DNA of 64,000 bases from the NCBI GenBank assembly GCA_029204225.1, contig CM055095.1, forward strand, positions 24,778,003 to 24,842,002, in the 5' to 3' direction. The notes beneath the pieces were generated by a model. That model ran no database searches. It saw nothing but the letters and a program-made list of their open reading frames with translations, and had not been told where the DNA came from. A program made the position numbers and the translations under genes. This document shows, in pieces, positions 1-64,000 of the stretch (its first letter is position 1; every line of letters begins with the position of its first letter). This stretch comes from Diphasiastrum complanatum. Taxonomy: Eukaryota; Streptophyta; Lycopodiopsida; Lycopodiales; Lycopodiaceae.

Positions 1-71
1 GGTGGTAGTAGCCATACTTAGCTTACCTTTTTCCTTTTTTTAAATAACATGTTTGTTTTCAGTGTATACTA

Positions 72-558
72 TTGGAGCCGATATGGAAATTCTGCTGCAT
101 CCCAAGAATGTCAGTATCAATACCGCAGCTTGCTGATTTCTCCGGCATAGCAAATCCATTAAACAATGGGAATTTATTTGAATGGGAGTGTTGGAACCAT
201 TTGGAATTAATGCTACAATACCTGCTGCAGGTGCTGCTGATTCAACTGCAGGAACAAAACTTCAAGATCGCTCAATTGGGATTGCAGGTAAAGAATCACC
301 TTTGAGCCTTGGCAGAGCAGAGCTTGTTACACAATCACGTGTTCCTGATTTGTCTGGCAATTCATTTTAGGTCCTGCTTCTAATGCTTTGAAGTCCAATT
401 CAATGAGCTCTCGGCTGGAAAGAGCTTGTGGGAGAATCACAATCCAGGACATGATTGCCGTCCTCGAGTTGGAACCGCAAATGGCAAAATCTGCGTTCCT
501 GTACAAATTGTATGAAAGGGAGCCCAAACATACATCCGAGGAAGCAATCAATTTGTAA
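72..558 (+). pseudogene. Unrecognised coding remnant, probably the 3' end of a decayed gene
   Basis: Three short open stretches follow each other in different frames: about 72-180, 182-370 and 370-558. The last is 62 codons long, ends in TAA at 556-558, and has a compact helical-looking C-terminus (motifs SRLERACGRI, DMIAVLELEP, FLYKLYE). A possible splice acceptor (TTTTAG) sits at 365-370. The frame changes suggest either introns or indels in a broken gene. I do not recognise the protein family and assign no function. Coding-like composition is the only evidence. Confidence 0.3.
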
Positions 559-1540
559 ACTTCCAGTAACGCTAGAGGCAACTTGTTACATCACTGCAAT
601 GTGCTTAATTTTTTATACGTATGCACCTTAATGCCATGCTCCATTTCTTACTTTTAATGTGTTGCCATGAACTCTGCCAGATGAAGCTTGTGTATCTGTA
701 TGCACAAATGTTGATGAATCTAAGGTATCATACTTTGTTTTGCAGTCATCTCTGGCCATGGATTTGCAAAATAGATGTCAGTATCGAACTTTCGGGTTTG
801 TAGCCATTGGGCATGATCGTAAAGGATTCTTCTCTCACAGTGGGCATGCCAAATGTATCCAACATATGCTTTCTTTATGGAGTGTGACAGCATCAACTGT
901 GGAATATCTTGCAGTCTGGCTTTTCAGAAATTAGCATTGCAGCATACGTAGGTAAAGTACATACATTACTGCCAATCATAAAGTCCTTCCTGAAAGAGTG
1001 GATGGCAATCAAGTACACAGTGCTGTACTGTGGCCCATTGAAAGCTAGGTAAAATGTCTTATTTGATGAGGGTTCTCAGGGAATGTTGCTGATTTTGTAG
1101 GATTAAGGCATTTTGATGCTCCAATTACTTTTGCCATTGGAAATGAATCGTGGTGAATTGTCACTCTCTTCCAAGGGCTGGTTTTTATTGAAGATTGCAA
1201 GCTGAAAGCTGTTCTATTTAACCTTCTATTCAGTGCAAAGAGCTTTGCTGATTATAGCTTGATTGTGCTTCTTGGAGGGCATTCATTACATCTATCTCTC
1301 GTGGTTACTGAAGTACGCCGTATTCTATTGAATACGTGTTGCAATGTTTTTGTAGGGTAAATATGATAGCCGTATTTATTGCTGTATGCTAGTTTTGAGA
1401 GTTAAATTAAAAAACTTTGTAAGCAGGATATGTTGTGTATATAGGAATTTGATTTTGAAGATATGTATGATGACTGGGCATGTTCATCCAAATGCATATT
1501 CAAAATTGTCGCATGCATTCCCACTATCAGGTGCATTTTG
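559..1540. other. Region with no recognisable gene
   Basis: There is only a weak 64-codon open frame at 740-934, which begins just after a TTTTGCAG acceptor-like site. It could be 3' untranslated sequence or further exons of the remnant upstream. No repeat boundary, LTR end or known protein motif was seen. Confidence 0.3.
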
Positions 1541-1660
1541 TACACAATTTGTTTGGTGTTGGTGACCTCATGGAGCAAAGTTGCTACTTTCCATAATGTA
1601 CACAATTTCTTTTGTGTTTTGGTGACTTCATGGAGTAAAGTTGCTTCTTTCCTCTTAGTG
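1541..1660 (+). repeat. Two-copy tandem repeat, about 60-bp unit
   Basis: The segment TTGGTGACCTCATGGAGCAA near 1559 recurs with few changes near 1619, and both copies are preceded by a TACACAATTT block. Period is about 60 bp with roughly 85-90% identity. The stretch from 1661 to 1960 shows no further structure. Confidence 0.7.
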
Positions 1661-1964
1661 GAGTACCAAATAATGGTTTTTTAAGCAACTAATAATATTT
1701 CCAACATTATTTGCCATCTTTGATGAATTAAAGTTTTTGGCTCATGTGAAAGTAGATAAAAGCTAGCTAGTCAATTTGCATGCTAAATGTCATAATGAGG
1801 ATGGACCTCAACCATCACACATGTTGTACATATTTCAACCATGAATTAGCATAGACATTTTGGTCTTTACCTCGAGCTCCATGAAAGGTCAACATGTGTC
1901 TTATCTTCTAGGATAGCAAAAGGGAAAGTGGTGCACTTGATCCAGTCACTGTTATCTTGGGCTT

Positions 1965-2355
1965 GTGACGTCCAATCGCAATCTTGAGACATTTGAGAGA
2001 TTGATTTTGGGTATTGGTAGTATGCCAATAGATCTAGGATCCACCAAGATTTTAAAGCTAGATGGTGTGCTTTATGTGCCAAATATTACGAAGAATCTCC
2101 TTAATGTTGCTCAAATGCTTAATGATGGTCTACATGTTGATTTTGGTGTGGATGCTTGCTTGATCAAGAGGGATGACAAAGCGGTAATAAGAGAAGATTT
2201 GGGAGGCTTTTTAAGTTAGATGTTGATGACGGAGCTAAATTCGGTGGGTTGATGGCTAAGAGCAAGATGTGTAAGGAGGAGTTTTGGAACAAGAAGTTGG
2301 GCAAATCCATGCATTCTATAATCAAGGAGGAGAAGGTAGTGTTGGCTAGCTAAGA
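1965..2355 (+). pseudogene. Copia fragment: end of protease and GAG-pre-integrase region
   Basis: The translated fragment carries the Copia signature GVLYVPNITKNLLNVAQML followed by DGLHVDFGVDACLIKRDD, the conserved stretch after the aspartic protease. A frame change near 2215 leads into FKLDV and then EEFWNKKLGKSMHSI, a decayed form of the HKRLGHPN motif that precedes the integrase. No LTRs, integrase core or reverse transcriptase are attached, so this is an isolated plus-strand relic. The matching region of the Copia at 43179-49039 is the closest comparison in this window. Confidence 0.85.
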
Positions 2356-3284
2356 TATTTAGTATTTTGAGTTCTATATTAATTTTTTAATGTGAATACT
2401 TTGAACTTTTTGTTGCATATATAAATTTTCTAAACTCTACCCAATGATATTACTATCTTTCTAAATTAAATATGCAAATTTGGATATATTCCAATCTCAC
2501 AAATAGATATTCTACTTTTTTGATAGTTGTGTGGATGGACTCAATATAATTGATTCAGATTGCAAGTGGCTTTAGAAAATATAGGCCACCTTGATGGGTG
2601 CCTTCCATGTCGCTACCATATGCATACAAGTAGGGATCTGTACACATGGTTGTGTGGGCATCTATGCATGCGTATGTCATATATATATTCTACATATTGA
2701 TCATTCATGAGTGAATGGAGACTACCAATGATCTAAACACAATCTCTTATCCTTATAAAAATTGATATAAGTACAAATACAAATATTATGACACTCATGA
2801 ATCTACATTTCAAAACTCAAAAAGCTAAGTTGGAAAAGGTAGAAACATTACTTTGGAAAATATACACGCAAAGATTGTATATTTTACTAAAACATGTATG
2901 ACATCCTTCAAATACTTGCATAGGGTGAACTGTGGCACATGGTTTCTATCCAAGAATGACGTTGGAAAGTTTTCAACATTATAATTGGGATTTGGAAAGC
3001 ATAGGAATGTAATATTTATGTTGTATACTTCTCCCTTCCAATGTTTTTTCTTTTGTTCATTCATCATTTACTTTCTACTAAAACTAAATGTATCGCATGA
3101 CTCTTCTTGGCTTCTATAGGTTGTTGATTATAATGTCAAACATCTTTTTGCTTCGAGTAATGAAATTAGTAACCAAGGAAAATAGAATAATCAATTAGCA
3201 CATTTTCATCGAATCATCACAACATTAGAATATTGGGAGTGAACGATTCTTAAATATGTTATCAATCTAGTCAAATATGCATTG
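2356..3284. other. AT-rich spacer with no recognised gene
   Basis: Only short chance open frames occur here (for example 2825-3067 on the minus strand). I see no coding motif, LTR or tandem repeat. Confidence 0.5.
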
Positions 3285-3540
3285 AAGGAGATTCAAATCC
3301 AAAAAAGACCCTTTCTAAAGATGTTTAATTTTTTTCCCTCAAGATTTTCTCACACATGGATCATTCAAAACACACAAATTTGAAATCTATGTAACGTAGC
3401 TCATTGAAATTGGAAAAAGCTTCTTGTAATAAAATTGTAATTCGGCGTCGGGGGCAACAGGCTGCAAGCACGTCATATTATCCATAGTATAATATGGTAT
3501 TTATCAAAGAAATAATATAACTTTTTAACCGTAGATTTGA
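3285..3540 (+). mobile_element. Truncated MITE-like copy A (GAGGAGTT family)
   Basis: The left end (AAATCCAAAAAAGACCCTTT near 3294) and the following block with AAATTTGAAATCTATGTAACG match the left half of the complete element at 31772-32138. The piece AACTTTTTAACCGTAG near 3520 matches its interior. The right terminus is missing; the sequence runs into a Copia LTR near 3545. It is non-coding. Confidence 0.7.
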
Positions 3541-3544
3541 TTGA

Positions 3545-3850
3545 GATGAAAGTGGTGCCGGAACCACTCTCAAATCACCTCTTACAATAATTGGGCCATT
3601 TTCAAATCACCTCTTACAATGATTGGACCATTTTGATACACCTGTTGCTCTTATTGGTCCGCATGGTCAAATGACATTATGAGGTACATAAACCTCTCTC
3701 TACTATCATGCCAAGTATAAGCAACCTACACTAACTCGAACTAATCTAAATCATAATTTGGCAAAATCACATATTTACAAGTGTACACGTGGAGTGTATG
3801 TGGCCTAGCACCCCCAAAACTCAAGATAAATAACTTTTACATTTTCCACA
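3545..3850 (-). mobile_element. Partial 3' LTR of Copia C2
   Basis: This ends in CA at 3850 and is followed by CTCCTTAAAA, the reverse complement of a decayed polypurine tract. It then leads into the Copia C-terminal coding sequence. Its distal part (blocks such as ATTGGACCATT) resembles the LTR at 23092-23861. The start of the LTR is lost at the junction with MITE copy A. Confidence 0.6.
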
Positions 3851-3855
3851 CTCCT

Positions 3856-4389
3856 TAAAAGATATCTATCTATTTTAATACAAATTTTGAAATCAAGCCA
3901 AGATTAGATCTAAACTTGACAAAAGCATTTTTGAGCAATGGTTTTGTGAGAAAATCTGCAACACATAATGATGATCCAATATGCTCCAAGATTATCTCTC
4001 CCAATGACTTTCTCCTTTACAAAGTGGTGTGCTACCTCGATGTGCTTGCTTCTTGCATGGAAAATAAGATTGTTCACAAGAGCTTGTGTCGAAATATTAT
4101 CACATTTGGTAATAGGTAGATCTTCATCCTTGATGCACCTTAGCTCCAAGGGTAGCCTCTTGATCCACAAGACTTCCTTGGTGGTTGTCTTCACATGCTG
4201 ATGATGAGATTGTATCGTTCTTCTAGGATAACCAAGATACAAGATTGCCTCCAATAAATAGGTGCAAGAACTTGCGGACTTTCTATCAACTTTATCACTT
4301 GCAAAGTCCAAATCCGAAAATGCAACCATTGTTAGATTATCTTCTTTGTAGATCAAACCATAGTCTAATGTGGAGGAAACATATCTCAA
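3856..4389 (-). pseudogene. Copia C2: RNase H end of a pol polyprotein
   Basis: The reverse strand encodes the Copia RNase H segment: FSDLDFASDKVDRKSAS (metal-binding Asp region), then TTKEVLWIKRL, KCDNISTQAL and the terminal FHARSKHIEVAHHFVKEK. Stops and frame changes follow toward the C-terminus. The upstream part (reverse transcriptase, integrase, gag) is absent because another Copia LTR begins at 4391. C2 is therefore a 3' relic that was cut by, or was the target of, element C3. Confidence 0.85.
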
Positions 4390-4390
4390 G

Positions 4391-5070
4391 TGTTAAATCT
4401 CACATGTGTGAGAGTTTCCTAACATGTGATTATGATCTCCTAAGACTTGGTGATTGCACAAAGATCAAGCAGATTGATAATCAAGATCTATTCATATATC
4501 AATCATACAAGTACATTCATACATGTGGAGACTTGTCAAAGAAAAACCCAAGTGTGGAAAAGCCTTGCTCTCAGGTAGAGAGAGAGACACCAACAATTAA
4601 TGCTCGGGTAGAGAGATATGACTCAAAAATGTAGAAATTTTATTAACTCCAAAAAACTCAAGTACAAAATGAACCTATCATGCTTCTAATAGGAACTCGA
4701 GGTAGAGGGTGCTTTATTTTCATTGAATCCCTTTTTCTCCTCCTCTAGATTTGATTGATTGAGCGACTTATGAGTCCTCAAACTTGATTGGACCAAATTG
4801 ATGGAAATCTCACTTTGGATTGGTCACTAGATCTCATGCCAACACATAGGAATGAGTCACACATCCAACCTAATTATGACACTTGTAGCAAGCCCAACTA
4901 GCTCAAACCACATCACAAGTTACTTTTGGCCTAATCATGGAATTATAAGTGTACTTGCTCGAGTTGCCTCCTAAGCCAAAATTGGCCCTATCACCTACTC
5001 ACACATAGATGGACATAGAAAAATTTACTAAACCCACCCCTAGACTCAACATAGATGACTTTTTCCAAAA
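4391..5070 (-). mobile_element. 3' LTR of Copia C3
   Basis: It starts at TGTTAAATCTCACATGTGTG and is related to the LTR at 23092-23861 (TGTTGAATTTCACACGTGTG), including the AGATCAAG blocks and the TAGAGAGAGA motif. The far end is eroded and fuses near 5070 to the C3 coding region without the usual CA/polypurine junction. The palindromic CACATGTG core near its start corresponds to the CACACGTGTG box found in the other LTRs of this window. Confidence 0.65.
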
Positions 5071-6185
5071 TTTACTAGGCTTTTCTCTTACAAAATGATG
5101 TGCAACTTCAATGTGTTTGCTCCTTTGCATGAAAGATAGGATTGTTGGCAAGGGCTTGGGCCGAGATGTTGTCACATTTGATCAAAGGTAGATCTTCCTC
5201 CTTGGTGCATTTGAACTCCAACAATAATCTTTTGATCCAAAGCACCTCTTTTGTTGCTGTAGTAAGGGCCTTATAATCGGCCTCACATGATGATAGAGAA
5301 ATGGTATCTTTCTTTTTGGAAAGCCAAGATATGAGATTTCCTCCAAGCAATATAGTGTAAGCACTTGTGGATTTTTGGTCCACCTTGTCACTAGCAAAGT
5401 AGCCAAGTATAGATAGATCTTCACTTTTGTAGAGTAATCCATAATCATGTGTTGAATTATATACCTCAAAACTCTCTTGGCCGATTTCCAATGGTAGATC
5501 TTGGGATATTGAATGGATTGGCTTAGCTTGTGCACGCAATAGCTCAAATTGGGCCTAGTGATGGTCAACCAAATCAAGGAGCCAATAAGACTCCTAAAAA
5601 GGGTGATGTCCTTGAAGGATCTTTCATCATCGTTAATAGGATCTTTTACAATATGCTCCATAGGTCTGTCTATGCTCATACAATTCTCCATATGAAACTT
5701 TTTCAACATTGATAGAGCATATCTATATTGACTTATAAAAGCATAATCATGACAAAGATCAATCGCTAGGGCCTAAAATGTAGCGTAGCTCTCCTAGATC
5801 TTGCATTTTGAACTCACTACCAAGTGCATGTTTAGTCTCTTCTACTAACTTTATGCAACTTCCATATAGGATGATGTCATCTACTTAAATGATTAGAATG
5901 ACAAGATCACTAGCAACAAACTTTAAGTACATGGAAGGATCATACATGATCTTGGGGCTTGCTTAAGCCCATATAAACTTTTTAATAGTAGGCAAACTTC
6001 GGATTCTTCATCATGCTTGATGAAGCCTTGTGGTTGCTCCATATAAATCTCCTCCTCAAGGTATCCATTAAGAAAAGCATTGGAGACATCCAATTGGAAC
6101 ATTTTCCACCTGAAGTAGCAAGCAATAGAGATTATGATCCTTATAGTTACCATCTTTGCAACGGGTGCAAAAGAGAAACTTTGAT
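5071..6185 (-). pseudogene. Copia C3: reverse transcriptase and RNase H remnants
   Basis: On the minus strand, going leftwards, there is FAPVAKMVTIR, then FQLDVSNAFLNGYLEEEIYM and SLYGLKQAPRS, the N-terminal reverse-transcriptase motifs (6219-5923). Next come GSLIWLTITRPNLSYCVHKL (about 5600) and RNase H motifs SSCEADYKAL and KCDNISAQAL (5300-5110). Frames change repeatedly and the YVDD region is broken. Integrase and gag are missing. The 5' end is cut at about 6185, where a different Copia family begins. Confidence 0.85.
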
Positions 6186-6526
6186 CAGTCAAATTTTTAA
6201 AATTTTGATTCTGATTCATCTATATACATCTCTTGCTGCCTTGAAGGTTTACCATGAGTAAGTGTACATGTACTTATATTGTCACAGGCTAGGTCTTTTG
6301 GCCTTCTTCCTTTTGTAAGAGTTCGAGTTTTGAGTTTGAACAAGAATAAAAATGTTTCGAGTTTGAGTTTCGAGTTTCGGGATACTTTCGAGTTTCACGA
6401 TAGTTTTGAGTTTCGCGATAGTTTCGAGTTTTGTGATAGTTTTGAGTTTGAGTTTCTCAGCCTTTGTCAATTAGACTGTGCACTTTGTTGGTAGAACTGA
6501 GATTTGTCTGTTGAGATGTTTTACAG
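6186..6526 (-). mobile_element. Probable 3' LTR remnant of Copia C4 with an 18-bp minisatellite
   Basis: This lies directly downstream of the C4 RNase H end. At about 6380-6452 it holds four copies of a degenerate 18-bp unit of the type GATAGTTTTGAGTTTCGC. LTR termini are not clear, so the LTR assignment rests on position only; the repeat itself is seen directly. Confidence 0.45.
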
Positions 6527-9500
6527 CTCCCTCTCAAAGTCGGCAGTTGGATTAACCCCAATCTTCTTCGCTGCTTTTCGAACAAAGCTTTACTGAGTGG
6601 CTTTGTAAAGATATCAGTTGTCATTTTCTCTATAGGTAGTGAAGACTGTCTTCAGTATCCTCTTTTTGACTAAGTCCCGAATAACATGATACTTGATAGC
6701 TATATGCTTTGTTTTTGAATGAAACACAAATTTTTTCGTAAGATAGAATGTTGAAGTATTATCCATTAGTAAGACATAAGGTTCAGAAATAGTTTCATGA
6801 AATCCTTCCAACATTTGTTTGATCCATATCAGCTCATTTGCCATCTTAGCTGCTGCTAGATATTCGGCCTCACACGAAGATTGAGCTACTGTTGTTTGCT
6901 TCTTGCTTATCCAAAGTATGGCTGCGCCAGATGCTAGAGTACAACCTCCTGAAATACTTTTGCTATCATCCTTCATGGATGCCTAGCTTGCGTCACTGTA
7001 AGATTCGATCCGAAATCTAGCTTCCTTCGAATAACACAGTCCATAGTCTTTCGTTTCTTGGAGATATTGTACTACTCTTTTTGCTAACTTCCAATGCAAT
7101 GATTCTGGGTTCTGATTAAATTGGCTTAGCCTGTATACTACAAATGCTATATCAGGTCTAGTGTTGTATGCAAGATACAACAATGATCCAATCAGCCTTC
7201 GATAGGATGTATTGGCCATTCGTTTCTCTTCTTCGAGAGTCTGCGGACAATCTACCTTACTCAGTATTGTTCCAGATATCATGGGAGTATGCACACCTTT
7301 GCATTCGAGCATGTTGAAGTCTTCAATGATTTTTGAGTATACTTTTGTTGGTGAAAATACAACTTGCCACCTTCAAAGTTTCTTTCGATTTGTAAGCCTA
7401 GATAGATTTTTGCTTCTCCTAGGTTAGTGATCTCAAATATTCTAGACATATCTCTTTTGACATCTGAAATCAATTTATCTTTTCTTGACAAGATAAGAGT
7501 GTCGTCAACATAAATAGCTAGAATGATAATTTTATCTTTGACATGTTTGATATAGACATTCGACTCAACAAATAAAGGTTCGAAGCCTAAAGAACGTAGT
7601 GCTTCATCCTTCTTTCTATACCATTGTCTGGCTGCTTGTTTTAAACCATAGATGCTTTTATTCATATGACATCAGAATTCTGGATATTCTTGGCTTATAA
7701 AACCAAGTGGTTGATCCATGAATAAATCTTCTTCTAATTCTGCATGCAAGAAAGCAGCTTTCTCATCCACAATATGGATTTTGAGATCATGAGCCACTGC
7801 ACAAGTGAATAACACGCGAATTGATGTGTGTTTGACTACTGGTGAGAAAGTATCAGTGTAGTCAATCCCATATTTATGTGAAACCCTTTCTCAACCAATC
7901 TTGCTTTGTATCTGATGTTATCTCCATCAGGACTTGTTTTGATCTTGTTGATCCATTGTATTTAACTGGTCTTCTTCCATCAGGTGTAGGTGCAAGTGTC
8001 CATACATTGTTCTTATACATCGATGACATTTTGTCTTCCATTGCTTGAATCCAATGATCTTTATTTGGTCCATCAATAGCTTCCTAGAATGTGCCACAAA
8101 ATTCGATGGCTATATTTGTTGAAACATCCTGACCAAACCTTACTGGTGATTTTCTTTGTCTTTGAGATCTTCTCACAATTTGTATAAGTCTCAAATTCAG
8201 TTTTGCATTTTTGGGTTCGACTTGATCTGCTTGAATTCAAACTGGTGATTCGAGTCTTTCAGGTACTCGAATTTTAACTCCCTTTGAATCATTACTATGT
8301 CCAGATGGTAATTCTTGTTCATTATTTGCTTGCTTTACTTCTGTTGTTGGTAACTCATAATAAGTCTTGGGAATTTCATAGCCGACTAAGTCAATGTTTG
8401 CTATGTACTTTGACTCATCGAATTTGACATGTTGAACAACTTTTATTCTGCGTAGAGTCGATAATATGAAGAATGTAACTCGAATCCTACCATAAAACCT
8501 TGCTCTGTCTTTTCATCGAGTTTCTTTCTCAATTTGTCTAGTATGTGCATATGAACTACACATCCAAATGTCCGAAGTTGAGCCAGATTTGGCTTCGACT
8601 TCCACCATATTTCGTAAGGAGTTTTATCCGGTATTCTATCATACACCTAGCACCTTCCATTAGTGTATGATTTCTTCGTTCAACAATTCCTTGTGCTGAA
8701 GGTGTGTATGATGCAGTCTTCGTATGCATAATACCTCAATCAGTACAGAAAGTTTTGAATTTGTTGGAAATGTACTCACCTCCACAATATGTGTGAATTT
8801 GCTTTAACTTGTTGCCTTGTCTACTTCTCAGCCCAATTCGTATACTCAACGAATTTCTCGAAAGCTTCTGATTTTGTAAGAATAGAGTATACTATAGCGA
8901 ACTTGCTGAAGTCATCAATAAACGTTATGAAGTATTTTGCATCACCTAAAGACAATACTCCGAATGGCCCACAAATATCCGAATGTACAATTTCTAGTAC
9001 CTTGGTTGCTTTATAAACATCTTTACTGAAAGGTATTCGAGTCATTTTGCCTTTAAGACAAGATTCGTAAGTTCGAATATCTCGACTCTTGATTTTGACT
9101 CCTTCGATTCTCTGACTCTTGTTGGCTTGGTACAAGGCTTCCATGTTGATGTGACATAACCTCTTGTGCCACAGAATATCTGTCGATTCTTGAGTTTGAT
9201 TTGCTTGTTTGATTTGAGTTCGAATGCTCAATTGATACAAATTACCTTCTCTGTTACCTTTAACAAATAGGTTATCAGAATCTTCATCGAACAATTCACA
9301 AGAGTCCCTTGTGAAGGTTACTGACATTCCTATATCGACTATCTTTGCTACGGATAGAAGATCTTTATCAAGAGTAGGAACATAGAAAACTTTCTCCAGT
9401 TTCTTGTCACCCTGATTCGTGTCTAAGCACAATACACTAGTCCATCAACTACATGCTTAGAACCATCTCCAAGTATAATGAATCTCAAATAATTCGTCTT

Positions 9501-10130
9501 CTTATACTTAGACAAAATTTGTTTCGAGAAAACAAAATGTCGAATCAAGTGCTACTTCTCAAATTTTTGAATTTGATGAACAACATAGATCAGCACAAAC
9601 ATATGCTGCTAAGCTTCTTGTCGTCCTATCTTCTGCTGCTCTGGAGCATTATGCTTTGCCTTCGACAAAATTTAAATATGAAGGTTCGCTTCGATTCTGC
9701 TCCTCTTGTTGCTAGGATTTTGATAACAGTCTACTGCTGCATGACCTCGTTTATGACAATGAATACAATCAATCTTTGGATTTAACCAACATTTGTCTTC
9801 TGTATGACCTGATCTTTTGCATCTGTTGCAAATCTTCCTATCACCAGAATCTTTCTGTTGTTTTCCTAATTGTCGATCATTTGTCTTGGATTTGTCTGAG
9901 CGATTTCCATTCTTCTTGAACGACTCCCTCTTAGACTTAGACTTTTTTGAAGATTTATTTTTCTGAGTAGATAGAGCTTTTTCCGAATCACCATTATCGT
10001 CATAGCGTTTGCGAGCTTCTACTTCCTCTTTGACTCCATCTATTGCCTTTTGAAGTGTCATAGACAAATCTTTCGCGAGTAAAGTTCGAGTTGTGTGGAA
10101 TGACCTGGGTAGGGCTCGAAGAAAATAGCT
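6527..10130 (-). pseudogene. Copia C4 (second lineage): gag to RNase H, decayed
   Basis: This is a near full-length but broken polyprotein on the minus strand. Gag (10130-9672) ends with two zinc knuckles, CNRCKRSGHTEDKC and CIHCHKRGHAAVDC, where the other Copias here show one. Then come the post-protease stretch KVFYVPTLDKDLLSVAKI (about 9400), pre-integrase HKRLCHINMEAL, integrase HSDICGPF and TFIDDFSKFAIVYS (about 8900), TPYEIWWKSKPNL (8600), reverse transcriptase KQAARQWYRK and AIYVDDTLILS (7600-7500), and RNase H SSCEAEYLAA and FVFHSKTKHI (6900-6650). Frameshifts and stops separate the blocks. Motif choice differs from C6, C7 and the 43179 element, so this is a separate family. Confidence 0.85.
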
Positions 10131-10144
10131 AAGCTGTTTTTAAT

Positions 10145-11056
10145 TTGAGATTGCATTTTTGGTGCCAAAATTCTACAAAGAAATAAATAGGTCCTTTATC
10201 TTTCATACGAAAGTCGTTAGATCTTTGCCGTCCCATTGTAGGTAAGTCAATATAAGAGAGCCTCTTGGGCTCTGATATCTCTCTCTCAAGGATCTTCTTG
10301 GTGAGAATACATGAGGATGCTCCTCCTCAAACCTCGTACATAAACTTTGAGCTTCAGGAAATAATCAAACACCATGGATTTTGAAGATAGAAGATACAAC
10401 CATGTAAATCTTGTGTAGTCATCAATAAAGGTGGCAAAACAAGTGGTTCCTCCCTTGCTTTGCATGATGAGAGATGCACATTCGAGTGCAAAAACTCCAA
10501 AGGATGTGAATTCTTGATAGAAAGATCTTGGATATGGCTTCTTATGTGACTTGGAAATCACACAAGCTTCACATGGCTTGATCTCCTTGGATAGTGTCTT
10601 TGGCAAGTCAATAGCTTTGACTTCTTTGACCATAGAATGCACAGATTTGTAGTTGGGATGGCCCAATCTTCTATGCCATAATTCTTCTCTGGAAAGCTTG
10701 GTCACATATGCAATATCACAAGAGTTTGCACACTCTCTTGGATCCAATTTGTAGATGCCTCCAAATCGAGATCCACAAGCAAGATTCTCATCATCTTTCT
10801 TGATTACACAAGTGTCAATATGAAATTTGACATCCAGGCCATTATCAAGCAATTGGCCAACACTTATAAGGTTCTTTGTGAACTTTGGAACAAATAGCAC
10901 ATTATCAAAAGATAGAACTTTTGACGATGCAACCTTCAAGAGAATACTCCCTACTCCTTCAAATTTCCATCCACAATCATTTGTAGTGTATATAGATTTC
11001 TTGACTTCTTCATAAGGTATAAGAGAAGAAAAAGAGTCCTTAGGGCTACACATTAT
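10145..11056 (-). pseudogene. Copia C5: protease-integrase fragment
   Basis: The minus-strand frame contains the post-protease motif NVLFVPKFTKNLISVGQLL, the pre-integrase motif EELWHRRLGHPNYKSV, CEACVISKSHKKP and integrase TFIDDYTRFTWLYLLSSKS. It then jumps directly to the linker that normally follows the integrase (SEPKRLSY-like near 10250), so the integrase catalytic core has been deleted. It is closest to C6 (23862-27003). On the right it joins the H3-Ulp1 element abruptly at about 11056, within the protease coding region. Confidence 0.85.
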
Positions 11057-11072
11057 GATTTTGAAATATGTA

Positions 11073-11330
11073 GCACATACTAAGAGATCATACAACATTT
11101 TTTGCAAATAAATATGGAAGCTTGAGTGTATGGTCATCACAAGGGATGGAGAAGTCACACTGACAAGCACGAGCAGCATTTCATCAAAATACACAACATG
11201 GAGGAACCAATGAAAAATGAAACTACATTTGTCAATTGTTATTGTTTCAGTGGTTCTACAACAGAGTTCAGATTTGACATATAACAAAGTCCACAGAATA
11301 CAACAAGTTTAGAAAAGCATCCAAGTTCAT
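11073..11330 (+). pseudogene. Last exon of the transposase-like gene Tnp, copy 1
   Basis: This matches the exon at 20426-20700 in copy 2, which encodes the conserved block YGSLSVWSSQEMEKSHWQAR followed by HGGTNEK. In copy 1 the Trp of the SHW motif is a TGA stop, a G-to-A change. A TATGTAG acceptor-like site precedes it, where copy 2 has TATGCAG. The upstream exons are missing. Confidence 0.6.
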
Positions 11331-11488
11331 ACAGGAAGAGAAAGTTAGATGAGATTGTTGAGTAGAAGATCATCATTGTCATCAAATCATGACATGTTCA
11401 GAATCGCTTTGCAAATTCATTAAACAAGAGAGGAGAAAAACTCAAAGTAAATGTATTGATTGTATTATAACAAAATACAAAGTGTCAA

Positions 11489-12970
11489 CTATTCATCATC
11501 AGATTTTGTGTCAGATTCTATGGCAATATTATCATGAAGAAATTCTTTGCTAGCGTATGCATCTAATAGATGTGCATTATTCTTATTTTCACTAAGCTCA
11601 ATATAAGTGGAATACAATGAATAATGGGATCTCCTTAAAAGAACATTCCCATCAGTAAAACCTAAAATGTTCAAAACATAAGATCTTTTGACAAAAATGA
11701 TCTTATTTGTCTTAACAAATTTATGTCCTCCTAGGTAAAATGTTAAAGCTTTAACTGCCATTATAAGACTCTCCCCAACTGGCCTCAGCTTGGAATGAGC
11801 AATACAGATCTCATTGTTCAAGAAATGCCTAAGATAGTGGCCAAGTCCACTATCCCTCTGGAACGAGGATGCGTGTTGTCTGAAACCACCTCGTCTCATA
11901 GCAAAATCATCAATTATGAGAGCATCCTGCAATAGGAAATATGTTAGCAAAAACACATTCAGTGATTAAAAACATTCTAATGCAAGGAAGTCAGCAGCAA
12001 CCAGATCAGGATGATTAATATAATGACCATGTATTGAAGTGGAGTCATCAGTGAAATGCATTAATGATGGACGAGGGAAGCCCATCTAGGATCGAAATGC
12101 CGTGAATTCTTCATCGGATGGTCTGCCTCGTCCATCCTCAGCTGTATTTGATAAAGGCTTAGTCAGACATTCTTCACTGGTCATAAGTCCCTCCTCATCA
12201 TCAAAATCAATACCAGCAACAAGGTCATCTGTTTCAAAATCTACAAAGTCAGATAATTCGAAAATTGTGCCGGATAATAAACATAGAACCTCGTCTTCAC
12301 GATAGTCAAAAAATTTACATAAATCCGCAGTAGTAAAATATACATGGTCATTAATATAATATACAGGCAAATTGAAAAGACATTTAGACTCCTCTAAAGA
12401 GTTGGATTCATCAGCAGATGTATTTTGGCCAATAAAAGAATTTCGGAGAACATTAGTATTTAAAGTCATTTTCCTTATCAGGAGTGTCGATAAGAAAGTG
12501 ATTGATATCCTTAATAGCTGACTGAAAAGAGGATGATGCAAAAGGAGGGTTAGCAACAGAAACTTCCTCATCATCTGGGATCTGAACTAACAGGAAAAGT
12601 ATGAAACCACTGTGATATTCAACCAATCGACATTTCTTGTTGCAATAAGGACACATTGAACTGCTTTTGAAAAAATCAAACAATTTGGTGAACATTCTAT
12701 CCAGTCTATGTTTGAAAGTTGGGGGAAATGAACAAGATCAGTATAATGCATGTACTGGAGTGAACCTATGGAGAAAACATGCTTACTAAGTATATCTCTG
12801 AATCTAACATAATGTTCATAAAATACGTCAGAATTTGGTTGTGTAGTCCTGAAAACATGTAGATATGGTCTAAATAGGTTGTGGAAGTAGTCTAGATTTT
12901 CAGTAATCCCAAATTCAGTAAAAAATGAACTCAAGCTTGAATCTCATGAGGATCTTGAGGAAGAGGCCAT
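11489..12970 (-). pseudogene. Gene B, copy 1 (unknown protein, multi-exon)
   Basis: I do not recognise this family. On the minus strand a start at 12970 (MASSSRSS) is followed by a TGA that reads CGA (Arg) in copy 2, then SSFFTEFGITENLDYF, FYEHYVRFRDILS and YMHYTDLVHF. A one-base indel relative to copy 2 follows. Next is a Cys cluster CPYCNKKC near 12650, a possible zinc site. The middle part contains VYYINDHVYFTTADLCKFFD and an acidic stretch (FDDEEGLMTSEE). The C-terminal exon (11918-11489), after an intron with good splice sites, encodes HYLRHFLNNEICIAHSKL and LGGHKFVKTNKIIFVKRS and ends SDTKSDDE. It faces away from H3-Ulp1 and shares its promoter region. About 87% protein identity to copy 2 in the last exon suggests it was under constraint. 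Confidence 0.6.
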
Positions 12971-13767
12971 GGAAGTAACGTAGATATCGCACTTGTGCGC
13001 GAGGGAGAACTGAAACAAAACTAACTCTGAAGATCGCGCACAAGAGGGATATGTACGACAGGTAGATCTCGAATATCGCACTTGTGCGCAAGTAGGTATA
13101 GTTGCATACAACTAGACAACAATGTGCGCGCACAAGAGCGATATGCCGTCAATTTTGAGAACGAAAAAGGTAAAACATTAATCGGATTTTGTGCCATTTA
13201 TACTAAATTTTCATACGTGTGTGATCAATAGCCAAAGGACACGTGTCTACTTTCAATTGGACTACAGGCACTGGCACGTGTGAGGTGACACCTGGACACG
13301 TGTCTCATGTTCATTTGTCGGATTGACAACACGTGTCTCTCTCGCAATGGCCGTAGAACTCCCACACGTGTAAAGTGACAGGGTGACACGTGTTGCTCTC
13401 GCATTTGTCCATACAACTCCCACACGTGTGACAAGACGTTCTTTCGCACGTGTAAAATCACAAACTTCAATGAATTTTTTTCACTTTTTTTTTCTCCGCA
13501 TATCGCACTTGTGCGCGTCCTTCACAATCGATATTCCTCCTACCGCCTTCCATGCGCACAGGTCCGATACATCTATCTACATGTCTTCCCATATCGCACT
13601 TGTGCGTCTTTCTTCTAAACTAAGCGCTCTCTCTTATACTCGGCTTGCACAGGTCCGATATACCATAGATTCTGTCCGTACATATCGGTCCTATGCGAGA
13701 TCTTTATCATCCTTTCCTGCTCTTCGTAGCCGTAACACACAAGTCCGCTATCCCATAGTACACGTCC
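12971..13767. promoter_or_regulatory. Divergent control region between gene B and H3-Ulp1, packed with palindromic motifs
   Basis: Nine forms of the palindromic motif ATATCGCACTTGTGCGC, in both orientations, lie near 12984, 13036, 13073, 13126, 13500, 13553, 13591, 13646 and 13736. Between them, from 13210 to 13455, there are about nine CACGTG/ACGTGT boxes (for example CACACGTGTGAC). Both motif classes recur in the equivalent region of copy 2. The position between two divergent genes suggests a shared bidirectional promoter or a binding array for an element-encoded or host factor. Confidence 0.65.
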
Positions 13768-15515
13768 ATGGATAGGAGAAGGCAGACAAGGAGGGACTTC
13801 TTCTCTGCTGGCTCATCCTTAGCTCCTGCAGTTGCCACTACACCTCCCGCTAGACCTAGAATGTGCAACCACATCAGGTGGCTCTATGAGATACGCAAGT
13901 ATCAGAGATCAACTGCTTTGTTGATTCCAAGAGCTCCATTCTACCGTGCTGTCCGAAACATAACAAGAAATGATCTCGGACAGCTGGTTAGATTCACACC
14001 CAATGCTCTTGAGTGCCTTCAAAAGGTTGCTAAAGATTACATGAGTCTTTTTTTTGAAGATTCTTTTTTGCTTGCAATCCATTCCAAGAGGGTCACCATA
14101 ATGCCCAAGGATTTTCAGCTCCTGATGAGAATGAGGGATAGGTTTTGCAGGTTACACGTATCTCAGCCTGCTGCTCCCAGACCAACTCCTCTAGATAGAA
14201 CTGATTTTCCTACGAAGCATCCTAGGAAGCAGGCAGCCCCCAAGAGAGCTCCGAAGAAAGTAAGGAGGCTAGACACCACAGATTCTGTGAAGCCTAACCC
14301 GGAATCAATTGTAGATAATGCTGCTGTTGATATTGTTGTAAATATAGCTACATCTGTTCTGGATACCCCTTAATTCCTATAGATACTACACATCCACCTC
14401 ATCCTCCTCCTCCAAATTTTTATACATGTATAGATTCGGATGATTATCTTAAATTTGAGAAAGACATATCCAATGCTATATATACAATTGGTACTCCTTT
14501 TTGTTTTAGACTAGATGAACTTGATTTTAGTATAAATTATAGAGCTCTTGATTGTTTGCATCTCAAAGACAGACGAGCATCTATCAGTGATCTTGTGATA
14601 GAGTCTGGGCTTACACTCTTGCAATATGACATTGCAAGAGATTCATCCAGTTAGTTGGTGCTGAGTAACTTTTTGCTTCAGGCCTTCAAGGAGAATAATG
14701 ACACATTGTCTGACTAGTGGATTCACACCAGCAACAAAATATCTGCTCATCCCTTATCATACCAAGTAAGATATATTAAATGCTTCTTGTTGTTTAATGC
14801 TTTATCATTGACATTGTCAATTGAAATAGTTCAGAATTGCAGCTAAAGAAAGTTCAATCTTATTTTGCAGTGACCACTGGAGTTTAAATCTGATCTCTTT
14901 TAAGAGATCTGTAGATAATACTACTAAAGGTTTTTGGGTCAAGATGAATTCGACGAGCAATATGCATAAGGATGTAGATATATACCTTTCTTATTTAAGT
15001 AAATATATTCCTATAGATGTTCCCCATTCCGTGGACTGGCAAATCGTCAATTTGGAAGTAAATTTTGTCTTTCTTAATAACATTTTTAAATCAGTATTCT
15101 AATGTATTTGTTTCATTCTAATTCATTTTGTTTCATAATTGATTTCTTGTGTGTTGAATTTTATTGCAGTCACCCCAACAAAATGATTCATTTAGCTGTG
15201 GATGGTATACATTATACAATGTCAAGTTATTTTTTGAGTGGTTTAACCTTCAGAAAGTTGTTGATATTAAGGTGATTAATTTTGTTTATTCTTATTTTTG
15301 GAATCATGATTAGTTTTTTATTTTGTTGATGTTTTTAGCCATTACTAATACATGAATGTTCTATCTTGCAGTTTACACTTCCTGAGTACACATCAAGCCA
15401 GGTGTACAGATTTAGACAAGAAATTATCTAGCGTATAGTGGCTAGGGCAAGGCTTCAGCCTCCCGTTATTGATGATGGTGCAAAGGATGATGTAGTTATA
15501 CTAAATCAAGATTAG
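13768..15515 (+). pseudogene. CENH3-like histone H3 fold fused to a Ulp1/C48 SUMO protease (copy 1, inactivated)
   Basis: Residues 1-34 are an Arg-rich tail with no canonical H3 tail. Residues 35-125 are a histone H3 fold: EIRKYQRSTALLIP, APFYRAVRNIT, RFTPNALECLQ, FEDSFLLAIHSKRVTIMPKDF. The LLIP, VRNIT, TPNAL and KDF variants, and a loop 1 one residue longer than in H3, are features of CENH3. At 150-163 a K-x-PRKQ-x-A-x-K pattern copies H3 residues 14-27, but after the fold. A one-base frameshift near 14370 separates this from the continuing frame, which encodes a C48 protease: HWSLNLISF (catalytic His), KMNSTSNMH (expected Asp is Asn), QQNDSFSCGWY (Gln and catalytic Cys). Exons are about 13768-14765, 14871-15057, 15170-15271 and 15372-15515; exon 2 is one base out of phase with exon 1. 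Three in-frame stops are all TAG. The fold and protease are clear; that they form one protein is inferred from continuity. Confidence 0.8.
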
Positions 15516-15829
15516 AACAAATACAGATAGCATAGAACAAGAATACATGTATAGAATTCATAGATAAATATACATTGATATATCAAATGCTGCTCCATTT
15601 TATGAATTTGGGATCACAAAATACATGTTTTGATCCCCACTTGGGCTTTCATTTATTGAATGAAAGAGTGTATACACAAATTTTTACTAAAGTTTATTTG
15701 CAACTATTGTTCTCCCACAATGGTGATTGTTGTAGGTAGATCTTTGCAGCACGTTATCAACTCCTGTCTTTTCTGCATCTGTGACATGACAAATATTAGT
15801 GAATGTGCAATTGTAAATAATGACATTTT

Positions 15830-17075
15830 CAATTATTTTGTTCTATTTTGAAATGGCAATAAACATAAAGTACTTACGAGTCTTCCGTTGATGATAAATC
15901 TGAAATATGTTGGTAGATTCGTTTGTAATAGCATGAGCTCTATTCTGATAAAATCAAGCTTCCAATGCTCTTCCACCTCAACCATAGTCAAATATTTCTC
16001 ATTGTAGATAATGCTTATCTCCATTCGGTTTGTGTGACCATTTAGTTCAAAGTCTTGATCCAGTGGTAGCCATGTACCTTCAATTTTCTTGTATCTCTAG
16101 TAGCTAAATGTGAGACTGAGCATATGCTTTTCGATATGATAATGAAAGATCATTGAAGACGTTTTAATCCTGCATTCTATGTCATTATTTGTTTTACTAT
16201 CCCAGCCTTGATCCATCAGATCTGACAAAGTCTCATCTGATAAATTCTTGCAAACAAACAAAGTCGGTGTCCTACGAACACTAGCACTCGAGAAAAAATC
16301 AGAATACATGTAATGAGATAAACCAACTTTTTTGAGTCTGTGCTTATCTTCATAGCATTTCTAATATCAATGAGTAGCTTGCATCTCAAGGATTCGGAAA
16401 CAATACTCTCAGGAGTAGGCCACTCATCACATTGAAAACTAGGAAATGGAATTGCTTCGAGCTTGCCAAAATCTCCATCTGTTTGTGGCATATAAAGATT
16501 CATAAAAATAGATACCACAATCTGCAAGTTCCTTTGGACTTCTTCCTCTGTATTGCAGCTTTCCAACATCAGAGTGAATGACGTCTAATATTCCTACAAG
16601 TGATTGTGCAGGCTCCCATTCACTTATGCATGATGGATATAAATCTGAAAGAAAAAAACAATGTTGAGGCATTTAAATCATAATCTGAAGAGCATCAATA
16701 AAGAAAATCACCTATGATGGCTGTCGAGTGCATATGTTTTGATATACTTACAATTACATTTTTGATGATCATGAGGATTGATATCATGTACTTTGATCTC
16801 TGAATGCATATATACATGTTGTATTAAGACTTCTGATATCGACTGACCTCCCAGGGTAAACTTAAATTCCAAATTTTTTGCTTTTCAATAAGATTTGTAA
16901 GCCATTTTTGCTCTTTTCTTTTGTTAAAAATTGCCGTTTGATGATGGATGCAGCAATACCCATGAATTCTTCGTATATTTTGTTGGCTTTCAGTTATCAG
17001 CTTCATCTTTCTCATTGTAAAGAATCACAAACTCAACTGTAAATTTTGGTCTCCTTGCCATTGCTATTTTCAAGG
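15830..17075 (-). pseudogene. Gene D, copy 1 (unknown protein, multi-exon)
   Basis: I do not recognise this family. The minus strand starts near 17061 (MARRPKFTVEFVILYNEKDE) and runs through VYMHSEIKVHDINPHDHQK to a GTAAGT donor near 16750. After an intron ending in TTTCAG it encodes PSCISEWEPAQSLVGILD, KLQYRGRSPKELADCGIYF and IPFPSFQCDEWPTPESI. Further exons give TPTLFVCKNLSDETLSDLMD (16250) and EVEEHWKLDFIRIELMLL (15950). Stops interrupt the first exon, and a two-base deletion relative to copy 2 (27150) shifts frame. It lies tail to tail with H3-Ulp1. Confidence 0.5.
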
Positions 17076-17399
17076 CTTGGGCGCCAAAAATCTCTCTGAT
17101 ATGATACTCAATTCAATTTTTTGTATCACATTTAATCTAATGTGAATGCCAACATAGTCACAATTACTGCGTATATCATATTTTATGTAACTGTACATAT
17201 TGTATTTCTATAATTGTAACTAGTATAGTTAGAAAATTTCATTATACTAACCAGCATAGTTAGGTAAATTTAACTTGAGGTATTGACGTCGAACAGATTA
17301 GCACGTGTCGGGCAAGAAGAAGAAACCAATGGGATACGTCCATGCTACCTAGACACAAATTTCAAAGTTTTCTATATTGTATTTTTATTTCTCAATTAA

Positions 17400-17547
17400 T
17401 TTGAACTACGTAGATTTCAAATATGTGCATTTAGAGTGGGCCTGGTGACGGTCAAAACTAAAGAAAAAAAATAAAGGTATCTTTACAAAGGGTCTTTTTG
17501 ATATTGAGAACTCCTCAGAGGAGTTCTCAATATCAAAAAGACCCTTT
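17400..17547 (+). mobile_element. MITE-like copy B ending in a perfect 30-bp inverted duplication
   Basis: The part up to 17516 matches the reverse complement of the left half of the 31772-32138 element (ACGTAGATTTCAAAT block, then AAAGGGTCTTTTTG and the terminus GAACTCCTC). The last 30 bases (17487-17516) are repeated as an exact inverted copy at 17518-17547, separated by one base. Transcribed, this would form a very stable hairpin. The rest of the element is missing. Confidence 0.75.
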
Positions 17548-17954
17548 AAGGAATGCCATGTAGGATATAGAGAAATATCAAAATAAAAAAAAATAGTATT
17601 GTTTATTTGCTTGCCCCCACCACTCTTGAGGCCTCCACAACTCCCAATGATCTAACCATAGTGTCTATAGTCATAGTTAAGAACTGTTAACAATTTGCAG
17701 TATAACTTGACTAAATTCAGAAATAGTTCCTCCATTGGTTACAAAAAGGGCAATATTTCACTGGATCTAAAATATGACCGCCATCCCCAAATTCGAATCA
17801 GGAAAAATTGCAAAATGTTTACATATGCATTCCTTCCATGAGAATGGAAATATGGGTGCAATCTCCAATTATGAATGCCATCATCACTTTGGAATGGAAA
17901 TATGAGCGCCAACTACCTATTGGAATGAAAAAATGACCGGCATTTCCAAATTTC
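17548..17954. other. Spacer between element copies 1 and 2
   Basis: No gene is visible. From 17700 to 17950 a loose motif of the type GGAATGGAAATATGAGCGCC recurs four or five times with variation (near 17770, 17840, 17892, 17921), often followed by an AATTTCCAAAT-like block. This may be a subterminal repeat of the transposon, but the copies are too degenerate for confidence. Confidence 0.4.
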
Positions 17955-20700
17955 AATCAAGCATATAAGCATGGAGATTGGATTGATTGTACATAGTATA
18001 TAATATAATCAAAGATGAGTATTTTGTTTTGCTTCACAGAATCTGGTCATAGTACTTTGATGCAACTGATTACTCTATTATTTTTTTGATGATGACATTG
18101 TATCATCTACATGTGGATATCCCTATTGATTTGGTACCTTTGTAGAGAAGAGGAGGCAAAAGAATTCAAATATCTGCTGAGGATTGTTCTCGTTACAGGG
18201 CAGAAGGAAAAAAAAACTTGGATTTGTGGAGAGATGGAACATTATATCCACAAGATCCAAGCACTTTGACACATCCCACATTCTCTTCAACAACTCATTT
18301 AGTTACATGGATATGCAATGGGAATAGTGGATTACTAGGATATTGAGAAAGATTGCAGAACCATGGAAAACAACTTTATATAAATAAAGTTCACTTTTTA
18401 GAAGGTGAGTTAATTCGGATATCTTCTTATTGTCAGAATAGAGATTGTCATCTCCAAAAGACATTAGAAAAAAATGAACAACTTAAAAAAAATAATGAAT
18501 CATCACAGAAGATAACAATCAATATCAAATCAGAACTAGAGCAAATGCAATCAGTCTTACAGTCTATTCGTATTGAAAACTTACAATTATTGAAGGAGGT
18601 GGATTTGGCAAAGAAGAAGGTTGAAAGTAAGAAGCGAATGCGACAAAGTTGCAAGGATATTCAAACGCTTTCAAAAGGAGGTTATCGAAATAGAAGGATC
18701 CGTGCATTCAAGTAAGCATATTCTGATTTTTGTAAGTTTTTCAATGACATTTGGATTTAATGTAAGCTATGGTGATATTCTGTTAACTATCTGTTTCTTT
18801 TGCAGATCTGCATTAGTAGCTCCTCGGAATATTAAAGACAATGCTTCACTAGGAATGTCATTGGGCACAATATTGACTTGCAAATCCACTGAGCGTATCA
18901 TGATGAACAATAGGATTTCAAATGTAAAGTGTAAAATAGCAGAGTCTTTGATGGTGGACGTTCAATTTTTTTTAGATAAGACTATAGTTAAGGGTGCTTG
19001 TGATTTTGCAAGTATTAGCAGGGAAGCATATGCAACAATATTTAAACTAATTAGAGAAGCTTTTAAGCAAGTTCAAATTAGAAAAGTCCCAATCCCTAGG
19101 ACATATCACTTGAAGAAAGAGAGAAATACATTAAACATAGGTATGCATAAGATCACTAGAACTCCATTTCATATTGAGGAGGTGTATGAAACTGATGGAA
19201 GATCGATATTCTATAATTAATCAAACAATTTATTTGCTGATTTAAATTACTTGCTGAGATACATCGTCACATTCTATGACATAACCTATGAAAAGGTGAA
19301 TGGCAAAATAATCATAGTACTTAAGGTAGATGAGTCAAAAATGGTAGAAAGGGTAGAAGATGAAGAGGGTTAGTATAACTCTCATGAATGGTGCTCTATC
19401 ACAAACATAGAACTAAGAAGATTTGGCAGCATTTCAGGTAACTAGCCTCATTATTACATTACATTCATTGAATAGTATTAATACATTGTAAACTAAGTCT
19501 TGTCAATTCTTTGGACAAGTGCTGAAAGAGGATCATGATATATTATCATGGATATTCTCAAGGACATCTTATCCTAGGATCATCAAGGACCATATGGATG
19601 GAGGACTTCTCAATGTTCCAGGAGTTGAAGACTTCAATGTTGAATGGCACTTAGCAGGTGATTTAAAAACATCGAAATATATGTATAATGTCTCTCACGG
19701 TGCTACATCAAAACACCCTTGTTTGTACTGCATGAAAATGGCAAAAGATGTAACTAGGAGTACAAAGATTACTAGAGAATATGCAGATCCAAACTGGAAG
19801 CCTGTGCTGCCTATCCCCTTGAAAAATGTGCATGTTTGCACTCTTCATGCATAAGTTAGATCAATAGAAAAGATCATTTATCTTCATATAGTTTTTGCTT
19901 GGAATACTAAGCCGACATCATTAGCAAAGGAAGCTATCTCTCGATTAGAAGATGTTTTATGAAAAGCAGGACTCCATAAAGGACATGTCAAAATTCAAAA
20001 AGATGAAAAGCTTTCAGGAAAGAATGGGAACATGCCAACTAAGCCAAGCATAGGAGGAGCAAAAGCACGTCGTTTCCTATCAAATCATATTGGTAAGGCT
20101 TCTAATATTCAACACTCAATCTGGACAAATATTATTGCTGCCACTCAGGACTTCGAGAAAGACGGCAAAACCAGAGTACTAAAAGTTGATGTATGAAAAA
20201 GGCTTGATAGTATGATTGCTATTTTAAGAAAAGATAAATACTTTGATATTGATAAGAAAGCTGTCCAAAGGACTTGTGTCGAGTTTGTTAATGCAGTATC
20301 AAAAGCATGGGGAGAAGATCACATCACTCATTACACGGTTAGTATAAAATTTTCAAAATGCTTTCAATTTTTCATATATATTTAGATCCAAACATAAGAC
20401 TAACATCATGATTTTGACATATGCAGCACATACTAAGAGATCATACAACATTTTTTGCAAATACATATGGAAGCTTGAGTGTATGGTCATCACAAGAGAT
20501 GGAGAAGTCACACTGGCAAGCACGAGCAACATTTCATCGAAATACACAACATGGAGGAACCAATGAAAAACGAAACTTCATTTGTCAATTGTTTCAGTGG
20601 TTCTACCGCAGAGTTCAGATTCGACATATAACAAAGTCCACACAATACAACAAGTTTAGAAAGGCATGCATGTTCAGAATTGCTTTGCAAATTCATTGAA
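17955..20700 (+). pseudogene. Tnp, copy 2: putative DDE-type transposase-like protein, decayed
   Basis: The N-terminal part (18150-18715) has REEEAKEF-like sequence and a coiled coil (LEGELIRISSYCQNRDCHL, then a Lys/Glu-rich heptad region to 18710). After an intron, 18806-19440 encodes GMSLGTILTCKSTERIMMNN, YHLKKERNTLNIGMHKIT and FYDITYEKVNGKIIIVLKVDES. The next exon (19519-20340) holds WHLAGDLKTSKYMYNVSHGA, HPCLYCMKMAKD (CxxC), VHVCTLHA and IQKDEKLSGKNGNMPTKPS. The last exon (20426-20700) has YGSLSVWSSQEMEKSHWQAR. Conserved Asp/Glu residues with a CxxC and C..H pair fit a transposase catalytic domain, but I cannot name the superfamily. Four or more stops (for example at about 19218, 19852, 19960 and 20195), absent from copy 3 where comparable, inactivate it. 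Confidence 0.6.
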
Positions 20701-20764
20701 CAAGAGAGGAGAAATACTCAATGTAAATGTATTGATTGTATTATAACAAAATACAAAGTGTCAA

Positions 20765-22498
20765 CTATTCATCATCAGATCTTGTGTCAGATTCTATGGC
20801 AGTATTGTCATGAAGAAATTCTCTGCTAGCGTATGCATCTAATAGATGTGCATTATCCTTATTTCCACTAAGCTCAATATAAGTGGAATACAATGAATAA
20901 TGGGGGCTCCTTAAAGGAACATTCCCATCAATAAAACCTAAAATGTTCAAAACATAAGATCTTTTGACAAAAATGATCTTATTTTTCTTGACAAATTTAT
21001 GTCCTCCTAGGTCAAATGATAAAGCTTTAACTGCCATTATAAGACTCTCTCCAACTGGGCTCAGCTTGGAATGAGCAATACAGATCTCATTCTTCAGGAA
21101 ATGCCTAAGATAGTGGCCAAGTCCACTATCCCTCTGGAACGAGGATGCGTGTTGTTTGACACCACCTCGTCTCGCAACAATATCATCAATTATGAGAGCA
21201 TCCTGCAATAGAAAATATGCTAGCAAAAACACATTCAGTGATTAAAAACATTCTAATGCAAGAAAGTTTAAACACTTACACATTTTTCATCATCAGCAGC
21301 AACCAGATCAGGATGATCGATATAATGACCACGTACTGAAGTGGAATCATCAGTGATATGCATTAATGATGGACGAGGGAAGCCCATCTGGGATTGAAAT
21401 GCCGTGAATTCTTCATCGGATGGTCTGCCTCGCCCATCCTCAGCTATATTTGATAAAGTCTTAGTCAGGCATTCTTCACCGGTCATAAGTCCCTCCTCAT
21501 CATCAAAATCAATACTAGCCACAAGGTCATCTGTTTTAAAATCTACAAAGTCGGAGAATTCAAAAATTGTGCTGGATAATAAACATAGAACCTCGTCTTC
21601 ACGATAGTCAAAAAATTTACATAAATTAGCAGTAGTAAAATATACATTGTCATTAATATAATATACAGGCAAATTGAAAAGACATTTAGACTCCTTTAAA
21701 GGGTTGGATTCATCAGCAGATGTATTTTGGCCAATAAAAGAATCTCGGAGAACATCAGTATTTAAAGTCACTTTTCTTATCAGGAGTGTCGATAAGAAAG
21801 TGACTGATATCCTTAATAGCTGACTGAACATAGGATGATGCAAAAGGAAAGTCAGCAACAGAAACTTCCTCATCATCTGAGATCTGAACTAATAGGAAAA
21901 GTACCAAACCACTCTAATATTCAGCCAATCGACATTTCTTGTTGCAATAAGGATACGTTGAACTGCTTTTGAAAAGATCAAACAATTTGCTGAACATTCT
22001 ATCCAGTCTATGTCTGAAAGCTAGGAAGAAATGAACAAGATCAGTATAATGCATGTACTGGAGTGAACCTATGGAGAAAATAGGCTTACTAAGTGTATCT
22101 TTGAATCGAACATAGTGTTCATAAAATACGTCAGAATTTGGTTGTGCAGTCATGAAAACATGTAGATATGGCCTGAATAGGCTGTGGAAGTAGTCTAGAT
22201 TTTCAGTAATCCCAAATTCAGTAAAAAATGAACTCAAGCCAGAATCTCGTGAGGATCCTGAGGAAGAAAAGTAACGTACATATCGCACTTGTGCACGAGG
22301 GAGAACTGAAACAAAACTAACTCTCAAGATCGCACACAAGTGCACAAGAGGGATATGTACAGGTAGATCCCAAATATCGCACTTGTGCGCAAGTAGGTAT
22401 AGTTGCATACAAACGGACAACAATGCACGTGCACAAGTGCGATATGCCATCATTTTCGAGAACGAAAAAGGTAAAAAATTAATCGGGTTTCGTGCCAT
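20765..22498 (-). pseudogene. Gene B, copy 2
   Basis: This is the same unknown protein as at 11489-12970. Here the N-terminal exon is continuous from SSFFTEFGITENLDYFHSLF through YMHYTDLVHFFLAFRHRLDR to YPYCNKKCRLAEY, where TAG replaces the copy 1 sequence. The middle exon (21876-21288) runs to HPDLVAADDEKC and ends at a donor (GTAAGTGTTT). An 80-base intron ending TTGCAG leads to the C-terminal exon (21208-20765) ending SDTRSDDE. In both copies the segment ending DTPDK...DFKY and the next segment (beginning MTLNT in copy 1) are in different frames, related by +1; this may hide an intron, a shared old frameshift, or a real +1 shift. Confidence 0.6.
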
Positions 22499-23091
22499 TT
22501 ATACTAAATTTTCACACGTGTGTGGTCAACAGTCAAAGGACATGTGTCTACTTTCAATTGGACTACAGGCATTGGCACGTGTGAGGTGACACCTGGACAC
22601 GTGTCTCGTGTTCATGCGTCGGATCGACAACACGTGTCGCTCACACAATGGCCCGTAAAACTCTCACACGTGTAAAGTGACAAGGTGACAGATGTCGCTC
22701 TCGCATTTGTCCGTACAACTCCCACACATGTGACAGGACGTTCTTTCGCACGTGTAAAATCACAAACTTCAATGAATTTTTTTCACTTTTTTTTTTTCGC
22801 TCCGCATATCGCACTTGTGCTCGTCCTTCACAATCGATATTCCTCCTACCGCCTTCCATACGCACAGGTCCGATACATCTGCCTACATGTCTCCCCGTAT
22901 CGCACTTGTGCATCTTTCTTCTAAACTAATCGCTCTCTTATACTCGGCTCGCTCAGATCCGATAAATTGTACATTCTGTCCATAAAAATCGGTCCTCTGC
23001 GAGGTCTTTATCATCCTTCCCTGCTCTTCCTAGCCGTCACGCACAAGTCCGCTATCCCATAGTACACGTCCATGGATAGGAGAAAGCAGAC
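22499..23091 (+). promoter_or_regulatory. Divergent control region of copy 2 and first codons of H3-Ulp1
   Basis: This is equivalent to 12971-13790. CGCACTTGTGCGC-type palindromes occur near 22283, 22376, 22433, 22807 and 22896 (the first three upstream of 22499, inside the gene B side), with CACACGTGT boxes from 22510 to 22760. The H3-Ulp1 start codon is at 23072. After about seven codons matching copy 1 (MDRRKQT) the gene is interrupted by a Copia LTR at 23092, so copy 2 retains no histone fold. Confidence 0.65.
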
Positions 23092-23861
23092 TGTTGAATT
23101 TCACACGTGTGGATTGTCCACTACATGTACTTGTGATATCCTAAGGTGTGTAGATGCACCAAGATCAAGACTAGATTGAGATTCAAGATCTATCTTTGAT
23201 TCTATGGCAAAAACACACTACTACATGTATTCAATCACTTCCAACTTTCACTCACACGTGTGGGAAATATTCAAAAAATTATCTAAGTAAAAACAAGCTG
23301 CTCTCCTTGAGTAGAGAGAGAAAAAACATCACGAGCTCTCGAGTAGAGAGAGAAAAAACATCATGAGCTCTCGGGTAGAGAGAGAAAGCTAGAAATTCAA
23401 TAACTCACAAAATCCATGAAATCACCAAATCAATTAGATCCAAAATGAGGAGTACAATGATACTAGTAGATCCACGAGCTACCACTATGCTTAACTATGA
23501 TTGGACCATACTTTGTCACCTCTTGATCCTATTGGACCATTGATCCATGCACCTCTTAATTCTATTGGACTATATTCAAGCACACCTCAATTTTCTATTG
23601 GACCTCACAAGGTTCCACCTCTAAATCCTATTGGACCTCTTAGAATTCATCAAACAAAGGCATTACACTTGTCTACACTCTAATTGGCACGAGTTTAGCC
23701 TCTTACTCTATTTTGGCTCAATAGTGGCATTACAAGTGGAAATGCATAATTTGCCATCTATGCCAAATTTGTTCCTATCAACATCCTACACCTAGATGCT
23801 TGATGTAAAAAACATAAGACCCCTATATCTAACATAGATAATCATTTTCAATTCTTCACAC
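23092..23861 (-). mobile_element. 3' LTR of Copia C6
   Basis: The 770-bp LTR starts TGTTGAATTTCACACGTGTG and ends TTCTTCACA. On the right it is followed by CTCCTCCTA, the reverse complement of the polypurine tract. A CACGTG palindrome lies ten bases inside. The motif TAGAGAGAGAAAAAACATCA is repeated near 23310 and 23341. It inserted into the beginning of the H3-Ulp1 gene of element copy 2. No matching 5' LTR of this family exists on the right side. Confidence 0.85.
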
Positions 23862-26800
23862 TCCTCCTAAAAAATTATCTATGAAGATTTGAGCATTGAT
23901 CTTGATATAACTCCAAGATTAGATCTATGCTTGATGAAAGCACTTTTGCTCAAAGGCTTGGTGAGTAGATCGGCAATACAAGAGGACGAGTTGACATGTT
24001 CCAAATAGATTTCTCCTCCAATAAGCTTTTCTCTCACAAAATGGTGTGCCACTTCTATGTGCTTGCTTCTTGCATGAAATATGGGATTATTGGCAAGAGC
24101 TTGGGCCAACATGTTATCACACTTGATCATTGGTAGATCATCTTCCTTGATGCACTTTAGCTCCATTAGTAACCTCTTGATCCAAAGCACCTCTTTGGTA
24201 GTTGTAGTGAGTGCTTTGTACTCGGCCTCACATGAAGAGAGAGATATAGTATCTTGCTTTTTGGAAAGCCAAGATATTAGATTGCCTCCAAGAAAGATAG
24301 TGTATGCACTAATAGACTTTCGATCCATCTTGTCACTTGCAAAGTCCGAATCCGAGTAGCCAACAATGGATAGATCTTCACTTTTATAGAGTAGACCATA
24401 ATTACAAGATGAAGATACATATCTTAGAATCCTCTTGGCCATCTTCCAATGATGGATCTTAGGATCTTGCATAAATTGACTAAATTTGTGCACACAAAAA
24501 CTTAGATCGGGCCTAGTAATGGTAAGCCAAATCAAGGAGCCTACAAGACTCCTAAAAAGTGTGATGTCCTCAAAGGATCTTTCATCACCTTTATTTCATA
24601 AAAATCAATTTCTAGGCCTAGGATGTAATGTATCTCTCCTAGATCTTGCATTTTAAACTCACATCCAAGTGCTAGCTTAGTTTCATCAACTAGCTTGATA
24701 CAACTTCCACAAAGAATAATGTCATCAACATAAACTAGAAGAATGACAATATTGCTATCAACAAACTTTAGATACATGGAAGGAACACTAAGAGTAAATC
24801 CTAGTGAGATAAGAAAAGAATTAAGTCTTGAATACCATGATCTTGGTGCTTGCTTGAGTCCATAAAGACTTTTGAAGAGCAAGCACACTTTGGACTCATC
24901 CTTCATGAATCCTTGAGGTTGTTCCATATAGATCTCCTCCTCAAGATAACCATTTAGAAAAGCATTGGATACATCTAATTGGAACACCTTCCACTTGAAA
25001 AAACAAGCAAGAGAAATAAGAATTCTTATTGTCACCATCTTTGCAACGGGTGCAAAGGTCTCCTCATAATCAAGACCATGGATTTGAGCAAATCCTTTGG
25101 CACATAATCTTGCTTTATGCTTGTTGATGGTGCCATCATGATTGAACTTGATCCGAAATACCCACTTGCAACCAATCACATGCTTGTTGGATGGAGGATC
25201 CACAAGCTCCCAAGTATAGTTGGTGATCAATGCATCATACTCTTGCTTCATGGCATCATACCACTCCTTGGTATTGAGTGCCTCTTGTACATTCTTTGGC
25301 TCTTCATGAGAGACATAAAAAACATAATTAGTGGAATCAAGATCCACTTGTTTGCCTTTGTCAACATATGAGAGCCTCTTAGGCTCGGATCTATCTCTCA
25401 TAGATCTTCTTGGTGAGAAAATCCGAGGAGAGTCTTCTTCAAATCTCGACCCCATCACATCATGATTGTCTTCAAAATCAATAATTGATGATGCATCCAT
25501 AGATTTCTTGATCTCGGCCTCTTCAAAAGATGAGTGTTGATCTTCATGAAAGACAACATCTCTACTTTCAATAACTTGAGAAGTAGAGAGTATAAAGACT
25601 CTATAGGCCTTCTTGGTGGATGAGTATCCAACCATGATCCCTTTGCATGCACTAGGATCTTCCTTCTTCCTTGTTCCCAAGGGAATATGGACAAAGCATA
25701 AGCATCCAAAAACTCTAAGGTGATCAACCTTAGGCTTCTTCAAAAATAAGATTTCATATGGTGACTTTCCTCCAAGAGCTATATGTGGGAGCCTATTGCA
25801 AAGATAATTTGCACAATTAATGGCTTCTCTCCAAAAATCTTTGGGCAAAGATGCCTCAATTCTCATAGATTTTGCACATTCACATAGAGATCTATTCTTT
25901 CTCTCGGCCACTCCATTTTGAGATGGAGAGTAGGCACAAGAAAACTCTCTTTTAATGCCTTCAAGCTCACAAAAATCTCCAGTTTTGCGATGACAAACAT
26001 GGGAGAGTCCATTTTGAGTGAAAGTAGCAAATTGGACGGGATTTCCAACTATGCTTGAATGAGAATTGCTTCTCTACATAAGCTTTGAAAATAAGAAAAT
26101 GATCAAACACTATAGATTTAGAAGCAAGAAGATATATCCAAGTGAATCTTGTGTAATCATCAATGAAAGTAACAAAACAAGTGGCTCCTCCCTTGCTTGT
26201 AGTTGATGAGAAATGCACATCCGAGTGGATTAACTCCAAAGGATGCTTGCTTTTGATAGAAGATCTTGTAAATGGCTTTTTGTGAGATTTAACAATAGCA
26301 CAAGCCTCACAAGGCTTGATCTTCTTGGAGAGTGACTTTGGCAAGCCAATAGCTTTGGCTTCTTTGATCATAGAGAGCATGGATTTGTAGTTGGGATGTC
26401 CCAACCTCCTATGCCATAATTCCTCCATAGAGAGCTTGTTCACAAGAGCAACATTACAAGCATTCACATACTCATTTGGATCTAGTTTATAGATGCCACC
26501 AAATCTAGATCCTAATGCAAGTATCTCATCATTCTTCTTGATAGTGCAAGTATCAACATTGAATTTTACATCAAGGCAAGCAATTGGCCAACACTAATAA
26601 GAATCTTGGTAAGCTTAGGTACATAAAGAACTTTAGAGAGAGAAAAAACTTTAGAAGATGCAAGCTTCAAGGGAATGTTCCCTATGCCTTCAATAGGACA
26701 TTCAAAATCATTTGCAGTGTATATTGATTTCTTGACTCCATCATAAGGTGCAATAGAAGAGAAAGAGTCCTTGGAGCTACACATATGTGAAGAGGCTCCA

Positions 26801-27003
26801 CTATCAATATACCATAGGCCGTCCTTCTTGAAAGGAGTAGATGAGAAACTAGAGACCATAAGAGATCCCTCTCCATCACTTGAAATAGTGTCTTCCTTCT
26901 CATTGGTAATGTTGGCTTGCTTGAGTTGATTCTTCTTCTTGAAGCAATTGGTGGCATAATGGCCTTTCTTGCCACAATAAAAGCACTTGATCTTCTTCTT
27001 CTC
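23862..27003 (-). pseudogene. Copia C6 polyprotein, 5' truncated at the gag zinc knuckle
   Basis: Reading leftwards: a CCHC knuckle KCFYCGKKGHYATNCFKK (about 26990), protease WYIDSGASSHMCSSKDSF (26820), pre-integrase LWHRRLGHPNYKSM, integrase TFIDDYTRFTWIYLLASKS (26150), AERKNRSLCECAKSMRIE (25900), reverse transcriptase FQLDVSNAFLNGYLEEEIYM and LVYVDDIILCGSC (24730), and RNase H SSCEAEYKAL and FHARSKHIEVAHHFVREK (24200-24050). A deletion between ILGLEID and the ITRPDL region removes part of the reverse transcriptase. The gag N-terminus and the 5' LTR are gone, and the sequence switches at 27003-27004 to gene D. Confidence 0.9.
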
Positions 27004-27741
27004 TTCATAGCATTTCTAATATCAATGAGTAGCTTGCATATCAAGGATTCAGAAACAATACTGTCAGGAGTAGGCCACTCATCACTTTGAAAACTAGGTA
27101 ATGGAATTGCTTCGAGCTTGCCAAAACCTCCATCTGTTTGTGGCGTATATAAAGATTCATAAAAATAGATACCACAATCTGCAAGTTCCTTTGGACGTCT
27201 TCCTCTGTATTGCAGCTTTCCAACATCAGAGTGAATTTACATCTAATATTCCTGCAAGTGATTGTGCGGGATCCCATTCACTTATGCATGATGGATATAA
27301 ATCTGAAAGAAAAAAACAATGTTGAAGCATTTAAATCATAATTTGAAGAGCATCAATAAAGAAAATCACCTATGATTGCTGTCGAGTGCATATGTTCTGA
27401 TATACTTACAATTACATTTTTGATGGTCATGAGGATTGATATCATGTACTTTGATTTCTGAATGCATATATACATGTTGTACTAAGACTTTTGATATCGA
27501 TTGACCTCTGGAGGTAGTCTTAAACTCCGAATTTTTTGCTGTCCAATAAGATTTGTAAGTCATTTTTGGCCTTTTCTTTTGTCGAAAATTGCCCTTTGAT
27601 GATGGATGCAGCAATACCCATGAATTCTTCGTATATTTTGTTGGCTTTCAGTTATCAGCTTCATCTTTCTCATTGTAAAGAATCATAGACTCGATTGTAG
27701 ATTTGCGTCTCCTTTCCATTGCTATTTTCAAAGCTTGGGTG
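27004..27741 (-). pseudogene. Gene D, copy 2 (5' part)
   Basis: This is homologous to 16340-17070. The first exon begins MERRRKSTIESMILYNEKDE near 27720 and is interrupted by one TGA. The frame RQKKRPKMTYKSYWTAKN is open here where copy 1 has stops. After the intron, ESLYTPQTDGGFGKLEAIP is in one frame, supporting this as the ancestral reading. It is bounded on the left by truncated Copia C6 and on the right, with no gap, by a retrotransposon primer-binding site at 27742. Confidence 0.55.
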
Positions 27742-27755
27742 TGGCTCTGATACCA
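27742..27755 (-). other. Primer-binding site (initiator Met-tRNA)
   Basis: The reverse strand reads TGGTATCAGAGCCA, complementary to the 3' end of plant initiator Met-tRNA, directly adjoining the LTR that begins at 27756. What follows on the interior side is gene D, not a retrotransposon leader. Confidence 0.85.
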
Positions 27756-28446
27756 TGTTAAAAATATAGTACTAAGGACCATAAATGGATCTTTGAATGA
27801 TCCACAAGGTTGATTGTGTGCTTGTTGAACAATCTATCAGATATTACTCATCAGAAAACAAGATCTAGTTTAGCAGCTTGATAGGAAACAAGTAGAGACA
27901 ATTAGAGCATTGATCAAAAACTATAATCCGAGTTCTCACGTGTGAAGATCAGGCTGTAGTATGGCCTGTAGACAGAGTTTGAAGTGTGCCAAATCTGAGA
28001 TTCATTGGAATCAATAGCAATCACAATACATAGAGAGAAAATCCGAGTTTCTCCTTGAGGCTCCAAAAAGTTTCTATCTTCTCAATTTGGAGAATGGGAA
28101 TACATAGTAAAAGACACTTCCTTTTCAAATTTAGGTGAAAATCCAGCATGTAATAAGGAAGTAGACTCAACTTTCTTGCCCTAATGTGAAAACCCTAGCC
28201 TAGACCCAAGAGTCATGCTTGGTAGGTGCATGGTAGGTACAAATCTTATCACAAATCAAGGTCTAGATCCTACAAAGTAGGAATCACTACCAAATGGACA
28301 CAACCACTCTTCTTGACTCGTGGTAACCTACCTTAGGTGTGGATTTACAAGTGGCACTTTGGCCATTCAAGTGACTAACAAAAATTATTGACAAAAAATA
28401 CAATATTCTACATGGCTAGATTTGCCAATGTAGGCAATTTTTCGCA
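27756..28446 (-). mobile_element. Copia-type LTR (family L2) flanked by both a PBS and a polypurine tract
   Basis: The 691-bp LTR (TGTTAAAAATATAG to TTTTTCGCA) is homologous along its length to the LTR at 60682-61368. The left neighbour is a primer-binding site (27742-27755), and the right neighbour (CTCCTCCTC, 28447-28455) is a polypurine tract in reverse complement. So both flanks look internal, as in a tandem element or recombined LTR. A TCACGTGTGA box is at about 27938. Confidence 0.75.
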
Positions 28447-28640
28447 CTCCTCCTCAAATAATTTTCGATATCCTAAGCACAGAATTTTTGTATCCAGAAT
28501 CCGAAATTTTTGATTACCAAAAATTTTCGATGCCCAAAATTTTTTATACCTTAAGCCCGGAATTTTTGATACTCTAAATCCAGATTTTTTTCGATACTCA
28601 CATACACACATTTGTACCACCATACATATTGAATCTATTT
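28447..28640. repeat. Polypurine tract and degenerate GAATTTTTGATAC repeats
   Basis: After the reverse polypurine tract, the segment 28480-28600 holds about five degenerate repeats built on (C)CGAAATTTTTGATACC, spaced 25-30 bp apart. No pol coding sequence follows as would be expected next to a 3' LTR. Confidence 0.5.
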
Positions 28641-29328
28641 TTTTTAAATTTGGCCTTTATGTCAGATGACAGTTCGAGATATCCGTTGAGGTCAAGCTAT
28701 CAAAACCCTTACGCATCGTCTCTCAACACTTCAGCTGCAATGAACTCACGACAAATGGAAAAGGAGGTAGAAAGTGCACATGTCTTAGAACATCTAAAAA
28801 TGCAGTCCGAGAGTGATGTTGATGTTCAGGTAGCATGAGTACTCGATCCACGTACCTAGTTGACTGTTTAAGCATTTTCGATCAAATTGCTTATTGTACA
28901 CACTTTTTTTTGTGTTATTTTTCGTGAACCAACAACATTTACCACACTGACTTGACAGAGAGACGAGTAGAATTTGCTTCAAGGGTGGCATTTATTCCTA
29001 CACCACAAAATATAGAGGAAGTGACAATAGACACTGCAACCTAGCCAGCCATTAATGTTCAGTTAGCCACAACAACAAAGAAGAGCGATTCAAAAGTTAA
29101 AAGAAAGAAGAAGAAAACACTCTTGGATTCAGTGGTGGAGACGAAGATCCTCAAAAGAGTGATCGATAGCCTACGTGTGAATAGACATACACAGCCATTG
29201 TTGATTCCCTTGTGCAGGCTGGTTTCTCATGAGAGTGTGAGGATGATAAGAGAGAACATGTCCACCCTTGGTAGCGTGTTTAGACAAAATGGATACATAA
29301 GAAAACAAGGGTCATTGTTGGTATCCTG
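28641..29328 (+). pseudogene. Fragment of an unknown two-exon gene
   Basis: I do not recognise the protein. Exon 1 encodes SSRYPLRSSYQNPYASSLN and KEVESAHVLEHLKMQ, ending at a CAGGTAGCAT donor near 28830. Exon 2 begins after TTGACAG near 28959 (RRVEFASRVAFIPTPQNIEE), has one TAG near 29043, then a Lys-rich stretch and LDSVVETKILKRVIDSLRV, LLIPLCRLVSHESVRMIREN, VFRQNGYIRKQGSLLVS. It is cut by a Gypsy-like LTR at 29329. The HESVRMIREN/QNGYI block looks conserved. It might belong to another transposon. Confidence 0.45.
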
Positions 29329-29798
29329 TGTTATGGCCATATTCGGTTAAGGACCTGGAATAGTCCTAATATGGTAGACCGGCTCTCCAGTACTAGAGAT
29401 TATTGGTCATGCCCATGTTGAGGCCTAGTTGTGACAAATTACCTTGAGAGGACCCAGACACTCTAATTGAGACATATGGAGTATTGCATGTCTGTGTGAC
29501 GGATATAGGCAGGAGGACTGCATGAAGAGATGTGATTTATTTATAGTTGACCTGCATGGAGATTGCATGGTTACATGCGCATGACTCTACTCTCTATATA
29601 ATGAGGTGGGGATTCTCCCGTCGACATATATTGGGTTCAGGTCACCAGGAGCTCTCTTCTCCTCTAGCTTTCACATGGCATGGCTTGGGGGCTAGATCCA
29701 GTTTTGATCTAGGATTGGTTGGGTGGTTTGGATCCATAGTCTCTCTTGTTGTGTTCCCCTATCCTCATCTTAGGGACAATCTTTTAGGGTCTTTATAT
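29329..29798 (+). mobile_element. Gypsy-like 5' LTR
   Basis: It starts TGTTATGGCCATATTCGGTT and is followed by TGGTATCAGAGCC (29799-29811), a Met-tRNA primer-binding site. It is homologous in reverse complement to 51081-51558, including the CACATGGCATGGCTTGGGGG block. A TATATAAT box near 29596 and CTCTCTTG motifs fit an LTR promoter. The 3' end is less well matched between the copies. Confidence 0.75.
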
Positions 29799-31771
<1,973 letters not shown>

Positions 31772-32138
31772 GAGGAGTTCTAAATCCAAAAAAGACCTTT
31801 TGTAAAGATTCTTTTTATATGTTTTCTCAATTTTTTCTTACACATAGACCAATCAAAACACTCAAATTTGAAATCTACGTAACGTAACTTTTTGAGTCCA
31901 TATTTTGATTTCACACTAAAAATGGCATAACTCTTTAGTGGTAAGTCCAAATTTAGCGGAGTTTGGTGCATTGGAAAGCGCTCAAAAGGGCTTTCCAATG
32001 ATATGTTACATGACATACTTCTAAGCTACGATTAAAAAGTTATGGCAAGTCAAAAGTATTAGTGTTATAATATTTTAATAATATAAACTACATCTTGCAC
32101 GAATTCTTAAAGGGTCTTTTTGGAGCCCAAAACTCCTC
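31772..32138 (+). mobile_element. Complete MITE-like element (GAGGAGTT family), 367 bp
   Basis: The ends are inverted repeats of about 30 bp (GAGGAGTTCTAAATCC... and ...AAACTCCTC) with about 75% match. TA dinucleotides flank both sides (31770-31771 and 32139-32140), compatible with a TA target duplication. It has no coding capacity. The interior contains a GGAAAGCGCT / GGGCTTTCC imperfect palindrome and a block TTACATGACATACTTCTAAG, also present inside the element at 41641-42116. Partial relatives are at 3285 and 17400. TA duplication and size suggest a Tc1/mariner-derived MITE, but no autonomous partner is visible. Confidence 0.8.
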
Positions 32139-32582
32139 TAATGTTACAAATGTACTTATATCCCCATTCCAAAACTTTACTTGGTTTTTTCCTAAAATAT
32201 TAAAATAATGTACATGCATCCTATATATTCAAAAGCTAGCAGTTTAGGATCCTACATATATTTTACAAATATAAAATTTACAACAAAGTAAAATTTTTAT
32301 CAGTTTTTAAGAAGTCAATATCCTGCATTAATCTCTGAAGCCGATTTTCGAGAAAAGTTGCCGGTTCCTTTTCTATACTATGCCAGTTTTCCCGAGCACT
32401 GGCTATGCTTCTTCTGATCTTGTGGAGACGCGAATAGCATCTCCTATCTAAATTAGATCCTGATTCACTGACATCATAACTTGATGTGGAGCGTTGGCCT
32501 ATCACTATCCTTATTCTTATCCTAAGCAGCACATTTGATCCTGCTTGTATATATGCAGACTGAGCACTGGGCATTGACATTT
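32139..32582. other. Unrecognised segment with a weak minus-strand frame
   Basis: A 107-codon minus-strand frame (32601-32278) includes SARENWHSIEKEPATFLENR, which looks helical, but its N-terminus is made of the tandem repeat next to it and there is no known motif. I consider a gene possible but unsupported. Confidence 0.3.
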
Positions 32583-32740
32583 TTGCCTGCATGTTGAGCA
32601 TTTGGGCACTACCATCACTGCTAACATTCTTGCCTGCATGTTGAGCATTTGGGCACTAACATCACTGCTAACATTCTTGCCTGCATGTTGAGCATTTGGG
32701 CACTGACATTTGGGCAATAACATCACTGCTTGATGTTTAG
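32583..32740 (+). repeat. 47-bp tandem repeat, about three copies
   Basis: The unit beginning TTGCCTGCATGTTGAGCATT recurs at 32583, 32630 and 32677 with few changes, the last copy partial. A weaker relative (CATATTGAGCGTTTGGG) is at about 31443. Confidence 0.9.
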
Positions 32741-33732
32741 CACTGTTTTTTTTTTATCTAAAGCACCTTGCAATCCGTGCCTATGCTATGACATTGAGCT
32801 ATCAGAAGAAAAGCTTAGAAAATCACTTTCCACATCGAGTTTGCTTGCATCATCAACTATTGCTACAATTGTTGGAGTATGACACTCAATCTCTTGAAGC
32901 GAGGTCCCATAACCAAAATTCATTACATATGTTCTTTGTTTATAGGATGGTTCACAAAATGTCTTTTGCTCCATACTTGTTAATACACGATGATATTCAC
33001 TACCGTTTTTACCTGGTTATGACCACTCCAACTGTGTTTCCCTATTCTCTATTCTATCATATTATCTTATGTATAGAGCTCAAACTTAATGAGAGATATC
33101 CATCACTGCTTTAGTGTGTTGGCTGATTCTGACGAATTCCCAAGATACTCGAACATAGCAACTCAAGAGCACCTCTCACCTTAGACCGAGGAGGTCTCTA
33201 AGAAGACGAGACTAATGAAGACTGAGAGCCGAGAAATATTTGCTAGGAAAAACAAGTAAGAACTGTGTAAGCCTCATGGTGAATCCCGGAAGATCGAATG
33301 ACCATGTAGGAACTAGTATTTCTAAGCAAATGCAATAAATGCAAGTAGACCCCTCTTAAAGAAAGTAGAGTGAGCCACCTTTTGATGGTGACCTCTAGTG
33401 GAGAGCAATATTCCACTTGTACTTTTTGAAATGTGGAAATTTCACTAGGATGCCACCTAAGGAGCTCTCTTGCTTATTTAAGAGACTCCCTTTTTGTGAC
33501 GAGGAGCTTTTTGCATTGTATCTATTCCATGCTTAATAAGAAGATTTTCCATGAGTTTGATGCTACACTAAGCTCCTTGATCATGATGGTTTTCTTGAGT
33601 GATGCCCCTATGATCATGCCCTTCCATTCATATTGTGTGTGGTTGTGGATTTAGAGTGGATTAGTTTTCTTGCTTTCCTAGTTGTGGATTAGATTGCTTG
33701 TTTTCTTGTGGATTAATGTAGGAGCCAGTATT
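32741..33732. other. Non-coding region, possibly part of an LTR interrupted by Copia C7
   Basis: No gene was recognised. The stretch from 33117 (TGTTGGCTGATTCTGACG) has an LTR-like look: a TATTTAAG box near 33476 and an AATAAG signal near 33535. It continues after the Copia at 38966 (CAAGTAAACTAAATAG). Without a second copy this cannot be proved. Confidence 0.35.
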
Positions 33733-36700
33733 TGATAAATTTTACAGTTTTTAGGACAATAATGATTGTACTTTACAATCATAGAGAGTTATTGGTTGCT
33801 TAATCAATGAATCTATCAAGTTCTACACATTAGATCTTGATCTAGATTCACTACACTTGGATTTAAGCAAGAGCAATGGATCAACACATCATTTTTTAGT
33901 GAGAGCGGCCTCACACATGTGGAGTACTGTCCACTGTACGGCCTGCACCTGAAACAACAAGTACAATGATACTAGATAGCAATCATACATAAAAATCACA
34001 AGAAAAATGACTAGAAATCTCACAAAAGTGTAGAGTACAAAAGTCTCATCAATCTTCTTAGCAAAATGATGATCCTTTTATGGATCAAGTACATCCATGA
34101 GTCTGGTACAGTCCAGCAAGCCTTCACATGTGTGAAGAGTGCCACATCACTCAGATCTATCCATTTGATCCATCCTTGATCCTTATCCAATAGTTGACCT
34201 TCTAGAATATGACTAAAATCCAAAAAGCTAGTCTCCTAGAATATAGAAATATTCCCTACAAAATAGGATCTAAGGAAAATGGTCAACTCTTATCTTCTAG
34301 TACTCTATACACACGTGTGAACATCCACTTGCCATGTGGGAGCATTTACTCATGCATATGCAAGGAAAAGCTACTTTGTAGGTGACTAGTCAACTTGACT
34401 AAAAACTAGTCATTTCATGTTCACACTAACTAGAATGATACAAAATAAATCTGGATATATACAAACATGAAAAATACATCCTTTCACACGTGGAAACAGG
34501 CTCCACACGTGTGAAATCAGATCATCAATATATTCTAATGTTTGATCAATATTTACATGAACCAATGTCAAGTGAGAAGTGACAATTTTCAACACTCCTC
34601 CTCACTTCTAACTTGGCAAATCTAGTGTACATCTATCTACAATTCCAAAAGCATATCTTAACTTAAAAAATGGATCTTTGGACAATGGTTTGGTTAAGAT
34701 ATCAGCTATGCATTTGGTAGTTGCACCCCCTTGGATTGTACCTTCTCCCTCACAAAGTGGTGAGCTATCTCAATATGCTTTGTTCTAGCATGGAAGATAG
34801 GATTGGAAGCAATTTGTTGAGAGGCTTGATTGTCACAAAATATGTAAGGGATCTCCTCGGCCTCTAGCACATGTAGTTCCATCAAGAGTCTTCTTAGCCA
34901 TAGGAGCTATTTGGTTGTTGGAGTCAATGCCTTGTACTCGGCTTCACAAGAAGATAGTGAGATTGTATCTTGCTTTTTGGAAAGCCAAGATATCACTCCT
35001 CCACAAAGAAATGTTGCAAATGAACTAATGGACCTCCTATCCATCTTGTCACCTGCAAAATCTGAATTCGAGTAGGCTCTCAAGTGCAAGTTAGATCCTT
35101 CATAAAGTATGCCAAAAAGTCTAGTACTAGAAACATATCTAAGTACTCTCTTGGCACTTTTCCAATGATGAACTAAAGGAGCTTGCATACTTTGACTCAA
35201 CTTGCTTACACAAAAACTTAAGTCAGGTCTAGTGATGGCTAAATAGATTAGAGAGCCTATAAGCTTGCTAAAGAGAGTGATGTCCTCAAAGGATGCTTCA
35301 TCACCTTCATTAGTTGCTTTCACAACATGCTCCATAGGGGTGTCAATCCCCTTACAATCTTTCATACCAAATCTTTCAAGAATGGAAGTAGCATACTTAG
35401 ATTGACTTATGAAAGTACAAATGCTACTTCTAGACACTTCTATCCCAAGTATAAACTTTAGGAAGCCTAGATCTACCATCTTGAACGCACTAGATAAGTC
35501 AACTTTTACTTTGCCTATGCCATCATCATCATTTCCTGTCATAATGATGTCATCAACATAAAGAACCAAAATGATGATCTTTCCTTCATTACATTTGAAA
35601 TATAAAGAAGGTTCATAAGCACTTAGTACAAAACCAAGGGAATAGAGAAAATCATGCAACCTAGAGTACCAAGCTCTAGGTGCTTGCTTCAAGCCATATA
35701 GGCTCTTCCTTAAGTAGCACACTTTTTGCTCCTCACCAACCTTGATGAAGCCCTCGGGTTGCATCATGTAGATTTCCTCTTCTAAGAAGCCATTCAAGAA
35801 GGCATTTGTCACATCCATTTGGTAGAGATCCCATTTGAACAAAGTAGCAATCCAAATGTTAGCAACAAGCCTAGCTTTGTACTTACTAGTAGATCCATCT
35901 TGATTGTACTTAGTTCTATAAATCCACTTACATGCAAGTGGTTTCTTTCCTCTTGAAAGATTTACAAGATTCCAAGTATGATTATCTTCTAATGCATCAT
36001 ACTCTACTTGCATTGCATCTCTCCAAATTTTAGATTTACATGCTTCCTCAAAAGATAATGGTTCTTCAAGCAATGTAGCTAAAAAAGAGTAAGAGGTAGA
36101 AGATGTAGAGCCTTCCTTTTGCTTTTCCTTGTCCACATAGGTAAGCCTTGAGGGCTCGACCTTGCTCCTTGATGATCTTCTCGGCCCCTTTTGACTCGGA
36201 TCCAAATCTCCATCCTCGGGTTTGTCATGATCCTCCTCGGGTTTGTCAAGATCCTCCTCGGATTTGTCAAGATCTTCAATGCACAATGGGTTAGATCCAT
36301 TTGACAAGCTCTTAGCAAATTGTGACTCATCAAAAAGTACATCCTTGCTTACCTTTACTTTCTTGGATGTAGGATCATATATCCTATATCCCTTGCTATT
36401 TTCTCCATAGCCAACAAAGATTCCTTTGAAGGAGGTAGCATCTTCTTTCCTTCTAGTTTCCAAAGGAATGTGTACATAACAAGTACATCCAAAGATCTTA
36501 AAATCTTTTACATTGGGTTTCTTATCAAACAAGGCTTGATAAGGTGAGATCCCATCTATAGCACTACTAGGAAGTCTAGTACACAAATAATTAGCACATG
36601 TTATGGCTTCTCCCCAAAATGAGATGGGAAGTGATGCATCAAGCCTCAAGGACTTTGCACACTCACATAGACTCTTATTTTTCCTCTCGGCCACCCCATT

Positions 36701-38965
36701 TTGTTGAGGGGTGTAGGAACAAGTGTATTGTAGCTTAATACCATAGATCTCACAAAAGTCTTTCATTTTATAGGAGGTGTACTCTCCTCCATTATCACAT
36801 CTTAGTGCTTTGACAGAAGTACTAAGTTGTTTCTCTACTAGAGACTTGAACTTAATGAAAGCTTCATAAACAAGACTTTTCTTTGATAGTAACTCAATCC
36901 ATGTGAATCTAGTACAATATACATCAAGGCACCTCCATTACTTGCATGTGAAAAACTATGTACATCAGAATGTATGAGATCCAAGGGAGAGAGAGATCTT
37001 GATGAAGATCTCTTGTAAGAAGACTTGTGTGACTTTGCAAGGCCACATGCCTCACACATTTTTCCACACTTCTTGAAAGCTCTTGGTAGGCCGAGAGCTA
37101 GTTCCTTGCTTGCCATTGACTCCATAGATTGAAGATTAGGATGGCCTAATCTCTTATGCCAAAGCTCCACTTGAGTTAGCTCCTCCCTAGCCAAGTTCAC
37201 ACTTTCACTTGCAACATTAGCATCCAACTTGAAAAGTCTACCATGCTTAATGCCACTAGCTATGCACTTATCATTTTTCAAGATGGAACAAACTCCATTC
37301 TTGAAATGTACATCTAGTCCATTGTCCATTAATTGTCCTACACTAAGCAAGTTTCTTGAAATGGTAGGAACATACAAAACATTATCTAGATCTATCCTTT
37401 TAGATGTGCCTAAGCAAAGAGGTATAGATCCTATGCCATCTATCTTGCATGCTTGATCACTAGCAGTGTATATTGACTTCTTAGAGTCATTACAAGATAG
37501 AAGAGTAGAAAAATAATGCTTGTTAAAGGACATGTAGGAACTAGCCCCACTATCTATCCACCATGTGTCTTGACTTGAAGTTGGTGTAGATGCAACCATT
37601 AAGGATGTGTTGAATCCATCCTCATCTTCTTCCTCTTGAGCAATGTTCCCTTGATCTCCTTTGGCTTGTAGCTTTCACTCTCACAAAAAAAATTGCTTTA
37701 CACTTTTCTTAGAGATTTCACTTCAACTAAGGATCTGAACAAATCAGCCTCTAAGATCTGATCTTAGACTCTAAAAAGAAATGCTTCAATGATCCAAAAC
37801 ACTATTTGGTCATAGGCATTAGTTAGAATGAATCTAGATCAATACTATGCTTCAAAAAGCACCAAAAATGAACTAGTATTGTGATTTTGGGACCAACAAA
37901 CACAAAGTAACTTGAATTGAAAGTTGCTGTACGGTTTCACACGTGTGAAAAGTACATACACAGCCTCCAAGTCATTTTGATCCAAATGATTACAAGCTAT
38001 CACCCTTGAAGAACTCGCCCTCACTAGTATTGGCCAAAAACAAATTTTGCCAATGATCTTTACAAGATTTATGATTCACTGATCACTCTCTTACTTAGCT
38101 CTGATACCATGATAAATTTTACAGTTTTTAGGACAATAATGATTGTACTTTACAATCATAGAGAGTTATTGGTTGCTTAATCAATGAATCTATCAAGTTC
38201 TACACATTAGATCTTGATCTAGATTCACTACACTTGGATTTAAGCAAGAGCAATGGATCAACACATCATTTTTTAGTGAGAGCGGCCTCACACATGTGGA
38301 GTACTGTCCACTGTACGGCCTGCACCTGAAACAACAAGTACAATGATACTAGATAGCAATCATACATAAAAATCACAAGACAAATGACTAGAAATCTCAC
38401 AAAAGTGTAGAGTACAAAAGTCTCATCAATCTTCTTAGCAAAATGATGATCCTTTTATGGATCAAGTACATCCATGAGTTTGGTACAGTCCAGCAGGCCT
38501 TCACACGTGTGAAGAGTGCCACATCACTCAGATCTATCCATTTTCCTTGATCCTTATCCAATAGTTGACCTTCTAGAATATGACTAAAGTCCAAAAAGCT
38601 AGTCTCCTAGAATATAGGAATATTCCCTACAAAATAGGATCTAAGGAAAATGGTCAACTCTTATCTTCTAGTACTCTATACACACGTGTGAACATCCACT
38701 TGCCATGTGGGAGCATTTACTCATGCACATGCAAGGAAAAGCTAATTTGTAGGTGACTAGTCAACTTGACTAAAAACTAGTCATTTCATGTTCACACTAA
38801 CTAGAATGATACAAAATCAATTTGGATATATACAAACATGAAAAATACATCGTTTCACACATGGGAACAGGACCCACACGTGTGAAATCAGATCATCAAT
38901 ATATTCTAATGTTTGATCAATATTTACATGAACCAATGTCAAGTGAGAAGTGACAATTTTCAACA
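33733..38965 (-). mobile_element. Copia C7: LTR-bounded element with target-site duplication
   Basis: The left LTR is 33733-34594 and the right LTR 38110-38965, both starting TGATAAATTTTACAG and ending TTTTCAACA. They are highly similar with scattered substitutions and a 6-bp gap (near 34168 versus 38542). The 5-bp duplication GTATT flanks both ends (33728-33732, 38966-38970). The primer-binding site TGGTATCAGAGC lies at 38098-38109 and the polypurine tract at 34595-34603 (minus strand). The interior is short because gag is mostly missing. The LTRs carry several CACACGTGTG-type boxes (34312, 34511, 38502). Confidence 0.95.
34907..37670 (-). pseudogene. Copia C7 polyprotein lacking gag and part of reverse transcriptase
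   Basis: From right to left: protease WWIDSGASSYMSFNKHYF (37540), pre-integrase LWHKRLGHPNLQSM, CEACGLAKSHKSS (37050), integrase YTPQQNGVAERKNKSL (36690), integrase C-terminal FKGIFVGYGENSKGYRIY, linker with a DLDKPEEDHDKPE acidic repeat, reverse transcriptase YQMDVTNAFLNGFLEEEIYM and VLYVDDIIMTGND (35560), RNase H NSDFAGDKMDRRS and SSCEAEYKAL, then a stop at 34907. The frame is open over 619 codons, yet the block between KARLVAN and WDLYQMDV lacks the usual FAPVAK motif. About 500 bp upstream of the protease have no gag zinc knuckle. It could only move in trans. Confidence 0.9.
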
Positions 38966-40169
38966 GTATTCAAGTAAACTAAATAGCTAGAAATGTGGCA
39001 TGAATCTTGCATATTCTCTAACACTCTAGTTCTTGATGTTCTTGGGATGTCCAAAAATCAAAAGGCTGGTTAGTTTCTTAATTCTTGGACTTCTAACATG
39101 CTATAGTTTTGTTTCTTGTTTCTTGTCTATGCTTTTCAATCATATTTAGAGTAGTTTTGGTTTTGCAAGTAGATTAGTTTCCTTAAATTCGGTTACAGCC
39201 TTAGGATCTTGAAAACTGAGCAACTGTGTTGCGTTGCAAATCTGACTTTGTTCACCATGGCTTGCTTTGTAACGGAGTTAATTGTTCCATTGGCAAGTGC
39301 TTATTCGTAAACAACAAAGTGTCGAGACCCTGCAGTCATCCTCTGACAGACTGGATGATTATACTACAATGTTTTTGCACGTAGACATGCAAATCTGAAT
39401 CTATGTGCAGGTTCAGATCCTTCAGTAAACACAATGGTATGCATGTTTGAGTGCAACACTGATGACATGAATAATCGAAACACTTTGTAGGATGATAAAA
39501 TGAAAGTTCTGTTGGAATTTTAATTCCACTTGAATCATTCAATCCAATTGTCAATAAATCTCTTACTACCTATCTCTTTCAAGCATCCATGATAGAGTCC
39601 TAGGCTTGGTTATTTACTCAAAAATCTGCTATAGTTGAGGAACCTGCAGAAATACACACAAGTTCAAGACATGGTTTCAGACACCATTGCAATTCAACCA
39701 AATAAGTCAAACACCTTTGACAGTCGACAATCCTTTGATAGTCGACTCGACAATTTTCTGACAGTCACTATTCGAAAGAAAGTTCAAACCTAATGGCAAA
39801 AATAACGTCTCAAACTACCGTTACTATTATTAGGCCATGCATACCTGCTTTACTGAATGACCCAAGGTTGATGTTTAATAGAGTAGCCGCATCATGTACA
39901 TGTACAGAGTTAGATGCACATGATCAAAATCACTCATAAATAGATGTCCCGATCTATATGATCATGAGTATTGCACCAGCGACACTCTTGTTGTTTTAGC
40001 CTAGAGGCTTTTATATTGATAAATAGATTTCTTTACAACAATCTTATGTATATTCACGCAAGTATACTCTGTGTTTTTAAAATTGATGTAGATTGCCTAA
40101 CTAAATCATTGTCTTGACTGTTATTGTGCGGTAGCATAAATAGAATATTGCTCATTTACGCTAGGATCT
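38966..40169. other. Region without recognised gene
   Basis: Short frames only (for example 39336-39554, minus strand). Near 39715-39770 a short motif TTGACAGTCGAC is repeated with variation. No LTR or protein motif is visible. Confidence 0.4.
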
Positions 40170-40400
40170 TAATGTTCACCAGGTGGTATCATTTAATGGT
40201 CTTGAGTTGTGGATGCAACCATATTAGCTTGATGTCTTGGAGGTGCTGGTAGAACCAATGGCTTTGGATATCCAAGTGATCCCACTTTACCATCTCTTTC
40301 ATTCCATTTGGGTCTTTCATGAAATTCATATTTTTTATAGTGTTGTTGAATGAACAAAAAGATTGTTTCATGACCAGGATCCCATGAGAGCAAGGCTTAG
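40170..40400 (-). pseudogene. Inverted-repeat arm 1: C-terminal exon of an unknown gene
   Basis: The minus strand encodes FHERPKWNERDGKVGSLGYP followed by a Pro-rich stretch (LVLPAPPRHQ) and ends MIPPGEH with a stop. A stop replaces a Trp found in arm 2. Nucleotide identity with 41385-41583 in reverse complement is around 90%. Family unknown. Confidence 0.6.
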
Positions 40401-40472
40401 ATTCACAACGTTAAGCATGCTATGATGACAATCCTAATCCTAGCATCCATCCTAATTTTCCATGATCAAGCT

Positions 40473-40596
<124 letters not shown>

Positions 40597-40602
40597 TGCT
40601 TT

Positions 40603-40952
<350 letters not shown>

Positions 40953-40983
40953 TTATGCAGTTTACTTTTTTTGTTGTGGTTTT

Positions 40984-41583
40984 TAGCCAGATTTCCAAAG
41001 GGAGGTTTTGCGGGAACTCAAACTAAGAGAACAATATACTACCTTGCAGCTAGCTATGGATGATGCAGTATGAGAGGAGGATGAAAAGTCAGATGATGAG
41101 ACCCATATAGGAATGCTGCCTTATACAATAGGGCAAACTACCATATATTTTACTATTATTGCATCTACCAATATCAACACCACTAGAGTTTGAAAAGCTA
41201 AGCCAGAAACAACAGTTGCAGATTGAACAAATACAATCTCAATCTAATGCGAAACTAAAGGCATTAGAAGAACATCATGCTAAGATCAATAAGTGTCCAA
41301 CGATGAAAGAAAGAGTGACCATTAAGTATTGTCATCTTTGCAATTCCACTGGTCTTTGTTCATTCAATCCAAGGGTTATTAATTCAACAACACTCTCACA
41401 AACGTGGATTTCATGAAAGACCCAAATGGAATGAAAGAGATGGTAAAGTGGGTTCACTTGGATATCCAGAGCCATTGGTGCTACCAGCACCTCCAGGACA
41501 TCAAAGACGTCAAGCTAATATGGTTGAGTCGGAAGCATCCACAACTCAAGACCATTGGATGATACCACCTGGTCAACATTAAG
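40984..41583 (+). pseudogene. Inverted-repeat arm 2 and upstream exon of the same unknown gene
   Basis: After an acceptor-like CCAG near 40989 the plus strand encodes DFQREVLRELKLREQYTTLQ, then a TGA, and an acidic stretch EEDEKSDDETH. A Gln-rich helical segment follows (FEKLSQKQQLQIEQIQSQSN), then CHLC. The final exon (41385-41583) carries FHERPKWNERDGKVGSLGYP, LVLPAPPGHQ and HWMIPPGQH before TAA. Frame changes near 41100 and 41380 show decay or missed introns. I cannot name the family. Confidence 0.5.
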
Positions 41584-41640
41584 TAAATTCTAATGGATAT
41601 TATAGTTGTTGGATTTTGGACAATTCATAAATTTATTTTA

Positions 41641-42116
41641 GGCTAAAAATGATGGTTTGGTGGTACAACGTGGACTTTCAAGGACAGTGCATTTTTTGGG
41701 TAGAAATGCACTATTGTATTATTATACACTATTTTCAGCTAATACATTTGACTTGCAATAACTTTTTCACCATACTTGGAAGTATGCCATGTAACATATC
41801 ATTGGAAAGCGCTCATCAAGCGCTTTCTAACACATCAAACTCTGCTAAAATTGGACTTACCACTAAAATGTTATGTCATTTTTTATATGGACTCAAAAAA
41901 TTATGATTGATAAAATCCCCTTACTTTTGACTTGCCATAACTTTTTAACCGTAGCTCAAAAGCATGTCATGTAACATATCATTGAAAAGCGTTATCTCAT
42001 TTTTAATGTGGACTCAAAACAATTATGAGTGATAAAACTATAAAGTGAAATGTACTACCAAAAGTACAATAAAAAATGGGTTTCTTTTTTTGTACCACCA
42101 AACCACGCTTTTAGCC
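41641..42116 (+). mobile_element. MITE-like element with 27-bp terminal inverted repeats, 476 bp
   Basis: The ends GGCTAAAAATGATGGTTTGG and CCAAACCACGCTTTTAGCC are near-perfect inverted repeats extending through TGGTACA/TGTACCA. TTTA flanks both sides (41637-41640, 42117-42120) and may be the target duplication. The interior has two tandem versions of a block containing CATGTAACATATCATTG (41790 and 41968), each next to an ACTTGCNATAACTTTTT block. The same block occurs inside the 31772 element, linking the two families. No coding capacity. Confidence 0.8.
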
Positions 42117-42551
42117 TTTAAAAAAAATTCAAAAAGCCAAAAAAAAAAAATCGTTTTACTAAGAACCTGTGACATGTATGACAATTGACATTTTTGAACT
42201 TCATTAAATTGAAAATCAACAATTAAATATTTGAAAGTGATCAAATGATTGGAAATGATGTACGTGTCAAAATGAGATTCATTTTATGATATGAAATTTT
42301 ATCATTTTAAACCTAAGTTATGCATTCTTGATAACCTACATTATGAATTTTTGACATTCTTGGCAAACTATAGTATGTAGTCAATGATTCAAAATTCATG
42401 TTATACATTCGATGCATCAAAAAGAAATATTTAGCATTTTTATACATATCAAATTTGAAAACTATATCATACATATATGTTGTATTTCAAAAATTATAAC
42501 ATGCCTTTCATATAGAAAAGCACAATAATTATTTCAAAATGCATTATATAG
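42117..42551. other. AT-rich spacer
   Basis: No gene or repeat boundary was recognised between the MITE and the LTR at 42552. Confidence 0.5.
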
Positions 42552-43178
42552 TATTATAAATAGTAAATGATGATGCTAGTTTCCCATAGGTTACTTTGAC
42601 CCAAAAGGTCGAGACTTGTGTAACCATGGGTTAGGTTTATTATTTAGACCATGTTAAGTTAGTTTTAGCTTAGTTGGACCCAATTTTGGTTTAGTAATAA
42701 GGTTTGGAAGATTCTAGAACTTAGGGTTTGGAAGAGTCTAGACCCTTGGAAGGCCTATTTATTATGTACTCATTATTTCACTTGTAATTCATTCCCTTTC
42801 TAGCATTGCTACTACTTTCTCTCTCCTTGAGGGCGCCTAACCCTCTCCCTCTTCTTCTTGTATATGGAGATTGAATGTTCGAAGGATATTGACACTTTGA
42901 TTTCCTACATGGTATCAGAGCCATGGATCTTCTATGCTTGATTTAGGGCACCCTACCAAAAGAGATCGTCTTCACTTGAAGATCACAAAAATTCAGCACC
43001 TTTGCTAATTTTTTGGAGTGAAGATCCGTCCAATTTTGACTCTTTTCCGTTTTGCAAGAGGGCGCCACACATCAAAGGAGATAATAGGATTTTGGGGTGC
43101 CCAAAAATCAGTTGGTTGATCTGATCACATTCCGAGGCTGAAAATTGGACAGCATATTACCATTTGTAGGGTGTTTGC

Positions 43179-46100
43179 TGTGAAAAACTCAGATCCAAAA
43201 GATGCTAAAGTTTCATAAAGATCTTGGCCATGGAAGTTATGCACATCTAGATTGAAAAAATGATAGAAATTGTGATGTTAAGCATACTAAACATCAACTA
43301 AACATCAAAATCTGATCATAAGCTTCCACAAACAGAAACTTGCTGTCCCTGTCCGTACTTCAGAGCCTACAACCTGCATTTCACACGTGTGAAGCCATAG
43401 CAACAAAGAAATCACAATTCTAGTGGCTAGAATGCAAGATATGAACAAAAAAGTGAGAGAGAAGAAGATGGATCTTCAAAGAGCATAACATTCATTCAAT
43501 AGAATGAAAATGAGATATGTACATACTCGTGGAGATGGCTATTTATAGCAGCCATAGTGCCTCTTGGCCACTTGTCTTATGATAGGCTAAAATTGGGGTC
43601 CAATAGGATTCACCCATATACCTAGAAATTTGGTCAAATAGGAATGCACCAAATTATGAGCCAATAGAAGAGCTCCACACTCGACCTCCTCTAATTAATG
43701 TGACCTCAAAAGTAGTGTACACATACTTTGGGCCTCTACATACATGTATGAACCTATCTCTAACTTTTATTTGGCCATAGGCCTACAAAATCTCAAGTTA
43801 GGAAAATACTACTAGTTGACAATTTTTCACACTCCCTCTTCAACTAGTTTTAGCATAGATTTAGAAAGTACACCAAGACTTGTTCTATGCTTGAAAAATA
43901 AGTCCTTTCCCAATGCTTTGGTAAAGATATCAGCCACACATTCCTTTGATGGGACATGTTCAAGCTTGATCTCTTTTGCCAACACTTGTTCTCTCACAAA
44001 ATGGTAAGCCACCTCGATATGTTTGCTCCTTGCATGGAAAACCGGATTGCTTGCTAGACTTTGGGCTGAAAGGTTGTCACAAAAGATGATTGGACTCTCT
44101 GAAAAATCCAGCAAATGAAGCTCCATAATCATCCTCTTGATCCACACCATCTCCTTTGTGCATGATGTCAAAGCTTTGTACTCGGCCTCACTAGAAGAAA
44201 GTGATATAGTTGCTTGTTTCTTCGACATCCATGAGATAGCTCCATCACCTATGAAAATAGCATGTGCATTTATGGATTTTCTATCCATAAGGTCTCCTGC
44301 AAAATCTGAATCTGAAAAACCAAATAAGTTAGGTGATGAGCCTCTATAAACAATGCCAAAATCTTTTGTTCCCGAGATGTATCTCAAGATCCTCTTTCCT
44401 AGTTTCCAATGTTCTATGCTAGGATCTTGCATGAATTGGCTTAATCTACCAACACAATAAGATAAATCAGGTCTTGTGATGGTTAGATATATAAGAGAAC
44501 CTATTAGCTTCCTATAGAGAGTAATGTCCTCGAAGGATCTTTCATTACCTCTTATAGTTAGCTTTACATGTGATTCCATAGGTGTATCAATAGGATTTGC
44601 ATCTACCATATGAAATCTATTGAGAATAGAAATAGCATACTTCTCTTGTGAAATAAAAGTGATTTGAGAAGTTCTAATTACTTCTATTCCTAAGATATAG
44701 CTCAAAAGACCAAGATCATGCACTTCAAATTCCTTTTTTAGTGCTTTCTTGATATCTTCTATATCTTCCTTGTTCCCTCCACTTAAAATAATGTCATCCA
44801 CATAAATTATAAGGATTGTAACATCATTAGCACTAATTCTAAAGTAAAGTGAATGATCATACTCACTCATAGTGAAGTTTTGAGAAAGTAGAAAAGAGTT
44901 AAGCCTAGCATACCAACTCCTTGGTGCTTGCTTAAGACCATACAAACTTTTTTGTAGAAAACACACATGATTAGGCTTGCTATGAGAAACATAGCTCTCG
45001 GGTTGCTCCATGTAGACTTCCTCTTCAAGATCACCATTCAAGAAAGCATTAGAAATGTCTAATTGCCAAAGATCCCATCCATAAAGAGTTGCAAGGGAAA
45101 TGATTACTCTTATGCTCACCATCTTTGCCACGGGTGCAAAGGTTTCCTCATAGTCAATGCCATGCTCTTGAGCATAACCTTTAGCCACCAACCTTGCCTT
45201 GAACTTGTTGATAGATCCATCTTGATTTGTCTTTACCTTGAAGATCCATTTGCATCCAATTGCACTTTTGCCCTTTGGAAGCTCCACCAATCTCCATGTG
45301 TTGTTCTTCATAAGTGCTTCAAACTCAAGATCCATTGCTTGGATCCATTCCTCTTCTTGCCTTGCTTCATCTACACATGAAGGTACATCAAAAGAAGTTA
45401 GGAAAGCATAGTTGGATCCATCCACCACTTGCTTACCTTTGCCATCATAAGTGAGCCTTGAGGGTTTCACTTTATGCCTTGGAGTTCTCCTTGGAATTTG
45501 ACTTGAAGAGGCTTCTTCAACATCCACATCCAATGTGTCATCAACTCCATTGTCATCAAGCACATTAGTTGCAGCAACACCATCATCACTTGAAACAACT
45601 TTTGGAATGTTACCTTCATCAAAAATGACATCCCTACTTGTGAACACTTTCTTGATTGAAGGAACATAAATCCTATATGCTTTGCTTACTTCACTATAAC
45701 CAACAAAAATGCCCTTTCTTGAAGATGGATCCTCCTTAGTTCTATCATCAAGAGTAATGTTGAAGTAGCAAATGCATCCAAAAGTTCTTAGAAACTTGAC
45801 ATTAGGCTTCGTACCAAACAAAGCTTCAAAAGGGGTTTTTCCTTCCAATACAACACTTGGCCATCTATTGCATAGGAAATTTGCACACAACAAAGCATCA
45901 CTCCAAAAAGGTTTAGGAAGATTAGCATTCAATCTCATTGCCTTTGCACTCTCACACAAGGTTCTATTCTTCCTCTCGGCCACTCCATTTTGTTGTGGTG
46001 TTCTTGGACATGTGTACTCCCTCTTGATCCCATGCTCATCGCAAAAGGCTTTGAATTTGTTAGAAATGTATTCACCACCATTGTCGCTCCTCAAGCATTT

Positions 46101-49039
46101 GATTTTGGTTGTAAATTGAGTCTCAATAGCAACTTTGAACTTGACAAACACATCAAACACCTCATCCTTGCTCTTTAGTAGATAAACCCAACAAAATCTA
46201 CTAAAATCATCAATGAAAGTTACATACATCTTAGCACCTCCATTGCTAATTGTAGTAACACCATGAATATCCGAATGCAAGAGAGAAAAAGGCATCTTAG
46301 ATCTAGATATAGATCTAGTATATGGCAATCTATGTGATTTAGACAAAGCACATTCTTCACAAACATGATTCAAGCAAGTAAGAGACTTGGGAAGTCCCCT
46401 TACTACCTCCTTTTTGGCTATTACCTCCAAGGCCTTGTAGTTGAGATGTCCCATCCTTTTATGCCATACCTCTTGAATTGACATTTGTTCATTTGCCATG
46501 CATCCAACTTGGTTAGCAACAACACATGCATCAAGCTTGAACAATTTCCCTTGCCTTTTCCCTTTTGCAATGATACTACACCCCTTTTTGATCAAGCAAG
46601 CATCACCATCAAACTCAACTTTGAATCCTTTGTCAAGCATTTGGCTTACACTAAGTAAGTTCTTGGTAATGGATGGAATGAGCAAAACATCTTTCAATTC
46701 TATATTCCTATTTGTAGAAAGTGAAATAGGAATTGTGCCAATCCCCTTGATTGCACACTCACCATCATTTGCGGTATAGATTACCTTCCTATCACCATCA
46801 AATGCCATTAAAGATGAAAAATACTCTTTATGATATGTCATATGAGAAGTGGCTCCACTATCAATCCACCAAGGATCAATGTCTCCATGATTAGCCAACA
46901 AGCAAGATGACATAACAAAAGCATCATTTGAAAGAAGCTCATCCCCACCCTCATCAATAGTTAGATTGGTTTGCTTTTCCCCTTGATCCCTCTTTTTCTT
47001 AAAACAATCACTAGCAAAATGCCCTTTGACTCCACAATAGAAACATTTTAGCTTAGATCTATCCTTCTTTTTGCCAAAAGTAGAGTGCTCACCTTGGTCT
47101 TGCCCTTTAGACCAATTGCTTTTACCTTTGCCCTTGAACTTGCCTTTAGAGAACATTGCCTCCTCTTCTCCTCCTTGAGATGTAGAAGATGCTCCCACTC
47201 TTGCTTGCAACCTGAATTCTTCAGCCAACAAGACCTCTTGCAAGTCTCCAACACTTGGTAAACATTTTTGGATAGCATAACTTTGAACAAGATTAGCATG
47301 ATCATCCAACAAGCCATTGAGAATCACTTGAACAAGCTCCTCATTATTTATGCCATCATTAATGCATGCTAACTCATCATTCAATGCTTTAACTCTCAAA
47401 ACAAAAGCATGTCCATTCTCACTCTTCTTTTGCATACAAGAAAAGATTTGCCTTCTTAAAGTCAACACTCTAGAAGTAGACTTGGATTCATAAACCTTCT
47501 TCAAGGCTTCCCAAGCTTCACTAGATGATGTGCACTTACCAACCTCTTTGATAAGCTCATTTGTCACATTCATCTTGATCATGTGAAGGGCTTTCTTTGC
47601 CCTCTTGTCATACCTCAATTGTTCTTGAGGTGCCAAAGGTCTCTCCTCCACACCTACAACAATATCCATCAACTCATTCATCTCAAGCAAAGACTCCATC
47701 CTTACTTTCCAAGTAGAATAGTTGAGGGAGGTAAGCCTATCATTGCTTTCCAACATGTAGCCTCCATTTGTAGCCATGTTGCAATGATTGATCTCTGATC
47801 TTTGACCTGTTCCAATGCACTAAGCACTCTCTTGAATCAACAAATGAAACACAAGAAGAAATCACAAAGATTTGGAACCTAAAACCTTACTTTTTCTCTC
47901 TTTTCCTCACTTTTTCCTTAATTTTAGCCACTAGTTTTATGATTTCTTGATCAAACCAAGACCAAACCTCAATATACTTGCTTTTCCCTCACTCCTAAGA
48001 TTGAAATACACTCTTGAATCATTCAGCAAACTGAAAATCAGAGGGTTACATCAATTTTGAAGTTTTTGACATGAAGAAGCAAGAAATTGAATCAAAAAAC
48101 TATATGCTAGAATGGAAAACTAATAGGATCTTGTTGGATCTTGCATCTCCCTCTTTCCAAAACAATTTTTGTCTCCTTATTCTGATAAGTACAGAGGGAA
48201 TTCGCCCTACTTCAATTGAAATGCATACAAATGATGTTTTGATCACAAAGATCCAATTTCTACACATAAATCAACAAGATTTTTAGCTAGAAACTTGATT
48301 GGAATGCTACAAAAGCAAACTCGCCCACAAATCTCTTCTAAATCTGGCAAAACCTGCACATTTGGCCGCCTAATGCTCTGATACCATGTGAAAAACTCAG
48401 ATCCAAAAGATGCTAAAGTTTCATAAAGATCTTGGCCATGGAAGTTATGCACATCTAGATTGAAAAAATGATAGAAATTGTGATGTTAAGCATACTAAAC
48501 ATCAACTAAACATCAAAATCTGATCATAAGCTTCCACAAACAGAAACTTGCTGTCCCTGTCCGTACTTCAGAGCCTACAACCTGCATTTCACACGTGTGA
48601 AGCCATAGCAACAAAGAAATCACAATTCTAGTGGCTAGAATGCAAGATATGAACAAAAAAGTGAGAGAGAAGAAGATGGATCTTCAAAGAGCATAACATT
48701 CATTCAATAGAATGAAAATGAGATATGTACATACTCGTGGAGATGGCTATTTATAGCAGCCATAGTGCCTCTTGGCCACTTGTCTTATGATAGGCTAAAA
48801 TTGGGGTCCAATAGGATTCACCCATATACCTAGAAATTTGGTCAAATAGGAATGCACCAAATTATGAGCCAATAGAAGAGCTCCACACTCGACCTCCTCT
48901 AATTAATGTGACCTCAAAAGTAGTGTACACATACTTTGGGCCTCTACATACATGTATGAACCTATCTCTAACTTTTATTTGGCCATAGGCCTACAAAATC
49001 TCAAGTTAGGAAAATACTACTAGTTGACAATTTTTCACA
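43179..49039 (-). mobile_element. Young, apparently intact Copia element (5861 bp)
   Basis: The left LTR (43179-43831) and right LTR (48387-49039) are both 653 bp, and I found no difference on reading them against each other. Each starts TGTGAAAAACTC and ends TTTTTCACA. The duplication TTTGC is perfect (43174-43178, 49040-49044). The primer-binding site is at 48375-48386 and the polypurine tract at 43832-43841 (minus strand). One uninterrupted polyprotein fills the interior. LTRs contain a TTCACACGTGTGAA palindrome (43381, 48589) and a TATTTATA box (43552, 48760). Identical LTRs imply recent insertion. It sits inside the older element 42552-51080. Confidence 0.97.
43827..47777 (-). CDS. Copia gag-pol polyprotein, 1316 residues, uninterrupted
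   Basis: All steps of a retrotransposon cycle are encoded in one frame. Gag of UBN2 type spans residues 1-230; a CCHC knuckle is at 245-258 (CFYCGVKGHFASDC). The aspartic protease has WWIDSGATSHM at 303-313. The pre-integrase motif WHKRMGHLNYKAL is at 438-450. The integrase catalytic triad is visible as D503 (HSDIHG), D565 (RSDNGGE) and E601 (GVAERKNR), with 35 residues between the last two. Reverse transcriptase has D907 (QLDISNAF) and YVDD at 992-995. RNase H has D1156, E1197 and D1234, ending LEHVPSKECVADIFTKAL. Length and order are typical of plant Ty1/copia. The start MATNGGYMLESNDRLTSLNY lies about 600 bp downstream of the primer-binding site. No internal stop exists, so the element could be autonomous; expression is likely under LTR control. 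Confidence 0.97.
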   Translation of the reverse strand: MATNGGYMLESNDRLTSLNYSTWKVRMESLLEMNELMDIVVGVEERPLAPQEQLRYDKRAKKALHMIKMNVTNELIKEVGKCTSSSEAWEALKKVYESKSTSRVLTLRRQIFSCMQKKSENGHAFVLRVKALNDELACINDGINNEELVQVILNGLLDDHANLVQSYAIQKCLPSVGDLQEVLLAEEFRLQARVGASSTSQGGEEEAMFSKGKFKGKGKSNWSKGQDQGEHSTFGKKKDRSKLKCFYCGVKGHFASDCFKKKRDQGEKQTNLTIDEGGDELLSNDAFVMSSCLLANHGDIDPWWIDSGATSHMTYHKEYFSSLMAFDGDRKVIYTANDGECAIKGIGTIPISLSTNRNIELKDVLLIPSITKNLLSVSQMLDKGFKVEFDGDACLIKKGCSIIAKGKRQGKLFKLDACVVANQVGCMANEQMSIQEVWHKRMGHLNYKALEVIAKKEVVRGLPKSLTCLNHVCEECALSKSHRLPYTRSISRSKMPFSLLHSDIHGVTTISNGGAKMYVTFIDDFSRFCWVYLLKSKDEVFDVFVKFKVAIETQFTTKIKCLRSDNGGEYISNKFKAFCDEHGIKREYTCPRTPQQNGVAERKNRTLCESAKAMRLNANLPKPFWSDALLCANFLCNRWPSVVLEGKTPFEALFGTKPNVKFLRTFGCICYFNITLDDRTKEDPSSRKGIFVGYSEVSKAYRIYVPSIKKVFTSRDVIFDEGNIPKVVSSDDGVAATNVLDDNGVDDTLDVDVEEASSSQIPRRTPRHKVKPSRLTYDGKGKQVVDGSNYAFLTSFDVPSCVDEARQEEEWIQAMDLEFEALMKNNTWRLVELPKGKSAIGCKWIFKVKTNQDGSINKFKARLVAKGYAQEHGIDYEETFAPVAKMVSIRVIISLATLYGWDLWQLDISNAFLNGDLEEEVYMEQPESYVSHSKPNHVCFLQKSLYGLKQAPRSWYARLNSFLLSQNFTMSEYDHSLYFRISANDVTILIIYVDDIILSGGNKEDIEDIKKALKKEFEVHDLGLLSYILGIEVIRTSQITFISQEKYAISILNRFHMVDANPIDTPMESHVKLTIRGNERSFEDITLYRKLIGSLIYLTITRPDLSYCVGRLSQFMQDPSIEHWKLGKRILRYISGTKDFGIVYRGSSPNLFGFSDSDFAGDLMDRKSINAHAIFIGDGAISWMSKKQATISLSSSEAEYKALTSCTKEMVWIKRMIMELHLLDFSESPIIFCDNLSAQSLASNPVFHARSKHIEVAYHFVREQVLAKEIKLEHVPSKECVADIFTKALGKDLFFKHRTSLGVLSKSMLKLVEEGV

Positions 49040-51080
49040 TTTGCAACAGCCCTATCCGTGTGTGTATTCTCCACACTTTTTGGCAAGAAAGAAGGGTTCT
49101 GGAAAAAGCTTTGTTGGAGGCTAACCTGATTCTTTGCTTGCTGGTTTTTTGAGTTTGTAATGCAATTTTAGGCTAAAATTTTCATCACACAAGGCTTGTA
49201 GGAGGGCAAGTTCCTACATCCATCTAATGTGTGGTTTTGACACATTTCGGCACTGATTTTTCAAATTTGATACTTGCTGGTTTTTGTGTCTTTTAGGGCA
49301 CATTTAGGGTTTGAAAAAGTTTATCTTCTTGGCTGGTTCTTATGGCAAGAGATTTGGGAGCAATTCGTACTTGTTTGGGTGAAGATATGTTGGATGGCAC
49401 CAACTATTCTTCATGGAGTTGCAAGCTGAGATTTGGCATCGACGTGATGATCAAGCTCTTTCATTGATTTATCGGTAACAAGATCTATCTTATATCATTT
49501 GAGATTTTGCAAGACCTCTAAAAGTGCTCGAGAAACACTTTTAAAGATGTACCGAATAAAGGGTTCATCATTATGCTTTCTCCTCTCTACTTCATCCCCT
49601 TTGAAGGTAGAAGAGCAAAGACATGCAAAGTTTGATCATTGTCTTTCTACAAGTACAAGTTTGCATCGGAGTGTTGGTATGGTAGAGCATTCTTCTTCTC
49701 TTGAGTCATTTGTTCCAAAAGATGGATGCATTAGTGAAGAACTTTATGAGAAAGCTTCTCAAGTTAATGTTTTGGAAAAGGCTGAAATTAAGCATTCTTT
49801 GAAGCCATTTTGTACTAATGGAGGAGGGGAAAAAATCATGTCAATTAGTACATTGATTCAAATGGGCAAGTTGCTGGTTTATTTCTTGAAGATGGTGGAC
49901 AACAAATTTAGCCATGGTTTATTGATCTTTTTCAACCTATGTTAGATCGTGAGCATCCTATTATGCATCGGGAATGGCCTGTAGAAGGTTTTTGGACAGC
50001 AAGGTCCACATTTGGAACACTTTGGACAACAAAGTGCTGGTGAGTTTGTGGTTGTTGGACAGCCTGCTATAGCCTCTTATTGGTTGTCCGAGTCTTTGTG
50101 GGATAGCAAAGAATCTTATTAGCTTGGAGGATTCACACATGCCTCACCAAAATCAGTACCTTATGCTGATTTTCATGTTTTGATGCTTACTTCTTATGAT
50201 GACGGTGTTGCCTTACCTAGTGTTGGTGAGCAGATCATTGACAATAAGATTCAAGAGGATATGATGGTAAAAGAGTATCATGTTCTTCTTTATGTTTCTC
50301 GTGGTAAGAAGACTTACTGAATCATGTGGGAACCATTGATGGATTTACAATCCATATTTCGGCTTGTGGCTGGTTTTTTGGTTACCTACTTTGGATGGAG
50401 CATGCTTGTCTTCACTCTTCGACTTGATGCTACCGCACTTCATATCCTACATCTCTTCTACATCGGCCATGATTGGGGTTGAGATTTCGGCTACTTCGAC
50501 AACTTTGAGTTGGAGTTTTTTTTCTTTTTCTTTCGCTACATGAAGTTTTGGGCAACACGAACATTTTGCATTTTGTTGCAAATTTTCCATTCTACCATGT
50601 CATGTTATGTTTTTTACATTATCATTTAAGGAGGGTGTTAGAAATAATAAATGATAATGTTAGTTTCCCATAGGTTAATTTGACCCAAAAGGTCGAGACT
50701 TGTGTAACCATGGGTAAGGTTTATTATTTAGCCCATGTTAAGCTAGTTTTAGCTAAGTTGGACCCAATCTTGGTCTAGTAATAACTCGTGGGTCCAAGTA
50801 AAGTCTAATTATGTTAAGGGGCCCTATCTTGACTTTTGGGGGTGCCCTATCATTAGTAGTGGATAAGTTTAGAGTTTGGAAGGTTCTAGAACTTAGGATT
50901 TGGAAGATTCTGGGCCCTTAGAAGGCCTATTTATATGTACTCATCATTCATTTTTAATTCATTCACTTTCTAGCATTGCTACTACTTTCTCTCTCCTTGA
51001 GGGCACCTAACTCTCTCCCTCTTCTTGTATATGGAGATTGGATGTTAGAAGGATCTTGACACTTTGATTTTGAAACTACA

Positions 51081-51558
51081 TATTACTCGTATAGATTGTT
51101 GCTTTTATATATTAGAAAATCTAAATCTAATCTACTCCTAGATCCCTCCTGGAGATACCTCCTGGATCTAGCCCCCAAGCCATGCCATGTGATAACAAGA
51201 GGAGAAGAGCTCTACTGGTAACCTAGACCAAAAGACGTCGACAAAACAATCACTACCTCAATATATAGAGAGTAGGATCATGTGCATGAGCACATGCAAT
51301 TCCCATGCAGATCAACTATAAATAGGTCACAACTCTTTATGCATACCTCCTACCTATATCAGTCACACCTACATGCACTACTCCATATGTCTCAATTAGA
51401 GTGTCTGGGTCCTCTCAAGGTCATTAGTCACCAACAAGCCTCGACGTGGAATATAATCTAGGCATGACCAATAATCTTGAACACCAGAGGGTCGGTCTAC
51501 CATATCAGGACTATTCCATGTCTTAGGACTACCATATTAGCTGAATATGGCCATAACA
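51081..51558 (-). mobile_element. Gypsy-like 3' LTR
   Basis: This is the reverse complement of the family at 29329-29798 (shared TGTTATGGCCATATTC start, GAGAGGACCCAGACACTCTA and CACATGGCATGGCTTGGGGG blocks). On the right is a polypurine tract, AAGGGAGGAAGAA in reverse complement (51559-51572). It abuts the LTR ending at 51080 on the left. Confidence 0.8.
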
Positions 51559-51770
51559 TTCTTCCTCCCTTAAACAGGTTCTGTCCTCAGAACAAGAAAA
51601 AGAAAACATGAAACTATTCCTTAAGCTTTCAAATCTTGCCCATGAACCATTATTCTTAGTCTGATTCTTCCACCTGAATAAGTACTCAGAGATGCAACAA
51701 TTTTTAAATTGCCTGCCTCTATTCACAAATACTAACTCAAATTCCAAAAGATACACTAAGCTATAATTTT
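51559..51770 (-). pseudogene. 3' end of a Gypsy-like pol (chromodomain-like remnant)
   Basis: The minus strand reads EYLFRWKNQ, then NNGSWARFESL, SEDRTCLREEE just before the LTR. EYLxRWK resembles the core of the chromodomain found at the C-terminus of some plant Gypsy integrases; the end of pol next to the polypurine tract is the right position. Too little remains for certainty. Confidence 0.5.
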
Positions 51771-53680
51771 ATAAGAATCATTCTGAAATCTTTTCCACAA
51801 GGAAAGTCACTAGATTTCAAGAATATTCTTTCAAACCGATTCTTAAACAAATTATGAGTTCCAAATTCTACAATCAACCAAGTAATTAAAGACCATTTTA
51901 TACACATGTCTTTAACAAGATAAACTTTATACAATCACCTAGAACAATATCTAGAGATTACAAAGTTCTGCTGAATTCCAACTAGACATCTTCGACGAGA
52001 GCGACAGACTCAACTACTTCTATGCGAAGTATCCGAAGTGTCCGAAGTATCCGAAGTGCACGACTTCATAGACAACTTCAACAAGTCATTATTTCTAAAC
52101 AGTCTGCGGAAATACACTATCTTCGCAACAGTCTGCAGAAATGAACTGTTTGTTGCACAATTTTGAGAAAAATATGACAATTTTCAACAATGACTTCTTT
52201 TCACATATTTCAAAGAAGTAAATTATTTGTCGACTTTTTCGCATTTTTCCAAAATGCGACAATACAGTCTACTTCAACAAATGAACTATTTTTCATCACT
52301 TCCGCATTTTTTCAAAATGCGAAAAATGCCAGAAACTCGTCCACATCAGCGATCTCGAGTCGCCTAACTTATGTATACTTGTGTAGATGTCGTTGTACTT
52401 CAAATATCTCTTAAGTACAACCAATTACATAGTTAATTTAAACTAGTCTTGTAATTATATTTTAGTTAACCATTTCTTGTAATTACAAGTACACTGGTTA
52501 TAAATACACCTTCAGCTCGCATCAATCGATGAGGCTCCGTGATGCATTTAAATAATTCATTATAGCAGAATTCATTTAGCATCCAAGTTACGCCTCCATT
52601 CTGGGTGTAACACTTTGTGTTGTTCAAGATTTCAGTGTAATATACACGCAACACATTCTTTCTTTCTGTGTCTAACGTAGATATTTGTGTTGTGATCTGA
52701 TTACACTTTCATACTGCTAATTTACTGCTTGCTCACACTTGTTCACTCACTCTGATCAAAACACGGACGTCTACGACTCCTTAGTTTCTGATCAGACGAC
52801 GACTGTCCACGACGCCTGAGGAACCAACATTATCATGATCAGACTGCATTGTCATTCTAAAATTTTGAACTGAACTTCATAACTGAAACTATTTCTTTAA
52901 TCTCTTCGGTGGATTGTACTCGTGTTTGTTTTAGTACGAATATTTCATGATCCTGTCAGTGAGAACGCATGTGCTGTGATTTTATTTCTGCATTTACAAT
53001 CTTTCAGACTGTTCTTGCTTGTAGTAGCCCATAGTAACGAGAGAGTCATTTCCGCAAGTATTTACTTCCCTCTTCCTTCCTTCTCACATCCAACAACAAA
53101 TGTTTAGTACCTGCAAATTTGAAAAGATAGCAACAAACGGTTGCAAGCATTACAACATTATCACACAATGTCATATAACCAAGAGCGCCAATGGTTAGAG
53201 CTCCCACGTGATAAAAATGCAACAGTTCATGTACTCATGGCAACACGTTCTTTCTTTCTGTGTCTAACGTAGATATTTGTGTTGTGATCCGATTTTTATT
53301 ACAACATTATCACACAATGTCATATAACCAAGAGTGCCAATGGTTAGAGCTCCCACGTGATAAAAATGCAAGAAGTTTTTAAAGAATGAATTTAAAACCA
53401 AACAAAAAACACATGGAAATAGAGTCAATCTTGAGTGATTATCTTGCACTAAATTTCAACAAAATTATATGAAAAAATTAACAAAAATGGAACACTTTCC
53501 AAGGGAGGAAGAAAATTCAAAAGTCCCGCCAAGAACAACACTACAATATATTATAAGAGGAAACCTAAACCCAAGTGGCATTTAGAAATGAATGCCGGGT
53601 GACATCTGAAAAGGTGGTGCCGTAACGTCGTGCATTCCTTGCAACTTCACTCCTCTTTCTCAACAACAACAAATCTCTCC
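51771..53680. other. Repeat-rich non-coding region with LTR-like features
   Basis: Near 52020-52070 a short unit TCCGAAGTATCCGAAGTG is repeated. At 52225-52330 two related blocks with TTTTTCCAAAATGCGA lie in tandem. A TATAAATACACC box near 52500, and TTCTTTCTTTCTGTGTCTAA followed by GTAGATATTTGTGTTGTGAT at 52656, look like an LTR promoter/R region. The last block recurs at 53246, and an 80-bp segment (ACATTATCACACAATGTCAT... to ...CACGTGATAAAAATGCAA) is duplicated at 53151 and 53304. No coding motif was found. Confidence 0.45.
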
Positions 53681-53686
53681 CTCCGC

Positions 53687-53694
53687 TATTTAAA
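53687..53694 (+). promoter_or_regulatory. TATA-like box TATTTAAA of the candidate host gene
   Basis: The box is preceded by pyrimidine-rich CTCTCCCTCC and followed about 30 bp downstream by CTCTAAAGCACAG, a plausible start of a leader. It precedes a long intron-containing 5' region leading to the membrane-protein CDS at 55044. Confidence 0.4.
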
Positions 53695-55043
53695 CAACCC
53701 TTCACTCCTTCATCTCTAAAGCACAGTACACAACGCGTTGCTGCTACAAATATATATCGTGCATGATCGCTATTTTCTTCTTCTTATATTCGTATACATC
53801 GACGAGCTTGGAGTTGTGAAGAATTGATTCATCCAGTATTGGAGCTTCTTGTGCAGCTGTTACTGATCCAAACAGGACTAGGTTGGTTCTCGATCCTGCC
53901 GTTTCACTGGAACCCTTATTTTGTTTCTACCTCTATAGCTTTACCTCTATAGTATTAATATTGTTTTTGTAGCGTCGGTTTAATGTTATCGTCAATTGAC
54001 CTTTAAGATGTAACATTACGATCCTATTTCGTGTTAGCAAATATGTTTGTTTTGTTTTGGTGGTTGCTTCTGTACAGTACTGTTTTGATAGCTTCTATAG
54101 TTTCTCTTGTGATATGTTCAGAAGCAAAAGCGGATCTGATCAGAAGAAAGAACAGACATTAAACTTTTGATCTAATGATCGTTGTGTTTATAGTGGTAGT
54201 AATTTGTGGTTGTAAAAAGACACGAATCAATGGAAGATGTCGTTTGTTACATGTTAACTGTATTTTTTCGTCTTGGCAAATATTTTTCTTTCTTTATTTT
54301 GGGGTTTTGACTTTTCCTTGTCATAAACTGCATGTTGTTAATTCAACTGAAAAATGATACAGGGCTCAAAAATTTCCTTCGATTATGTGAACTACGATAA
54401 TCATTTGCATGTAGATTTGAAATCGGATCTCGGATTGACCGGGCAACTGGCTACTTTCTGTGATCTGCGTCTCCTGCATTGCTTCCATTTCATTCTCACT
54501 CTTAGAACTGATCTCTCTTCGATAATTACCTTCCAAAATACACTTTAATGACAAAAATCACATACATATTTATAAATCTCCTTGTTGGCTTTTTGATATT
54601 TTCGCATTTGATTATGGACGGATTTGGAAAATTGACCTAGTCGGTAATTTTAAACATTTTGAAGTTGAATCATATATAAACACGACGTTTTTGGGGGGTC
54701 GACGGAGGGTTTCAATTTATTCAGCGTTTAGCAAAATCTGAACCGACTAAGGGTTTTCCTGCACATAGACCCTTTGGCACAGCTGAATTTCTGGGAATAA
54801 TGCTTGTTGATTCTTGCTAAGCCTTGTAGTTATTAGTTTCATCAGCGTATTATTGCCTTCTCAGTGAATCCAAGAGAAGCTGGCAATTCATGTGAACGTT
54901 TTTCATAATTGGGCTTTCCTGAAGTGGGCTGTAGTTTAGAATCAAAAGTTTTTTGTGAGCAATGTGAGGTTCTTAGCTCTTAGTTTATGATTTTCAGGCG
55001 TAGATCGAGTGGTCACAAGCAAGACATTACTTTCTGGTTATAC

Positions 55044-55451
55044 ATGGATCCGACAAGAATTATTGTACCAGTATTTGGCATGACTGCTGCCGCTGCCATT
55101 GCTTCCTTATACTACATTTTGGGCTTAAACAATTTGAATGACGTAAGTGCAGCATGGCTACCGCTGTTACTGTGATCAAAATATACATAGCCTCATGTAC
55201 AGCAGTAAAATGTTCATCCTTTTTTTCATCAATTTTGTATAATTTTGCTTATCATCAATTACGTGTATTTTAACCTGGGAACAGATCATTAGTATTATCA
55301 GAGAAAATGGGATAATATTGATATTTTTATGCAGAAAGCCTCGCATAAATGTATGGAAGGAGAGGAGCTGGAAGAGTTTCCCCAACAACTTGATGTGAAT
55401 GATGAGAGGGATATCAATTCAAAAGTTGAGATATATGCTTTGTCAAAATAA
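55044..55451 (+). CDS. Small single-pass membrane protein, 71 residues, two coding exons
   Basis: I do not recognise the family. The start is ATG at 55044 (MDPTRIIVPVFGM). Coding exon 1 ends at 55142 before a consensus donor GTAAGT. Coding exon 2 begins at 55335 after TTTTATGCAG and ends with TAA at 55449-55451; the frame is continuous across the junction. Residues 5-27 (IIVPVFGMTAAAAIASLYYI) form a likely membrane helix, followed by a polar acidic tail (MEGEELEEF, DVNDERDINSK). An acceptor TTTTCAG at about 54995 suggests one or more leader introns between here and the TATA box near 53687. Intact splice sites and frame distinguish it from the decayed genes nearby. It could be a host gene, or a longer protein whose first exons I cannot define. 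Confidence 0.55.
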
Positions 55452-56919
55452 CTGAAGAAAATAATGTCCTTGCATTTTCTCCTACTAACAATAAGCTTTG
55501 CTCATTCAAGCTCAAATGTGATAAAGCATGCTCATGCGTTGATAAGGCATGCTCATTCAAGCTCAACGCAAATTACTTCTACTTAGTTGTTGATTAGGTA
55601 TGCACATGGTTACATGAATTATCAAGCATAGTGTTTGACATATGATCCAACAAAAGAAACTTTTCGTATTTTCCTCTTGCATATTAATGCTAAAGCTTCA
55701 TTTCAAAGAACTTGCATATATTAATAGGAATTGAATGTTCATGATTAATCACAAAGCTCCAAAATATAAAAGGACTATGATGTAACATCCTGTAGAAAGA
55801 ATGTAATCCTAATCATTATCAAACCTCATAGTCCATCTAAGCTAGGTGACATTATTCTTGATTGAAAAGATTTTTTGGTTACATGTTTTTTTTTTTCTTT
55901 CAAAGTTTGAATATATAGCAATTTAAGGTTTATCAATCACGAAGCTCCAAAATTTTACTGCCATGAATGAACATCGTTTGGAACAATTTAATCGTAGTCA
56001 TGATCAAACATCATAGTGAATCTAAGTTAAATATCAAGTCTTCCTTGTAGAAATTTTTTATTTTGTGATGTTTATACTACACATCATCACGAAATCTAAG
56101 CACCCTTTATTTTCTAACCACTTGTAGATCACTTATTTGGGAAAAAGTGATCATTTGAGCATTATCATGAAATATCATTACAATTTCTATTTCCTTCTGA
56201 ATGAAATATTCTTGCATGGATGAGATTCAGCTTTATAATGACCATGACTAACAATTTGTGTTCCATGTTGCATTATCACAAAGCTTGGTTTCCATGGAAT
56301 TGTCTTTGTAATGGCTTATTTGTGAGATTGTTCACTAATAAAGACAAGTCATAGGAGTACTAAGTGTTGTGAGAAATCAATGTACAATACAGTCATGGTG
56401 GATGATCATGATGGGGAATTGATGACAAAAAGTCTTTAATTTGCAGGGAATAGAGGCATTGTTAATATTCCTAGATCTTTAGTAGTTTAATTTGTTGCTC
56501 TAATGTATATAGAAGTATGAAATGTCATTGGCATATTGATGTAGCATGCCATTGGATTGTATTGCTCATAATGTGCAAGAGGTTATGTAAAGTGGACTAC
56601 TTTGATTAGCATAATGCCTATATTGGATTCTAAGAGTCTGCTTTGAAGATATTCCTATCAATTACTGTGAACAAGGGACATTACTACAAGATGGCTTTCA
56701 TATTTAAATATGTTTGTAAAGAATATAGCATAATCTAGTACAACTCAATCAAAACAACATACATATGTAAATTAGCTCACATTGCACAAATAGTTGCCAA
56801 TCATCACCCATGGTATGCCATTCACAAAATCATGGCACAATGTCTTCTTATGTGGTGATCGTAAACGGTGTTTAGAATAAATTTTTGTTAGAAGTTTTAA
56901 CTTGCCTCAATCACATGTG

Positions 56920-56922
<3 letters not shown>
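55452..56922. other. Intergenic, no recognised feature
   Basis: AT-rich sequence with short chance frames. A possible polyadenylation-like AATAAG lies at about 55490. No repeat ends or protein motifs. Confidence 0.5.

Positions 56923-57013
<91 letters not shown>
56923..57013 (+). repeat. (TA)n microsatellite, about 91 bp
   Basis: Uninterrupted AT repeat. The region 57014-57379 to its right contains no recognisable gene. Confidence 0.97.
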
Positions 57014-57015
<2 letters not shown>

Positions 57016-57379
57016 TATCCAAGTCAAGTTGGATGTTGCATGCGGTAGTTACTTGATAACATTCACTTGACGAGATTCTACACTATATTACTTGCTCTAT
57101 AATAAAAAACAACTATAAAGTTGTTTTCCTCGTTCCCATGGGTGGTGTTGAAATGACTTGTATAGTATGAGAAGCATGTCTAGTTTCACAATTACACATT
57201 CCTCTCTTAGAAGGGTGGTACTAGGTCTACTAGTCCATCACTCCCTTGGGTTGATTCTAAACCAGGCTTATTGGAATACGTGTGTTTACGGCTTGACTTA
57301 ATTAAGCACTTGCTCTCAAGGGTATTCATCATATTCTGACATACTTGGAGGTGAAATGTCCATCACATTTTGACGAATC

Positions 57380-59785
57380 TAGCTAGTTATAAAAAAAATC
57401 AAGGTTGGATTCCGACGAATCTTGTAACGAGTGATGTGATCTTCTCCCCATGATTTTGATACTGCATTAACAAACTCGACACAAGTCCTTTGGATAGCTT
57501 TCTTATCAATATCAAAGTGTTTTTCTTTTCTTAAAATAACAATCATACTATCAAGCTTTTTCCATACATCAACTTTTAGTACTCTGGTTTTGTTGTCTTT
57601 CTCGAAGTCTTGAGTGGCAGCAATAATATCTGTCCAGACTGAGTGTTGAATATTAGAAGCCTTACCAATATGATTTGATAGGAAACGACATGCTTTTGCT
57701 CCTCCTATGCTTGGCTTAGTTGGCATGTTCCCATTCTTTCCTGAAAGCTTTTCATCTTTTTGAATTTTGACATGTCCTTTATGGAGTCCTGCTTTTGATA
57801 AAACATCTTCTAATCGAGAGATAGCTTCCTTTTCTAATGATGCTGGCTTAGTATTCCAAGAAAAAACTATATGAAAATAAATGATCTTTTCTATTAATCT
57901 AACTTCTGCATGAAGAGTGCAAACATGCACATTTTTCAAGGGGATAGGCAGCACAGGCTTCCAGTTTGGATCTGCATATTCTCTAGTAATTCCTGTACTC
58001 CTAGTTACATCTTTTGCCATTTTCATGCAGTACAAACAAGGGTGTTTTGATGTAGCACCGTGAGAGACATTTACATACATTTCAATGTTTTCAAATCACC
58101 TGCTAAGTGCCATTCAACATTGAAGTCTCCAACTCCTGAAACATTGAGAAGTCCTCCATCTATATGGTCCTTGATGATCCTAGGATAAGATGTCCTTGAG
58201 AATATCCATGATAATATATCATGATCCTCTTTCAGCACCTGTCCAAAGAATTAAGCAGACTTAGTTTACAATGTATTAATACTATTCAATGAATGAAAGA
58301 CTGCCAACCACCATATATCATTTTCTGACTGGACATTGAATCAAAAATCTTCTTGGTTCTCTGTTTGTGATAGAGCACCATTCATGAGAGTTATACTAAC
58401 CCTCTCCATCTTCTTCCCTTTCACAATTTCTGACTCATCTAACTTAAGTACTATGATTATTTTGCCATTCACCTTTTCATAGGTTATATCATAGAATGTG
58501 ACGATGTATCTCAACAAGTGATTTAGATCAACAAATAAATTGTTTGATGAATTATAGAATATCGATCTTACATCAGTTTCATACACCTCCTCAATATGAA
58601 ATGGAGTTCCAGTGATCTTATGCATACCTATGTTTAATGTATCCCTCTCTTTCTTCAAGTGATATGTCCTAGGGATTGAGACTTTTCTAATTAAAACTTG
58701 CTTAAAAGCTTCTCTAATTAGTTTAAATTTTGTTGCATATGCTTCCCTACTAATACCTGTAAAATCACAAGCACCCTGAACTATAGTCTTATCTAAATTT
58801 TTTTGAATGTCCACCATCAAAGACTCTGTTATTTTACACTTTACATTTGAAATCCTATTGTTCATTATGATATGCTCAGTGGATTTGCAAGTCAATATTG
58901 TGCCCAATGACATTCCTAGTGAAGCATTTCTTTAATATTCCGAGGAGCTACTAATGCAGATCTGCAAAAAAAAAATTAGATAGTTAACAGAATATCACCA
59001 TAGCTGAAATTAAATCCAAATGTCATTGAAAAACTTACAAAAATTAGAATATGCTTACTTGAATGCACGGATCCTTCTATTTCGATAACCTCCTTTTGAA
59101 AGCGTTTGAATATCCTTGTAACTTTGTCGCTTTCGCTTCTTACTTTCAGCCTTCTTCTTTGCCAAATCCACATCCTTCTATACAAATAGACTGTAAGACT
59201 GATTGCATTTGCTCTAGTTCTGATTTGATATTGATTGTTATCTTTTGTAATGATTCATTATTTTTTTTAGGTTGTTCATTTCTTCTAACGTCTTTTGGAG
59301 ATGACAATCTCTATTCTGACAATAAGAGGATATCCGAATTAACTCACCTTCTAAAAAGTAAACTTTATTCATATAAAGTTTTTTTCCATGGTTCTGCAAT
59401 CTTTCACAATATCCTAGTAATCCACTATGCCCATTGCATATCCATGTAACTAAATGAGTTATTGAAGAGAATGTGGGATGTGTCAAAGTGCTTGGATCTT
59501 GTGGATATAATGTTCCATCTATCCACAAATCCAAGTTTTTTTTTTCCTTCTGCCCTGTAACGAGAATGATCCTCAGCAGATCTTTGAATTCCTTTGCCTC
59601 CTCTTCTCTGCAAAGGTGCCAAATCAATAGGGATATCCACATGTAGATGATACAATGTCATCATCAAAAAAATAATAGAGTAATCAGTTGCATCAAAGTA
59701 CTATGACCAGATTCTATGAAGCAAAACAAAATACTCATCTTTGATTATATTATATACTATGTACGATCAATCCAATCTCGATGCT
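57380..59785 (-). pseudogene. Tnp, copy 3: transposase-like gene, inverted, 3' truncated
   Basis: This is a minus-strand copy of the gene at 17955-20345, with the same introns. It is better preserved in the catalytic part: 58913-58341 is open over 190 codons (GMSLGTILTCKSTE, FYDITYEKVNGKIIIVLKLD, ERVSITLMNGALSQTENQED). The segment 58080-57379 is open over 233 codons (HGATSKHPCLYCMKMAKDV, VHVCTLHAEVRLIEKIIYFH, IQKDEKLSGKNGNMPTKPS, RTCVEFVNAVSKSWGEDHIT). The N-terminal coiled-coil exon (59642-59238) is interrupted, and the exon at 58250-58130 is shifted. Homology to copy 2 stops exactly at the exon end (HITRYK), so the YGSLSVWSSQ exon is missing, as are genes B, H3-Ulp1 and D. Confidence 0.6.
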
Positions 59786-59833
59786 TGTATACTTGATTCA
59801 AATTTGGAAATGATCAGTACACAGAAACAATCC

Positions 59834-59960
<127 letters not shown>

Positions 59961-60271
59961 CTGGCTAGAAGCTGCTCTTTGGGCCATTGATTAATGGTAC
60001 TTCCTAGTTAATGAATGATTTTATTTTGGATCTGCTGCACTGATATATTTCATGACCATCTTTCAGTTTATTGTTTCTAGATCAAAGTTCAAGATTTCAC
60101 AAGTTTTGCACAAAAATTGTTGAACAAAATGTCCAAAATTGTTTATTTTCCATGTATCGTTCTTGCTTTTGTGTCTCAAAACACCTGTGGGATTGCGTGA
60201 AGTGAATGCTTTGTGGTTGATTGCATCTATTTAGGTTCATGCAAACTTTAAATTTTACAAAGAGCTGTTGG

Positions 60272-60667
60272 CCTGAGCTTTCTTTTCTTTATGGTGGAGC
60301 TCCATACGGGCCATAGGAGAATGCATTGGGAAGAGGCGTAGACATGGTGGTTGGCACTCCAGGTCACATCAAAGTGAGCAACAAATTGTTTTGTTTGCGA
60401 TTGCTGTTGAACCATCCTAATGTTTCGGCTAAATTAGTTTGCTTATCAATCTGAATTTATAGAGTGGGTGAATGGTTTTGATTTCAACTGCATCCTTTGA
60501 GATTAGCAGTCGAACAACGATCATGAACACTAGCCAAATTGTCAGTATGCTTCTCACCTTGCGAGGTATTGTGTGATGTGATGCAGGTTCATTTGGAAAG
60601 AGAAAATCTTAACCTAAAAAGTGTTCTAGATGAGACTGATGACCATGGGTTCATGGAGGATGTCGAG
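60272..60667 (+). pseudogene. DEAD-box RNA helicase pseudogene fragment (plant RH7-like)
   Basis: Two exons are visible. The first (60272-60373) reads ELSFLYGGAPYGP, a TAG, then ENALGRGVDMVVGTPGHIK, covering motif Ib (GTPGR, here GTPGH). After a GTGAGC donor and an ATGCAG acceptor the second (60597-60667) reads VHLERENLNLKSVLDETDDH and GFMEDVE. Motif II should be DEAD and is DETD, and about eight residues before and after it are missing compared with the family pattern (LSSLKFRVLDEADEMLRMGF). Retained introns show a genomic fragment, not a processed copy. The LTR at 60682 follows directly. Confidence 0.8.
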
Positions 60668-60681
60668 TGAATCCGTGGTTA

Positions 60682-61368
60682 TGTGAAAGTACTATACTTT
60701 AGGACCATAAATGAATCTACAAAAGATCCACGAGAGTGATTGGATGCTTGCTTAATAATCTATCAAAAAACTAGACACAAAAAAGTTGATCTAGATTGGC
60801 AATTTGACAAACAACAAGCATTAACAATCAAAAGCATTGATCAACATTGAATTCTGAGCCCACACGTGTGTACTACAGGTTGTAGTACGGACTTCAACCT
60901 AAGAAACAAGTAGAAATTGATTTGGTCTCATTTGGATCACAAAAACTCAATGTACATAGTGAACTATCTTGAGATTGCCAATGAGCTCCAAAAATAATCT
61001 ATCTTCTCACTATGGGAGCTTGGAATACATAGCAAAAGTGACTTCCTTTGTGAAGTTAGGTGTATTTCCAGCATGTAATAAGGAACTAACTTGGCTCTCT
61101 TGCCCTAATTTGCAACCCTTGTCTAATTCCTAGAGTTAGGCTTGGTAGGTAGCTAGTTTGTCAAATTTTCACCTTAAACTTAGGTGTAGGTCTTATGAAG
61201 TAGGGATGACCACCAAATAGACATGACCAACTCTCTTGACTTGACGTAACCTACATTAGGAGTGGGTTTCCACGTGGCATCTTGGCCTTACATGTGTGGA
61301 ACCCAATTATGCACAATATTTACAAAGTTCTACATGGCTAGATTTGCTAACATAGGCAATTTCTCACA
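60682..61368 (-). mobile_element. 3' LTR of Copia C8 (family L2)
   Basis: The 687-bp LTR (TGTGAAAGTACTATAC to TTTCTCACA) is homologous throughout to 27756-28446. CTCCTC follows on the right as a short polypurine remnant. It contains a CACACGTGTG box at about 60872. Confidence 0.85.
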
Positions 61369-62990
61369 CTCCTCAAATCTAGCCTTGGAAACAATAATGT
61401 ATCTATATACAATTCTAAGACCTGATCTTAACATAAAAAATGAATCATATTCAGGGTAGAAGATGACTAATGAGCCCCTAAAGATGATGACACGATCTAT
61501 CACCATATCCAAGATAGAGCTTCTTTGATCTTGGGGGCTACATACTTGCTTATGGATATAAGTGTCCTTCAAGGATGTTTCACTTATTCTCATAAAAATC
61601 TTACAATTTTCCTCTCCAAAAGAAAGAACACATTTTTCAAAACAATGAGTGATTAACTCATTCTTGCTCTTCCAAAATCCGAGATGACTCATTTGATCAA
61701 GCAACCAATTTACTCTTAATTGGTTTATAACAGTCTTTAGATCACTAAGACATAAAAACTTGTTCTCAAATGAGTCATTACACATCTTATCTTCAACTTA
61801 CTTCTTGATGAAGCCCTCAAGTTGCCTCATGTAGTTCTTATAGCATACCTCGGTTTGCCTCATGTAGATCTCATAGCAAAATAGTTCATCAAGCATTGAA
61901 GTAAGAAAAGTGTTGAAAGTGAATGGTTGAGAATCTTCCCCTTGATTACCTTTGCCAAGATAAGTGGGCCTTGAAGGCTCGGCCCTTGCCTTTGTGGTTC
62001 TTCTTGGAGCACTTGATCTTTGAGGTGGATCCTCAAGATCTCCATCACTTTGTTGCTCCTCCTCAATCCTTGCAAGATCATTGACACCAAGGTTGTTGAT
62101 CTCACTTTCATTCACAAAAGATACTGGATGGATCCAAGCATCTCTTGTATGAACATTTAATAATGTTTCATGCATCTTATCATCACTACTTGGTACATGA
62201 GAAAAAGAATGTACATTTGAATGAATGATTTCCTCTTTTGCCATAGCATTTTAGCATCCCAACTTAAAAAAACTACCTTGTTTAACACCATTTGCTATGC
62301 AATTATCATTCTTCATGATGGAACAAACTCCATGCTTGAAGTGAACATCTAAACCGTCATCCATTAGTTGTCCAACACTAAGCAAGCTCTTGGTAATTGA
62401 TGGTACAAAAAGAACATTGTCTAGATCCATCCTTTTGCTAGATCCTAGACTTAATGAGATGGTGCCAATACCATCTATCTTACACTCTTGATCATTTGCT
62501 AAAGAAACAAATTTATTTTCACCATTGAAAGAGTGTAAGGTTGAGAATGTGTCCTTTTGGAAAGTCATGTGGGAGCTAGCCCAAGTATCAATCCACCAAG
62601 TGTCCTTTGAGTTGCTTTTTCTTGTTGGAGTGGATGTAGATGCCATCAAAGATGAGATCTCCTCATATTCATCCTTTTCATATGCAAGGTTCCCTTGTTT
62701 GTCCTCCTCCACTTGTGCTCTTAGCCTCTTGTAGCATTCAGATGCATAATGCCCGTTCTTTCTACAAAAGAAGCATTTCTGCTTTGACTTGTCCTTTGAG
62801 CTTCATGCATCATCCTCTTCTTTGGCCTCCTTTGGGTGCTTCTTCGTTTCATTGGTCTTCTTTTTGCCCTTGAATGAGAAATTGGCTTTCTCATCACCAT
62901 CCTACAAAGACAAGGAACTCATCCTAGATTTTGCATGGATCATCCTACACTCTTTAGCCACTAATACACTGTGAAGTTTTTCTATAGTTG
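61369..62990 (-). pseudogene. Copia C8: gag-protease with most of pol replaced
   Basis: The minus strand shows a knuckle CFFCRKNGHYASEC (62770), protease WWIDTWASSHMTFQKDTF (62590; the catalytic DSGA is DTWA), then NVLFVPSITKSLLSVGQLM. After 62250 only a scrap of integrase (HSNVHSFSHV) and the post-integrase linker (RAEPSRPTYLGKGNQ) remain, then a tiny reverse-transcriptase scrap (EIYMRQ, LEGFIKK). The 430 bp next to the LTR (61369-61800) encode a 151-codon frame of unknown origin (FLCLSDLKTVINQLRVNWLL) where RNase H should be. The family is nearest to C7. Confidence 0.75.
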
Positions 62991-63077
62991 GCAAAATGTC
63001 TTGGATGGCAAAACTTTGAACCAAAAAATTACATAATTATGCATGAAGAGAGTATGTATGGCTCCTTTATGCATACA

Positions 63078-63250
<173 letters not shown>

Positions 63251-63253
63251 AAT

Positions 63254-64000
63254 GAAACATGCATCTGAACCAAAAATCCTAAATGTAGTGTTGGGATTCT
63301 AGGCCCATCGAGCTAGGAATCGGTTGGATTTAGTCAAAAACGCTCAAAAATTTGGACGGGAGATGTCCACAAGGTTGTGGGCTCGACATGAATCCACAGG
63401 ACCATTTATAGCTCAATTTTGATGTCGTTTGTTAAGAAACGCCCTTTCAGTCGGAGGGAATGCCACTAAATGGACTACTTTCTAGCATCCCTGAGAACCG
63501 GTCCAGTGTCGCCAAATGAAATCCATTTTTCAGACCGTCTGCCCCATGCTGCATGCCGAGATGAATCTATAGGACTAAACCAGGCTCCAAACGGTTTAGT
63601 ACTCATAGCGAAATGTGCGTCCGAACCAAAAACCCTAAACGCAATTCTAGGATTCTAGGCCCATCGAGCTAGAAATTGGTCGGATTCAGTAAAAAATGGT
63701 CAAAACTTTGGACGAGAGGTGTCCACAGGTTTGTGGATTCGACACGAATCCATAAAACTATATGAAGCTCAATTTCGACGCCGTTTGTCTAAAAACGCCC
63801 TTTCTGTTGGGGAGAATGATTAAATGGACTACTTTCCAACATCCTCGAGAACCGGTCCAGTGTTGCCGAATGCAGTCTATTGTTCAGACTGTCTGTTCCT
63901 AATTGTGCTGCATGCCGATATGAACCTACAACACTAAACTGGGATCCAAATAGTTTAGTAGTCATAGCGAAACGTGCGTCCGAATCCTAGACCCTAAATG
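63254..64000 (+). repeat. Satellite DNA, monomer about 356-359 bp, at least two full units
   Basis: The anchor GAAACATGCATCTGAACC at 63254 recurs as GAAATGTGCGTCCGAACC at 63610 and GAAACGTGCGTCCGAATCC at 63969. Other shared blocks are TCTAGGCCCATCGAGCTAG, GAGAACCGGTCCAGTGT and GGACTACTTTC. Identity is about 80-85%, GC content is higher than in the flanks, and CG sites are frequent. The array continues beyond the window. No coding capacity. Confidence 0.9.

Follow-up and report, generated by a model that had tools for sequence, protein, structure and literature searches.

The DNA transposon at this locus is about 9 kb long and encodes a transposase, two further genes and an H3-type histone with CENH3-like features. 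The window, i.e. the whole 64-kb stretch of Diphasiastrum complanatum DNA that was analysed, holds two adjoining copies of it, elements A and B, and part of a third (Table 1). Complete copies form a single unit bounded by 35-bp terminal inverted repeats starting CATTAGAGG (left end CATTAGAGGAGTTCTCAATATCAAAAAGACCCTTT, right end the same in reverse), within which the transposase (+), gene X (-), the histone gene (+) and gene Y (-) follow each other from left to right. Element A corresponds to element positions 2929-7572 and 7574-9011 of 9016, at 87-92% identity to the full-length copy on contig C1. Its first third, comprising most of the transposase gene, is gone next to a Copia-like element, and about 480 bp have been inserted at 15621-16099. 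At the junction of the two elements (17486-17551), CTCCTC is joined to AGAGGAG, and the outer CATT/AATG of both ends is missing.

Table 1. Features of the transposon copies in the window (coordinates on the 64-kb stretch)
Feature	Position	Strand	Basis or remark
Element A, histone-bearing copy	11050..17516	+	alignment to full-length copy on C1
Last transposase exon, element A	11050..11240	+	HILRDH 11074-11091, SLSVWSSQGMEKSH 11119-11160
Gene X, divergent from histone gene	11489..12970	-	
Intergenic region between divergent gene X and histone gene	13000..13767	.	repeated CACGTG and TATCGCACTTGTGCG
Histone ORF of element A	13768..14373	+	ATG 13768, stop 14371-14373, 201 codons
H3-like tail start MDRRRQTRRDFF	13768..13803	+	by-eye alignment to H3 tail
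Histone fold, residues 39-124	13882..14139	+	Pfam and solved H3 chains
Ulp1/C48 protease-like region	14434..15435 (limits approximate)	+	split by putative introns (splice sites by eye)
Ulp1-like H motif DHWSL	14872-14886	+	catalytic-motif position
Ulp1-like KMNS, N replacing usual D	14941-14952	+	by eye
Ulp1-like Q and C motif PQQNDSFSCG	15173-15202	+	catalytic-motif position
Gene Y, degraded in element A	16100..17061	-	
Right terminal inverted repeat, element A, abutting element B	17486..17516	.	
Element B	17517..27739	+	alignment to full-length copy
Left terminal inverted repeat, element B	17517..17547	.	
Left end and transposase gene, element B	17517-20676		
Transposase gene, damaged, element B	18347..20516	+	
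Transposase motif VLKVDES	19317-19337	+	element B
Transposase motif HLAGDLK	19648-19668	+	element B
Transposase motif PCLYCM	19717-19734	+	element B
Transposase motif HVCTLH	19831-19848	+	element B
Transposase motif HILRDH	20427-20444	+	element B
Transposase motif SLSVWSSQEMEKSH	20472-20513	+	element B
Gene X, element B	20665-23091		
Copia-like stretch in element B	23092-26986		replaces lost histone-Ulp1 gene
Gene Y, part, element B	26987-27739		
Third, partial copy: transposase gene fragment	57423..59812	-	

The fold claimed for the histone gene of element A in the preliminary description was recovered: the open reading frame is present, contains all three motifs quoted from it, and matches the Pfam Histone family (PF00125) over residues 26-123 well above background (E 1.4e-24, 87.2 bits against a cut-off of 26.4). 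The best solved-structure matches found with HMMER are H3 chains (E 3.5e-20), and with these two E values chance similarity is ruled out. The protein database gave 130 matches (120 listed), the best rows being H3-type histones with 50-57% identity across roughly half the query, and identity to host H3 is 52-53% over the fold. As judged from these matches, the window protein is a genuine but diverged H3-type histone. Canonical H3 carries ARKS at K9 and K27 and ends in RRIRGERA; the window protein has aspartate at K9 and no ARKS, and its fold ends in LMRMRDRF. The CENH3 hallmarks first read from the letters are likewise there: loop 1 has one extra residue relative to H3 in the HMMER alignment, helix 1 ends in IT, and LLIP and F-T-x-x-AL are present; KDF is a further CENH3-like motif. 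The fold also retains LAIHSKRVTIMPKD, which we take to be the H3-H3 and H4 contact region.

The tail had been described as unlike that of H3, which does not hold for its start. Most copies begin with MDRRKQTRRDFF, which by eye resembles MARTKQTARKS, while MDRRRQTRRDFF of the window copy has K changed to R in the H3 K4 segment. Across the first family, to which the window elements belong, the short tail aligned by eye keeps R2, K4, Q5, T6 and R8, with D in place of K9 and F in place of S10, and residues 1-13, MDRRKQTRRDFFS, are nearly invariant (14 aligned copies). Plant CENH3 tails are also devoid of K9, and thus the loss of this residue may stem from ancestry.

An H3-like beginning of the tail, with K9 replaced, is one of four features going beyond what had been noted before, the others being a fused Ulp1 domain, a RAG1/Transib-like transposase and further histone-bearing families. 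Ten copies of about 19 kb each were fetched, picked for the absence of stops and mostly also for long frames; the histone frame stays open over 340 residues in eight of these, over 341 in a ninth and over 264 in the last. In nine of the ten, the extended frame enters what appears to be an Ulp1/SUMO-protease-like domain, and the ORF in the window accounts for only part of the protein. In the window copy a frameshift at about 14331-14373 separates the histone from this part, and stops damage the Ulp1-like region. A read-through model of this copy matched Pfam Peptidase_C48 (E 3.8e-5, 24.1 bits against a cut-off of 20.7) and yeast Ulp1 (1euv, E 2.2e-4). By eye, N stands at the usual D position, so that catalysis by this domain is putative. 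No relative of the whole histone-Ulp1 fusion was found in the protein database, where the 8 matches, each spanning 19-27% of the query, probably cover the histone part. Thirteen metagenome histone sequences were considered as further transposon copies and rejected, as by eye they hold nothing Ulp1-like or transposon-like.

The genome search with the window histone gave 7464 first-look candidates in 1.74 Gb. The best 150, ranked by similarity to the query, were scored, and all proved to be matches, with 76-100% identity across most of its length; they lie on every contig from C1 to C24, and 38 of them are intact in the sense of having no stop. The terminal repeat occurs, with up to 3 mismatches, at 1154 and 1224 sites genome-wide, while the same pattern read backwards occurs at 0. 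The approximately 9-kb copies with terminal repeats at many genomic sites bear out the repeated, mobile unit that had been proposed, and the many dispersed copies rule out a host CENH3 pseudogene at a single locus. The fetched copies C23a and C23b share 98% identity over 10.7 kb and do not count as independent; 3090 positions of C23a are N.

The histone fold is held by selection while the adjoining parts drift. Sixteen copies were offered for the estimation of dN/dS and 14 aligned (L002 and L006 were dropped, L004 aligned partly), giving 0.20 for the fold (bootstrap 0.13-0.30), 0.62 for the linker behind it (0.39-1.02), 0.51 for the tail (0.26-1.09) and 0.41 for the first Ulp1 exon (0.26-0.66). 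The set is biased towards protein-like copies, a choice which lowers dN overall and affects the contrast of neighbouring parts less. The low value of the fold next to higher neighbours indicates that the element has multiplied by way of copies with a working histone.

The transposase of the window appears to be RAG1/Transib-like, its fold being taken from a relative whose structural model shows the RAG1-type RNase H fold, and would thus resemble the enzyme that shuffles antibody genes. Element B holds D-D-E, CxxC and HxxxxH in RAG1 order, and E and HxxxxH are also present in P0128 and P0129; the RAG1 counterparts of these motifs are presumed rather than derived from a tool alignment. The ends of the element begin with CA, as in RAG1/RAG-like and Transib systems. 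On the other side of the comparison, the end motif of RAG/Transib is CACWRTG and that of the element is CATTAGAGG, RAG2 was not recognised, and the window element carries a histone. Sequence-level matches are absent too: PDB profile matches up to E 10 include neither RAG1 nor Transib chains, and Pfam gives no RAG1 or Transib family for nine transposase relatives. Nor does Pfam give an integrase family for the transposase pieces or the nine relatives, although such an absence does not argue against one. No transposase relative was confirmed in viral and prokaryote contigs.

Target duplications were absent at the two insertions comparable to related uninterrupted sequence (2/2 empty sites), one of which shows three extra bases on the left; at a third insertion the flanks do not match, and by eye no 5-mer is shared at C1, C3 and C8a. 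One insertion lies in sequence read as Copia integrase. Transib elements typically produce 5-bp target duplications, according to PMC4411706, a feature which is thus missing at the three sites of this small sample. Ginger1 and some Mutator-like elements are also DNA transposons with an Ulp1 domain, as described in PMC2836005; in Ginger1, however, Ulp1 is joined to the transposase, whereas here it is joined to the histone in a separate gene. The transposase fold probably differs as well: Ginger1 has a Gypsy-type integrase, and the modelled relative of the window transposase matches RAG1/Transib.

Gene X has no Pfam match and a predicted structure with a mean pLDDT of only 39.6, and its stretch VYYINDHVYFTTADLCKFFDYREDEVL faintly recalls, in our reading, KilA-N/Bro-N domains. 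Ten ORF pieces from genes X and Y, the transposase and the ORF behind the histone were searched against Pfam and none came near a curated cut-off; the window as a whole gave 0 Rfam and 0 tRNA matches. Palindromic TATCGCACTTGTGCG and CACGTGT repeats lie between the divergent genes at 12985-13610 and 22375-22810, and are candidate regulatory sites or possible binding sites of element proteins.

The best 150 matches to P0006, which we read as moss CENH3, include 13 host H3 genes, followed by a second repeat family, in which the H3 fold forms the C-terminus of a long proline-rich protein. Its start is readable in two loci (MSEEMARTKQTARDPR and MSEEMARTKQMARDPR), and both copies have D at K9. This family was seen on C11, C19, C13, C16 and others (L042-L050), starting MARTKQTARD where read. 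A gene X relative adjoins its histone by eye (L042, L045, L048), and no Ulp1-like stretch was found in three 3.3-kb loci. Its dN/dS is 0.58 (0.29-1.21), from 9 copies too alike to show selection. With the transposase relative P0129 as query, 51 transposase loci were scored and compared with 178 typed histone places (C6:51178982 left out); 23 have a listed histone match within 8 kb, some being likely duplicated loci, e.g. C1:98252741 and C1:98321710. In 22 of the 23 pairs the distance is 2.3-3.2 kb (0.08 pairs expected). According to the listed strands, the two genes of 22 pairs point towards each other, whereas in the first family both lie on one strand; one of the 23 histones was read (L046), the others being assigned by match score and orientation. 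The pairing of a RAG1-fold transposase with an H3-type histone is therefore recurrent, with another gene order, in the second family.

A third family, at C1:91752655, C3:51755851, C2:79881529 and others (L051, L057-L061), has at least 150 dispersed matches and frames of up to 448 residues. Its H3 fold, with LLIPRAPFY and RW (VRW), is closer to CENH3, its tail is MARTKQTALPKS in the one copy read, and its dN/dS is 0.19 (0.10-0.33; five copies aligned of 6, L051 unaligned). A transposase was sought in this family and not found.

In a tree of the fold (26 sequences, 96 columns), the canonical H3 clade (97/98) excludes every element histone. The element histones and five CENH3 or CENH3-like rows (moss, Arabidopsis, rice, Micractinium and one unnamed) form one side of a branch with support of 70/89, which is not strong, and the three element families come together at 68/83. 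Joining the element histones with H3 is disfavoured, though not rejected (AU p 0.066). In an earlier tree of 31 rows, tails included, the second family sits on a very long branch and most forks are open. Four reference sequences did not come from a database, and others owe their CENH3 label to our reading; P0006, P0010 and P0018 are hypothetical or unnamed proteins which we take to be CENH3. The description of the histone as CENH3-like has moderate support. The element histones likely descend from a CENH3-like histone, as far as these alignments tell. The host CENH3 was searched for with a piece of P0006 and not found, the five exon-like matches that were read (L052-L056) looking like H3. Longer loop 1, LLIP, IT, F/W-T-x-x-AL and KDF are hallmarks shared with plant CENH3/CENP-A, as are the tail without K9 and the position outside the H3 clade. 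In contrast to CENH3/CENP-A, the element histone is transposon-borne, present in very many copies, fused to a protease-like domain and extended at the C-terminus.

Taken together, these data suggest that some genome parasites may make their own chromatin parts. The reading that we tentatively favour, with a probability of roughly 0.45, is that the element escapes silencing by means of its own H3-type histone and Ulp1-like domain. The fusion protein would pair with host H4 and enter nucleosomes or H3-H4-like complexes on element DNA. As the tail retains the K4 segment, with K9 replaced by aspartate and an ARKS site lacking at K27, such nucleosomes presumably could not take H3K9 methylation, and the linked protease might remove SUMO from factors of silencing or repair. 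The element would probably benefit by being protected from silencing, and so stay transcribed and accessible to its transposase. RAG-type recombinases act with the K4 segment of the H3 tail, and a more specific version, in which element nucleosomes both mark the element ends for its own recombinase and are unsilenceable through K9, is unlikely.

The main rival is an architectural or guiding role in the transposition complex, in which the histone, with host H4 or alone, would bend or bridge the element ends and the K4 tail would recruit or orient the transposase. This role, which we regard as improbable, would agree with the linkage of the histone to a RAG1-like transposase in two families, with the constraint on the fold and with the near invariance of the first 13 tail residues, and H3K4me3 is what recruits RAG2. 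Nevertheless, RAG1 and Transib transposases are not known to require an element histone, Pfam showed no PHD or other H3-tail reader in the scanned pieces of X, Y and the transposase, and the Ulp1 fusion would be left unexplained.

Placement in centromeric chromatin, the role proposed in the preliminary description, is not supported. The 89 of the 150 scored places that lie on the 15 contigs of known length could be mapped, and 39 of them fall in the best 5-Mb interval of the respective contig, where 32.7 were expected (P 0.007); the remaining 50 lie outside it. The copies are only mildly clustered and not confined to one site per chromosome. Exact terminal repeats on C1 are dense at 64.9-66.7 Mb (15/80) and 95-100.7 Mb (27/80), among the matches listed, and these patches may represent centromeres, heterochromatin or an assembly mis-join. 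Targeting of the element, or of its product, to centromeres by the histone would fit this mild clustering, the patches on C1, the CENH3-like loop 1, LLIP, IT and KDF and the position outside H3, but the copies spread nearly uniformly along the chromosomes. This spread is weak evidence either way, and we hold such targeting to be distinctly unlikely.

To our knowledge, histones are normally host genes, found outside hosts only in some viruses. Bracovirus H4 and the H3-like singlets of NCLDV are core histones of parasites that likely enter host nucleosomes, according to PMC9145170, whereas the histone described here belongs to a chromosomal DNA transposon and is far more diverged from that of its host. 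By analogy with bracovirus H4, and with the contact region LAIHSKRVTIMPKD kept in the fold, the element histone could take H4 and chaperones away from host H3 or CENH3, or poison host nucleosomes, to the benefit of the element; selection would, however, act against such a high copy number if the host were harmed, and such interference is very doubtful. A mere passenger, i.e. a host CENH3 or H3 gene that was captured, multiplied together with the transposon and has no function for it, is hardly credible: transposons often capture host gene pieces, but the fold is far more constrained than the sequence beside it (0.20 vs 0.62), the second family keeps the pairing, the third keeps the fold at 0.19, the fusion to the protease-like domain is in frame, and 38 of the 150 scored copies are without stops.

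No report of a transposon-encoded core histone emerged from searches of the open-licence PMC literature. The linked RAG1-fold transposase and H3-type histone allow a direct test of silencing escape by own chromatin, and histone-bearing elements bear on the fast divergence of CENH3. If element-made nucleosomes exist, centromere-type histones would also be selfish genes, which may pass between transposons and hosts. Furthermore, a plant branch with new cargo would join the recombinase fold that lies behind vertebrate V(D)J recombination.

Other repeats share the window with these elements. Direct-repeat pairs at 43179-49039 (100% over 653 bp) and 33733-38965 (97.6% over 862 bp) look like the LTRs of recent retrotransposons, and the former encloses a 1330-codon frame resembling the other Copia-like stretches of the window. 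Long GA microsatellites occur at 30286-30950, 40417-40950, 59791-60026 and 63033-63227, one of them where the third element fragment ends.
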